Shown here: positions 1 through 64,000 of the stretch, piece after piece
Numbering within the stretch: the stretch's first letter is position 1
Layout of the letters: each line of letters starts with the position of its first letter
From: Escallonia rubra
Lineage: Eukaryota; Streptophyta; Magnoliopsida; Escalloniales; Escalloniaceae
NCBI GenBank assembly: GCA_033065855.1
Contig: JAVXUO010002710.1
Span: forward strand, 47,432 to 111,431
Direction: 5' to 3'
Length of the DNA: 64,000 nucleotides
Program-made: the position numbers and the translations under genes
The notes under the pieces: model-generated
Seen by the model: only the letters and a program-made list of their open reading frames with translations
Database searches by the model: none
What the model was told of the DNA's origin: nothing

Positions 1-23
1 CTGTTACTTTGTCGTTATCCCAG

Positions 24-48
24 CGTCCGCAACACAGTGTAGCGGACG
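24..48. repeat. Palindrome, left-end copy
   Basis: GTCCGC and GCGGAC half-sites surround the core AACACAGTGTA. The right half (ACAGTGTAGCGGAC) matches the copies at 8685-8897 better than the internal arrays. It lies about 400 bases before the start codon of the protease gene. Confidence 0.8.
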
Positions 49-451
49 TTGGCAAGCATTCGAATCCTTCTAAACTTCTATTCATTCCTTCTTCTCACAA
101 TCAAACTATTCCTTCTTCTCACAATCAAACTATTCCTTCTTCTCACGATCAAACCAGCGGCGTTGGCAAGTAGATCGGCGCAATTTCTTTGCAAGAAATC
201 CTTTAATCGTCTCATCAATCACGTAAGTTCACAAACTAATCCTTACTTTGTTCATAATCTAGAGTTCATCTTGCGGCGTTGGCAAGTAGATAGGCACTAT
301 GCTAGCGTTTGTCAATGTATATACATATATATTATATATGTGTATTGCGTATTATCTGATCACATGCTAGCGCTGAATATGCTAGCGTTGTATGTTTGTG
401 AATGTTTACGCTTCCAACCTTGCCCTCTTTCCATTATTTCAGTTGCAAAAA
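49..451 (+). promoter_or_regulatory. 5' flank of the PMD-Ulp1 gene
   Basis: Three direct copies of a 24-base unit (core TTCCTTCTTCTCAC) lie at 84-155. The phrase GCGTTGGCAAGTAGAT occurs twice, near 158 and 276. A TA-rich stretch at 316-345 could hold a TATA element. A weak ORF through this region only reflects the 24-base repeat and is not called as a gene. Confidence 0.4.
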
Positions 452-3400
452 ATGGATTTCAACCCTGGACCAGAAGATTCGTCCGTATTATACGACCAAG
501 CATCCCATATCAGTACGCTCATATGGGATGGTGGAGTAAGATACTTATTTTATCGTTTATATCGTTTATTTTGCTTACGTATTTCAGTTGCGAACGTTGT
601 ATAGTGTTTATTTTGCTTAAATAATATTTATTAATTCGTAGGAAAGAGCACTTGTCAACACGGTAGAAGTAAGCGATAATTTCAACGCCTGGAAATTGAA
701 CAGAACCCAGAAAAGATTAATGCGTGGGATTGGGTTTGGGATTTTCACGCATGGGCAGATCTTTCAACAACTTGACCGGCACTTAATAGGTGCCCTTGTT
801 GAAAGGTGGAGAAGTGAAACGAATACGTTTCACTTCCCTCTCGGAGAGATGACAATTACCCTAGAAGATGTAGGGTTCATCTTAGGGTTACCGGTGACGG
901 GGCGGCCGGTAATAGCTCATCCGTCCGAAGCAACGAATAAGAGGACCGCTAGGGACTTCTTTACTTCGGTACCACAGGATGGATTTAGCAGTGGTGGTAT
1001 CAAGTTGAAGTGGTTGGTAGATACCTACGGGGTTTTGCCGGAAAACTATACGGGCCATGACCTTGTGCTGTACACACAAGCCTTCCTCTTGTGGGTGATG
1101 GGGGCAATATTATTCCCAACGACGTCGAAGAACACGGTCAACGTCAAATATTTACCGTTTTTGCGTAACCTGGCTGAGGTTGGGGATTATGCCTGGGGTG
1201 CAGCAACTCTTGCATACCTGTACCGAGCATTGCACAAGGCAACGAGGCCCGACTCCAAAGCGATATGTGCATGTCTCTCGCTATTGCAGGTATATCATAC
1301 AATTCTTCATTACGTGCTCTTTGTTGTTTTTTTTTTTGTTGAATGGACAATAAATGTTGACGATACTTTTTTCAATGTCTTTGCTCTCAGGTGTGGTCTT
1401 ATGAACACCTTGCTACCGGCGCACCCAGGCGTAGGGACGGAACAGATAATGTGTGGCCTCGGTTGTGCGCCTGGGAGTACAGCCGGAAGGAAACCCACTA
1501 CGAGAGGAGAGACGATCCCCATCACAACATTTCATACTATCGGGGGGAGCTCGACTCGTTATCTCCTGGCCAGATGCGATGGGCACCGTACAAACGTTTG
1601 GCGCGACGGGTGGGAGAGTCGTTCGTCTTCACGCTCTCCGGGTTGCAACGCACACCCCTGATCCACTTCGAGGTCGCAGAGTGGCAGCTGCCGGATCGCG
1701 CTATGCGCCATTTTGACTGCCTGCAGGGGTTGCCAGCCGGCGCGCCAGATATGAGGCTTAACAGGAACCCACCGGGTGTCGGACTGTTTGGCAGGCCGAA
1801 TGCGCACGAGTTGTGCGCGTGTGAAATTGAGGTCTGGAATTCTTGGCAAGACACGCTGGCGGCCATTGTGTCGGAGCCTGACCCCGTCATCAGTATCGAA
1901 CAGTACAACGAGTGGTACTACCGCATCACCCGGAGGAGAGTAGCTCCAGTAAGGTTTGAACGCGGGGAGAAGTACCACCCTAGGGGTCAGATCGATGAGC
2001 ACATGGCATACAATCTGGTAAGTTGCCCAACCAGTGCTTCTAATTGAACTTGATCATTCTAAGTGTGTACGAAGTTACTTATTTATTATCTCTCTGGATG
2101 TAGGTTAATGCCTCGTTCGCCTTCTTCCAGAAGTTGAGCGAGCGGAAGGATTTGGTGGATGCCATGGGCGAGGAGCTTCGCCAACAGGCTGAAGCGTTGG
2201 CGGTTGGCTGCGGGAATTTTTTGCGGCAAGCATCGGGACAGCCAAACCCGGGAATGGGTTATCCGGGGTGGCAGCGGCCGTTTGTTCCCGAGGGATGCAC
2301 CGATCCATCGGGACAGACTTCGGGAGTGAGCCAGGGATATGGTTTTCCCTCTGTACCGGAGATCTGTGGTGATTGGGGACCGCCAAGCACCATGGGCCAA
2401 GCGCCGTGGGAAGATTACAGTGCGCCCTCCTTCTCTTTACTATTGGATTCGGAACCCCAACCCCTCTCTCAGAGTCAAGTCACGCAAGACTGGGGTTTCG
2501 GAAACATCAGTCTGCCCATTGTCCCGTGGGCAGGACCATCTATTGCCAAAGGCGGGCAATACCCCCCCGTTGACCCCCCTGAAGGAGGGCAATATCGCCC
2601 CGTCGACCCCCTCGAAGGAGTGCAATATCCCCCCGTCGACCCCCCCGAAGGAGTGCAATACCCCCCGGTCGACCCCCGAGGGCAATATCGCAAAGGGCAT
2701 CCGTTGAAGCCCCTAAAGCCGCAGAAATGCCAGATAATCAGAGAGCGTTATTTTAGCGGCGTCCCGCATGACCAAGCGTTGTATAGTGTGGATCATCCGG
2801 AGGGCATGGATTACAGTTGCTCGTGGGGAGAACTGGCCTCGCTGGCTCCGGGGAGTTGGTTAGACACCGGTGTCGTCTCCACCTACGTGGAGATTCTGAA
2901 GGAAAGGTGTCGGCAGCAGCCGATCTATCCGCTCGTTTTTCTGTTCGATGCCTTTTTTCATCAGATGCTAGTGTCTGAATGGCATGAGTGGGTCGAAAAT
3001 AGGGGGAAGAAAAAGTTGGTCCAGTGGAGACCGTCCTTTAACCTACGAGCGTATCTTAATAGGGATAGTCCGGTGAGCGCAAGTGTTGCCGATGTGTTTC
3101 TAATCCCACTTTTAGGGCACAGCCACTGGTACTTGGTTTGCTACTCCCCAACAACTAAAGTCGTATCGGTGATCGACAGTCTCCACGACGATACTCATCA
3201 GATGCCTGTGCTGCACATGTACAAAGCCCAATTGGACGCGTTGGTAATATTACGATCGCTGTATAATTCTCTGATTCTATCTTGCCATAAATTTTAACTC
3301 GTGTCTTACGCCATTTTCTGTTTCTCGCAGAATATTTTTTGTGCAATGGTCAATCGTGTCCGTGATGTCCCCGTACCGGCGCGGCCAAATCTCAATAGGC

Positions 3401-3642
3401 GATTGAAGAAGAGGAGGCCCAAGCAACGTAACACTTCGGACTGCGGCGTCTTCCTTTGCATGTACATGGATTTCATTTGTCGCTCTGAGAGCCTCAAGGC
3501 GGCCGTCTGGAGCCAAGCAGAAGTTGAAGGCTATAGATATAGAATGGCTTGGCAAATTATGAAAGGCCGGCCTAGAGCGGTTAGGTTTATAGAAAATCCG
3601 GCTAATGACGAGAATCCGGCCCAACATGCGGACCCCAGTTGA
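452..3642 (+). CDS. Plant mobile domain - Ulp1 (C48) protease fusion, MULE-borne, five exons
   Basis: Model: 452-535, 642-1289, 1391-2017, 2104-3243, 3331-3642. Every intron is GT-AG and phase 0, and the joined frame is open for about 936 residues. The start ATG is chosen because it opens MDFNPGPEDSSV, a typical beginning of MULE-associated plant-mobile-domain (PMD, MAIN-like) proteins. The PMD spans roughly residues 30-440 and includes ITLEDVGFILGLPV. A proline-rich repeat follows at about 602-650. The C-terminal half is a C48 cysteine protease with the full tetrad visible: His794 (GHSHWYL), Asp811 (VIDS), Gln865 and Cys871 (TSDCGVF). C48 enzymes process or remove SUMO; the substrate here is unknown. 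It converges on the B3 gene. An ambiguous base (n) lies at 3734, outside the coding exons. Confidence 0.85.
2548..2690 (+). repeat. In-frame minisatellite in the PMD-Ulp1 gene
   Basis: Four imperfect copies of a unit of about 36 bases encode QYPPVDPPEG-type peptides between the mobile domain and the protease. Unit length is a multiple of three, so changes in copy number keep the frame. Confidence 0.8.
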
Positions 3643-3845
3643 AATTGTATCATAACAGTATTTTTTACATAAACCGTACGCCATTGGTGTGATTTGATTT
3701 GTGTTGATTTGTGTTGTCGTTGGTGTGCTTTGTNTTGTGTTGATTTCTGTTGTCGAATACTGATTTTTCTGATGAACGTTGTTGGTTTTTTGGCCTCATT
3801 GGGAATGATTGAAATGTGGAAAACGAAATGGTGCAAAAATTTTGG

Positions 3846-4790
3846 AAGTTTCTCTGCTGCGCCGTCCGCTACATTGTATCGCGGATGTAAAATGAAGACC
3901 AAATTTTTCTAAGTATTGATACCAAAAGTTTAAACACCAAATTTTTCTAAGTGTTGATACCAAAAGTTTCTGCTGCGCCGTCCGCTACATTGTATCGCGG
4001 ACGTAAAATGAACACCAAAAGTTTCTGCTGCGCCGTCCGCTACATTATATCGCGGACGTAAAATGAACACCAAATTTTTCTAAGTGTTGATACCAAAAGT
4101 TCTGCTGCGCCGTCCGCTACATTGTATCGCGGACGTAAAATGAACACCAAATTTTTCTAAGTGTTGATACCAAAAGTTCTGCTGCGCCGTCCGCTACATT
4201 GTATGGCGGACGTAAAATGAAGACCAAATTTTTCTAAGTGTTGATACCAAAAGTTTCTGCTGCCCCGTCCGCTACATTGTATCGCGGACGTAAAATGAAG
4301 ACCAAATTTTTCTAAGTGTTGATACCAAAAGTTTCTGCTGCGCCGTCCGCTACATTGTATCGCGGACGTAAAATGAACACCAAAAGTTTCTGCTGCGCCG
4401 TCCGCTACATTGTATCGCGGACGTAAAATGAACACCAAATTTTTCTAAGTGTTGATACCAAAAGTTCTGCTGCGCCGTCCGCTACATTGTATCGCGGACG
4501 TAAAATGAACACCAAATTTTTCTAAGTGTTGATACCAAAAGTTCTGCTGCGCCGTCCGCTACATTGTATGGCGGACGTAAAATGAAGACCAAATTTTTCT
4601 AAGTGTTGATACCAAAAGTTTCTGCTGCGCCGTCCGCTACATTGTATGGCGGACGTAAAATGAAGACCAAATTTTTCTAAGTGTTGATACCAAAAGTTTC
4701 TGCTGCCCCGTCCGCTACATTGTATCGCGGACGTAAAATGAAGACCAAATTTTTCTGCTGCGCCGTCCGCTACAATATATCGAGGCTATT
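3846..4790. repeat. Tandem array of 13 palindrome-containing units
   Basis: Thirteen units follow one another after the stop codon of the protease gene. The full unit is about 77 bases and a short form is about 55 bases, lacking the TTTTTCTAAGTGTTGATACC segment. Each starts near CTGCTGCGCC and holds a palindrome GTCCGC TACATTGTATC GCGGAC, with a few one-base variants (GGCGGAC, TATAT). The last copy (about 4763-4787) is degenerate. Spurious ORFs such as 4157-4438 are translations of the repeat. Confidence 0.92.
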
Positions 4791-4866
4791 TCAAACGACA
4801 CAATTAAGCGAGGAAAAATTTCGAAACACAATCAACAAGAACTCAAATTATTTTATTAATCATAAA

Positions 4867-5330
4867 TTAGGGTTCACATTGGGGGAAAGAAATTTTTTCA
4901 CAAGTGCTCCGATCAAAGATTACAACTTCAAAATCCCACCACCCAAGGTGTTCAAACACTACAAAGTCCCCGAGTTCGAGGCCATGCTGGCGCACGAAGA
5001 CGTTCCAACCCTCTGCGAATTGCTTTTTTTGGGGTCGGCCGGGCTTCAGCTTGATTTCAACCTGCCATGCCCCCTTGCGGCTATATAATCTTGCACTGTC
5101 ATGAATTGTTGTAAATTGATTGGTGAAGGCTTCCGGTATGTCCTAACAAACACAATACACAAAAAATAGGTTAGTTTTTAACCAAAAGATTTAACACACG
5201 AAAATACAGAGATAGAGGGATGGCATACAAGTTCATTCTCAAACCCCGGCATCATGACTTTGAAAAAGTGTTTGCCTGCCAGGTGCAAGTTGCCAATAAA
5301 ATCGTAGGTGGTCTCCGATCCAGAAGCCAT
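4867..5330 (-). CDS. Single B3-domain DNA-binding protein, two exons, MULE-borne
   Basis: Model: exon 1 5330-5229 and exon 2 5142-4867, joined by a phase-0 GT-AG intron (donor GTATGC, acceptor TTTGTTAG). The protein has 125 residues and is essentially one B3 fold. HFFKVMMPGFENEL is followed by DIPEAFTNQF, then WQVEIKLKP, FAEGWNVFVRQHGLELGDF, VVFEHLG and FEVVIFDRSTCEK, in the order seen in REM-type B3 proteins. B3 domains bind double-stranded DNA in a sequence-specific way, so a plausible but unproven role is binding the element's own repeats. The gene lies between two palindrome arrays: the 13-unit array is just beyond its stop codon and a five-unit array is about 170 bases upstream of its ATG. 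A TA-rich stretch near 5480-5500 may act as a TATA element. Confidence 0.85.
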
Positions 5331-5500
5331 CGAGGTCGGCGTTGAGGGGGGGACGGTTTATCGCCGGAGTTGTGGATCACCTGTGGGTCGCCGGAGATGG
5401 AGTAGTGGCCTGGGCTAGATGTTCCAGACAGAGAGACTGTTATCAGATTGGACTGATAACAGCCGATTGCCCGATATGATTAATATATATCATATAGACT
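5331..5500 (-). promoter_or_regulatory. Putative promoter of the B3 gene
   Basis: This short region between the B3 start codon and the five-unit array contains an AT-rich stretch (5476-5500, TATATGATATATATTAATC on the minus strand) about 150 bases before the ATG. Confidence 0.35.
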
Positions 5501-5733
5501 TATCCGCTACATTGTATAGCGGACATAAAAGAAGACCAAAAGTTATGACGTCCGCTATATTATATAGTGGACATTAAAGAAGACCAAAAGTTTGCCTGCT
5601 CTAACGTCCGCTACATTGTATAGCGGACGTACAAAGACCAAAAGTTTTACTTCGATGCCACCCCTCCGCTAGACAATATAGCGGACGTAAAAGACCAAAG
5701 TCAATGATGTCGGCTACATTGTATAGCGGACGG
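5501..5733. repeat. Five-unit palindrome array upstream of the B3 gene
   Basis: Palindromes lie at about 5501-5525, 5549-5573, 5604-5630, 5664-5688 and 5707-5732. They have the same GTCCGC...GCGGAC arms as the 13-unit array, with TATAGCGGAC in place of TATCGCGGAC. Spacers repeat AAAGAAGACCAAAAGTT. The second and fifth copies carry arm mutations. Confidence 0.9.
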
Positions 5734-5881
5734 GGATTACCAAATAAAAAAAAAACTCATAATAAAGACTTTAGATTTTATTCGATGGCCTCTCATAGGT
5801 CCATTTTAAAAAAATTCCAGTACCCGGTCGAAAAATTATCCCTCGAATATTATTACAAATGTCATAAAGTTGTACAAAAAA

Positions 5882-8179
5882 TTAAAGGTCCACTGCAGCT
5901 TGTTCGTCCTCATCTTCGGCGTCACCTTCTTCCCCGTCTTGCAAACCCCTTGAACTTATCCCCAGTGCCTTGTAATGGTTCCGCTTGTCGTGGTCGGTCA
6001 TTTTGTTGCACAATGCACACCTTCGCAGCTTTTTAGGTTGAGTTGCCGTTTCAATAGAGCTTTTCATCCGCGTAGATCTCTTGCGGCCTTTCGTTTGCGA
6101 TATAATTGGATCCAACAAACGGATATCATTGTCGTCTTCCTCCTCCGGCTCGTCATCTTCTGATACCCCCGTCGTAGGCTCGGTGTCAATCGCATTGGTG
6201 ACTGAAGCTGCTTCCAACTGGTCGACGATGGGCTCTTGTTGCTGAGCTACCTCGAGGAGATGTTTATAACCGACCATTGTAGCAGCACCTTTTACGGACA
6301 AACGGGTGAACATCGTCACCAGATGATTATACCGCAACGTCTCTGATTCTTCAAAGTCAGTATACGGGTGCTCCGGAAAGGAAATGGTACCGTGCAACCT
6401 GTTTGCACCTTTTGTCCACCGTGGCAAGACGTATTTATCGGGGATTGTCCTGATATTCTTCTGGGTGAAAAACCGCAGAACGTGTCTACACAGGATGCCA
6501 TGGAACTCAAACTTCTTGCAAACACATGTCACCGAGTCCGTCAATGTGTCGTGGCTCACCGTATACATTCTGCGCAGCTTCTCAGGGACTAGGTCATTCA
6601 CGAGCGAATAAACCTTGTACTCACGCGTAGACATTTCTGCCACCTTGTTTATACTGTATCGTCCGGATTTTCGCAGCTCTACTTGGTATAGCAAGAAGAT
6701 CTCCTTCGTATAGACTTTGGCACCGTTCATCTCCAGCGGGGTCTCGAGCAACGTTCTCCTTTGTTTGTACGTTGTTGCAAAGTCGGCAGCCCTTTCTTTT
6801 ACGAACAACGAAGCTACCGCTTTTTGTGCGGATGCAACGAAAGTCTTCAAATTGGTAGCTGTACCCACATAACTATCGAACGTGGCATTCATGGATTCAC
6901 TCCTGCCCGTCGTTTTCATGCCCGCTGAAAAATACCTCCTCGTGTAAACGCCAATCCATTGCTCTTTGCGCTCGTACAAGTGCTGGAGCCACTCGTTGTC
7001 TTGCAATGAGTAATCCCGAACAAGCTTTTCCCACCTCTCCTCGAATTCCTCAATCGTTAACGACTTGAGGACGCACTTGTCAAAATCCTGTTTAAAGTCT
7101 TGATACTTTGCGTACACGTGATGCAGCCGTTCCGGGTATTTGTTGCTTATGTGCCAGGTGCACAAGTTGTGCCGAGTGTCTGGGAAGACGGTCGCAATAG
7201 CCTTCTTCATTGCCAAATCTTGATCGGTGATGATCACTTTGGGTGCTTTGAAGTTCATTGCTTCCAGCCACGTCCTAAACAACCATTCAAAAGAACTCTC
7301 GGTCTCGTCCCTTAACAAGGCGAACCCGAACAGGATGGAGTGATAATGATGATTGACCCCCGTGAAAGGGGCGAACGGCATCGAGTACTTGTTGGTACGG
7401 TATGTGGTGTCGAACGTCACGACATCCCCAAAATGCTTATAAGCAAGCCTCGAACGACCGTCGACCCAAAAAATTGTGCTAACTCGATGCTCGTCGTCAA
7501 GTTTATAATCGAAGGTCAACTGCGGGTCCTCCATCTGCATCCGTTTCAATAGGCTCATTGTGGCTTGAGCATCATTGAGGTCATACGCGGCTCGTCTATG
7601 GGTTCGGACCGCGTTACGAACGTCTGTCGTGTTAAAGGTCAAATTTTGAATTCCCCCAGCCTGTTCAGCAAGAACATTAATCATGTCGGTAGGTCCTAGT
7701 CGCGCATTGCTCATTGTCTGAATCAGGCTCCTTGCGACCTTACCCATCTTCTTGTGTTGATGCATCTCACTCACCTTAGAAGGGGTTACTAACGGGTGAT
7801 TGTGTGCCAGTTCCAGGCTGGTAATAAGCCAATGGTCTTGTTTGGGTTTGTAGCTTACGAACATCTTGACCTGGCAATTTGTGCACTCAAAGCAGTCCCG
7901 TCTTCTACGCGGATATCCTATTTCGTCCTCACTGTCATCATTGCCTACACATGTCTCATTTTGCACTGGGTTTCTGCTCCTATGGCACTCGTATAAGCGA
8001 GAGCATATCTTTCTCGTTATGGTGCTCGTTCTTGAAGTCTTTATTCTAATGCCAAAACCAACCCTCAATGAATACGCTCGAAAACATGCTTCAGCTTCTT
8101 CCAACGTAGCAAATGTTCGTCCTAGATACGGATCACTAGCATCTACGGGGACGTTGGAGCTCGACACGAAATCAGACAT
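5882..8179 (-). CDS. FAR1-related MULE transposase
   Basis: The frame is open from 8224 and gives 780 residues from the first ATG. I prefer the ATG at 8179 (MSDFVSSSNV, 765 residues), because an acceptor-like TCTACACAG lies just upstream of it and the first 15 residues look non-conserved. Numbered from 8224, an N-terminal FAR1 DNA-binding zinc region covers about residues 32-146 (C74, C80, ECTNC, HNH). The MULE DDE transposase domain follows with D272 (FDTTYRTN), D334 (IITDQD) and E443 (GRSESMN). A SWIM zinc finger (C567, C569, C579, H581) comes next, then an acidic stretch and a final CALCNKMTDH zinc-like motif. No catalytic residue is missing. A domesticated FRS gene is the alternative, but the repeats and partner genes favour an active element. 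Confidence 0.9.
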   Translation of the reverse strand: MSDFVSSSNVPVDASDPYLGRTFATLEEAEACFRAYSLRVGFGIRIKTSRTSTITRKICSRLYECHRSRNPVQNETCVGNDDSEDEIGYPRRRRDCFECTNCQVKMFVSYKPKQDHWLITSLELAHNHPLVTPSKVSEMHQHKKMGKVARSLIQTMSNARLGPTDMINVLAEQAGGIQNLTFNTTDVRNAVRTHRRAAYDLNDAQATMSLLKRMQMEDPQLTFDYKLDDEHRVSTIFWVDGRSRLAYKHFGDVVTFDTTYRTNKYSMPFAPFTGVNHHYHSILFGFALLRDETESSFEWLFRTWLEAMNFKAPKVIITDQDLAMKKAIATVFPDTRHNLCTWHISNKYPERLHHVYAKYQDFKQDFDKCVLKSLTIEEFEERWEKLVRDYSLQDNEWLQHLYERKEQWIGVYTRRYFSAGMKTTGRSESMNATFDSYVGTATNLKTFVASAQKAVASLFVKERAADFATTYKQRRTLLETPLEMNGAKVYTKEIFLLYQVELRKSGRYSINKVAEMSTREYKVYSLVNDLVPEKLRRMYTVSHDTLTDSVTCVCKKFEFHGILCRHVLRFFTQKNIRTIPDKYVLPRWTKGANRLHGTISFPEHPYTDFEESETLRYNHLVTMFTRLSVKGAATMVGYKHLLEVAQQQEPIVDQLEAASVTNAIDTEPTTGVSEDDEPEEEDDNDIRLLDPIISQTKGRKRSTRMKSSIETATQPKKLRRCALCNKMTDHDKRNHYKALGISSRGLQDGEEGDAEDEDEQAAVDL

Positions 8180-8684
8180 TGTGAAACAAGAGCTGTGTAG
8201 AAATAGACTACGCTTAACAATCAAATGGCATTTCTAACTGAAAATATTACCTAAAAATTAGGATGGCAAACATACGGTATGCATAATCTCAAAAGTGTCT
8301 CCAAATTAACAATTACTAATTTATTGAACATAACAAATTTAAATTAGTAAGATAAATAGACGAATTCATCATGCCAAAAAATCGAATTAAACTATAATGA
8401 ATTAAATATAAAGTTAACAAATTATACCTTTTTGATGAACATCATGTCTAGAACATCACAAAAAATCTAGAGTATAAAATCACAAATTGATGAATACAGT
8501 GACAAATTTCTAGAACATCAAGAAAGCTTGAAGCAAACTTACCTTGCTTGAGCGAAGCTTGAAGCAAGTGTTACTCGAAGCTTGAAGGCAGCTGAAAATG
8601 GAAGCGAGTCTGAAGGAGAAGAAAATTGTGCGGAAAGAATTGAGTAGAAGAAAATTGTGCTGAAAGAAAGGGGATGGGCAATAC
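8180..8684 (-). promoter_or_regulatory. Transposase leader, with probable 5'UTR intron
   Basis: On the minus strand a donor-like site (CAAGCAAG|GTAAGTTTG, near 8541) and an acceptor-like site (TTTCTACACAG, near 8193) could bound an intron of about 350 bases in the 5' leader. The stretch is otherwise AT-rich and without a gene. Confidence 0.35.
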
Positions 8685-8897
8685 TGTCCGCTATACTGTG
8701 TAGCGGACAGAATTGCCGACATCAAGTCACACTTGTGTCAGACAAGTCACAATTGTGTCAGAATGACAGTCGTCCGCTGGACAGTGTAGCGGACTACTTT
8801 TTGTCGCAGGTTGTTTTCGTCCGCTAGACTGTGTAGCGGACGTGTGAGCAAGGGCAAGATGGTAAAAAGATCCGTCCGCGAGACTGTGTAGCGGACG
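8685..8897. repeat. Four palindromes upstream of the transposase (right-end copies)
   Basis: Copies lie at 8685-8709, 8771-8795, 8818-8842 and 8873-8897. All have GTCCGC arms and end CTGTGTAGCGGAC or CAGTGTAGCGGAC, matching the left-end copy at 24-48 rather than the internal arrays. Confidence 0.9.
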
Positions 8898-8921
8898 ACT
8901 GACAGCGCCGCAAAAAAAAGT

Positions 8922-8960
8922 GATCTGGACCGTCCATCCCTTCGGGATGGACGGCCAGAT
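8922..8960. repeat. Long hairpin with TTCG loop near the right edge of the MULE
   Basis: The arm GATCTGGACCGTCCATCCC pairs with the following bases across a TTCG loop, with a single unpaired base. It is the last structured feature before the TA microsatellite. Confidence 0.7.
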
Positions 8961-9011
8961 CGCGCTGGCAAGATATCCTATTTTGCCTACGCGGTCAAGG
9001 GATCAGCTCCC

Positions 9012-9091
9012 TATATGTATATATGTATACATATATATGTATGTATATATATATGTATATACATACATATATATGTACATATACATATATA
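9012..9091. repeat. TA-rich microsatellite at the virus boundary
   Basis: This is a run of TATATGTATA-type repeats directly next to pararetroviral sequence. Florendovirus insertions have been reported to favour TA repeats, which fits the position. Confidence 0.8.
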
Positions 9092-9095
9092 CAAA

Positions 9096-9209
9096 TTAGA
9101 CACCCAAATTACATCATTGCTTTAAAGTTATTGTTGTTATGTCTTCTAGAAAGACTTATTACTTAAGAAAAAGCAAAGCTAGAAGGCCCTTTCTAGTCTG
9201 GATTTATAA
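9096..9209. other. Three-way rearrangement junction in the pararetrovirus
   Basis: Bases 9096-9113 match 14800-14817. Bases from about 9114 to 9150 match the plus strand around 15427-15463, which is coat-protein antisense. The next 45 or so bases match the complement of about 15565-15610, which is coat-protein sense. Three short viral pieces in different orientation are thus joined just before the polymerase frame. Confidence 0.75.
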
Positions 9210-11381
9210 TGTCTAGTTTACAGTATATCTGATTTAATCATAGGAAATAATAAACATTTAATTCAGCAAATTCAACAAGACTTTAAATTAGAAAAATTTT
9301 GCACAAAGGCAAGATTCAATAACCTTATAACTACTAGAGTACAAATCAGACATTATAATAAGTTATTAGAAACAAATGCCATAATAGATACAGGATGCAC
9401 TATTACTGTTATAGATCCAAGCCTAGCAGACCTATCTCACATCAAGACATTCGAAGAACCCTTAATTGGTATAAGATTTACAGGCAATCCTATTAAATAT
9501 TCTGAATATATTACAAATGCAGTTATTACTTTTCTTACACCATGCAATACACAAAGTAAACCGTACTCTCTTAAACAAGCCTTTTGTGCGCCTGTCGCAC
9601 ACTCAGTAGGAAAAATTATTTTAGGAATAAATTTCTTAATAAATGACAATAATACTTTAACTATTACTAAAGACTTTATTCAAATAGCACAAAATGTGAC
9701 ACATACACCTATTAACATAGACACTCCATCAGAGTACGCTCAGAAGCGTGGTGGGGAATATGTTAATATAAAAGGCAAAAACAAAATATGTGAAGACTGT
9801 AGTAACGGAAAGACAAATTGTTGTCTAACCAATACAGATATAGGATATGAATGTTTAAAAATAGAAGAAATAATAGAAGAAAATGACATAGAAAATAATA
9901 TAGATCTAGACGTTTACAACCTAGATAGAATTAGCTATAATTTAATAAATTACTTTACAAATAAATATGATATTCTCAAAGCAATAGACAGACTCCCTTT
10001 TATAAGAGAAGATCCTATTAAAAGATGGGATTTAAATCAGATATACTGTAAACTAGACATTATAAATCCAGACTATATTGTTAAAACTGCAAATATAGAA
10101 GCAAGTAGTTTAGATACAGATGATTTCAAAATGCACATAAAAGACTTAACAGAATTAAAAGTAATAAGACCAAGCAATAGCCCTCATAGATCTGCAGCTT
10201 TCATAGTTAGAAACCACGCAGAAATACTTAGAGGCAAAAGTCGAATGGTAATAAATTATAAAAGACTAAATGATAATATAAGAGATGATAGTTATAACAT
10301 TCCTAATAAAACCTTTCTTTTAAGTAAAATACAAGGCAAAAAGATATTTAGCAAATTTGACTGTAAATCAGGCTTTTATCAAATTAAAATGTGGCTAGAA
10401 GACATTAAATGGACAGCTTTTACTACACCAGAAGGCTTATATGAATGGTTAGTCATGCCCTTTGGTCTTAAGACAGCCCCTAGTATCTTCCAACGCAAAA
10501 TGGACGATATTTTTAGACCTTATAATGACTTTATTTTAGTATACATAGACGATATTTTAGTCTGTAGTAAAAATGAACATGAGCATCTGTCTCATTTAGA
10601 TTTAGTTTTTAAACTTTTTAACAAACACGGTTTAATACTTAGCAAGAAAATTGTAGAATTATTCAAAACAAATATAAAATTCTTAGGGATGGAAATAGGA
10701 AATGGCAAAATAAAATTACAAGAACATATAGCTAAAAAGATCTTAGACTTTCCAGACAAATTAGAAGGTTTAAAACAAATTCAGGCATTTTTAGGATTAA
10801 TTAATCAAGCCATAATGTATTTTAAAGACCTAAGTAAATTAATAGGCCCGCTATATAACAAAACTAGAAAAAATGGACAAAGACATTTTAACACAGAAGA
10901 TATTAGATTAGTTAAAACTATAAAAGAGAGAGTCAAACATTTACCTGATCTATATTTACCTTTAGACACAGATTATTTAATAGTTCAGACAGATGGATGC
11001 AAAGACGGATGGGGAGCAGTTTTATACTGCAAACCAAACAAATATAGTAATAAGAAAGAAGAAAGAATTTGTAGATATTCTAGTGGCAAATACAAAGAAA
11101 GTAATCAATATTTGACAAGTTTAGACTACGAATTACTAGCTATAGTGTACGCACTAGAACATTTCAAGGCACTTTTAATTTCTAAATATGAGTTTTGTAT
11201 TAGAACGGACTGTGAGGCCATAGTAAGATACAACAAGAATAAAGATGCTAGATACACAAATAGATGGTTAAAATTTATGACTTCCTTAAGCAATTATAGG
11301 ATAGATAAAATAGAATGGCAACACATTAAAGGAGTTGATAACTCCATTGCCGATCTATTATCTAGAAAAATTTTATCTTGA
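9210..11381 (+). pseudogene. Caulimovirid polymerase: aspartic protease, reverse transcriptase, RNase H
   Basis: The frame is open for about 723 codons but has no ATG near its start; the upstream end is a rearrangement junction with an in-frame stop at 9207-9209. In order it shows a protease with the active-site DTG at 9387-9395, the RT palm with catalytic YIDD near 10540, and RNase H with its acidic residues (QTDGCKDGWGAVL, a Glu in the YELLAIVYALEHF segment, RTDCEAI, IADLLSR). In caulimovirids this polyprotein converts the pregenomic RNA into DNA. No stop or frameshift lies inside the domains, but the 5' part is lost, so it is classed as a broken copy. A GTG at 9696 lies within the frame and is not a natural start. 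Confidence 0.9.
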
Positions 11382-11456
11382 GATAACTCCATACAATTAG
11401 ACAGACATCTATTTCATACAATTTAGAATCAGACAAATTTCTTGTTTTATTAACAG
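11382..11456 (+). other. Short spacer between polymerase and viroplasmin ORFs
   Basis: About 75 bases without a gene separate the polymerase stop from the ATG at 11457. The compact spacing is usual for a viral genome. Confidence 0.5.
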
Positions 11457-12730
11457 ATGGCATCTTCAGCATCAGCATCTTCCTCTTCTCAGACCAGGCA
11501 AACCCTGTTTTTCCAACTCAGTTCGTCAGTTATATTGACAACTTTGGTAGAAATAGGATTAATTTTAATGGCAATAACTTAGAAGTCTTACAGGCAGGCT
11601 CCAGGTTTCAGGTCAAAGACCATAAAATTGGTCATTTCCCTGTAGACCAAAGAACACTCTTAGATAACTTATGGCAATCTTATGTTAAAAAAGACAACGA
11701 ATGGTTTGTCAATACAGTTAACGCTGTGGCAAATTATTTTCATAAATTAAGAGACACTAAAAAATATAATTTTTATTGTGTTTTTAAAGGCACTATTCCG
11801 GGTATATATAAAAGTTATCCTGAGGCTATGGTTGGCGGAGTAGGAAATGTAAAAGATCCTTGGTACAAAGGAACCATAACATTTCAAGAAGCCACCACTT
11901 TAATGCAGACCCATTATGGCCCCAACTATTATATTAGTCCAGACTGTCAAGACAGATCTATTTCTGACACCTTAGCAGACTGTGAAAATTGCAATACTTT
12001 AATTAGACACCATAATATTTTAAAATCCAGAATAGACCATTTACTTTTAGAAAAATCACATTTTGATGTACAAGTAGCACATCTCAAATCCCAGATACAA
12101 GTAGCAGAACTAGAGGCAAATGACTGGAAACAGAGGTATACCACTCTCCTTTCCACCAGGCAACAGACATCAAAACCCAATGTTTCGGGTAATAAAGGAA
12201 CATCTAGTCTGGATTCACAGGCATCCAGTAAAGACAAATCAAGTCCTGTTACAGTTGGTAATTTACTTAAAATTACTGAAATTCCTTTGGGTTCAGGAGA
12301 AAGAATCCCTAGTCCAGCTTCACAGGCTGCTGGTAAAGACTCCTCAAGTCCTGATAGAGTTGGTGTTTTACTCAAAAACACTGAAAATCCTTTAAATATG
12401 GGAGAATATATTTCTAGTCCAGTTCCACAGGTGACTGGTAAAGACTTATCAAACCCTGAGACCCCTGTCCATTTGGGAAAAATGGAGTTACGCAAACTTA
12501 AAAGCAAAAAGGCAAAAAGACAAGCCCTGGCCATACAAAGTCAGGTTGCCAAAGTACTTGCAGAACTTGTTAATCAGACACTAGCATCCAAGACAGAAGC
12601 GTCCACCAGCAATTTTGATGATTCAATCTTTCAAGACGCTCAAAGACAGAGCCCAAGCCTTACAGCTAATTCCGGTGACTCATCTGAAGATCAGACAGAA
12701 GAATCTAGTGAACGACCTTTAAAAAAGTAA
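11457..12730 (+). pseudogene. Caulimovirid viroplasmin/transactivator-like protein, frameshifted near its start
   Basis: The ATG at 11457 begins a Ser/Ala-rich peptide in one frame, while the conserved body continues in another frame from about 11500 to the stop at 12728-12730, so a frameshift lies near 11490-11505. The body contains a caulimovirus viroplasmin (RNase H1-N-like) domain around FYCVFKGTIPGIYKSY (about 11775-11825). A predicted coiled coil follows, then a Ser/Pro-rich tail with three imperfect repeats of about 40 residues (SLDSQASSKD, SPASQAAGKD, SPVPQVTGKD), then a basic segment. In related viruses this protein forms inclusion bodies and supports translation of downstream ORFs on the polycistronic RNA. 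Confidence 0.8.
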
Positions 12731-13141
12731 ATACACAATCTTCAGGAGCATTATTACTTCAGACAAAAATGAATAGAAGACTCAAGACTTATCAAGACTC
12801 GGAAAGCAGACAAGACCCCTCTAAAATTGAATTATTAAGCCAAGAGACAAAGCATCTTTCTTTTGGTAAAGGCAACAGAAGACATTGTCAGAAAAAGCAT
12901 CTTGGTTGAAAAAGAAGACATTATCAGAGAAGGCATCTTCCTATAAGACATCGTCGGCAGAAGAACAGCAGAGGATGAAGACAAGAAACAAAGCATCTTA
13001 GCCTTTAGGCCTACTATTTGCTTTATAGACTTTAAGACTTCCTTTTAAAATTATTGTTATGTAGTCTAAAGTTATTTTGTCCTTTGTACAAATGTAATGC
13101 ATTAGTCCTGTAGATGTCCTGTAGAATAGCTTTATTCTGCC
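12731..13141 (+). promoter_or_regulatory. Viral intergenic region upstream of the pregenomic promoter
   Basis: There is no ORF. The sequence has repeated AAGCATCTT and AAGACAT words (12850-12990) and AT-rich stretches. By position it would hold the enhancer part of the viral promoter; I did not recognise a specific box. Confidence 0.4.
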
Positions 13142-13148
13142 TATATAA
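13142..13148 (+). promoter_or_regulatory. TATA box of the viral pregenomic promoter
   Basis: TATATAA sits in a non-coding region after the viroplasmin ORF and before a long leader, the expected place of a 35S-type promoter. Transcription would start about 30 bases downstream. Confidence 0.6.
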
Positions 13149-13174
13149 ACTCAGGCAGAGTTCATTTGTAAACA

Positions 13175-13967
13175 TGCGAAGTAATCCTTTGAAGAGTAAT
13201 ACAATATTCTCTTTGAAACTTCTCTGCTTCATGCAATCTCACTTCTCTCTGTAAATCATCCAATTCCTCAATTCAAGTACGCAGCAATCTTTATTTCAAG
13301 TAAGTTCATTTTCTAAACTTGTTTAATATTCTGGGGTGAAAACGCTCAATGACGAAACACATTCTATGAATTGAAAAGGAACGTTTCTAAGTCTAATATG
13401 ACTAAAAACATCCTAATAATGTTTTGATTCAAAATCATATGGCATTTACTTGGGAAAGAGAGACTCTTTTAAAACAATTTTGTTTTGAAAAATAATTATG
13501 CTTACCCCAGGTCTACCTAGATCTAAATCAATTATGCTTCTAAACGAATTTCCAGAGTCCTCTTTATGGGTTGAAACAATAGTGGGAGCGAGTCGTTCAG
13601 GGTTATTGCCGAGTGATGGCGTTGAAAGCCCGCAGACTAACGCATGCCCTGAGTTTCTTACTTTGAAAGAAGACTTTGTCGGTTCAACCTAGCATCCTGA
13701 GATTTATTCTAGACTAGACCTACCAGGCATCCTGAAGTTTTGAAAAATAAAATCTTCTTCAAAGACTCTCTCTCTCTCTAAGTTTTTGCCCTATTTTTTG
13801 AATCTTTTCAGTATTCCGCTGTGTTTTTTATCTATATTACGCTTCGTCCTTAATGGATCACGGTCCAACCGGGGACTCTTTCTCTTTTGAATGTTTAATC
13901 TACGGATACCAGACGTCGCTATGCCTTTGGCAGGTCCGCAAGGATTGACGATTTTAAAGTAAAAATA
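13175..13967 (+). other. Viral RNA leader, no main ORF
   Basis: About 800 bases lie between the promoter and the first ORF. Short upstream ORFs are present (for example 13498-13692), as is usual in caulimovirid leaders. No clear tRNA-Met primer-binding site (TGGTATCAGAGC) was found. The segment at 13279-13303 recurs at 18697-18721. Confidence 0.5.
13279..13303 (+). repeat. Leader segment repeated at the far end of the virus (copy 1)
   Basis: A 25-base stretch with core GCAGCAATCTTTATTTCAAG is identical to 18697-18721, in the same orientation. Confidence 0.9.
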
Positions 13968-14333
13968 ATGACTAAAGGATATGAAGATTTTCAACAAGGC
14001 AAAAATCTTTTAATATGCACTACTTTTATAGGAAAGTTAACACAAAATAGTCAAGTAGGATATAAATTAACCATAGATGATACTGCAAAATTTATCATAA
14101 ATAGAGGAATTAGACTCTTACCACCATATAAAGTAGATTCATTAGAAAATGCAGGACAAGAATGGCAAGTAGATAAACTACTAGAAACAAGCTCTAATAA
14201 TAGTATTATACCCACAGACAACTTTTATTATAGAAATGCTTCAGGAAGAATGTCAGTTAGATTTACAAATTATGTTGAAGCAAATACTCACCTAGGAGAT
14301 CATGACATTCAAGAAGAGGAAGAAAATGTATAG
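13968..14333 (+). CDS. Caulimovirid ORF after the leader, function unknown
   Basis: This 121-codon ORF is the first after the leader. It has no motif that I recognise. It could be a small accessory ORF or a fragment of a movement protein. It ends with an acidic tail (EEEEN) and its stop overlaps the next ORF (ATGTATAG), so both were probably expressed from one polycistronic RNA. Confidence 0.5.
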   Translation: MTKGYEDFQQGKNLLICTTFIGKLTQNSQVGYKLTIDDTAKFIINRGIRLLPPYKVDSLENAGQEWQVDKLLETSSNNSIIPTDNFYYRNASGRMSVRFTNYVEANTHLGDHDIQEEEENV

Positions 14334-14890
14334 TTACAAAGACTTTGACATCCTAAACAATTTAGACATAAAAATCTTAAATCAATCTATAGGAACTACA
14401 TTCGTAGGAAAAGGTTTAAATTTAGAACAATTACAACACTTTATAAATATTACAGAAGAAGAAGACAGATTAGATATTTTTAATCAACCAGAATATACAT
14501 TACAAACTAATCAAGACAACTCTATTATTGATTGTTTAAAAGACATAGACATCAACTTAGATAAAAGCCCTTCAATTGAATCTCCCGGTCTAGATAAACT
14601 TAGCCCTGAAATAAATCATAAAATAGAATTAGAACAGAAAATCAACCAAGCGATAAATGAAATAGAGTTAATTAGAAAAGAACAAACAACTCTAGAAAAT
14701 GATAATAATATACTAGTAGAAGAAATGGATAACATATTAGATTCTTTAGAACCTGAATTAGACCTAAATATAGACTTAGAACAGTTAGAAACAAGTTCAT
14801 TAGACACCCAAATTACAACAAACAATGTTAAATTCAACCTAATGAATGAAGTACCTTATTTCCTTATGGAAGAAGGTGAAAATTCAGGTA
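14326..14890 (+). pseudogene. Caulimovirid ORF, acidic coiled-coil protein, cut at its 3' end
   Basis: The likely start is the ATG at 14326, overlapping the stop of the preceding ORF, rather than the in-frame ATG at 14302. The product is acidic, with a heptad-like region around 14630-14770 (EQKINQAINEIELIRKEQ) that suggests a coiled coil. The viral reading ends at the inversion junction near 14888; the codons up to the stop at 14916 come from coat-protein antisense and are not original. Its bases 14800-14817 recur at 9096-9113. Confidence 0.5.
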
Positions 14891-16527
14891 CAACTATCTT
14901 CTTGTCTTTGTTTTAGGGTTTCTTCTATTTGAATAACCTTTTGTTCTAAGAATTCTAGTCTTCTATTAACATTTTTATCGTAGTAAGTGTCTTTATTTGT
15001 TTTTAGTTCTAAGGGTTTTATAATATCTATGTTATATTTCTGTTTAATGCATTTTACACATGCTTCTACATAACATACTTCACACTTACATCTGACTTTA
15101 ATAGCTGGATACCAATTGCATATATAACATGGAGTTGTATCTATACCTTTTTCTATATGCCATTGATGTATACAGGTTTCTTCTAGGGCTAATTGTCCTG
15201 CTAAGGGTTTAAACATAAAGTTGTATATTTCTGTATCTCTTAAAGAATTTATAAAGGTATCTAGTTTGTCTGTAGTTTCTATTGGAAAATTTTCTTCTTC
15301 TTCATCACTACTTATAGAGAGGTTGTCTTCTATGTATTCATCTATAGATTTAATACTATATATACTTTCTGTATCACTAAGAGTTTCATCTACTTCTAAC
15401 AGATCTTCATTTGTATTGTTGACTATCATTGCTTTAAAGTTATTGTTGTTATGTCTTCTAGGGCAATTAGAGCTTAAATGGTCTGGTTCTCCACACGAGT
15501 AACAAGTAATTTTATTTTTGTATATTCTCCTAGTGTCATATTTCCTAACGTGTTTAGGGTTTAGAAAGGGCCTTCTAGCTTTGCTTTTTCTTAAGTAATA
15601 AGTCTTTCTAGGTTGTTTATATCTTTTGTGAGGTTTCTTATTATACTTAGGTCTAGATTCTTCTTGACCAAAGTGATGTGGTGTGTATATTTCTTTACAG
15701 AAACTGGTTTCATTCTTTAACTGTCTAGCTATCTGTATATTAGTGCATTTAGAAACTAATATTTCTATAACATGTTCAAAAACATTGCCTAAAGAAGGTG
15801 TCAATGTAGTGCTAGGATAGAGTTTTTTAATGGTTTCATATATTTCTCTTCCTAAAGCGCCTGGTAACTTATTTAGAAACTTATCTATTACAGCTGGTTT
15901 ATAAATATTGCCACTCTGTGAAGCAAAGTAATAGTATTCTTGCATGAAGGGTTTTATATTATGCCAACTATATAGATGTACTTGTTCTAATTTTCTAGCT
16001 GCTTCAGTTTGTATTAATGTATCTCCTGTATTAGGATTTCTACCTGTTAAAATTAATTGTATAGTGTTAACAAAATTATAAGGATTGGGTCCTAAGTCTG
16101 CCATTTGTTTTAAATCATCAGGATAAGTCTTTTGCCATTCTTCAAAATTAGCCTTAGCTATAGGGCCTAAAAATTGTATCATATATCTTATCATTTCTTC
16201 GCCTGTTTCTAAATTATCAGATTGTTTGGTTATAAAGTTTGCTACAACTGCATCTTTCCATACTTGTATATAATTGTTTCTTTGTTGAGGGTCTACTGCT
16301 GTTATGTTTAAAATAAAAGGATCTGCTGCCTTTTGGATTTTAAAATTTTGTTCTAAAGGATGTCTTTTACCTCTAGGTTTATAATTAGGTCTATCTGATC
16401 TATTATGTTCTATGTTTGCGCTATTTCTTGGTATGTTACCATAAGGATAACGTGGTCTTACATGAGGTTGTGTGGTATAAAATATGCCTCCATCATCGTT
16501 TCTATTATTATACAGCTTTAGAAACAA
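14884..16527 (-). pseudogene. Caulimovirid coat protein (zinc-knuckle), inverted and N-terminally truncated
   Basis: The frame is open for 547 codons on the minus strand. The first few codons (above about 16513) belong to the neighbouring segment, so the true N-terminus is lost. The capsid core runs from about residue 60 to 290. A basic region follows, then a CCHC knuckle (CYSCGEPDHLSSNC, about 15465-15510), then an acidic stretch. A second Cys cluster fits CX2CX11CX2CX4CX2C (about 15040-15130). The knuckle binds nucleic acid during packaging. The second cluster is the pattern described for badnaviruses and tungroviruses. The C-terminus may continue a heptad region (EFLEQKVIQIEETLKQ). The frame contains no stop. 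Confidence 0.85.
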
Positions 16528-16946
16528 TAGATGTCACAAATGAAAGAATAAAACATTATATAGACACAGACTCTATTACTTTAAGATACAATCCTTTATC
16601 TTTTTATATAAGATATTTTCTAAACTTAGACTTATTATTAGAAGACTTTGACATTTTCTTTCAACATCTTATAGGATTTTACATACAATTAAAAGATCAC
16701 CAAAATAACTCGTTATATTATACTGAGTTCCATAGAAGACTTAGTCAAACAGATCAAAGTAGTTCCTTAGAAAATTTAGGTGTACCTTCTGACATTACCG
16801 CGCAATTACAAAACAATTTAAATAGATTACAATTAGAGTCAGATTTAGATTATGAAGATTATTTAAACTATAACGAAGACGATAATGATTATCCATGGGA
16901 TGATGAAGCCCTGGCTAATTTAGACAACACTTATAGTGGAATATAG
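16514..16946 (+). pseudogene. Caulimovirid ORF 'A', 5'-truncated, homologous to 17997-18515
   Basis: The viral reading starts at the junction near 16514 (ALETIDVTNERIKHYI); codons upstream belong to coat-protein antisense. The protein aligns with the minus-strand product of 17997-18515 over about 70 residues, sharing NERI(K/R)H, YNPL, and an FYI followed by an N-N-K/S-YY pattern. Its C-terminal part is acidic. Its TAG is immediately followed by the ATG of the next ORF at 16947. The function is unknown. Confidence 0.6.
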
Positions 16947-17228
16947 ATGGCTACAAACAAAATAGAATATTTAAATCTTCAAACAGACAATAAAAGTTTA
17001 AAAATAATTAGAGAAAACCTAGATTATATGAAGGAAGTTTATATGCAATCTTCAGACAAGTCTAAACAAAGTGAAGCTAAAATAGAAACAATATTAGACA
17101 AATTTAACAAAATAGCTATCGAATTAGAAAGAATTATGATTACTATAGACAGACTTGAAAAACAAATCAGTAAAATAGAAGATAACTTAAGACAATATTT
17201 TAATATACAGGGACTAGATTACAAATGA
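16947..17228 (+). CDS. Caulimovirid small coiled-coil ORF
   Basis: The ORF has 93 codons. Hydrophobic residues recur in a heptad-like pattern through most of its length (IETILDKFNKIAIELERI, IDRLEKQISKIED), so a coiled coil is likely. By size and character it resembles virion-associated or ORF2-type proteins of caulimovirids, but this is inference. Its stop overlaps the next start as ATGA, which suggests coupled or re-initiating translation. Confidence 0.6.
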   Translation: MATNKIEYLNLQTDNKSLKIIRENLDYMKEVYMQSSDKSKQSEAKIETILDKFNKIAIELERIMITIDRLEKQISKIEDNLRQYFNIQGLDYK

Positions 17229-17572
17229 GCACTTCCAAAAACTATGAAAACTATTCAGACTATAAACAAGCTTTGTTAGATGAAAATGATTACTTATTTC
17301 CAGCAGAAGGCATATCTAAGAACGCACTAGGAACTCCAAACGATCTTTCTAATAGAAAACAAAATAATGTTATTATAATGTTACTAATAAAATGTTTAGA
17401 AAGACTCGACACCCTAGCACTAAAAATAGAGCTATTTCTTAAACCTAGAACGGAGACTACTTTAGATATGGATGTTCTATGCAAAAAACTAGAGAAAATA
17501 ACAATAGACAAACCTAAAAGGAAAACAAAAACCCAAGACTTAAATTTTTTAACATATGACAAGTCACAATAG
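17225..17572 (+). CDS. Caulimovirid small ORF, function unknown
   Basis: The ORF has 115 codons and begins in the ATGA overlap with the coiled-coil ORF. It contains a YSDYKQALLDE segment and a basic KPKRKTKT stretch near its end, which could bind nucleic acid. It overlaps the next ORF by 17 bases. No family was recognised with confidence. Confidence 0.55.
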   Translation: MSTSKNYENYSDYKQALLDENDYLFPAEGISKNALGTPNDLSNRKQNNVIIMLLIKCLERLDTLALKIELFLKPRTETTLDMDVLCKKLEKITIDKPKRKTKTQDLNFLTYDKSQ

Positions 17573-17909
17573 AGGTCAAATTTTAGGAAGAGGTAATATA
17601 GAAGATAGGAGTAGAACAGAAGTTTTGGCTACTGAAATTAGAAGACGTAATGAAAATAATTTACAAAACCGTGTACTTAGACTTTTTAGAACACCTGCTT
17701 TACCTTTAATTTCTTTAGAACAGATTATAGACGTTGATAGACAAATAGAACAGTTTAGACAAAACAGATTAGATTTAATATCTCCTCAAATATTATATCA
17801 ACATCATTCTCAATTAAGTCAAACAAGACTATTTATGCATTATAGAGAAACACAAAATAGATGTGTAGGAGAAGATGTAGCTAGTGTAAATCTAATATAT
17901 CTATGGTAG
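17556..17909 (+). pseudogene. Caulimovirid ORF, cut at an inversion junction
   Basis: This starts inside the preceding ORF and runs into the inversion near 17885; the last codons are from the inverted block. The product is Arg/Asn-rich (RRRNENNLQNRVLRLF) with a helical IDVDRQIEQFRQNRL segment. It could be the N-terminal part of a larger movement or capsid polyprotein, but nothing diagnostic is visible. Confidence 0.5.
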
Positions 17910-17999
17910 TCTGTTGATCAACATTAAAATTGTTAATCATGTCATTAAAACTAAAGGGCTCTTGATAAGGTTCAGTGTTTAAATCTCTATCTGTCATTA
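17886..17999 (-). pseudogene. Start of a caulimovirid ORF on the inverted block
   Basis: An ATG at 17999 overlaps the stop of the 17997-18515 ORF (TTAATGAC) and opens a frame of about 37 codons that is cut at the junction. In gene order it corresponds to the coiled-coil ORF at 16947-17228. Confidence 0.45.
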
Positions 18000-18515
18000 A
18001 TCTGGCAGGTATAAACTGTTTGGTTCTTCATTATCACTAGAACTATCTGAATCTGTACTGTCTATATTACTAATAATTTGTAGAAAATTTATATGGTCTG
18101 TTATGTGGTCTATAGCAGTTGCTTCATGTCTATCGATTATCGCTCTAAATCTATCAAAATTAGGTCTAGTTATGTTTAATATTAGGTATTCACTACGATA
18201 ATATTTATTGTTTTCGAAGTCTTGGTAATATATATAAAAATCAACTAAATGTTTTAAATACTGGTTAATGCCTATTGTTATAGCAGAAACATTTGTAAAA
18301 GTACTAATGTATCTTTTTAAAGGATTGTATACTAAAGGTATTGTATGTTGCGAAATGTTATGTCTAATTCGTTCATTTGCATCTGTAATGATTTCTAATG
18401 CTACTAGAAATCTACGAAATTCTATGTAATTTGCTTCAAAACGATTTTCTGTATTACTAATATAAGTGGGTGCTATACGTCTAGAAGTGCCTGGAATATT
18501 TCTAGAGTTGCTCAT
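17997..18515 (-). CDS. Caulimovirid ORF 'A', complete divergent homologue
   Basis: This complete 172-codon ORF is homologous to 16514-16946 but clearly diverged in sequence, so the locus holds two different versions of the same viral gene in opposite orientation. The N-terminus is polar and rich in Arg/Ser. The C-terminus is acidic (DSTDSDSSSDNEE). The start codon overlaps the stop of the upstream ORF as TAATG. The function is unknown. Confidence 0.6.
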   Translation of the reverse strand: MSNSRNIPGTSRRIAPTYISNTENRFEANYIEFRRFLVALEIITDANERIRHNISQHTIPLVYNPLKRYISTFTNVSAITIGINQYLKHLVDFYIYYQDFENNKYYRSEYLILNITRPNFDRFRAIIDRHEATAIDHITDHINFLQIISNIDSTDSDSSSDNEEPNSLYLPD

Positions 18516-18690
18516 TATGGCGTTGGAGGCGGTAAGTCATAGATCTCAGTATATTGTATATTATTTTCGAACCTATTTCTTATGATTTGTCTAACATTAG
18601 CAGCTTCTCGAGTGCTAGTACTTAAAAGTTGTCTAACATACGCATCATGGTATAACCTGTTATTTTCTAGATCTAATTGATCTAATTGTT
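18516..18690 (-). pseudogene. 3' end of a caulimovirid ORF upstream of ORF 'A'
   Basis: About 57 codons are open on the minus strand and end DLPPPTP-stop, overlapping the start of the following ORF. The 5' part is missing at the junction near 18690. A short stretch (STREAANVRQIIRN) vaguely resembles part of the 17556-17909 product; this similarity is weak. Confidence 0.45.
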
Positions 18691-18696
18691 ATTTTT

Positions 18697-18721
18697 ACGC
18701 AGCAATCTTTATTTCAAGTAA
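18697..18721 (+). repeat. Leader segment repeated at the far end of the virus (copy 2)
   Basis: Identical to 13279-13303. It is the last recognisable viral sequence before host DNA, so one end of the insertion lies in the leader. Confidence 0.85.
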
Positions 18722-19097
18722 ATCAGAAAATTTATTTCCTTCTTAGCGTACCCTGACTTTTGTCACGATTTATGTTCTTGATTCATAATAGGAGTTTAGA
18801 TTATCTAACTATTGATTTGTGTATTTTTGGTTATATGGCATAAGCTAGTTTATAGATGTAATTTCAGGGAGGTCTTGAATCCTTTGGTACTAATCCAAAC
18901 AAAAAATTTGTAAATACTCGGTTAAAATACACTGTGTAATAAAAAATATCCAAACAAGATATTTCAAAATGATGGAATTTGTAAATCAGGGAATTTCAAA
19001 ATGAGGGTATTTAGAAATGCCCAGTATTTCAAAATCTCATATCCAAACACACCCTTAATGAATTTAGTTCTCTCTCACCAATCAGTTGGTCCTACAG
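18722..19097 (+). other. Non-coding host sequence, probably an intron of the MICU-like gene
   Basis: This AT-rich stretch without an ORF ends in TCCTACAG, a good splice acceptor directly before MICU-like coding sequence. Short near-repeats of TTTCAAAATGA occur at 18962-19030. Confidence 0.4.
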
Positions 19098-20282
19098 TTG
19101 TTCGAGTACTTTGCCTCCTTTAAATCCCCCACTGGAGAGATATTTATGACACCAGCAGACTTGATGAGGGCAGTAGTGTTTCAGTATTTCCACCATCTGA
19201 AGCAAATCGCGTGAGAGAGGGATACCTCAAAGGGGAGTCGGTTCCTGGAGAGTTATGCTGTGCTCCTTCAAAGTTCTTCATGATTTTTGATACTCTTCAG
19301 TATTGTTTTTGTTGTAACGGGTACATCTTTTTTGTTACGTTACTAAGCATCCCGAAATCAAGCTTTTCAGTGGCACTCAAAATGTTTGACCTTGACAATA
19401 ACGGGTACGTCTCATGTACCAAAGAAACAACTCCATTTAAACAGTCTTCCAAATCACTATCGTCGGTTTGGGATAATTGGAAATTCTTTATCTTAGATGT
19501 CTTTTCCTCCTTTCATTTTCTTTGTTGTCCAATCCTCATAAATTTGTGCGTGGGTTACTGATTTTGTAACCGTTTATGTATAATGGAGATGTAATGTATA
19601 ATTCTTGTATTTTTGCCTTATTAGCGTGACAATTGGAACCTGCATTTCGTTCTTGATATAGTTTTAATAAGGAAGTTGACATGTTGGAGATTCAAAGATC
19701 CAAATATATGTTTTCTATGTTTTCATTGTTCTGCTTTTGGACAACTGTTGTTGCCTTTGCTAGAGATGACCTGGGTCCGGGTCTCAACTCAACTCAACTC
19801 AATTCTGTTTCATTGACCGCGGCTTCTACTGTATCTGGTGTCTTTATTTCTGGTCAGGCTCTATGTTAGTTGGATAAGCCATTCAAATTGGTATCTTGCA
19901 GTCCATCTCTATTATCTAAATACATTACCGAAATGATGTCAAATCTTATAAGGCATCCATCTCTACACCATATATCGCTCATAGCAATCCACGTTATAGT
20001 CATAATTGAATAGCACTTATACACCTTCTGCAAAAATGATAAGTGTTGGCTGCTGAAAATTGAAACACAGAGATAGACAAGAATGAATTCAAGAAGGTGA
20101 TGGCCTTGATACGAGCTCAGAAAAGACATGGGGTTAGCCACAAGGATGGTCTGCATGTTGGTCTTAAAGTTTCAGGCTCTGTAGAGAATGGAGGCCTGTT
20201 AGAGTACTTCTTTGGCAAAGATGGCAAGGCATGCCTGGAACATGGAAAATTTGTCCAATTCTTAAGGGACTTGCATAATGAA
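19098..20282 (+). pseudogene. MICU: Fragment of a mitochondrial calcium uptake protein gene (MICU-like, EF-hand)
   Basis: Two coding pieces match plant MICU. The first (19098-19404) reads LFEYFASFKSPTGEI, then RVREGYLKGESVPGEL, YIFFVTLLSIP and KMFDLDNNG. The second (20073-20282) reads EIDKNEFKKVMALIR, VENGGLLEYFFGKDGKA and FVQFLRDLHNE. A GT site follows the first piece and CACAG precedes the second, so an intron of about 670 bases remains, which argues against a retrocopy. There is a frameshift near 19175 and a degenerate EF-hand loop after FFMIFDT. Upstream and downstream exons are absent from the window. MICU proteins regulate calcium uptake through the mitochondrial uniporter. The pararetrovirus lies directly upstream. 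Confidence 0.8.
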
Positions 20283-20287
20283 GTATG

Positions 20288-20290
<3 letters not shown>

Positions 20291-20346
<56 letters not shown>
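20291..20346 (+). repeat. (TC)n(AC)n microsatellite
   Basis: About 20 TC units are followed by 8 AC units, directly after the last MICU-like exon. Confidence 0.95.
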
Positions 20347-20347
<1 letters not shown>

Positions 20348-21650
20348 TTTATTCTCATTGTTGCATTTTCTTCAAAAGATTGGTCCCATCGAATTCATTA
20401 GAACTGGGGCTGAAGTTGAAGATTGTAGGTGGGCTTACACTAAGAGTTGCTTCTAGTATAGAGTGAGAGAAATTGACATAGATGGCTGCATGTATGGTCT
20501 AAATGCCTGCACATACGGCATGTTATCAATATTTTGTAAGTAAATATGAAGCACATTGGATGAGTTAAGCCTTGCAGTTCAATATATAAACTCTATGGGC
20601 TATCCGTTGTTCTTTCCTTGTGTTTCAGAAAATTCAATGTTCAATTATGTCGTAAGGGGGCTTTGTCATTCTAATCTCAGGGTCATATCGCAGGCTATGT
20701 CAAGATAAGAGGTCTTTATACAGCGTCTTTAATGGCATAACATTGATAATATGTCAAAGCTCCCTTGTTGTAGCCTTAGTCGTAGTAAGAGCAGGATAAG
20801 TTCACCAACCAGGAAACATTTTGGTGTGTATATTTATTCAATGGTATCAACATGTGACCTTACTTGCACAGAGAGGGAGCCAGAGCAGGCCCGAGATTTC
20901 AAGGTGGGAGCATCAGAAATAAGTAAGGCTTCGAGGTGGGAGCGCGAGGGGGACGTGGTGTGGTGTGTTGGTTGAGGGAACATTGTTAGTGTAGGAGGTC
21001 TTCCTGCAATTAAGAGTTGCTATTGGACGCTAGTACAGGAGAGGCTTCTTCAATTCATCTTTTTCCTACCTATCATTCCAGGATTACTCTCACACCCTGG
21101 CTTCATATGAAGCTCTATTTCAACAAGCCTTACTCGATACATACCAAAGAAAGGCCATTGACTAAACACTGTAGATTAGGAGGTCCAACGTTAGTTGGAC
21201 ATACTAAATTAGGAGGTCCAACGTTAAGTTAAAAGAGATGGAGTCCTTAAGACTGTAGGTCCTATTACAAGGAAAAGTGTATTAAATTGACTCCAAAACC
21301 CCAAGTCTTAAAAATCCATGGCCCTAGGCTCTCAGTTCCTAATACAAAAAGATGAGGCAAGATTTTCATATGTAGGAGAAGGATGCAGGACATGCAAGTA
21401 GACAACATTTCCAGTTTTTACCTTTAAGAAGTATGGTAGATGTGTTGAGTGATTTATGTTTTGCTGATTCTTTAGATGCTAAAAGCATACTGATGGTCAT
21501 TATTGTTATCCATGGTTCATACTGCAAACCATTCTTATGCCAGATCTTTGAGGGTCTTAGTTTCATATTGTTCTCATTGGTACTGATACTACTAGTAAAG
21601 CTCGTGAGCGTTGTAATTCTTTTTATAAAAAAAAAATAAAAAATAATGCC
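20347..21650. other. Intergenic, no gene recognised
   Basis: Only short frames occur. An 18-base phrase (AGGAGGTCCAACGTTA) is repeated at 21178-21195 and 21210-21226. Remaining MICU exons were looked for and not found. Confidence 0.4.
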
Positions 21651-21663
21651 TACAGTAGAAGGA

Positions 21664-22110
21664 CTAATCAGTTATTTCTTTCATCGCCCCCAACATGCCA
21701 ATATTGGCACTAATGGTACGTAAATGTAACTCGTTGTTCAAACAACTATTTAGAGTTCCTAGAGCTCCTTGTAAGGCTTGTTGGAAAACCCGCTGTCGGA
21801 CTTGATTAATCGCCCTTTGTTGTTCAAACTGAATAGTTTCATTTTTGAAATTTTCCAGTTGTTCCAAAGTCTTATAAGTTGAATTAATCAAATTCAATTT
21901 TTCTCGCTCTATCTCAGAGTATCCATTCACTCGAAACTGATCTGCTTCTATTTCCACTTTCCGTAAGCGAGTCCGGGCTTCCCACCGCCCCCCCACGCAG
22001 TTCTTCTGAATTTCGAATAGTATTCAAGATCCTCTGTTTTCGATTATCTAATAAATCACTTAATGAAAGTAGATTCTCTTTCCATTCATTTCAAAACTTC
22101 CATGATCCCT
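21664..22110 (-). pseudogene. atpF: Nuclear copy of chloroplast atpF (NUPT), exon 2 region
   Basis: The minus strand encodes the C-terminal part of the plastid ATP synthase b subunit: [54 protein letters not shown] and GAMKEITD-stop. Further upstream (about 22000-22065) [20 protein letters not shown] is readable in another frame; a small deletion around 21985-22010 separates the two. Subunit b is part of the CFo stator in thylakoids. Here it is a transferred plastid fragment without its first exon, with a frameshift, and is surely non-functional. The sequence is still close to plastid versions, so the transfer is probably fairly recent. Confidence 0.92.
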
Positions 22111-22129
22111 TCCCGAACCAAATGATACA

Positions 22130-25100
22130 GTGATTCTTGCGAACATGAAAGGTTGTGACATTGTTATTATGGCATGAATGAACAATCTGTTGGTTAATTA
22201 GCATGAGTCAAACTACTTTTTGTCTATTTCACAGGAACTAAATATTACGAAATGAGGAGTTTATGCCGCAGGGTCTGTTCCTGTTGATTACAGCCTCATC
22301 AACATGTAGGCTTTTTAGGGTCTTAACAATAAGTCATTTACAACTAATAAGAATCTTTTTTGCATACATATTCGTTTTCTGTTTTTTTGTAACTATGATA
22401 AAAAAGATTCAATGCAGTAACCCACGGCCTGCATTTCCAGCTTGTTAACTTGGCGACAGCCATCTTACCTCTGGCATCTTATTACCCTCCAAACCTCACT
22501 TTCTTCAACTTCCACATACCAAATGGCAATTATCACGTAACCAAGCTGGAAAAATGCGGAAAGGTTCCTAAGACAGCATATAAAATTTTACACGCTCTAA
22601 CGCTTGTCTGTACTTTACAACAATTACGAGTTTGAACAGTAAATGAGGTGCAAAATAAATTTAAAAAATACGCGATTAGAATTTCAACCCATAATAATAA
22701 TTACAAATGTAGGTACCATGTTGCAATCAGTAGCAGGAAGGTTTACCAGCATATTGATTGGTGTGGTACCAGTGGTTTAGCCAATTAAGTCCCCACCGGT
22801 CACAATCCTGGTCACCTTCAGGACTAACCGATGATGCATGATGGTGCGTTGTTTTCAAAATTGCATGCCGGTGGGTCATTATTGTGAGTGCAATTGCTAG
22901 CTATACTTGGCCATACTAACATTTTTGGTTCAAGACCACTGCCTTCAGGTACACTAGTTTTGTTAAGCATTGGGACCATTCACATGTTAAACAAATAATT
23001 AGATGCACATATGTAAAGCCCATCCTACGAGAAAGTTAGCTCAGCATTTAGTTTAGAAAAAGAAAGAAGGCCCATCATGTCTTTTTGTAGGATGTGATGG
23101 ATCCAAACAATTTAATCTTCTTTTGCGAGTAAAACGCAAAATGACAGTATGACACCTTATAGTTGAGAAAGTTTCTTGCCAATAAGGACTTCCATTGGGA
23201 ATAAAAATTGATTGTGTCACGTGTCGTTGATTTTATTATTTCTTTAGAGTGTACTTTTTAGTTAAGCAGACGTGTATCATTGTGAGTCTGGAGTCATATT
23301 CATATGTCTTATATCCTAGTCCGCTCAAGCTCAAGCGTTGGATCACCAAATATCAGTATTGCTATATGTGATCATCATATCTACCCCAAAATCTCCGTCG
23401 GGTCACTTGGATCAACATACAAATGAAGCCTTTAAACTTTAAAGCACATTCAATAAATGTGTTAGGTTCGATTATATACTTTGGTACTGCTCCTACTTAC
23501 ATTCCTGACCTACTTGAAGTTTATTTTGTCTCTACGAGAAACTCAACTGAGCAATCGTTAATACTTACTCAACGCTAAGTTTCGATGTATAAAGACGTCA
23601 AAGGATCATAATTTTACTTCAAACATATGAAACAAAATCACCACATATATTAGTCATTTAACCATGGTATCTTATAATTTGCTCTTACTATAACCAGTAA
23701 TTTCAACTAAGCAACCGCAAATATTTATTCTACAAACCACTCATCAATATCAATAAAATTGAGAAGTCAAGTCGTAACACTTATCTTCAAAAGTATGTCA
23801 TATTTAGCCCCCCAATCATGTTGGAACAAGAGACTTACCTTTACTGTCACACTCTGGTATGGCACCATCTTTGGACCAGTGCCCCTCACAAGTCACAACC
23901 ATTAGCTTATACGGGTTAAATATAATTCTAATCAATTCACTTTTGTAAGAAAGCGACCACACACAGCTTGTAGCGAGGACAATGTTTTGATCTTTTAGCC
24001 TTTATATAGTTGTTTTCTCTTCCAATTCTGTTTAGCTGTGTTAAAAGTTACTTTTTGTACACCATATTAAGTCAATTTTGTTGAATGAATTAGTATCGGA
24101 CCAACTGTTTCTAGCTTAAATCAAAGGAGATTAGAACAAATGGCTTTAAACAGAAGTTTAATCACCGGTTAGTAAATAATTTGCAAGAAAAAGTTAATTA
24201 TACTCCGTATATTCCTAAAAATTTACCTAAATTACACGGAGCTAGATGAGAAGAAACTCTCACGTCCCGTTCTGTAGTAGAGATGGAATTCCGGACCAAC
24301 CATCAACTATAACCCCAAAAGAACCAGATTCCGTAAACAACATAGAGGAAGAATGAAGGGAATATCTTATCGAGGTAATAATATTTGTTTCGGTACGCCT
24401 AACTATTGGAATTACACTTTGTCCCTTGTTTTTATTAACATCTTTACTCGGCATCCACTTATGTTAAGGAGCCCTCAAGAAAAGTTAGGTCACGTATAAT
24501 TTATTATGATCTACCAAAATTGTCCTTATGTCTCCTCTTCATCCATACCAGCCAACGCCGGAGATGCCAAGTCACCACAACCGAAGGTTTCCTTCTGCTA
24601 CTCACACACGCACACTGGCGTCCATCCTAATCTTTCTCCGCCTATCCAAACACAATCCCACCAACTGCCCAATTCTATTCCCTACTCACTGCCCGCCATG
24701 CACACACTAGTAACCACCACCGACGATACACTCTCATACATGTATTACCCATGACACATGCCGTTAGACAGAGCCAACCACTGCTTACCACCACTATCGT
24801 CCAACCCCCCACCATTGCTACCAAACCCTTATAAATCTGCCCCAGCCACAATACCCACTGGCAACCACCATCGCCGCCAATAGACAACCGCTAAAAGAAA
24901 CTCAAGTCTATACGATCTGAACAATTTTACGTTTAATTTGTGAGGAAAGATTCTAAATTGAGTGTGACCTGTCTTTTTGGTTAGATTTGTAGTGTTTCTT
25001 GACCCGGTATTAGTTAGTGGTGGTAGGCCGTCCATACATGTTGTGTTTGGGTGGAGGCAGAAGTTGATGGTTTTAAATCAAATGTGGGCAGCTCCGATGG

Positions 25101-25300
25101 TGGAGAGAGAGAAAAAGAGGTGATGGTCCTTGACGTGGGCAGATTAGATGGTTGTTGCGGCTGACAATTATCACTTATGCACCCGGCTGAAGGGTATTGA
25201 TAACAAGAATGATGAACATACAACAATGGTGGGTGAGAGGTGGTCTAGAAGAGAAATGAGAGAGCAGAAAAATCGGATGGCATTTTTTGTAACTTTGTTT
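22130..25300. other. Intergenic, no gene recognised
   Basis: No frame in this stretch looks like a real protein. CA-rich low-complexity sequence lies at 24500-24900 and explains the His/Thr/Pro-rich frames there. Confidence 0.4.
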
Positions 25301-26545
25301 TGCCATTAAAGGTACGGGTCATCGTTACAAACGCTATGCGTGTGCAAAAAAAATTAATAATATAGAATATTATTAAAAAAATTATGTATCATCATATATA
25401 AGTATTTATTATCACATTTGGTAAAATAAATTGTAAATTATAAAAGTTATAAGTAGTTATTCCCTATTTAAACTTTTGTTTTGTGAATTTTTCAAGAATA
25501 AATTATAAAAGGCCACTTGTCACCATTGTAGATAACTAGTTATATAAGACAACAAGGATATTACACTAAAACCTATTCTCTTTATATATAGTATAGAATA
25601 GTTTCCGTGGCACACGCAATGCGCGTGCAAAGATAAAGTTAGCTGTACCAAAATAAAGATAAAGTTAGCTACATTATTTTTATAATATCAAGCTTGGGCT
25701 TTAGAATTTATTTTAATTATATTTTTCTTGTGAAAACCATGTCCATATAAGTAGTTATTAACCATTAAAAGTTTTTATTTTGTGTCACTTTTCAATTTTT
25801 TTTGAAATGTCACTTGTCACCATTATAGATAAGTAATTATGTAATACCAAAGGAGGTGTTAAACGAAAAGGCCCATTCAAAAATAAATTTGTAGGTAGTT
25901 ATTTACCATATAAAATTTTTAGAATATATTTTAACAATTTAATGAATTTTAAACTATGAAAACCAAACTTGTCCTTATATATAGGTAGTTGCTTACTATG
26001 TCCACGTTTATTTTATACCATCTTTCAAAACAAAAAAAAATGCGGAATGGCAAGTGCCAACATTTTAGATAGGTAGTTAAGTAACATAAAAAACGATGTT
26101 TCACCAAAAGGGTCATTCTCTTTATATATAATATAGCCGTATAGGTATAGATATAGATTACTGTATAGCCACAAACTTTGTGAACTCTATGAACTGAAAA
26201 AAAAAAAGTATAGTTTAGTATATTTTTATTAGTAAAGTGTAGATTTAAGTTATAAACGAAAATCGAAACTTGAGTGTAATAAATTTTCAAATAAAAGATG
26301 AAGAAATTTAAAGCATTAAGAGGCACGGAGGTTTGGAAGAAATTTTCAAAAATGAAGTTTCAAATAAATCGAAACTTCATTTTTCTGAATTCTTATAATT
26401 TTAAAATTAAACTAAATATGTGTTAAACTGAATTCATTAAACTTAATTCTTATAACCTATGAACTCCTCCACGATCTCCCTTCCTCCACTTCATTATTAA
26501 CTACTCCTTACATCGTGCATAGCACGGGATTTTAGTTAGTATAGT
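25300..26545. repeat. Degenerate AT-rich repeats, possibly Helitron-related
   Basis: Three diverged copies of a phrase like CACTTGTCACCATTGTAGAT occur near 25515, 25812 and 26050, each followed by a similar AT-rich tail. TTCTCTTTATATATA occurs at 25578 and 26113. CACGCAATGCGCGTGC occurs near 25613. Near 26512 the hairpin CGTGCATAGCACG is followed by GGGATTTTAGTTAGT, which resembles the 3' end of many plant Helitrons except that the terminal CTAGT is not exact. Confidence 0.35.
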
Positions 26546-27094
26546 ACTATTAGTATTTACTGATACCGACACCAATGTTGTCAACAAATGCTAGGAGGTG
26601 ATCGTATTACATGGTTTTCATTGGCAATGAATGATTTTTACGCATTAAAATGAGAAAATTTTGAATAGATTTTGAATGGTTCGGTAACAGTAAAGCGCAT
26701 AATGCTGGACTACTAGGAAATTATAATATATTCTTTTGCCATCTGTTGTCTCCCGTGCCACTGACTCCTCTAACTATAGTTGTGAATGATTTAGAGTATT
26801 GTTTGTTACCATGAAAGATTTTCTTGATAAAATTAATTCCTAAAGGGCCAATCATATCACTAAACTAAAACAAAAATGTGTGGTAGATTCCAAACCACTA
26901 CAAATGCATCGTATAATTTCTCAATTCTGAGAACCTACTTTAACTATTTCCTGCATTGATAATCTGAGAATCAATAGTTTATGCCCCCAGAGTGTTACAT
27001 ATCTTATGCCCCCAAAGTGTTACACCCCACCTTCTAGAACCTTCCTTCAAAGAGTTTGCAACTTTTTTTTAATACTTTTAAAAGGAAAAAATTT

Positions 27095-27316
27095 GGCTGC
27101 TATCCGGGTTGAAGGAATCTTCCTTCTACCCCCCATCTAGCGACAATTAATAGTTGCTAAATTTTTCTAGTGACTTTTATTTAGTAACGCTAAAAAAGTG
27201 CTGTTAAAAGTTGTCGCTGAAAGTGTTAACAGAAAAGTCACTAAAGACATTTAGTGACTATTAATTGTCACTATATATGGAGTTGGAGTAAGATTCCTGC
27301 AACCGATGTAGCAGTC
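27095..27316. mobile_element. Foldback MITE, copy 1
   Basis: About 220 bases have long imperfect inverted repeats. The left end GGCTGCTATCCGGGTTGAAG pairs with the right end (reverse complement GACTGCTACATCGGTTGCAG), and complementarity continues toward the centre. A second member lies at 38496-38715. No clear target-site duplication was found. Confidence 0.7.
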
Positions 27317-27365
27317 AAGATTTATTCCTTTTAAAATAGTTTATGAAACTCGAAAAAAGGTCGCC

Positions 27366-27391
27366 ATATATATATATATATATATATATAA
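27366..27391. repeat. (TA)n microsatellite
   Basis: Thirteen TA units. Confidence 0.9.
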
Positions 27392-27829
27392 AGTGTCTAG
27401 CAAAATTTCTATATATTGACTTTTAGTCAAACCGTCGTCGATATAAAGGATAGTCTAGTGGCTACTGCACATTTTTAAACTCAAAAGTGGTGTGACATGG
27501 GTGATTGTTATTTTTTCCTAGTATCTTTTGTCTTGGGGCTGAATTATTTTTGGTGCATCCACGTGGTTTGGACGTACCATACACTTTCAATAATTTTATC
27601 AATATACAAGCAAAACGCACTAATAAATGCCCAAAATTTACTACGAATCGACCAAATATTCAGATTGTACAAGCCAACTATGTTATAAAACCATAACTTG
27701 TTAGGTTACTTTTTGCACGAATTTGAGAAGTATAAATCTTCTTTAAGTTTAGTTGTCTGTGGCACTTACTATTCTTGTAACTGGTTTCTTATTTTTGAAA
27801 TGCAATTCAATAAATTAAATTAAAAAAAT

Positions 27830-29289
27830 GGTTAATTACAAAACTGTCCCTTATGGTTTACACGTTTTTGCACTTTGCTTCCCGTGTTTACAACTTTTGC
27901 AATAATGTCCCCTGAGGTTGACAAAACCATTGCAAACAGCTCCAAAATTGGTTGTATGTTCATTTTGTACGTTAAGTCCTCGTGTGCACCGCACATGCCA
28001 TTTTGGCATGGGCAAATATGTAATTTTTCCTGCGCCATCTTCCCTTTCTCGCCGTCAAGCTCCCCGACCTTGCCCAAGAGTCACAGCCAACCATGGACCA
28101 CCTACAGCTGTCGTTGCCACCAAGGGGTCGTCCATAATCCCACACAACAGCAAAACCCAAACAATGGGGCAATGCCGCGCACAACCACGGCCACTGCACT
28201 TGGCCGCACGGCCATCGCAAAGCTGTCGGAACAGCACGAACCAACATAAAAAAAAACAAAACTCAACACAAATTCATCCAGCAAAGTTGCACAACCATCG
28301 CCAACGGAGCCGCGGACACCACAAACCGCCGACCACCGTCACAAAGCTGCCGGAGCAGCAATAACGTCTTAGCAAAAAAAAATGGGGAGAGGGAAACAAA
28401 AGATGAAGAAACCAGGGCTGTCAGCATCACCCATCTTGGGGGCCATTTCTTCCGACCCAACTTTAATAGATTCTATTAAATTTAAGGCAACTAAAGTATA
28501 ATCTAGAAGGCATTTGTGAATTTCAGCTACAGAGCTTTGATCCCAAAGGAAAAACCCAATTAAGAGAAGCGGCATGACCTGCGCTACCAGAGTCCTGAAT
28601 CGGTTTAGGATTCTGTCGGTTGCGCCGGGGGTAGCCTCAGTAATCTCATAAATCTCTGGTAGGCGTAGTAACAATGCCAACTATGGGACTTCCAGGATCA
28701 ATCACTAGTTGGGGCCAGGGAGTAGGGCTCCAAAAGGCAGTTGATCCAACACAAAGGCACGGAATCATCCTTCTCGCACCATCGGTCAAAGAGAATCCTC
28801 TTCTGATCTCCATCTGGATCACCGGCCGTGGGTCAGAATCCTAGCGCCGCCGCCATGGCGTGTCTTCCAGCAAAGCGCCATCTAGCTCCTGATTTGCACC
28901 ACTGTGCTCATGAGGAGAGCACTGGCAGGTGGTTGTGGGTTTCCGGTTGATCGGAGGACAGGCTGACAGTTTGTGGTGGTAGGGAGGATGCGTGAGAGAG
29001 AGAGAGAGAGAGAAAAAAAGAGATATGAACAGAGAGAGAGAGTGCGTGTGTGTGTGATGAACAGAGTGAAAAGGGAAGATGGGGCAGGGAAAATTATATT
29101 TTTGCCCATGCCAAAATGGCATGTGCGGTGCACATGCGGACTTAACGTCCAAAATTGAACGGACATCCAATTTTGGAGCTGTTTGCAATGGTTTTGTCAA
29201 CCTCAGGGGACATTATTGCAAAAGTTGTAAACACGGGGAGCAAAGTGCAAAAACGTGTAAACCACATGAGATAGTTTTGTAATTAACCC
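27830..29289. mobile_element. Non-autonomous MULE-like element with TIRs of about 210 bases
   Basis: GGTTAATTACAAAACT begins a region that is repeated in inverted orientation at 29075-29289, with long matches through ACACGTTTTTGCACTTTG and GCCATTTTGGCATG. The flanks TTAAAAAAAT (27820-27829) and TTAATAAAAT (29290-29299) agree at 9 of 10 bases, fitting a Mutator-type target-site duplication. The interior is GC-rich and low-complexity. A 103-codon minus frame at 28369-28680 could be a captured exon, but I do not recognise it. Confidence 0.8.
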
Positions 29290-30417
29290 TTAATAAAATA
29301 AAATAAAATCATGAACAATTTTACAGAATCACTGGCGTGACATATAATTGATCATTTTAGAATAATTTTTTTGGCCATCTTGTAGCTGAACGAGAATGTA
29401 TAGTACATTCTACATCTCTAGGAATGCACCATAATTTATTTCTCAACCACTTTTGCCGATTAGAAGGAACACTGGTCATAACAATTAAACACTTTTTTTG
29501 GGCAAATTATATTCCGTCCCGCACTACTTTTGGATCGATTGCTCGTTTACGTCCAAAATTTGTGCAAATCCAGTCACTAATATAAATTTTACAACTAAGT
29601 CATTTACAACTCATAAAAATTGCACCTTGTCCAAAGACGACTCTCTCTCTCTCGTATCCTTCATTTTAGGGTCCAAGGCTCAAAAGTTCACCAAGTCAAC
29701 AAGTGACTATTACGTGGCCTTAAAATGTTGAGAGCTTGCAGAAATGAGTTACTCTGCTGTTTCCATGAACAAAATTAGCAGACATTTCCGTATGTTTATC
29801 ATATTCATTTTCTGTTCTAATTTTCATGATTTTGGTATTCAGTTAGAAAATAAGCTCCTGTAATTTTATCATTTTTACCAAAAAAAATTAGCTACTTTTT
29901 CTTACATTGGGTTAAGTTTGCGTGGAAAAAGCTAAAAACACATCGGAGGTGTTTTCATTTTTTGTCACTGTTCGAGTAATTTTACCCAAAATGAAAACAG
30001 AAAATGGTAAAAGTACACAAAAAAGAATCTTTTTTTAATCATCATTGCAAAAAATAGAAAACGAATATGGTAAACGTACGGGCCGGGAGGACCCTATACC
30101 TGAGGCCATTTTCAGGCTAAGACGCCCTTCTTACCTTCACATCAATTGGATGTCATTTTCTTCCATGATGCAAAACACTTTGACAACACTCCGTCATTTA
30201 AAATTTTCATATAATGATGGGATGAGAATACTACTAATAACTACATATTCTAAAAGAGTAAACCAATCACAAAAGGATAAATTTTACACAAATTTTTTTC
30301 TTTTTTCTTTTTTTTGGGAGGAAGAGGGGGGGGGGGGGGGGTGAGAGGGGTAATGAATTGAGAAATATATACCATTAAAGATAAGATCCAAAACATATAT
30401 AGAACTAAAAGAAAAAA
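29290..30417. other. Intergenic, no gene recognised
   Basis: AT-rich with short frames only. A G-tract lies at 30326-30341. Confidence 0.4.
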
Positions 30418-31020
30418 GGATAAATTACACAAGGTACCCCTAAGATTTGCCCTAAATCACACACGGCTCCTACTAAGTATTTTTATTACTCTCTGCCCTC
30501 TGTAGTTTGTCATTGTGTAACATAAGACCCATTTTCGTTAGAGCACTGTGAGAAAAAAAATTAGGGAAACGTTTTTTATTACAATATACCGAAAATACAC
30601 TTCAGTCTTCCTCCTCTTTCTCACCACAAAAAGCCTAGCTACTGCCGCCACTGCTACCCGTCATTGTCGCCCAACGGGCAGTCACTGCCCACACACACAT
30701 AGGCACATACACACAGGGAAATTTGTGAGAGATTGGAGGCAAATAAATAAGAAAAAAACGATTGTGGTTAGGAGAGAAAGAAACAGAGGGGGACGGGAAC
30801 GGCAGAGGAAGGGAGGGAGAGAGAGAAAGATGTACAGTGGGGATGTCGTGATGTTTGGGTAAATTTATTTGTTTATGAGGGGTATTAACGTCTTTTTATC
30901 ATTTATATTAACTCTGTTAACGGAAAAATAGAAATGTGTAGCTTACTGCAATAAAAATACTTAGTAAGAGCCTTGTGTAGTTTAGGGCAAAACCTTAGGG
31001 GTGCTGTGTGTAATTTACCC
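30418..31020. mobile_element. Short non-autonomous MULE-like element
   Basis: GGATAAATTACACAAGG at the left pairs with the right end (reverse complement GGGTAAATTACACACAG). Similarity continues for about 75 bases through CCCTAA and ACTAAGTATTTTTATT. Flanks AAGAAAAAA and AAAAAAAAA agree at 8 of 9 bases but are too simple to be decisive. The 104-codon frame inside is low-complexity. Confidence 0.7.
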
Positions 31021-31079
31021 AAAAAAAAATAGAGGGTGACAGTCCCAACTACATAGGCCAAAATACTATTTAAAAAATT

Positions 31080-34000
31080 CGACTACTAAAAGCTACAAAA
31101 ATAAGAGGGAGAGCTCATAAGGAGTTAGCAACAGCCATAACAAGCGGGATTTCAGCCTGTTCAGTATCAAACCAGTCTAACTGAAAACCATCCGATGTTG
31201 TAACCCAAAACATGCCAGCGTTGAAGCCAAACCCAGAACTCGGTCTGTACCCCTTTCGATGTGCACTGAATGCACGAATTCGTGGCTGGTTGACTGACTA
31301 TACTGCAATTGTACATACTTAATCACAAGGTCCCGGAGATGAGAGTTACTGTGTCGGAGCATCTTGACTTCTCTACACCTCCAAAACACAGTTAACTGGG
31401 GGAAGGAAGTCTCCGCTGATAATTTTTGGAAAATTGAAGGTTATAAAGCATAACATTCGATTTTCGAAGTATGGACGAGAGACTAAAAGGCCTATCTTGA
31501 AACACAACTGTGTTCCTGGTAATCCAGATATGCCAAAGTAAGCAGGAAATTTTGATAAGATTGCAGAAATCAAGCAACTTGCTCGTGATGGGTTTAGCCA
31601 TGAACAGTACCAATCACTTGAAGATTCAACTCCATTAGTCAAGGAGACTTGAGCGACAAGAGGCGATGCCCAAATTGTTCTAACCAATGGGCAAGTCATA
31701 AATAAATGTTCATGGGTTTCGGGAGCGTTATGATGAAAATGATAGGTTTCAGATCCAAAATAGTGTCTGTTAAAGAGTTCTGAACGAAGGGCTAAACGCT
31801 TTCTGAAGAAATTGCCATAAAACAATACTTAATTTTCTCAGGGATGTGCAGTTTTTAGGACGTCACCAAAGAGCTGGAGTCACGCTTGACTTAATTACAT
31901 GCTGACTAGGAAAGCGACAAATGAGGAATTTGTAAGTAGCCGCAACTGAAAACGAATGACTTAAGGTAAAAGGCCAAACAGGTTCATCAGCTGAAAGATG
32001 TGGAGAAGGGCAAAGGCAGAAAATACGAATGCTATGTCGATCGGGAATACTATAAGAATTCTTTGGATATTCCAAACTTGAGTGTTCTGAATGAACAAGT
32101 CATTAACACTCAAGTTGAAAGAATCCGCAGATCTGAACTGGATAAGGAAGAGAGGGGGGGCATCGAAGGTAGCCACCAATCCATCCAGACAGAAATTGAT
32201 CTACCATCCGCAATTCTCCACTGAAGACCCCTTTTTAGAACCCATTGTCCCACTAAAATGCTCTTCCAGACCCATGAACTGTTACTGTTATTCTTTGCTT
32301 GGATGAAGACTTGTTGTTTAAATTAGCGTCCTTTCAGGACTTGCGTGATTAAATTATGAGGCAAAGACCAAAATTTTCATGCTTATTTGGTTAGCAACGT
32401 TTCATTGAAAGATCGGAAGTCATGGAATCCTAACCCTCTAAGGTGTTTTGGTAAACAAAGGGCAGTCCAGGACATCCAATGAATACATTTTTTAGAGGTA
32501 TCACCTAACCACCAGAATCTGGCCAAAATTTGATCAAGTTGTTTACACACGTAGATAGGGAACTTAAAAACAGAAAGATAATGAATGAGGAGAGAGTATT
32601 ACATAGACTGAATTAAGGTAGCTTTACCCACCTTATTAAGAAGCAGGCCCAACCAATGGGCACACCGATCCTGCACTAGTTGAACTAACCCAGCAAATAA
32701 CAGTTTCTGATTAGCTAAGACGTCTAACTCAATGCCTTAGTATTTGCCAAAATTAGGTTTGGAGGCAAACGCTAGAGCATATTCAATTTGACCCCGAACA
32801 GCTGGCGAGGCATTAGGACTGATGAAAAGCCCAGACTTGTGCCAGTTAATAAGATAAACAGATTGTTGACAATAAAGATCGAGAATCAATTTAAGCTCGA
32901 AAACCGGTGTGACATAACTCTTAAGTAGGGTAAGAAATAGGTAAACATCGTCATCATATGTAAGTTGTGAGATGGGAGGTGATAATTTCCCTACTTTGAT
33001 TCCCAAAATCAGATCGTAATTCTCAGCTTGAGTGAGAGAGGCTGAGAGCACCTCCGAACAAAGCATAAACATGAAGGGGGAAAGTGGATCTACGTGACGA
33101 ATCCCACACTTAGGTAAAAAATGAAGTGTGATAGCTCCATCAACCAAAAGTGAGTATGAGACTGTTGTCACACATTGCATGATGAGCCAAATCCAGTTGC
33201 TAGGAAAATACATAACATGCAGAATATTATGAATGAAATCTCAATTCAGACGATCAAAAGCCTTACTCACGTCTAGCACAAGTGCAATAAGGATATTTTT
33301 TTTTCCTTTTTTCCGTTGGGAGACACAATGAATAAGTTCTTGGCCAAGGACAACATTGTTCGAAAGACAACGACCCTTAACGAAAACATTTTGAAAGGGT
33401 AAAATCAAGGAATCCATCACAAGGGGATAGTCTAGCCACCAGAACCTTACCAATGGCTTTGTAAATCACATTACAGAGACTGGTAGGACGAAAGTCAGCC
33501 GGTGACTCAGGACAAGGGATTTTCGGTATAAAAGATACGAAAGTATTATTGACTTCTTTCAGAAGATAGCTAGAATTCTAAAAGGATATGACACCTCGAG
33601 TAACCAAGGGCTCCATAAAGTCCCATCACTTATGGAACACGACAGCAGGTAGACCGTCAGGAACCGGAGATTTAAAACCTTTCAGAAGAAAAACAACCCT
33701 TTTAATTTCACTCGCATTAAAAGGCTGATTTAACTGTAGAATCTGATCAGACGAAAGTGAAGACATTCGAAGAGAAGCTTGTATAGGATATCACTCAACC
33801 ACCTCCAAACAAAACAGACCCTGAAAGTGATCAACTAAAAGTTTTTGGATGCTAACCTCATTAGACTTCTAGGAGCCATCACATGCTTTTAAGGAGAGAA
33901 TATGATTGCGATTATGTCGAATAATATTAGAAGTGTGAAAGAACTTGGTGTTCTTGTCTCCAAGATCCAGCCAATCATTTTTTCAGCGTTGGGCCCAGAA

Positions 34001-34630
34001 AAGTTCTTCACACCTAAGCGAAAAGGCTAATTTATTACGAAGTTGGAAAGGAGAGTAACGAGAGAAAGTGTGAGAAGGTTATTTGAAAAGATAGAAGAAA
34101 GCAAGTGACGAGTATGTTGAATAAGACCAGGTAAGTCGCTAGTATTGAGATGGTTCAAGACTAAAAGAAGTTTCATAACAGCACGGGAACATAACATAAA
34201 TTGAAATAAAGAGGAACGTGAATAAGGAGAAAGGTAGGCAGACTTTAAAATAAGAAGGCAAACCGGGTGTTCTAACCAAAAGGCTTCAAAACGATAAGGT
34301 CTAGGGAACAAAAGTTGCCGAGGATTGTCATCGCATAATTTGGGAGCGTGATCAAAACGTAGAAGAAATCCTCTGAGAGGATAACGCAATATCCAATCAG
34401 GGTTGGCCATAACCCTATCCAACTTTTCAAGAACAAACCCAAATTCAGGAGAACCCCTCATCCAAGTAAACCGTGAACCTTTCCAGCCAATGTCCGATAA
34501 CACAAAACGCTCAAGGAAAAATCCCAAACTCTGCGCCCCAGGGAAAATACCCGAATGTAACCTGATTTCTCCGAGGATGACAAAACTTGGTTAAAGTCAC
34601 CGCATAAACAAATAGGACCCGACACAACTT
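31080..34630 (-). mobile_element. Decayed L1-type LINE (non-LTR retrotransposon)
   Basis: Minus-strand pieces follow the L1 order. At the upstream edge is the end of an endonuclease domain (CGDFNQVLSSSEKSG near 34600, then GWKGSRFTWMRG). Next come RT segments (FVKGRCLSNNVVLGQELIH and DVSKAFDRLN at 33241-33453; a palm region with YDDD in place of the usual YADD at 32737-33213). A zinc-binding RT-tail (FNRHYFGSETYHFHHNAPET, then HLFMTCPLVRTIW) lies at 31373-31825, and a possible RNase H remnant (HIERGTDRVLGLAS) near 31250. The frames are broken by many stops and shifts, and the 5' part is missing. Immobile. Confidence 0.85.
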
Positions 34631-35139
34631 CAAATTACCACATGTTATGTTTATTTTTAAAATAAAAATTTATCGACAAATAGGTAGGTAACACGTATTC
34701 TCTAGATATGATTTAAAAAACTAATTTATGTCATAATTATCTTTTAGGATCGCGCAATGATGTGGTCTAACCAATCAAACGACATCACACCTTAGCTTAA
34801 AGTTTCTAGCTAATACGATGATGTTATACTAAGCAATAAGAGTTAATTACACAATTGACCATTGAACTATTAGGCAAATTTCATTTTGACCACTGGACAT
34901 CAATTTGTGTCAAAGTGACCACTGAACTCTTCAATTGCGCTCAATTAAGTCATTCTGTTAGATTCCGTCAAATCTAAGTCCGTTAAGTCGTTTAATTTAG
35001 GGGCAAATCCGTCCCTCAATAAATTTCTCTCTCTCTCTCTGGAAATTCCGATGGTCTCGGAGGCGAAGACCGGGGCTCTCTTACCTCAGAGACACGTTTT
35101 TCCGGCGACCCAAGCGGCGGCGAAAACCTGTACAATGAC

Positions 35140-35395
35140 AAACCCATGAAGATCCAAGAAAAGGGACTCTTGGGAGATTCCAGAGGATCAAGCGATCCTC
35201 CGTTCACGACGACGGAGGTGAAGATAAAGATCACGAAGAAGCAGTTGGAGGAGCTTCTGGGCAAGATTGGCGTAAAGGGGCTACCGGTGCAGCAAGTGCT
35301 AGCCCAGCTGATGAGCACTGGTGATTGGTACGAGGCACATTAAAGGTCCTGGAGGCCGGCGTTACAGAGTATACCGGAGGTTTAATAGATCGGCT
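35140..35395 (+). pseudogene. Captured fragment of a PADRE/DUF4228-type gene
   Basis: The reading TEVKIKITKKQLEELLGKIG, then VQQVLAQLMS, is the C-terminal block of plant DUF4228 (PADRE) proteins. The usual ending SWRPALQSIPEV-stop follows in another frame at about 35348-35391, so a frameshift separates the two. The N-terminal part of the family is absent. The similarity rests on family memory, not a search. It lies inside the Pack-MULE and is not expected to be functional. Confidence 0.65.
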
Positions 35396-36118
35396 TGATT
35401 CGTACATAACGCCTTCTTCATCGTCGCATGTTCCTGTGTATAGCCCAACTTCATACACAGGCTTTGTGCCACCGCTGAACTCACTAAAGATCTGGCGTAG
35501 TGGCTTCCTAACAACATTACCCAGAACATTCAATCTTCCTATGTGAGACATTCCAATGACAATGGTCTCAACCCCAAGATCTGCCGACCGATCAAATATC
35601 GCTTTCATGCCAGGAATCAAGGTCTCACAATCTTCAAGGGCAAACCTCTTGGCTGCAGTCCACTTTGTGGCCAAAAAGTTCTCAAACTGAGTACTCCACA
35701 TAAGCCTGTCAAGAATAACCTCGTGACGCTGCCGATTGTATTGCATCGGCGTCGGAGTCTCAATCTTCTCTCTCAACCGATTACACTTCTCACGATCAAC
35801 AATGTGCATGTACTCATAACCAATGCTTCCGCAATAAGCCTGCTCAATCTGGGTCAATATCGCTCTAAGGGTCTGCACAGGATGATTCTCAGATAAAAAC
35901 CCAGACATCCTCCACACACCCAGGAAGAATTCACGATCAAGATCAGCTTTAGTGAACCCACAAATAGCAGGGTCTAAATCATCAGGAATCTCTCTTTCTT
36001 CCAAACCCAAAGGGTCCAACTTGGCTTTCATGTGACCATTAACATGGTAAGCTCTAACGTCGTTCTTCAAGCTCTTGCCAACCACCGCCTCCGCCACCTC
36101 TCCGCCAGGCGCCGTCAC
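35231..36118 (-). pseudogene. Chimeric ORF with captured 2-oxoglutarate dehydrogenase E1 exon(s)
   Basis: A 295-codon frame is open on the minus strand. Residues about 20-231 (36058-35426) match plant OGDH E1: VRAYHVNGHMKAKLDPLG, FFLGVWRMSGFLSE, GSIGYEYMHI, MQYNRQRHEVILDRL, IVIGMSH(I)GRLNVLG and FSEFSGGTKP. The usual SHRGRLN carries Ile instead of Arg. OGDH E1 is the thiamine-diphosphate subunit of the mitochondrial TCA-cycle complex; only a small N-terminal part of the roughly 1000-residue protein is present. The first 20 codons come from other DNA and the last 60 or so are antisense of the PADRE fragment. No stop lies in the captured part. Most likely a non-functional capture, although a transcribed chimera is possible. 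Confidence 0.88.
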
Positions 36119-36548
36119 GACGAAGGAGAAATCTCCATCGATCTACTCAACCTTTCGATCTCCGACAACATCTTTCTCACCCCTCTTTGCAAGCGAGATT
36201 TCACACTTGGAAATGGAGATCACTGGTCAATGGCGTAAGTGAGCAATGGAGGAAGAACGTGGTGCTGGGTAAGTGAGCAATGGAGGAAGAAAAATTGGAG
36301 AAAAAAAAGAAGAATAAAGAAAAAGAAAAATAGAAAAAAAGAAAAAAAGAAGTAAATTGATGTCCAGGCAAATTGACGTATTTACCCCTCACTAAAGGGA
36401 ATTAACAGGATGCCGGTAGGCTCAATTCAAAGGAATAACCTTATTTGGACAAAATTAAAAGATCAGTGGTCACTTTGACACAATTTGATGTCTAGTGGTC
36501 AAAGTGAAATTTGCCTATAAGTTCAATGGTCAATGGCATAATTAACTC

Positions 36549-37500
36549 AAGAAATAATCATCAAGTAAATGCCGTCGTCGTCGTATAGCAACACTTAAAT
36601 GTACTTTGAATTACTTGGGACGAGACCATTCTCTCACGGTTTTTGCTCTTACAGTCTTACTCTTTGTTCAGGAATATGTTTGTGGAAGTGTTGGCTGCGA
36701 ACTCGAATTTGATCAAAGAAACAAGCTATATTCATTCACTCGTCTTTGTCCGGATGCTAAAAGCTATTAAGGAGAATGTTTACCTCATCATGAAAAAGTA
36801 CAAATGGGTGAAACGTGTATCCTTATCAGATAATTCAACAGAGCAAGGAGTAGAGTAACCATGCAAGGCCCTTGATTGATTGAACATAATTGTATTGCAA
36901 GAGGGCAGCAGTAAACTTCTGGTTTCATTCTCTGAGACACTCTTCCAAAGCACAAAAGTAAGGCAAGAAAATAGTCTTCCACCTCTTCATATTTTGAATC
37001 CAAAAAGTACACACACACACACACACCAGAAAGAAGGTCAATGTAGTTTTTATTGCACCACCTGCTTTGCATTCAATCTTGTTGCTGGCGCCGCGCGATT
37101 AAAACTTGTCGCTAAAGATCAAAAAGAGAAGGTGGACTGGAAGGGCAGTTTCAAAGGAATAAGCACTTTTCAAAAGAAGCCCCAATCAGTACCACTTCTT
37201 TGTAATTGTAGCCCCTCCCTCTGCCTGCTTTGTGCACCACTACTCAAAATCTTTCTTCACCAATCATTGACCAAACCAATTCCCAAAATTCCAATAAAAC
37301 TGCGTCGACATATATATAACTGGAAAATAATTTCTCAAATTTCCTCTCAAAAGTTAGACCGACTTACATTCACTAATAATCCGCTTCTTAGAAGATCACC
37401 CAATAACAAACATTATAAAAAAAAAAAAAAATTTGAGGGTGAAGGGGGGAAAAAAACAGTTAATAATGTATTTTCCTCACGCTTGTTTGTAGCAAAAATA
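36549..37500. other. Intergenic downstream of the S40-like gene
   Basis: No gene recognised. A short (AC)n run lies at 37009-37026 and a poly-A stretch at 37418-37431. The part next to 37502 is the 3' flank of the S40-like gene. Confidence 0.4.
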
Positions 37501-37501
37501 T

Positions 37502-38008
37502 TCAATCTTGGAACCCGGTTTTCGCCCAGATTGCATTTCTGACCCGACTCAGATCCCTCCCCTTGAGGGTCCTCCCAATCCCTTCGTGCACCGAGAAGGA
37601 GGCTATCCCCGTCCTCGCGAACTGCCTCGCCAGGAACTCGTGCGGCGGCACCCGATCGCCGCCCTCCTCCAGATCCTCGCCGTCCACGTCATCGTCGCTG
37701 TCCCGGCGCCGGTTGTCCTTGTAGTCCTCCTTCAGTATCTTCGCCCAGTCCGGTATGTTCACCGGCAGCGACGACGCCGTCCCCCCGACCACCGCCTCAG
37801 CCCTCTTCGCCGCCGCCGCCGCCAGCGGCTTCTTCCGCGAACTCACCACCGGTTTCCGGTAGTCCGGCGAGACTACGCCGCCGCCGACCGAGCCCCACAC
37901 GTCCGATTCGTCGAGCTCGAAGCCCGAGTCGGACCCGATCGGGCCGTCCCGGTCAGTCGAGAGGAACCGGTAGTTCGCCCGGGCGAAGTAGCTCTTCGAG
38001 GCCGCCAT
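37502..38008 (-). CDS. S40-type senescence regulator (DUF584 family)
   Basis: This intronless frame has 168 codons. The N-terminus [17 protein letters not shown] and the block [10 protein letters not shown], then [11 protein letters not shown], then [10 protein letters not shown] and the ending [25 protein letters not shown] (in pieces) are the conserved segments of plant S40/senescence-regulator proteins, in the usual order and at the usual length (about 150-200 residues). The family is nuclear or cytosolic and some members are induced in leaf senescence; the biochemical function is unknown. An Ala/Lys-rich stretch and an acidic [12 protein letters not shown] stretch lie between conserved blocks. 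A TATA box and CT-rich leader precede it. The gene appears intact. Confidence 0.92.
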
Positions 38009-38130
38009 CGACTGTACGTACGTTCAAGCTCTCTCTCTCTCCGTCTCTCTCTCAAACAAATTTCCGGGTCTCTGTGTGTGTGGGTGGGTGTGGAGATTTG
38101 TTGGGTTCTTCAGAAGAGCGTTTTCGTCTG

Positions 38131-38138
38131 CTTTTATA
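38131..38138 (-). promoter_or_regulatory. TATA box of the S40-like gene
   Basis: TATAAAAG on the minus strand, about 125 bases before the start codon, followed by a CT-rich leader (GAGAGAGAG repeats on the minus strand near 38030-38055). Confidence 0.55.
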
Positions 38139-38495
38139 AAGGCGATTAAATGGATAAGGCTGGCTCTGCAAAAACCTCCATTTACCCCTCGTAAACCGTC
38201 TCTTCTTTACTGCTCTACTCCTTACTTTCCCTGCAACTCCAGTTACGAATTTACGGAAGAGCCCCGAACTTATAGCTGTTCAGCACGATCAACTAATGAC
38301 GCGTGGGTTCCTGTGATTGGACGCTGCTGAAAGTGACTCTGCTGGGGCCTTAGATTAGCTACATCTTTGTTTGGATGTGATTAGAGATTGAGAGTATAAT
38401 AATAATCAACTACTTTATCCACTTTATTACCGTAAATAAATGGGATAAAATTAAGTGTTGTTTTGGTGTACATTTTTGTTTCGGAATTTTTTTTT

Positions 38496-38715
38496 ACTGC
38501 TATTCGGGTCGAAAGAATCTTCCTCTTACCCTCCATGTAGCGACAATAATGGTTGTTAAAATTTTTTAGTGATTTTTATTTAGTGACGCAAAAAAAGTGC
38601 TGTTGAAAGTTATCGATAAAAGTATTAACAGAAAAATTACTGAAAATATTTAGCGACTATTAATTATCACTATATAAGGGGTTGAAAGAAGATTTTTACA
38701 ACCAGGGTAGTAGTC
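38496..38715. mobile_element. Foldback MITE, copy 2
   Basis: Same family as 27095-27316 and in the same orientation, matching through AGCGACAAT, TTTATTTAGTGACGC, AAAAAAGTGCTGTT and the inverted right end. It lies about 360 bases upstream of the S40-like TATA box. Confidence 0.7.
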
Positions 38716-41700
38716 AAAGTTTGTTCGTTTGTTTATGACGTGAGTGACTGAGCAAATCGAACTAGTTTTGATACGAAATGACAAAATTAGTATTAGAAAT
38801 GTAATTAAAGTATAAAATATTATTATTAATTAGAACATAGGATAAGATTCACTTAAACAGAAAAATGATATGACCGCGTCAAATTTGATTTAGTTCTAAT
38901 GGGGCTTCTGGTGACTTTTTTAAATTCTAATTAAAACAGCAGATGCACAAACTGAAATATAGTGAGCAACAATCATTAATTTTGTGAATATCAATTGTAT
39001 TTAAGGTTGCAACGCAACAAGCATAAAAATGTAAAAAAAAAAAAAAACAGCCAATCTACATTATCATGATTAAGATTGTACTAAGATGTCACTCAAAAAA
39101 TAAAAAAGAAAAATTCGTACCTAGTCCAAATTACTAAACATTTATCTCATGCGTATTATTTTCGATTCACCGTGTGTAATCAAAGATTCAAATTAAATTT
39201 TAATGTAGCGATGATAATGATGGCATTGTATAACTAAAGGATTAAATGTGAAAATCATAAAACGTAGACACGCTGTTGTTTGAAAATCTATCAAATCTTA
39301 TTAGATTTATCTACCCATTATTACACGTCGTAGCTATCAGCGTTACACTAAAATTTTTCTTTAAAAGCTCGAAAACAAAAATGTGTCTATATGTTCTAAG
39401 CAAGTCTTAAGGCTTAAGAAACGTGTAAGAGGTGGGAAGGGGGTAGATACGGGATTCAATAGAAGTAGGACAAAAAGGGTAGTTTAGGAAAGATTGAACC
39501 AGTTCCTTTCCTACAAAAGGTAAAAAAGGTTCAAATTTGTCGCGACGTTCGAGTAGAGAGGGGATTCACCTGGTTCCGAAGCTAACTGGTCCCGAGCTCA
39601 CACCTCCCAGCAAATGGCAACACGCGTCGATGGGCATGGAGTCTTCGCCAGGTGGCAGCGTATGGCTTAACGTAAGGAGAGGGGTAGGAGGGCACGTGAA
39701 GTGAGGGCCCACGGGGTGAGGGGGGCCTATGATCTAGCCGACGCCTCTGCTAGCTAGCTGCCTTCTCTGGCCTTCTTCTGTCCTCTCAAATGCGACAGTC
39801 CAAAATACCGCGCTGGTATTATCGTATCGTCTTTTTATCTTGTCGTCCGCTTTTGTTTTTTCTGAGTCCAGTACTATATCGCATATAATTATGCTTGTGT
39901 ACGTACTGGGGGAATAAACCCAAATTGGGGCATTACATCGCGTAGTTCGTAATGAGCTTTGGTTGAACGTTGAACCGAATATCATGCTTTACTCGTGACA
40001 TCGATGTTAATTTGACCTTTTTTGTAATATCAAATATGACAATTTTTATGTATTTCAGTGTGGGAGATAAGGTACATATTTTAATTCGTATCGTCTTGAT
40101 TCATTCAACATTTTTTAGCATGCAGTACGAAGCTTTCATATCTCATCAAATTAGTGTATTACGAAGGATAATATTTTTAAACTATCTTTGAGTTTAGGGG
40201 GTAACTTACTGCATTTAGGAGTAATTCCGATGAACAAACAAGATTGTAATTGTGTTAATTTTTTTTATGAAAAGATACATTTGCTCTCCAGCCGTTTTTT
40301 TCTCACAATTCTTTCTCGTGCTCCGATCACCACTGCCATCTAAGCTACTCCCTTCTACTCTAACCATTGATTACCATCACGGCACCACGGCAACAACCAT
40401 CAACCACAACCACTGCACCACCCAACACCATCAAATCCAGCCAAAAGTCGACTATGAATCTAAACACACGCACAAAGTTGCGCCGCACACTGACACCAAA
40501 ATGATTCGACATTGATGCTTCACTTTTGCTGTCAACTTGCTGATGCCTGTCCAGCTCCATCGTCTCCTCCTTTTTTTTTGTTAATAAGATAATAGCATTG
40601 ATAATTAAAAAGGTTACATCGTTGCCCAACGGCGAGTAAAGGTCACGACATTTCTGTGACTCTGTGTATACATAACCATAAAGGTCAGAAACTAACAACG
40701 AACATATAGACCCAAAATCAATTACAATTAAACTAAAACAGAGCATATCCTACACTTTAGATTAACTTTAAGTAATAAGTGAAAGCCTAATGGTGATAAC
40801 ACACGTAGTAAACTAAAAATGAAATACTATAAATCTAAACAATACAAAAATACAATGAGGAAGTCCACTGGAACCGGATGAAAATCAAAGATGTACTCGG
40901 CAATCGAAGGGATCACAATGCAAACAAGAGGTCACCTTGCAAAGTTCACAATATTTCATCGGCGTTTCCCTCCAATACACGGCCACCATCGTCCCCTTTA
41001 TAATCCAGATCGGTGGATCCTTTGCCATTCAAATCGCTAGATCAACTTTCATGTGGATATTTGGATCTAGGGTAGATAGCGATGGATAAAAGGAAGGGGG
41101 TTGAGAGGAAATGAGTAGGGAGAAGAGAGAGGATGGTGGTTGCGGATGAAAAGAGATGAGAGGAAAGAGAGAAAAGGAAAGAGGAAGGAGAGAGAAATGG
41201 GGAGAGATAGAGATACACATAAAATACGTACTTAATGTCAATATATGTATTAAAGACAGTATTGACATTTTTAAAATAGAAAATGACCTCATTTAGTTAG
41301 GATCGCGGAATCCTATCGTTAGAAAATCTGATACAAAATTTTACATTTTAGATATGAGTGTCCACTTTGTAAAAACTGTGGCTTTGATTATAATTTTATT
41401 CCTATACTCAGAGTTTAGTGGTATTAACATTTTTACTACATCAATTTGTAAGTTGAGTAAAAAATGTTTTGACTCTTGTCAATGAAACTGAGTTCTAAGT
41501 TGTTACGGTACATGATTTCTTCTATTAATTATCATAGTTTAGTTTGTTATGTTTATAACAAACGAGCTCAAATGTGGAGTAGGGTCAATACAACGAAAGA
41601 GCGTCTCTCATCGAAACTAGTACGCTACTTAATTAAGAGCGACTATTGTCCTACAAGTTATTTTTATTCCCTTTACCTTGTAATTGAATGTAATCCATAT

Positions 41701-43799
41701 AGTTCCATTATGAATTAAAAAGTATCGAATAAAGAAAAACTCGAGCATACAACTCCTAGCATCCCGTCGCCTCCTCTGTGCGCCAACCTTCGTCAATCCC
41801 CAGAATTTACAAATTATAGAAAAATCGGAAACATTCATACTGTCCATGTTGACACTTTGATGCTGTGGAAGCTGTTACTCTTTTTATCAAATTCAGATAT
41901 ACATAAATTATTGAATATGCAAGAGATCTGTTCAAACTATATATATAATTTTTTTCTTTTTTGGGTTATTGTTCAAACTATATGTTAACTGGTTAGCCCA
42001 AAAGATACACCTGTTTGGTACAATAATTTCACATGAGTGTTGAAATAGTGCCAGCATGCACTGCTTGTTTGTCCATTGCAATGCATACTCCAAAAAAATC
42101 TCAATCCCTCATCTTCCCAATATGCTACACAAAAATAAAAAATTGATACTTCAACTTCTGTTATGTTTGTTCTTTATTATATGTGTTCAGAGCTTTGTAC
42201 TGTTGCATTTGATCATGGCGTGTGGCTGCCGCTCTGAAGTCGACGTTTTTAAATGCATACTTTGGATCAGTAAATTAATATTCATTAGATAACGATATCT
42301 TATATAGTACGTAAACCGTAATAATTTTAGTAAAAAAAAAAGTTGTCACTAAAACAGTTTTCTACTGTAATGACTTTAGTGAAACTTTCTTGTTGTTATT
42401 AAACTTTAAAGTGACAGTCTTTTGTAAAATTTAACGACATTTTTCTAATATTGCTGATGTCCAAAACCGTAAAGGATCGCAGTTCAATACTCAATACTAT
42501 TATCCACCGATAATGATGCTCTTCGAAGCAAGGTTTTTTAATTAGCTAACCTCCAATTTTGATAATGTATCCCCTCTTGATTACATCAAGCAGTCCCTAT
42601 CCTAACAGGATATTATAATCAGAAATTATTTTTCTAAAGAAGAAAATTGTTGGCCCTAATATTTTAGTTAGGGCATCTGATGCATCAGGTAGGGCCTTTT
42701 GCTAGGAAAAAGCAAATGCATTATACAGGACAAGAAAAGTCCTTGAAAAGATCAACTACTCTTTAGCATTTGTGTTTTGCTACATCCCTGTCTTGCATTA
42801 ATTTTGTCGATAATAGGGAGCTGGCACAAATTGCCTATTTTTTCCGTTTTTCCTTTTGTGAAATGATAAATTCTCGTCTCAATTATGTTTTAGATGTTAC
42901 TTCAAATGTGTTTCCAATACGTGGAGCCAATGTGCAAGCACAAGTAAAAATAGTTTAAAAGTAAGAGCGCAAAATCAGATGAAGAGACGAATCGTTGTTT
43001 AGAACTGATATAATAAACCAACGCAATTTATTGAGTTAGCTACTACTTTTGATAAGATTTAGATAACGCCTTTAGGCCTTTTTAGTGGGAAGTTAGGGAT
43101 AGAGTTGAGTCCACTTTATGAGGTTGCTCGATAAAGATTTGTTAAACAATGACATACATGATGGTCTGGTCTTGGTGAAGAAAAGCCTTACACAAGGGTT
43201 TGTAATATTTTTATTTCATATTTTGTAAGATGTCATATTCGTTTTTGTCCTGTCTTATACTCCCTCTTTCAAGAAATAACAATTACGCATATTTGTCTTG
43301 CACTCATGTTAAGAAATGGTCCAATGCACTTATTTTTCTGATTTTACTCTTGGCACTACACAACATGAGCCCACTGCCCCCACGAGGTTGCGCCTTCTCC
43401 TCCACTCTCCTCTCCGCTTTGTCTCGATTAATTCGTAACCATGAATATGGTTACGATGAAAACTACCATCAACAGATTGCACCACTGCCATCAACTGATT
43501 GCACCCACACCGACAACAATACACCACCACATCAACACGCCCACCATCCCACTGCAACCACCTATCGAACCCAATCGAACACCTCATTACCTTCCTTGCC
43601 GATCGCCATCCACCACCATCAATCCCCCTCCCTCCCCCTTCCCACACACACGCACTGCCACCACCAATCCGTTGGTGGAGCAGGTCGTTAGGGACTATGG
43701 ATTCTCTGGAGGTGGGTGCTGTATCGCCGGCGATGGTTGCCGTTGGTGCTCCTTGGCAGGTATTTTTCATCCCCAATTACCTGGATAAATATACTACTG
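38716..43799. other. Intergenic, no gene recognised
   Basis: AT-rich DNA with short frames. GC-rich parts at 39540-39780 include a G-box-like GGCACGTGAAG near 39690. Low-complexity AG-rich sequence lies at 41080-41200 and CCA-rich sequence at 40320-40450 and 43500-43680. None looks coding. Confidence 0.4.
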
Positions 43800-43826
43800 C
43801 CCCCCCCCCCCCCCCCCCCGGGGGGG
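43800..43826. repeat. C20-G7 homopolymer junction
   Basis: A run of C passes directly into a run of G. Length may be affected by sequencing or assembly slippage. Confidence 0.8.
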
Positions 43827-46140
43827 TATAAAATTATCCCAGTGCTACTTGAATAGCTATTTGTCCTTTGTTTGAGTGACCAAGCACCAGAGAGGGTTAT
43901 TTTTATTCTATCTAGAGTTTTGATCCGACGCGCCAAACACAACCATATAGTTTAGGAACTACACAAGTGCTCCAATCAAACTCTTATTTCTCATTCATTT
44001 TTATCTTTTGCATAGCTTACCGAAGGAAAAAATATCATGTGCAACTCACATGCTAATTTCGTCCATCCTTTTAGGGTGTCGTGTAACGTTGGACTTAGCT
44101 CGATTTAAAACCTTAGTGCTTTAATTGTATAAGAGAAACGGTCAAACCAAGATGTTTGATGCAACTTAGCCCTCCTACTATGTCGAACTCTCACCATCAT
44201 TTCGGACCAAAAAAAAAACCTCAACAAAATAAGCAATTTTGCCAGAAATTTCCAGAGTTAGTGAAAGGATTGAGATCAGTTTATTGCACTAGAGTTTATC
44301 CTACTACTCTCATACAGGATAAATGGAGGGTGACAGAGTGACTTTAGTTTCATGATTGAACTATACCTATCACAAGCCAATCGTAGGCTACTTTATTGTA
44401 AGATTATATGCGCAACAAAATGTAATACGAATAATGGCAAGGGCAGATTGGCTGGCACCGAGATGCTTGTGCCACCATAATCTATCTTTAGTCATAGTCT
44501 GCACCAACAATGACATGCTTGACTCAGAAAAGTGGTTTAGACTTGCAAGCTTGAAGCTCTTTTCTCTGGCATTATCTCAATCTGGGTTCAGTAACTGTGA
44601 GTTATTGGTACTTGAAGTGGCCTAGATGCTCATTTCCATGACTATTAACATTGTTATTCAGTCACTCCCATCTCATATAGCTGTCATTACCCACAAAGCC
44701 AGGCAAGTCTGACGTCTTTTCTACAGTCTCCAATGAGATGGTTCACTGGTAACTGGGGAAATTTTATGTGTTGATCACAAGGGACGTTATACAGGGACTT
44801 TGTGCTAATTTTAATAAGCATTTGGCCCCCCAAATGTACCCACAATAAAAGAGAAAAACGTACTACTCTTTGTATACAACGATTGTGCAGGATATCAGCC
44901 AATAGGACGTCAAGTTATTAGAATGGCACACATTGATGTTTGTAAAATATTGAACACGGTGTAGATTTGTCACGTCGAGGGGCATGACCGAACGAAAAAG
45001 TAGTCTTTTTACTATCTGAAAGACCTCGAGAAAAGAGATATTTCGAGCGTCGAGTGGTACCGCACCATTGCCCTTCCACAATTTAGTATTTGATCGCTTT
45101 TCCTCCCGAGTGTCTCCTGAGATACAACCCGCCCCCTCTCTCCCCATTTTATGATTTTGGATTGGGCAAGGAAATGGTCTTGACTGTCAAAGTGGGAGAA
45201 CATTTGGATTTTATGATTTTACATTAAACTACTTCTGTTTAATTGAAAATACTCTTTTGATATTTTGCAAATTCTTATTGTCGATTTAGTATGACATATA
45301 TATTGAATTGAACTCCAGTAGCAATGACATATTGACTAATTATCGTCAAACGAGTCGAGATATGGAGAAAACAACGAGTGGAGTTGACATTTACACGCAT
45401 TACGTCAATAATATGATCTCACACTAAGACAAACGGTCAAAATTCAATGGAACAAAGAGAGTAGCACACGATGGTGACGTATAGGGGCGTCTAGCAAGTC
45501 AGCATATGGTTAAAGTATTAAGTGATATTTACATGTATCAAGTTAGTATTTGAAACAGTTTCTTGTTTAGTTTTGAAAATTAAAAAAAAATATCATCGTT
45601 TGACAAACAGGAATAGTTTTTTTTCCCCTTCAATTTTATAAACCAGTTTTCAAAATGGAACTATTTTTGAAAACTTCACTCTTGAGTTTTTAGTTTCATT
45701 TTTTTTTTTTTAGATCCAACTTTCAACTTTTGTTGGAAGCATTTTATGTCTCTTCTTCCCATCGATCTTCGTCACCAACACCTATCACCTAAGAACACTA
45801 AAACACCAACATTACCAACCACCATATCCATTGACCGCCACCATCAACAATGACCAACACTACCAAATACCAAACTACAAACACTACGAACCATCACAAC
45901 CACTGACCGTCGATATGTCACCACTACTGATCAACACACCCTAATAACAAACCTGCCAACACCGCCAACCATCATAGCCACTGAACAGTGCCACCACCAC
46001 CAGTGACTACACCCACAAACACCGGTAACCACAATAGTTACTGATAACCACAACCAACTCCGCCGAACACCAAGCCCTCTTATAATACAAAATCGCATCA
46101 AACAACCGATCAGTTTTATAAAAAAAGAAATCTCTTTCTT
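43827..46140. other. Intergenic, no gene recognised
   Basis: Short frames only. ACC/CAAC-rich low-complexity sequence lies at 45770-46060. Confidence 0.4.
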
Positions 46141-46358
46141 GCAGGCCCAATCGTGTCAAAGCCCAGCGGATACTTCAACAAAGCCCCAACCAAAGGCCTC
46201 AATCATCAGGACAAACTCGACATTTCCCTCACTGGCATTGCAAAACCCTAATCTCCAAACTTATAAACCTCATTTCTTCCCCAAACGCCTCTCTCTCTCC
46301 CCGTTAGTCCTCTCTCCATTTGAAACCTTAACCCTACCCAGCCCATCTCTGCAGCAAA
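46141..46358 (+). promoter_or_regulatory. RPL12 promoter/leader with telo-box and site II-like elements
   Basis: AAACCCTAA (telo-box) lies at 46243-46251, and GGCCCA (46144-46149) and AGCCCA (46160-46165) resemble site II elements. This pairing is typical of plant ribosomal-protein promoters. A CT-rich tract (46288-46320) and AACCTTAACCCTACCC precede the ATG. Confidence 0.65.
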
Positions 46359-46859
46359 ATGCCGCCCAAGTTCGATCCGTCGCAGGTTGTGGACGTGTAC
46401 GTCCGGGTCACCGGCGGCGAGGTTGGCGCCGCCAGCTCCCTCGCCCCGAAGATCGGCCCGCTCGGCCTCTCCCCGAAGAAGATCGGTGAGGACATCGCCA
46501 AGGAGACCGCCAAGGACTGGAAGGGCCTCCGCGTCACCGTCAAGCTCACCGTCCAGAACAGGCAGGCCAAGGTCGCCGTCGTCCCCTCCGCGGCGGCGCT
46601 GGTCATCAAATCCCTGAAGGAGCCCGAGAGGGATCGCAAGAAGACGAAGAACATTAAGCACACTGGGAATATCTCGCTCGACGACGTCGTGGAGATCGCG
46701 AGGATCATGAGGCCGAGGTCCATGGCGAAGGATCTGAGCGGGACCGTGAAGGAGATTCTCGGCACTTGTGTGAGCGTAGGGTGTACTGTTGATGGGAAGA
46801 GCCCGAAGGATTTGCAGCAGGAAATTGCTGATGGTGACGTGGAGGTCCCGCTGGATTGA
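46359..46859 (+). CDS. RPL12: 60S ribosomal protein L12 (uL11)
   Basis: This intronless frame has 166 codons, the usual length for cytosolic L12. It begins [20 protein letters not shown] and includes [51 protein letters not shown] and the C-terminal [15 protein letters not shown]. uL11 sits at the base of the ribosomal stalk next to the GTPase-associated centre of 25S rRNA. The N-terminal half holds the uL11 N-domain and the C-terminal half the rRNA-binding domain. Codon use is strongly GC-rich, unlike the AT-rich surroundings, as expected for a highly expressed gene. Nothing is missing or interrupted. Confidence 0.97.
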
Positions 46860-48945
46860 AAGGGTGCGATCTATCTCTCTGTCAATTGAGGAACGTTATC
46901 GTTTTCCATACAGTTTTTTGGAGTTTTGAATTCGTGATGTCTCTCTGTCTTCTTATGGATAATGTTAGTATAATTTCATGAGGTCGAGCCTAATTTTGAG
47001 ACTTGAATTGGTTTGGAAATTGGATGATATATTGCATTCAGAATGTAGTTCGATCCTACTTTCGTCAATCGTGGGTGCTCGTTGCTTTTCTTCTTTACAA
47101 TGTTCATTTTCTGTGTCTGGAATATTTGTGAATTTTTTTGTGGTATTTTGCTTTATTGTGTGTGTTGTTGAGTATTAGAGGGAATGCAATCGCTGAGTGT
47201 GCCATATGAAGTCAAAAACATGTTGGAGTGCATGCGATATTATGCATATGCGTGCGTACTCTTTTGCTGCCCCTCGTCAACATAATTTTGCCGCCGGGGG
47301 GTCGGCGGTCGCGTGGAAGTGATGGATTAATCTGATTATGCAGTCGGATTATTTGTAAAGCCAATTTAGCTGGTGTTATTGGGTGGAGCTTGGTATATAT
47401 TTGACGCTGAGAAAGTTCTGTCAAGATTAACTCTATTTGGAGTGGGATAATCTGGTCCTTTTGCGTTCTTTCTGAATTTTTTTAATTTTTGTTGGATATT
47501 TGGAAAATATAAGCTTAGTGACTCTATAGGAACCAATCAAAAGTTAAATGCTATTCGTAACGATGTCAGTGATGTAAAAACTTCAAGATGTAGACATGAA
47601 TATTCTCTGGCATTTAGAAATACCATGGATTACCTGTATTTATTTGTATAATTTTTTTCTTCTTCTCTTAGAGACTTAATGCACTAATGCTCGTGGCTAC
47701 TCCCTGTTGAGCGCCAAGTTATTTTGTACACGATGGTTCTTAGCAGCTATTCTTTTTAGTAGTACGAGTCGCTTAAATTAGGGCACAACTTGGGGATGAA
47801 AATGTATCTAGATAAAGAGACCCTTGAATTTGGTACAATAAAGAGTCTTATTTGGCCACCAATGTTTTTACCGCCTTTTTGGGACTGTAGTCAGTTGAAC
47901 TTGGATGATGGGATAAAATTATGTAGTAGGAATGTAGGATTCCATGTTTCTGATTATTCTTTTTGCTTATTGTTGGAGCGAAATGATGCATGATAGATCA
48001 CATTTTAGCTAACATCTATAGTTAGCTACATTTGTGTTTGTGTGTGGCTATGAGTGTTTGGGTGCGTGGTACTTTGGGGTCTTGTAACGTCAAGTCATTT
48101 CTTATGATTCTTCATGCATCATTCAACTTGAAAAGGTGGGGAGTATGCGTATGTTGGGAACATTAACTGGCTTGGAAATGGTTAATGCTTCATACTCGAT
48201 GTTGTTTCTCTTTCTTTGGAGTCCTTTTGTCGTGCCAATGTTATGGTGTGGTTAAGTCTGCTTCTCACAAATCGCCAACGGCTCTTGCTAGAACCTATTT
48301 ACTAACAGTAGTGCATTTTTGTCACGTGATGGTGCCTTTTTGCAGCTCTTTCTTCCAAGTTTTTATGGTGTCATCATTGTTGTAAAATCTATCTTATGGA
48401 GAGATTCTGCAAGCTGAGCTTGGCACTTTGTTAATGGCAGGATTTGGTCAACTGCTTCACCCTGTAGTCAAATCTGATTTTGTGAAGGTTGGGCAAATAA
48501 AGAAGGATTTCCCACTTTTTAGCCAGAAGTCTGTTTAGGAATTATGGTTGCAATCGCGCGTTTTCTCAGGCTCTAGGTTGTTGTATTTTGAACAAGCTTC
48601 TAGTGCTGCGCACTGCCCCTTTGAGTAGCCATATGAAGTGCCTTGGAAGATTCAAATTTGGCTTAGTTAGGGGGCACACATATAAACAGGATCGACGTAT
48701 TTCTTCCATGTGTAGAGTCTTGAAGAACCACTGGGCCTGCTTGAGGAACTCATTTTTACATCAGTTTTCCCCGAGCAGCCTTGTAGACATTTATGTTCAC
48801 CCTTTATTGTGAAGATGCATGCACTTCTCTTCGTTGGATATGGTTTCAACTCCTTACACACTGCACGTGTTCACACACACCCCCAACCCCCCCAAACACA
48901 CGCACCCCGGTACACACTCACCAAGTGTGTGTATGTCTGGTGGGT
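46860..48945. other. RPL12 3' flank and intergenic DNA
   Basis: The first few hundred bases are the RPL12 3' UTR and downstream region. After that only short frames occur and no gene is recognised. Confidence 0.4.
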
Positions 48946-49091
48946 TGGGAGGGGGGGGGGGGGGGGGTTGGGGTGTGTTGTCAAGGTGGGCGTGTGCATA
49001 GTTGTGGGTTGTGTATGCAAAGTGCAGTGTGATGGGGTGACCTTCGACCTTGGGGGGGGGGGGGGGGGGGGGGGGGGGTGGGGGGGGGGGT
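48946..49091 (+). repeat. G-rich tracts
   Basis: G runs lie at about 48950-48967, 49052-49078 and 49080-49090, after a CA/CCCC-rich stretch (48870-48920). Glycine-rich and proline-rich frames here are artefacts of this composition. Run lengths may be unreliable. Confidence 0.85.
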
Positions 49092-50865
49092 GTTGACGGG
49101 AGGAGTGAAGAAGGTTGGGAGTTGTGAAGGGGCAAACTTGTCATTTTCATAAAAATTTCGTTAGTTAACTTGTCTGTCTATGTGTTTTAGTGCAGAATTA
49201 CTCGTTAGATTCACAACCTCTCTAGATTATACGATGACTTTTGAATGTTGATTGTATTATTAAAGTTTGTGAAACGTCGTTGCTTTGGAAAAAATAATTC
49301 TAATGATGTGAACTTGGGCCCGATAGTTAGAGGGTGTTTGACATTATATCATAATATAGTCAAGGCCAGTTAAATTTGAAATTAAGAATTGGCGCGAATG
49401 GAATCTATGTTTATTACATTGCTTAAAAAAGAGTAGTATCGTTTCTTTGGCGTCTCAAAGTACTCGATATCAGCCTAAGCATCTATTGTCTTTACTAGTT
49501 TTGATCCCATGAGCTGTATATGGCAACGGAGACACATCTAGAATATCAATTGAGAGGACAAATAATGTATATAACAGTTAAAATTTTCCATTCTCGGCGC
49601 AAAAGATCTCATATTGTTTCAATAAATTAACCGCATGGGTTTCTCTTAGAAGATTATATGCCTAATCTAAGCATGTAAAACAAAACCACTCCAATATTGA
49701 AATGATAAAATCATAAAAGAGCAAAAGGTACCAATAAAAATAGAAAGATAAAAGATCAAAGTAGGATTAATTTTCACATGACCGTATTTAACAAACATAT
49801 ATAAATCAGAACACATGATTGACTGATTAAGAAGAACAGAAATGCGAAATGACTAATTGTAGAAGTAGTATTACGTGAAATCTAATTATAAAAACAAAGT
49901 GTGGTTTCCTTTTTTTTTTTTAGATAAATGAGAGAATGACATTAATAATGTAATAGTTACATATTTTCATTGATCAGCCTTTTTTGGTTACATTTTTAAC
50001 ATGAACAGAAGACAAAATCATGACCAATGTGTCGTTTAGCGTCACGAGTCTACAAGCCTTTCTCATTTCAGTGCCTCTGGATTGGGAGTAACCACTAGTG
50101 AGAAGATTACTAGCTATTGCAATCACAAAACGAGAAACCATAAGCAACCCTAAGAAGCAGGAGTTTACCCGTCAACCTATGAAATGTTAGCCCAAATAGT
50201 AAGTCCTCATTACTGCAAGATTTACGCCGTTCGACTGTCACTTCCACACACCAATGAGGCCTTGCTGCTCGAAAATGGGAATGACGACCATTTATCACTA
50301 GGGACTAATGCTAATGCCCTAAACACCTCACCCCACCCACCTTACCCTAAAAAACTATGCACCCAGATTAGACCGAAGAACCTCACATCTCCCACCCTCC
50401 CAGGGCCCCAACCCCCGCATTCCCCCTCTCCCCGCCCCCCGAAGAAATAAAAAACCCAAGTTTCCCCGAGGCCCAATTCCCCCCACCACTCCCTCCCCAA
50501 GGACCCAACGCTAAACCATTAAATTATCCATAGCTAAAGAAAGGTAAGGAAGCAAAGGAACCTACAAACTCAACAGCAAGCCCCTACAATAGGAAAAATC
50601 CGTACACCTTGCTAACTCGAAAACAATACCAAATACAAGGTGGCAATGAGAAACTTCAAAAGTGAAACTTTTCTAGAATCTCAGCAGAAAATGATCGCCG
50701 CACAGCAGTCAGGCCAAAGTAGGCGGTGAAAACCCTAGTCTCAAATTGGAGCTTCTTTTTACCATTAGAGCAGTAAACAAAATATCCACGATGGCAGATC
50801 AAGAGGATCTAGCAGATCTCATAGATTAAAGTTATTTGTTGGATCTAATTACATTTGGCGAGATC
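49092..50865. other. Intergenic, no gene recognised
   Basis: AT-rich to 50100, then C-rich low-complexity sequence at 50320-50500. No convincing frame. Confidence 0.4.
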
Positions 50866-50869
50866 GGTG

Positions 50870-51240
50870 ATGTGATACCCCGAACATACCAGAAATTAAT
50901 CTAACCGTGAGTTTAATTAATTGAGGGGTGCTATTTTTATTAAGTAGTAGTTTGTTATTGATAATTAAGTGTTAGAGAGCTAAATAAGGGGTTAGTGTGG
51001 GCCTCGGGGGTTAAAATATAATTTTGAAAAGTTAAGGGGACAAAAATGTAATTTGAAAATATGGTGAACGTGATGCATATGTTTATTAAGTAGCATCATT
51101 TCGTTGATAATGAGGTGTTAGGGGGCCAAATGAGGGGTTAAGGTGATTTTGGGATCAAAATTATAATTTTTCAAAGTCGAGGGGTCAAAATGCAAATTTG
51201 AAAACTTGAGGGGCTAAAGTGCAAATTTTGAAAGTTGCAA
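50870..51240. repeat. Possible LTR fragment with an internal duplication
   Basis: TGTGATACCCCGAAC resembles the start of some plant LTRs. Two diverged copies of a segment of about 130-145 bases follow (about 50934-51063 and 51080-51206), sharing TTTATTAAGTAG, AGGGGTTA and GGTCAAAATGCAAATTTG-like words. No paired LTR, PBS or polymerase was found. Confidence 0.4.
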
Positions 51241-51650
51241 AATGTGTCACAAAATGGGGAGGAGTCAGCCACCTCCTAGTTAAACTAAGCTGAAATTTTT
51301 TAATTGTTTTCAAATTGTACCCAAGTATCCACCGAAATTTGCTGAAAACCGTCAATGCTTGTTGTTAGGCGGAAAAACACTTGCAATTTGCAAAGGTGTA
51401 AAGGACATTTCTAGACTCTCCATGGGATCGATCTCACCTATATATGAAGCATCTGCCAAACATACCAAAAAAAAGGGGACTCTGACAAGAAACTTTATTC
51501 TTCTCATTATTCACGTTGGAAATGTGCCATTCATTCCCATGTTTTGCTGGCCTTTTAGAAGCCACAAGTTCCCCACTGCCCACCGACACTTGCTCACCAC
51601 CCCAGGCTCGATTTTCTCGTGGTTGGCAGAGGTAGCACCACGCCACCACC

Positions 51651-51653
<3 letters not shown>

Positions 51654-51688
<35 letters not shown>
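51654..51688. repeat. (TA)n microsatellite
   Basis: About 17 TA units, 217 bases before the ATG of the small ORF at 51905. It could double as a TATA region. Confidence 0.9.
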
Positions 51689-51690
<2 letters not shown>

Positions 51691-51904
51691 TCCCACCATA
51701 TTTGCCATTCCCATCAACCCACCCACATCTCACATCAGATTATTATTCCACAGAAAGCTTTGAAGAAATTTGCCTTTTCTTTCGTTCCTCTCTTTCTCGT
51801 TGACACCAAAGAGAAAGAGAGGCTCCCAATTCAGTAGTTTCCTCTTCACACTCCATTCCTCGATCAAGCCTTGGAGAACCAGCCCTTTTGTTGTCCGACC
51901 CAAT

Positions 51905-52057
51905 ATGGCAATGGCTAAGATGACCATGCAACTGGTTAAGCCTTGGATTGAGGTCGCACCGTCGCGATTCGTCTTTCCGCGAAAACCCTCTTCTTCTCCT
52001 AGGTTGGCCACAATCAGAGAGGAGAAGGATGAAGATTCTGAAGATGGTGATGATTGA
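51905..52057 (+). CDS. Possible small-protein gene (50 residues)
   Basis: The ATG opens a 50-residue frame: MAMAKMTMQLVKPWIEVAPS, then RFVFPRKPSSSPRLATIREE, then an acidic tail (EDSEDGDD). The Ser/Pro-rich centre with SPRLATIREE and an acidic C-terminus looks like a short plant phosphoprotein-type motif rather than random translation. A pyrimidine-rich leader (51770-51860) and a TA-rich region upstream fit a promoter. I do not recognise the family. The frame is also open upstream without a better start. Expression data would be needed to be sure it is a gene. Confidence 0.45.
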   Translation: MAMAKMTMQLVKPWIEVAPSRFVFPRKPSSSPRLATIREEKDEDSEDGDD

Positions 52058-54650
52058 TAATGGAGTTTTACCTTTTCTTTTTCCTTTTCCTTCGTGTTTG
52101 GTTTCGGTTTATGTGATGCCCGGTTTCAAGAGGGGATCGGAGGTCATTCCTCGGGACATCCGTGGCCGGTTTCCATCCCCATGTACTTGTAAAATTTTGG
52201 CAGACATGTGTTATATGAATTTTTGGTTGAAGTTAGGATTTAGAGTAGGGAGAGTCTAATTGTTTATGAGATGATGGATGTAAGTAATGAAATTGGATCG
52301 TGTTATAGAGATGCCGATTTAATTAATCTTCTTCCCTCTCCTTCGTTTTCATTAATCTCGTACCTACGTCGTCAAGGATGGCTCTCTCGACTCTTATAGC
52401 ATAGCACATAAATACGATTACACCCAAAATTTAGACATTTTTGTTCACTAGAAAAAGCCGATCGCAGGCTTCGAGTTTATTACTTGATTGGTAGACATTT
52501 ATGTTTATTACATTTGCGGTCTATTTTTCAGACACAAGAAGGGAAAAAGGTTCTATAAATGACGTATAAATGTTTGGAAGAAGAAGTCAACATATTGATC
52601 CGTGAACCAAATCGAATCGAAGTCGGTTCCACAAATGTGAAACCGAATCAATGAGTTCTGTTGGCGGTTCAAATTAGATTGGTTTAGACGATTTGATGCT
52701 CACTCCTAATTCTAACAAATAATCTAGATAGAGAGATTATTTTTACCTCCTTGTTTGTAATAAAAACTCAACACTCGTCGATAAGATGCATCTTTAGAGA
52801 CAAAAAGATTGACTAGTATAAAAGCAAAGATTGACAAGTAGAGCGTCATAATCGGTGGAATGGAAATAATACAAAAGTGAAACTTTAATGTGCAAATATT
52901 CAAATTTAGATGTTTTTTCAGGAGAAGCCATCGGTCATGGACGAGGGTAGTCGCGTCGCATAAGGTGAAGTGCAATCAGACATGGTTTAATTAATTATTA
53001 GAGGGAAAATTAAAAGAAAAATATTATTAAAGGTTCAGGACGAGTGGACAATGAGAAATGGGCGGTTGGCGGCTTATGGTTGCGGTCGGTTTATACTACG
53101 TTAGCAGCTTACATAAACAAATTTGTTAGCCATTTGAAACATTGACACGTTGTATTTTTTTGTCACACTATTTTATGCTGAATTTAATTTCTTTTACTTT
53201 AATTGGTCGTTGCTATATAAACCAATTTATTTATTCATTTTTGATACTCTGAATAGTGGTGCTATCCAAACAATACCTTAGGTCTTGTTTGTTTATGCGT
53301 ATCATTTGTGAATCTAATTTAGTCCTTTCTACATTTCTTGGTTTATTTCTGTCTTTGTGTCTATAACCCGTTTTGTATTTTTTGACTTAATATAATTTTT
53401 AATAGGTGAACAAGAGATGGAGAGATTAATGAACGAACTTAAAAGAGGATTTTGAGATCCGATACACCCTCGTACATGGAGAGAACCCTAGAAAATTGTT
53501 AAGAAGTGTTTGTGTTTCTTGAGTGATTTTGTACGACAAAGGAACCAATAGATGGGATCGAAAAAAACACAAAAGATTACAAAAACTAGACACAAGTACG
53601 TATACAGTCGAAGACGTGTAAATTTTGCACCATTATGAGAGTGCCACCAGGCAATTTGGTTCACGCAACAACAAAAATTTCTCGTCAAATAAACAACAAA
53701 CATGTTTTATTTACGGTGTCAACGTGTGCTTTTCAGTTGTTAAATGAAAAGCTTGAATAGTGTAAATTGACAAAGAAATATTGCCGCATTTATTTTCACA
53801 TTTTCTTTTGAAAGACCGAATAAAAATAAGAGATAACGAACGAAGATAGTTAATTGATAAAGAAGTTTGATTGTGTCAAAACACTCCATCCATGTCTTCC
53901 AAATTCGGAAACCTTCTTTGCCCTAGAGCTTTTCTTGTGCACAAGTCGTTCGCTCAAGAAAGCTTCATACCTTCAATTTCAATGTGATTCCTTACGCATC
54001 TACTAACATCTTATTCGGATCACACCGTCAGTCCCTTAAATCAGTTCGTTATCTTTCAATGTTAATTCATAAAGATCACGCCTTCAATTCGAGATCAGAC
54101 CACCAGTCTCTCGAATCGACATCACATGTTCGGTACCTCTTCACATCACTTTTCATATCACTTTGAGAAATTTGTGTCACTCGGTTTGAGATCACGCTAC
54201 CAGACCCTCAAACTGACATCATAATTTGTCCTCTTCTCACTTTTTTTCGCAAAAGATTGCACCGTACAATTCGGTATCACGCTGCCAGACTCTCGAATTG
54301 ACATAAACAAAACCGCCATATGCTAACATTGTTTTGAGGAGATCTTGCCATTGAAATCGAGACTACGTCATCAAACTCCGGAGTCAACACACTTTTGTCT
54401 TAGGAGGTTGAATCAGAGGATTAAACATAGATTGTACTCTTTTTCGCCAAAGTTGTAAAAGTGTTATTAATTGCATTCAAATCCCTTGTTATTTTGATTA
54501 TGTAACATTTGCGTTTACAACACCTTTGTAACTACAAGGTGTTCCCAACCTACTTTGGTCGCATCCAAGGGCCCACCAGGGATCCCCGTTTTGCTCGACA
54601 CGTCACATATTCAACGGTCATTTTTCAACGCTTCCAAACCGGTCAAAGCG
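52058..54650. other. Intergenic, no gene recognised
   Basis: AT-rich with short frames. A phrase built on AGACC(A)GTCTCTCGAATCGACAT recurs in diverged form near 54095-54125, 54195-54225 and 54285-54305. Confidence 0.4.
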
Positions 54651-54659
54651 ACACATAAT

Positions 54660-56165
54660 CAAGTCACGTGAATTTGCTCATTGGTGCGCCTTTCCCCCTT
54701 GGGGTGGGGGGGGGGGGTCGGCCACATTCCCTTTCAAGGGGTCGACCCCATTCCTTTACTTCTCTTCAAGGGACCATGCATCGTCTCCGCAACGCCCGTC
54801 GCCCATGCACCGGCTTCACGGCGCCCGTCACTGGTAGTCGCGCGCCGTTGCTACGACGCCCACTGTCGACGGTAGTCGCACGCCGTCGCTGCTGCGCCCG
54901 CTGTCGCCCGCACACCGGCTACTCGGAGCTCGTCGCCCGCGCGCCGACTCCACCCCTCCCGTCGACCGCGCCCATGTGCCACGCCACTGATACAGTCGCG
55001 CCCCCAGCTTTATGTCACACTACCACTCTCCTTGCGCTGGTCCATCCTATAACCACACCATGCGCACCTTGCCTTGGTCGTGGAACATGCTTCGACCTAC
55101 TCTCCGAAGTGTGCAATATCTCGCAGGGATAGGCGACTCCTCCGGGACACTATCTCTGTCAGGGAGCTTTTCAACTCCCCTTCCGCCAGGTAGACGGCTC
55201 CTTCGGGATGCTACCTCGGCCTGTCAGGTAGACGGCTCCTCCGAGATGCTACCTCGACGCGCTCCGAGTGCTCTGGCACAAGGACTCACCCGCGGGGATA
55301 TGTGACTCCTCCAGGACACTATCTCCACCAGGGAGCTTTTCAACTCCCCTTCCGCCAGGTAGACGGCTCCTCCAGGATGCTACCTCGGCTTGCAGAATAA
55401 GTGACTCATCATGGACACTATCTCCGCCAGGGTGTCTGCGTGACTGGCCTAGGTGCTCCGGCACCGGGGGCTTCATCAGCACCCCTAGGGACTATGATCC
55501 CCGGGTCACTCTGAGACGGGAACATGTCTCCGAAGGGCATCGCGCCTAGTCTGCCTGGCAGTTGGGCTTCGGGTCTTCCCCACCGCTGCCAGGCCTGTGG
55601 GATTCTGTAAGGGCTTGGATTGTGGCTAGATCAATGGGTGTTCTCTGGCAACACCGACGCTGTGGGAGCCAGTCTTTCCAGACAGATAGAGCGACGCTGT
55701 GAGGCGCAGGCCGGGTGAATATGCGATTCGACAGTCCGGGGAGAACCGGTATTTTTGGACCCCCCCTGGTGACGTGTCACTCGCAGGGGATGCCATGTGG
55801 CAATTGATGACACATGCATAATTTTGCCTATAAATAGTAGACTTTGGATTTCATTTTAGGAGATAACTCTCTCATTTGACAATTTCACTTTCTCACTCTA
55901 GAATCCAAATCCTCTGGAATTCTAGAGAGAGAAACATACAGGACCTTGACTCTGGACCTAAGTATCGGACTGTGACTGTCGTCGTATGTTCGCCCTACGC
56001 CGTCACCCTCGCAGCACTGTCACCCTCAGGCTCTGTCTTGGAAGCCCTTAGTCTCTGTCCTTACTCAACCCTTGTTGTGTCCCACATTAGCACACTTGGC
56101 ATATGACTAGAATTGCATTCCTTGCGGCACCTCCATGTCGATTGCGAACCCACTTTCCTTGGCAT
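54660..56165 (+). mobile_element. GC-rich LTR-like segment, possibly a solo LTR
   Basis: This GC-rich block stands out from its AT-rich surroundings. It contains tandem repeats (55127-55420), a TATA box (CTATAAATA, 55828-55836) with a leader-like stretch behind it, and near 56155 TTGGCATCACAAGG, which loosely resembles a tRNA-Met primer-binding site (8 of 12 bases). This layout (repeats, TATA, leader, PBS-like end) is that of an LTR. No second LTR, gag or pol was found, and the outer limits are approximate. Confidence 0.4.
55127..55420 (+). repeat. Tandem repeats with a period of about 170 bases
   Basis: GGGATAGGCGACTCC (55127) and GGGATATGTGACTCC (55297) begin two units that share CAGGGAGCTTTTCAACTCCC and GCCAGGTAGACGGCTCCT. 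Sub-units such as GTAGACGGCTCCT occur three times. Confidence 0.8.
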
Positions 56166-56930
56166 CACAAGGTAAAAGATAGAGAACAAAAGGGAGATCA
56201 AGAACACTAACAGATTCACATTTCGCCTTCTTTTTTTGTTTTCATTACATGTGTTAATCGCTTTCTAAATTTTACTAAATCATTTTCATGAATTTGTTAA
56301 CTAGTTTTTCTAAATCTTACTAAATCATTCTCATTCGTGCACCAAATTTCTTCTCCATCTAGCAAAGCTGCTATGCTTCTTTTTTTAAAGAGCATTTGAG
56401 TTCATCTACAATGAGCAGGTAGCTCTTACAAAGCCTTTTCGAATTGAATCTATCTGGAACTTGTCAACTTTTGACATGTGAAACATAGTTTTTCAAATCA
56501 TTCAAGTTCCAAACACAAAACAAAATGTAAAGATACAGACCTAGTGACTGCCACCACACTGTTGCAGATTAAATTATCGTTGTATATGCCCTTTGTTAGG
56601 TGTGTCCAGGTTAATTTATCTGGCAAAACTCTTATCAGCCAACTATGTGATGATTTTGCGCAGATGTGTTCTATCCTTAGTATCACAGTGACAATATGGT
56701 CTATAATTGTTTATCCCGGATTATAACTTTTGAAATTCAGTTGCTGAAATCTTCGAATTAACCTGATTGAAGTGTCACGGATAGCATATCTCTTCCAATT
56801 AACCTGATTGAAATGTCACGGATAGCATGTACCACACAATTCAATAGGTGGTGGTGAAATCATTAAAAAAAAGAAATTGCAACGATGAAGTGCATGTATA
56901 TCATCTATATGGTACAATAATAGTGGTCGC

Positions 56931-57173
56931 AGCTTAAGCAGTTGTCGAAGCGATCTGGCATCCATGCTGTCGAGGTGCGCGGCCCATATCCGTTTTTCTT
57001 TTTATGGTGACGTATCGTCCGCCACATTATGTAGTGAATGCCCACTACATAACGTAGCGTACGGTGACTTACTGTCTTCGTGAACGACATAAAAACTTTT
57101 TAAAAAAGTGATATGGGCTGCCCACCTCGACAGCATAGACATTCAGATCGTATTGAAAACTTAGCTTAAGTTG
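56931..57173. mobile_element. Foldback MITE with an internal palindrome related to the large MULE
   Basis: Inverted ends share GCTTAAGC and CGATCTGG-type sequence, then GCTGTCGAGGTG and GCCCATAT. The centre (57008-57067) is itself a long imperfect palindrome beginning GTGACGTATCGTCCGCC. Its CGTCCGCCACATTATGTAG part matches the MULE palindromes at 19 of 25 positions, and all six differences are transitions. No target-site duplication was seen. Confidence 0.6.
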
Positions 57174-57790
57174 ACAACGCTGTCATTTTATCAGCTCCCA
57201 TTAGTCGCATCTACCTAGATAAAAATACGAAGTGTAGTAAAGCCTGTAGTCCAACCGAAAAAAGTTTGTTTCTAGAAAGGATAAGTTTGACAAGTATGAA
57301 AATTAATTCTTATCTTTAAGTATAGTCGACGTGAGACTTTAACGAAAAGAAATTATAACATAAGCTATTCCGATAAACCCTGCAATTCCATTTTTTTTTT
57401 TTTGAACATTTTTTTATCTTTGTATATCATCACTTGACTAAATATACAAAAAGCACCTGCCCGACGAGCCTATCTCATAGTGGACCACTCCAAATAGCCA
57501 TGGTGATCGATTAAGAAACCCAAAAAAGATGAATCAAATGTGATTAAGAAACCCAAAAAGGATCAATCAAAGCAAGAAAATAGGATGGATGGATGGATAG
57601 AACTGATCGAGGGAGAAAAAGGAAGAGCCGTTGGCAATGATGGATTGGTGGTGGGGCAATGCAAGCGAAGAGCTTCCATGGCATTACTCTGTTTGGTCGG
57701 CCATAATTTAACACTTTTGACCTAATTATATTGCATCTGCATGCACCATCAACCCACCAATATCCTTCTATCTCCCCTCTCCATTTCTCC

Positions 57791-57797
57791 TTAAATA
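57791..57797 (+). promoter_or_regulatory. TATA-like box of the aquaporin gene
   Basis: TTAAATA lies 86 bases before the PIP2 start codon, followed by a CA/CT-rich leader without ATG. Confidence 0.5.
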
Positions 57798-57882
57798 CCA
57801 TCCCCACTCTCTACTCATTTCCCCACTCACCCACACTAAGCAAACAGTACACCAAGAACAAGTACTCTTGAGCTAGTTTCAA

Positions 57883-59746
<1,864 letters not shown>

Positions 59747-59990
59747 ACAAATGTTATGATCTTGCTTTAGATGTATGTACCTAAGTGATGCATTGTGCTA
59801 CTGTACTGTGTACTATTATCTCTTTCCCTGCTCTGCAACTCTGATGTCTCTTACATAAACCAAAAAGATGGTTTATGTTGTAAATTACAACTATCCGCCT
59901 TCATCGAATGGAAATTCAAGTTTGATTAACCAATTCAACTTAGTAATGGCACCTCTAAGACAATTTTGCACTTGTTTTGTATATTAACTA
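59747..59990 (+). other. PIP2 3' untranslated and flanking region
   Basis: T-rich sequence follows the stop codon. TGTAAATTACAACT near 59879 may lie near the poly(A) site. The outer MULE begins at 59991. Confidence 0.4.
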
Positions 59991-62150
59991 GGGATAATCG
60001 AGTAAAATACCCCTTCGGTTTGGGCTTGTTACAAAAGGACCCTTGTTGTTACAAAAATTGCAAAAGCCTCCCTCTAGTGCTTATTTTGTTGCAACTGTTA
60101 GATAATTCATCAAAATTAACGGAGCGTGCTCTTCACGCTCTTGAAAAATGCGTTTAGTAAAAAGTTTATACATTTAAAAGACTAAAGTGCCCTCCCTCTT
60201 TTTCTCTCTCTCAAACAAATCTCAATTCCACCAAAACCTAACCCTAGTCGCCACCCTTAACCACCACCACCCCAGTCTGCCACCTGCACCACCCACAACC
60301 GGCGCCGCACCACTCCCGTCTTGTGCGCCTAGCGGCCGCCAGCCCCGTCACCATGCGCCGCCAACGTAAGCTCCTTCACAATCCCGCCTCCACCACCCCG
60401 TCTGCCATTTGCGCCACACACAACCGCCTCAATCCCGTCGGCGCCAACTGCTGCACATAATCCCATCACCGCTAACAACCCACTCGATCCCGTCGCCACC
60501 ATCACCGCCGAATGCCGCAGCTGCCATCACCACCTAGTCCCGCTACAGCCATCAAACCCAAATCAATCACACAACAATATGAACCCTAATCGAACCCCCA
60601 AACTTAGATCAAACCCTAATTGAACCCCCAAACTCAAATCCAACCTTAATCCCGCTGCGGCTACCAACAATTCGAACCCTAATCGCACAAACTAAAATCT
60701 AGGGTTTCAAATCGCAATTTGCGATTGAAACCCTAGATCTGAGATTGTGAAATTCGGGTAAAATATCAACATCTTGTGCCGCCGCTAGTCCCATCGATTC
60801 CAACTTGTGCCGCCGCAAGCCCGCCATCGATCCAAGGCAGCTGGCCTTCGTGCACTTTTTTGATGTCCAGACCTAAGGGATCTCATGATGAAGAAGAAGA
60901 AGAAGAAGGAATCTCGTGGCCATTCAGGAGAAGAGGTGTGAAAAGAGCTGCCATTCTCATTTATATAAAGGGGCAATTTAGACATTTTTACCATTCTGTT
61001 ACGAAAATTTTATGGTGCAACACTTTTACAATTGGGCTAATTACACCTATGTCCCTGAGGTTTGGGGGTAATTGCACTCATGTCCACAAAGTTTCAAAAT
61101 GTAACACTTATGTCCATCGACAAACGGAACCCTAAAAATCTTAACGGTTTTAATGAAAAGACTTGATTGCCCCTGACTTTAAAATGTATTACCCAATTAA
61201 TTTACTGTTCATTCTTCCTCTCCCCACACCCACCCCCCCACCCCCCGCACCCCCACCCCCCCCAACGCCGTCTGCCTCTTCCTCTCCCCACACCCCCCGA
61301 CCCCACGCCGTCTGCGCAGTAGTAGGCCCTCCCCGAGGCAGGCCGGTGAGCAGGCCCTCCGGTCGCCACCATCACCGCCGCGACCTACCTCCGTACCCCG
61401 CCCCCATGCCGTCTGCGCAGTAGCAGGCCCTCCGGCGAGGCAGGCCGCACTAGCAGGCCCTCCGGTCGCCACCATCACCGCCGCGACCTACCTCCGTATC
61501 TCGCGTCGTCCGAGATCGCAAGCATCCCCACCGAGCTACGTCGCGACACCGGCCTCTTCCTTCGAGATGTGCGCCACCGTGACCACCAGTAAGGCAGCGC
61601 CATCACCACCACGATGGGCTTGCAATGGCCAGATCTGTCTCCTTCCCATCGCCAAAGGCTTGCCGGCGTGGTGGTCTGCCGGATGGTGGGGCGAGGGGCT
61701 GCCGACGGCGTGGGGCGGGGGAGGGGGGCTGTCGACGGCGGGGGAGGGGGGCTGCCGGCGGCGTGGGGCGGCGGAGGGGGGCTGCCGGTGGCGTGGGGCG
61801 GCGGAGGGGCTGCCGGCGGTGACTTCAGATTTAGGGTTTAAATTGTGGAGAGAGAAAATTAGGATATCAACAGGGGTAGTATTGCCATTTTCAAAATACG
61901 TATTGACGAAAATTACACTTTTTGGACGGAATACTGACGGTTGGATAAAAGTGATACTTTGTTTAACGTTTTTGGTCACGTATGTTACATTTTGAAACTT
62001 TGTGGACATGAGTGTAATTACCCCTAAACCTCAGGGATATAAGTGTAATTAGCCCTTTACAATTTCATGTGTCTTTATGCAATTTTTTGTAACAACAAGG
62101 GTCCTTTTGCAACAAGCCCAAACCACATGGGTATTTTACGCAATTATCCC
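59991..62150. mobile_element. Non-autonomous MULE (outer), perfect 9-bp target-site duplication
   Basis: The left end starts GGGATAATCGAGTAAAATAC and the right end, read in reverse, starts GGGATAATTGCGTAAAATAC; similarity continues for about 75 bases (GGTTTGGGCTTGTT, AAAAGGACCCTTGTTGTTAC). The target-site duplication TATTAACTA is perfect (59982-59990 and 62151-62159). The interior is rich in CCACC/CGCC and (AAACCCTAAT)-like words and has no recognised gene. It is split by another element at 61034-62055. Confidence 0.93.
61034..62055. mobile_element. Non-autonomous MULE (inner), nested in the previous one
   Basis: The left end GGGCTAATTACACCTATGTC pairs with the right end, similar over about 75 bases (CCTGAGGTTT, GTAATTGCACTCATGTCCAC). 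The target-site duplication TTTACAATT is perfect (61025-61033 and 62056-62064). The interior is GC-rich with CCGCC/GGCGG low-complexity sequence; frames of about 60-160 codons there follow from composition. Confidence 0.93.
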
Positions 62151-62159
62151 TATTAACTA

Positions 62160-64000
62160 AGCGGTAATGCGCCAACGGAAATTTGTTCAGCACTTGGTAC
62201 TTGCATGTAGAACCAAAATAATGACCCCAAATCAACCAAGTAAAATGTAATTTATCAAGCTAATGTTGAATAGAGTTTGGGTTCATGTTGCAGTTCACTT
62301 ACGTCCATTGAACTGGCGAGACAGATGCCCTCATTTCAAGCATGCTTATCTTCAATTTGTTAAACTACTATTTAGTGTCAAGTAACGATGATCCAAGAGC
62401 ATATTAGCACAATTAGATACAAAATAGTAGTAGCCATCCCCAAGAGATCATGATGGTGAGTTGGCTTGCTTGGCAATGGGGCTTTTCAAAGAACCTTATC
62501 TTACTTTAGAGTAACACCAAGGACTTTTCATATCATTATAAAACAGAGTTGGTGAGTTTGATCACCTTGATGATGCACATTTTTGCCTTAAATAATGCTA
62601 GAGATGGGTGTGCATCTATGTAATCTTAATCTACTTCTTAAAGAACAAACTTAGGTGGTTAAGCGTCCAAGTTTAGGGTTTTAATATATTTACTGGAAAA
62701 GATTGTTTTGGATGGTCATATCAGAATAATCAGAATGGGACATGTAGTGGTTCAATAATTTAAAAAAAAAAAATCTTATGTTTGCGTCTTAAGATGGTCG
62801 GCAATATTTTTTTCCTATCAATCGACAATCTAAAGTTGCAAAGAAAGCTTGATTATGATTCAAAAAGACATTTTTTTTTAAGATACGTGTAACGTTTTTA
62901 TAAGCTCTCTATCAACATACTTCATTTAATTAGTGTGGGCATGATCAACCCTATTTTTTGATGCTTTTATTAACTTGGTGGTGTGGCAAGTAATGATAAA
63001 TTTTGCAACTTTAATGTAGATTGTTTATAATGAAATAAATTAATTAGAACATAGTATTCGAGGTCGAAAATTTTCAGTGGAGTACGGATTGTATCCTGTT
63101 GGAACATGCAGGATAAGGCGTACCAATCAAGATAAAAGAAATTCGAATAAGGATAAATTAGATTAATATTTTGCATTATCTTGTGTTACTTATCTATTTA
63201 GAATTTCTTCGTACATAAATCATCAAGCCATAGGTTGTATGCAAGAAATGATTAGTATACTTTTTATTTGATTTAAGTTATCAAAACTCATTAACTTCAA
63301 TTAGTTGAGCACACGTTCGATGTACGTGAACATCAATATTTTTTATTTAGAAAAGTTTAAATGCATCAAATGAAAATTAAGTAAAGAATTAATAGAGAAT
63401 TGTTCAGCATAGTGGTTACTAAGTAATTGGCATATGAGAATATAGACACAAGTCAACATATTTTGCTCGCGGAACGCATTTCACAAACATGGAAGTGCCC
63501 TTTTTACAACGAAGTGTGTAACACTAAAGACCGAAAATGACTCGATGCAAAAACCTAGAAAGCCATGAAATAACCACCTGCTAAGATCAGGGGCTAAATT
63601 TTCCTTTTCTAAGCCTAGTGGTCAAACTTTTTCAATAGCCCTCCCTTATTTTATCGGTCAATAGAAAAATATTACATATGTATTAGAAATAGAATATTTA
63701 CATTCTTGCAGCACCAACAAAGCTAGCGTGTTAGACGTCTTGTCAATACCAAAGTGCTCCATCTATTTGAGATACATATATTTGTATTTCTTAAATGTTA
63801 ACTTAGTTAAATGAGTCATTAACATGTAACTTTAGCGTTTATCGCTAAAAAGATGTTGTGTGGTAATTTCTGAATAGCAATAATTGAAATCAAAATTTTG
63901 TAGGCTATTTTGGTGCCGTGGCTTTTTTTTGGTGGCTATTGAATATGATTCTTCAGTTTTTTTGATTCACAAATACTTTTATCTGATTCAATCTATTTTT
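62160..64000. other. Intergenic, no gene recognised
   Basis: AT-rich DNA up to the window edge with only short, unconvincing frames. Confidence 0.4.

Follow-up and report, generated by a model that had tools for sequence, protein, structure and literature searches.

Does a MULE in the shrub Escallonia rubra carry the means to recognise its own copies and switch them on? Sequence-specific transposon anti-silencing is, to our knowledge, best worked out in Arabidopsis VANDALs, and the element described here is a testable candidate for such self-recognition in a distant asterid, belonging to a young, multi-copy, apparently intact family whose accessory proteins differ from theirs and whose dyad site is unusually clear. 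The locus lies in a 64-kb window, by which we mean the whole stretch of DNA that was analysed. An earlier note had recognised the element and placed its limits at 24..8960; both edges had to be moved outward, since matching of the terminal inverted repeats (TIRs) set the start 301 bp left of the window and the end at 9011, giving a full MULE of 9,313 bp (G000 C996:47130-56442). The element and its genes were arranged as follows:

1..9011, no strand: the part of the MULE inside the window; its first 301 bp lie beyond the left window edge (L005 6131-6431)
452..3642, plus strand: PMD-Ulp1 gene, exons 452-535, 642-1289, 1391-2017, 2104-3243 and 3331-3642; 936 aa
4867..5330, minus strand: B3 gene, exons 5330-5229 and 5142-4867; 125 aa (gene model)
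5882..8179, minus strand: FAR1-MULE-SWIM transposase gene, single exon 8179-5882; 765 aa (gene model and Pfam)
8766..9011, minus strand: right TIR (blastn, left end against reverse-complemented right end)

Both termini of the window MULE open with GGGAGCTGATCCC, and the left TIR matched the reverse complement of the right over 248 columns at 93.95% identity (blastn). A sister copy (C17:22231-31827) had ends identical in kind, with a TIR of 257 columns at 91%, and was flanked on both sides by the 9-bp target-site duplication ATTAAACAA. The window copy was inserted in a TA repeat, where the target duplication was not clear, in contrast to the C17 copy; exact placement of both ends applies to these two copies only. 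The features of a MULE were thus found as a transposase domain and long TIRs in the window copy and as the 9-bp duplication in C17. Jittery transposases have a FAR1, MULE and SWIM make-up, and the same three domains were present in the transposase of this element. We class the element as an autonomous-type FAR1/Jittery-like MULE, the Jittery likeness being one of domain make-up.

All three genes reported earlier were present, with Pfam scores above the curated cut-offs. The transposase scored 114.4 bits for MULE (cut-off 27.6), 44.4 for FAR1 (28.1) and 23.1 for SWIM (19.6), and D257 and D321 were invariant in an alignment of 16 proteins. Its best database match was 46% identical, the nearest named proteins were FAR1-RELATED SEQUENCE 5-like (about 40%), and a search of viral contigs for related loci found none. 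In the PMD-Ulp1 gene model, the lengths of all five exons were divisible by three, and the protein consisted of a plant mobile domain (PMD) at aa 71-420 (247.6 bits; cut-off 34.9) and a C48/Ulp1 peptidase at aa 705-908 (Peptidase_C48, 51.1 bits; cut-off 20.7). Alignment with SENP2 (E 3.5e-13) showed that the H, D, Q and C positions, which we take to be the catalytic residues of Ulp1/C48 peptidases, were all kept; with this His-Asp-Gln-Cys set, the Ulp1 half is classed as Ulp1/C48 peptidase-like. The B3 protein contained a B3 domain (41.3 bits, E 1.5e-10; cut-off 30.1) and weakly matched the VRN1 (E 0.01) and At1g16640 (E 0.037) chains. DUF1985 and DUF287 were absent from all three element proteins in Pfam searches at E up to 1.

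The earlier note had made the co-residence of the three genes in other copies the test of its idea, and the trio passed it: five copies kept the trio in identical order and orientation, B3 and PMD-Ulp1 both falling within the bounds of the element. These were the window copy and four of the 10 first-listed further palindrome loci, which had been reached via the palindromes and not the genes. Among the other six loci, C17b contained PMD plus part of a transposase but no B3 within the fetched stretch, C2 a 54-aa transposase remnant, C9a (two) and C12 (one) gene-less copies only, and C9d and C11 one palindrome each; at least 8 of the 10 loci contained genes or ends of this MULE family. We also scored 59 intact transposases, drawn from 4,774 first-look candidates, all of which were a full 765 aa, stop-free and 99-100% identical. 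B3 adjoined 57 of them (35 of the 59 by lists and 22 of the remaining 24 by fetched flanks), one B3 being shortened. The other two were without B3 in the 601 bp probed, so that B3 may be dispensable in cis. At the 30 best-scoring B3 loci, PMD-Ulp1 sequence lay beside B3 in 30 (20 by a first pass and 10 of the remaining 10 by fetched sequence) and transposase sequence in 29; these loci are young because they were chosen as best-scoring. The neighbouring genes were cut down at locus L036, and at L043 the transposase match was limited to the last 58 aa. Of 48 PMD loci, 25 were without a B3 or transposase partner among the matches listed, both lists being partial. The B3-transposase and PMD-Ulp1 counts across copies ruled out chance co-residence of the trio. 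Sixty-one of the 150 listed B3 second exons were 100% identical; judged by sequence, the MULE family has recently been amplified in Escallonia rubra.

The palindrome was a 25-bp dyad, YGTCCGCTANANNNTNTAGCGGACR. The 23 copies that had been described at the left side, between genes and upstream of the transposase were all recovered in the window:

24..48, no strand: one palindrome upstream of PMD-Ulp1 (motif match)
3863..4788, no strand: tandem array (77/55 bp) of 13 palindromes, separating the 3' end of PMD-Ulp1 from that of B3
5501..5732, no strand: five palindromes in the interval between B3 and the transposase, on the 5' side of the former and the 3' side of the latter
8685..8897, no strand: four palindromes on the 5' side of the transposase; the right TIR includes three

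Three further palindromes lay left of the window, at about C996:47244-47372. With up to 3 mismatches allowed, 24 dyad matches were found in the window, 23 of them within the element, against 0.20 expected from shuffles, and none of the 23 overlapped an exon. The five trio copies together contained 97 dyad sites, which occupied all four non-coding intervals and never an exon. Exact dyads numbered 143 in the 30 B3 loci, compared to 0 in each of 200 shuffled-arm controls, and genome-wide the dyad occurred 11,296 times, compared to 0 for the pattern read backwards. Each 3.3-kb B3 locus held 6-25 palindromes, so array size was variable. Across the 64-kb window, exact matches to the half-site TCCGCTA or to its complement numbered 28; every one lay in the element, leaving 0 in the other 55 kb. 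This confinement, together with the family genes or ends at most further palindrome loci, argues against the dyad being a site for a host factor, such as a B3/REM or FRS protein of the plant, and serving the element as an enhancer. Such a reading would fit the repeated promoter sites, which look like an enhancer array, and plants do have host regulators of the B3 type and of the FAR1-derived type; we nevertheless consider it improbable.

Because 13 of the 23 palindromes belong to one tandem array (period about 77/55), they are not independent events, and tandem duplication explains the origin of that array. In the dispersed dyads, cores were about 80% identical compared to about 30-31% for flanks. 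The five palindromes at 5501..5732 had cores 81% identical and flanks 31% (left) and 44% (right) identical, and the four at 8685..8897 had cores at 87% and flanks at 26% (left) and 21% (right). With most flanks unrelated, although the middle five have some of their right flank in common, simple tandem duplication was disfavoured as the source of the dispersed sites.

The near-perfect inverted arms could also be read as DNA or RNA hairpins instead of protein sites, and compensated changes were indeed present at dyad columns 1, 10 and 12, in 2, 1 and 1 of 10 dispersed copies, respectively. However, arm positions 2-9 showed no compensated double change in the 10 dispersed copies, and columns 8/18 of the central array formed a Watson-Crick pair in 0 of 13 copies (10 T/C, 3 T/G). 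The core arms being free of compensated changes, the dyad is likelier to be a site for a dimeric protein than a hairpin, and hairpin function, disfavoured on the same ground, is very improbable. Columns 11 and 15 were fixed and columns 10 and 16 variable in the dispersed copies. When the window copy was compared with three older ones, the conserved arm positions were kept at 0.86-0.92 compared to 0.76-0.80 for their surroundings; the whole 25 bp was hardly better kept than its flanks between copies (0.93/0.93, 0.85/0.80, 0.77/0.76 and 0.81/0.78).

We propose, at about even chances, that the MULE carries a self-recognition cassette, in which an element-encoded DNA-binding protein would bind the dyad as a dimer and mark the element's own copies. 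The anatomy, the repeated trio and the site distribution in this model are observed; the cassette sites would be the dyads close to either end, those preceding each of the three genes and those of the variable central array. Dyads at the element ends may serve the assembly of a transposition complex, and those at the promoters and in the array may mark the element's copies for transcription or for protection from silencing. The fast-evolving parts, B3 and the Ulp1 half, would target host chromatin or SUMO in trans, a role that may be likened to the one played by VANC/KIU proteins in VANDALs or by TnpA in Spm.

As the dyad binder, the FAR1 domain of the transposase is somewhat likelier than B3, at a little under an even chance; B3 is second, with a fair part of the probability yet clearly short of half, and a host factor is ranked third. 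The three gene-less copies retained 2-5 sites near each end, the outermost lying 110-116 bp inside the terminus, a spacing shared by the window and C17 copies; sites near both ends are consistent with transposase binding for transposition. The motif was constant across lineages in which B3 diverges, a mild argument against B3 as the binder. Identity between lineages was about 90% for the transposase and down to 57% for B3. The dN/dS values were 0.26-0.40 for the transposase (10 pairs), 0.48-0.92 for the Ulp1 half (10 pairs) and 0.49-1.01 for B3 (9 pairs), the last two being inflated by stops in three older copies. Constraint on B3 and the Ulp1 half is weak, and the PMD half, slow-evolving like the transposase, contrasts with the faster Ulp1 half.

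The end-proximal sites of the gene-less copies and the conserved transposase beside a divergent B3 also suit another explanation, that the dyads are only subterminal transposase sites spread inward by tandem duplication and that the MULE captured B3 and PMD-Ulp1 as passengers, which play no part in controlling it; gene capture by MULEs is common according to passages of PMC2528002. Passengers are not expected to persist in 57 of 59 intact copies, even if these young and near-identical copies do not count as independent events, nor to retain the B3 core and the catalytic positions of Ulp1. All four intervals of the five copies contain sites, and the largely unrelated flanks of the dispersed sites do not fit simple duplication, so that we place this explanation on the unlikely side.

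Spm/En elements, which belong to the CACTA superfamily, have repeated subterminal sites, and their TnpA is not known as a B3 protein. Passages of PMC10398659 describe TnpA as an element-encoded activator of its own element, correlated with demethylation, and link both TnpA and MURA with methylation loss. B3 might work similarly, joining both ends via the subterminal dyads and regulating promoters while the transposase binds the outermost TIR. Dyads did occur both near ends and in promoters, and the B3 stretches HFFKVMMPGF, GDF..FEH and D.STCEK were kept across the five trio copies; the two intact-transposase copies without B3 in the stretch probed and the motif unchanged during B3 divergence speak against this arrangement, which we regard as unlikely. 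A stronger form of the cassette proposal is that a B3 captured by a FAR1-type MULE recognises the family dyad and, with PMD-Ulp1, keeps all copies open, gene-less ones included, having evolved separately from VANDAL/VANC. We hold it tentatively and at rather low probability; if true, an independent self-targeting anti-silencing system would explain the family's recent expansion in Escallonia.

Parts of this architecture have precedents. Passages of PMC2528002 describe Jittery-like MULEs from melon and grapevine that contain ULP in one or the other orientation, and ULP1-bearing MULEs (Kaonashi; melon, rice, grapevine) that, like this element, have an Ulp1 cysteine-protease gene; unlike this element, they appear in sections 8 and 10 of that source without B3, a PMD-Ulp1 fusion or a dispersed palindrome. 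PMDs in MULEs are described in part of PMC5418596 as transposase fusions in several grasses and Amborella, with speculation by its authors on a TE anti-silencing use. The present element shares a PMD within a MULE with these cases, but its PMD belongs to a gene of its own, joined to Ulp1 and not to the transposase. VANDALs, as passages of PMC5735166 present them, resemble it as multi-gene MULEs with a short non-coding motif in variable tandem arrays and a conserved transposase next to a fast-evolving second gene; their VANC proteins contain DUF1985/DUF287, and their motifs, of which YAGTATTAY is an example, are arrayed in a single orientation. Part of PMC13317346 describes VANDALs as non-TIR and some VANC proteins as carrying Ulp1 (KIU). 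This element likewise repeats its own short motif in non-coding DNA with variable tandem arrays, but unlike VANDALs it has 248-bp TIRs, no DUF1985 match, a 25-bp dyad as the site and B3 as an extra gene. Ulp1 and PMD in MULEs are thus already known, and for a MULE-encoded B3 no report was found in the titles and abstract starts of the open-access papers searched.

The family would allow asking whether self-targeting systems arise repeatedly and what PMD and Ulp1 modules do in plant transposons. Plant FHY3/FAR1 regulators descend from FAR1-type MULE transposases, and if the transposase alone binds the dyad, the family would still be a clean system for end recognition by transposases of this type. 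The CpG observed/expected ratio was 1.06 in the element compared to 0.77 in the window at 18.6-64 kb, a high CpG content that youth alone might explain.

We identified the element as an intact and recently amplified Mutator-like transposon (MULE) whose set of three genes is stable and whose non-coding DNA holds a single dyad type. To place its left end, we retrieved the DNA left of the window (C996:47432-111431 in an assembly of 566,129,122 bases and 3,222 contigs, the scope of all genome-wide counts). Both termini begin with GGGAGCTGATCCC, and the terminal inverted repeats (TIRs) of the window copy matched at 94% across 248 columns, which set the following limits:
C996:47130-56442, full element, window copy, placed by its TIR ends
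The target duplication of this copy was ambiguous because it sits in TA repeats; a clean 9-bp duplication, ATTAAACAA, was found at the C17:22231-31827 copy. The TIRs, this duplication and the MULE domain therefore settle the MULE superfamily. A 40-bp near-perfect inverted repeat (GATCTGG...CCAGATC) was also observed within the right TIR (window 8922-8961) and in the left TIR (positions 6181-6220 of the fetched stretch L005).

The PMD-Ulp1 gene was modelled as 936 aa in five exons, with GT-AG introns and every exon length divisible by three. PMD and Peptidase_C48 both exceeded the Pfam cut-off, and alignment of the Ulp1 part with SENP2 showed that the putative catalytic His, Asp, Gln and Cys positions are retained. 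In exon 4, a 33-bp tandem repeat (window 2549-2677) specifies a repeated, proline-rich peptide that separates the two parts. Among annotated proteins, the closest PMD matches came from E. rubra: P0122 at 96% with 54% query coverage and P0123 at 79% with 65% coverage. The annotation of P0122 (RJ640_023953) joins the element's PMD to a pentatricopeptide-repeat protein and a fragment resembling the tail of a FAR1-type transposase, a fusion that is probably an annotation artefact. The B3 gene was modelled as 125 aa in two exons; its best structure matches by sequence were weak (VRN1, E 0.01; At1g16640, E 0.037), and its sole annotated-protein match was P0001, a B3 protein of E. herrerae. The transposase is one 765-aa frame with FAR1, MULE and SWIM domains, in which D257 and D321 were invariant in an alignment of 16 and E428 is, in our reading, the putative third catalytic residue.

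The earlier note had stated that absence of the PMD-Ulp1, B3 and transposase trio from all other copies would point to chance co-residence; the trio did recur among 10 further palindrome loci, those that headed the output of a genome-wide pattern search. Four of the 10 carried all three genes in the order and orientation seen in the window, giving five trio-bearing copies including that of the window; the three older copies among these five show decay. The other six comprised one locus with a PMD and part of a transposase but no B3 within the stretch retrieved, one with a remnant of the transposase, two with gene-less copies alone and two with a single palindrome each.

Starting from the transposase, 59 of 4,774 first-look candidates were scored, and all 59 gave a full 765-aa match without stops at 99-100% identity. 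In 35, a listed B3 followed downstream at a distance of 715-743 bp and on the same strand; when the remaining 24 were each probed by a 601-bp stretch, B3 was present in 22 (one shortened) and absent from two. B3 thus adjoined 57 of the 59. Like the other gene-based samples, this one is weighted towards young copies, which are closely related and do not count as independent events; a long association of the trio is better argued from the older copies. In the two B3-less copies, transposase and PMD-Ulp1 lie about 1.2 kb apart rather than 2.2 kb, and palindromes persist in the probes (6 and 8); these copies offer a natural test of the B3 requirement:
C1250:320572-321726, B3-less copy with intact, near-identical transposase and a PMD-Ulp1 match (601-bp probe)
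C1370:19504-20706, B3-less copy with the same features (601-bp probe)
The B3 search yielded 2,129 candidates, 150 of them scored and listed, and exon 2 was 100% identical in 61 of these 150. Of the 30 top-scoring B3 loci, 29 had transposase sequence next to B3 and all 30 had PMD-Ulp1 sequence there, in 20 within the stretch first retrieved and in the remaining 10 once that stretch was extended by 1.5 kb. For PMD-Ulp1 (6,665 candidates), a listed partner was present at no fewer than 23 of the 48 loci scored.

The dispersed palindromes read YGTCCGCTANANNNTNTAGCGGACR. The five trio-bearing copies contain 97 sites (strict form TCCGCN11GCGGA: 23, 27, 20, 11 and 16; the window copy's count takes in 3 sites left of the window), with none in exons and all four non-coding intervals occupied:
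upstream of PMD-Ulp1
between PMD-Ulp1 and B3
between B3 and the transposase
upstream of the transposase
The pattern GTCCGCTANANNNTNTAGCGGAC occurred 11,296 times genome-wide versus 0 for the backward-read control, and the 30 B3 loci held 143 exact dyads versus 0 in each of 200 shuffled-arm controls. The central array differed in size (6-25 sites per 3.3-kb B3 locus), and its unit variants differed from copy to copy. Three gene-less derivatives (1.4-1.7 kb) have similar ends and palindromes near those ends only, with 2-5 sites per end:
L009 1225-2905, gene-less derivative
L009 2948-4451, gene-less derivative
L014 2954-4382, gene-less derivative
The distance from terminus to first site was 110-116 bp in these and 115-116 bp in the window and C17 copies. 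A lone palindrome-like match with 3 mismatches lies outside the element at window 57018-57038.

Within the window element, nine dispersed cores of two clusters were about 80% identical, compared with about 30-31% for their 25-bp flanks (right-hand four: 87% versus 21-26%; middle five: 81% versus 31% and 44%). Among 10 copies, no compensated changes were found at arm positions 2-9, while columns 1, 10 and 12 had 2, 1 and 1; positions 11 and 15 are fixed and the centre between them is variable, a pattern that matches the expectation for a symmetric protein site. When the window copy was compared with C17, C9b, C9c and C1, the conserved arm positions were kept better than their surroundings (0.97/0.93, 0.92/0.80, 0.89/0.76 and 0.86/0.78), the full 25 bp hardly so (0.93/0.93, 0.85/0.80, 0.77/0.76 and 0.81/0.78).

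An element-encoded protein would bind this dyad as a dimer. The transposase FAR1 domain has a little under an even chance of being the binder; in its favour are the near-terminal sites of the gene-less copies and the slow evolution of the transposase. The promoter and array sites, together with the presence of B3 beside nearly all scored transposases, speak for regulation, with B3 as a candidate binder only slightly less likely than the FAR1 domain. By analogy with VANDAL VANC, Spm TnpA and MURA, the system would counter silencing. The motif of VANDAL VANC likewise occupies non-coding DNA, in tandem arrays that vary, and the transposase alongside is conserved (PMC5735166); PMC10398659 links both Spm TnpA and the MuDR transposase MURA to methylation loss. 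On the MURA precedent, both tasks could fall to the transposase by itself. Earlier reports describe Ulp1 in MULEs, Jittery-like ones included (PMC2528002), MULE-borne PMDs with a suggested anti-silencing use (PMC5418596) and VANC genes carrying Ulp1 (PMC13317346). The open-access literature searched yielded no account of a B3 protein encoded by a MULE, nor of the trio.

Pairwise Nei-Gojobori values among the five trio-bearing copies gave dN/dS of 0.26-0.40 for the transposase and 0.30-0.59 for the PMD domain (10 pairs each), 0.48-0.92 for the Ulp1 half (10 pairs) and 0.49-1.01 for B3 (9 pairs; dS was 0 in one pair), values inflated because the three older copies carry in-frame stops and from which positive selection is not claimed. 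Identity of the window copy to these older copies was 90% for the transposase, 81-84% for PMD, 57-84% for B3 and 52-65% for the Ulp1 half, and dS against C1 was 0.144, 0.299, 0.380 and 0.803, respectively. Because dS is unequal between the gene modules, the element resembles a mosaic in which the middle part would predate the transposase, and the differences in module dS among copies (window copy versus the two C9 copies and C1) suggest that element lineages have exchanged their central part.

The CpG observed/expected ratio was 1.06 in the element, compared with 0.77 across window 18.6-64 kb and 0.40 for the virus-like stretch next to the element; the element's level fits youth or low methylation and cannot tell the two apart. 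That AT-rich stretch (window 9100-18500) has frames that, by eye from ORF lists only, resemble an endogenous plant pararetrovirus:
window 9696-11381, reverse transcriptase-like frame (by eye)
window 14884-16527, minus strand, zinc-knuckle-like frame (by eye)
Further along, a minus-strand frame at window 35231-36118 resembles, by eye only, part of a 2-oxoglutarate dehydrogenase-type enzyme.
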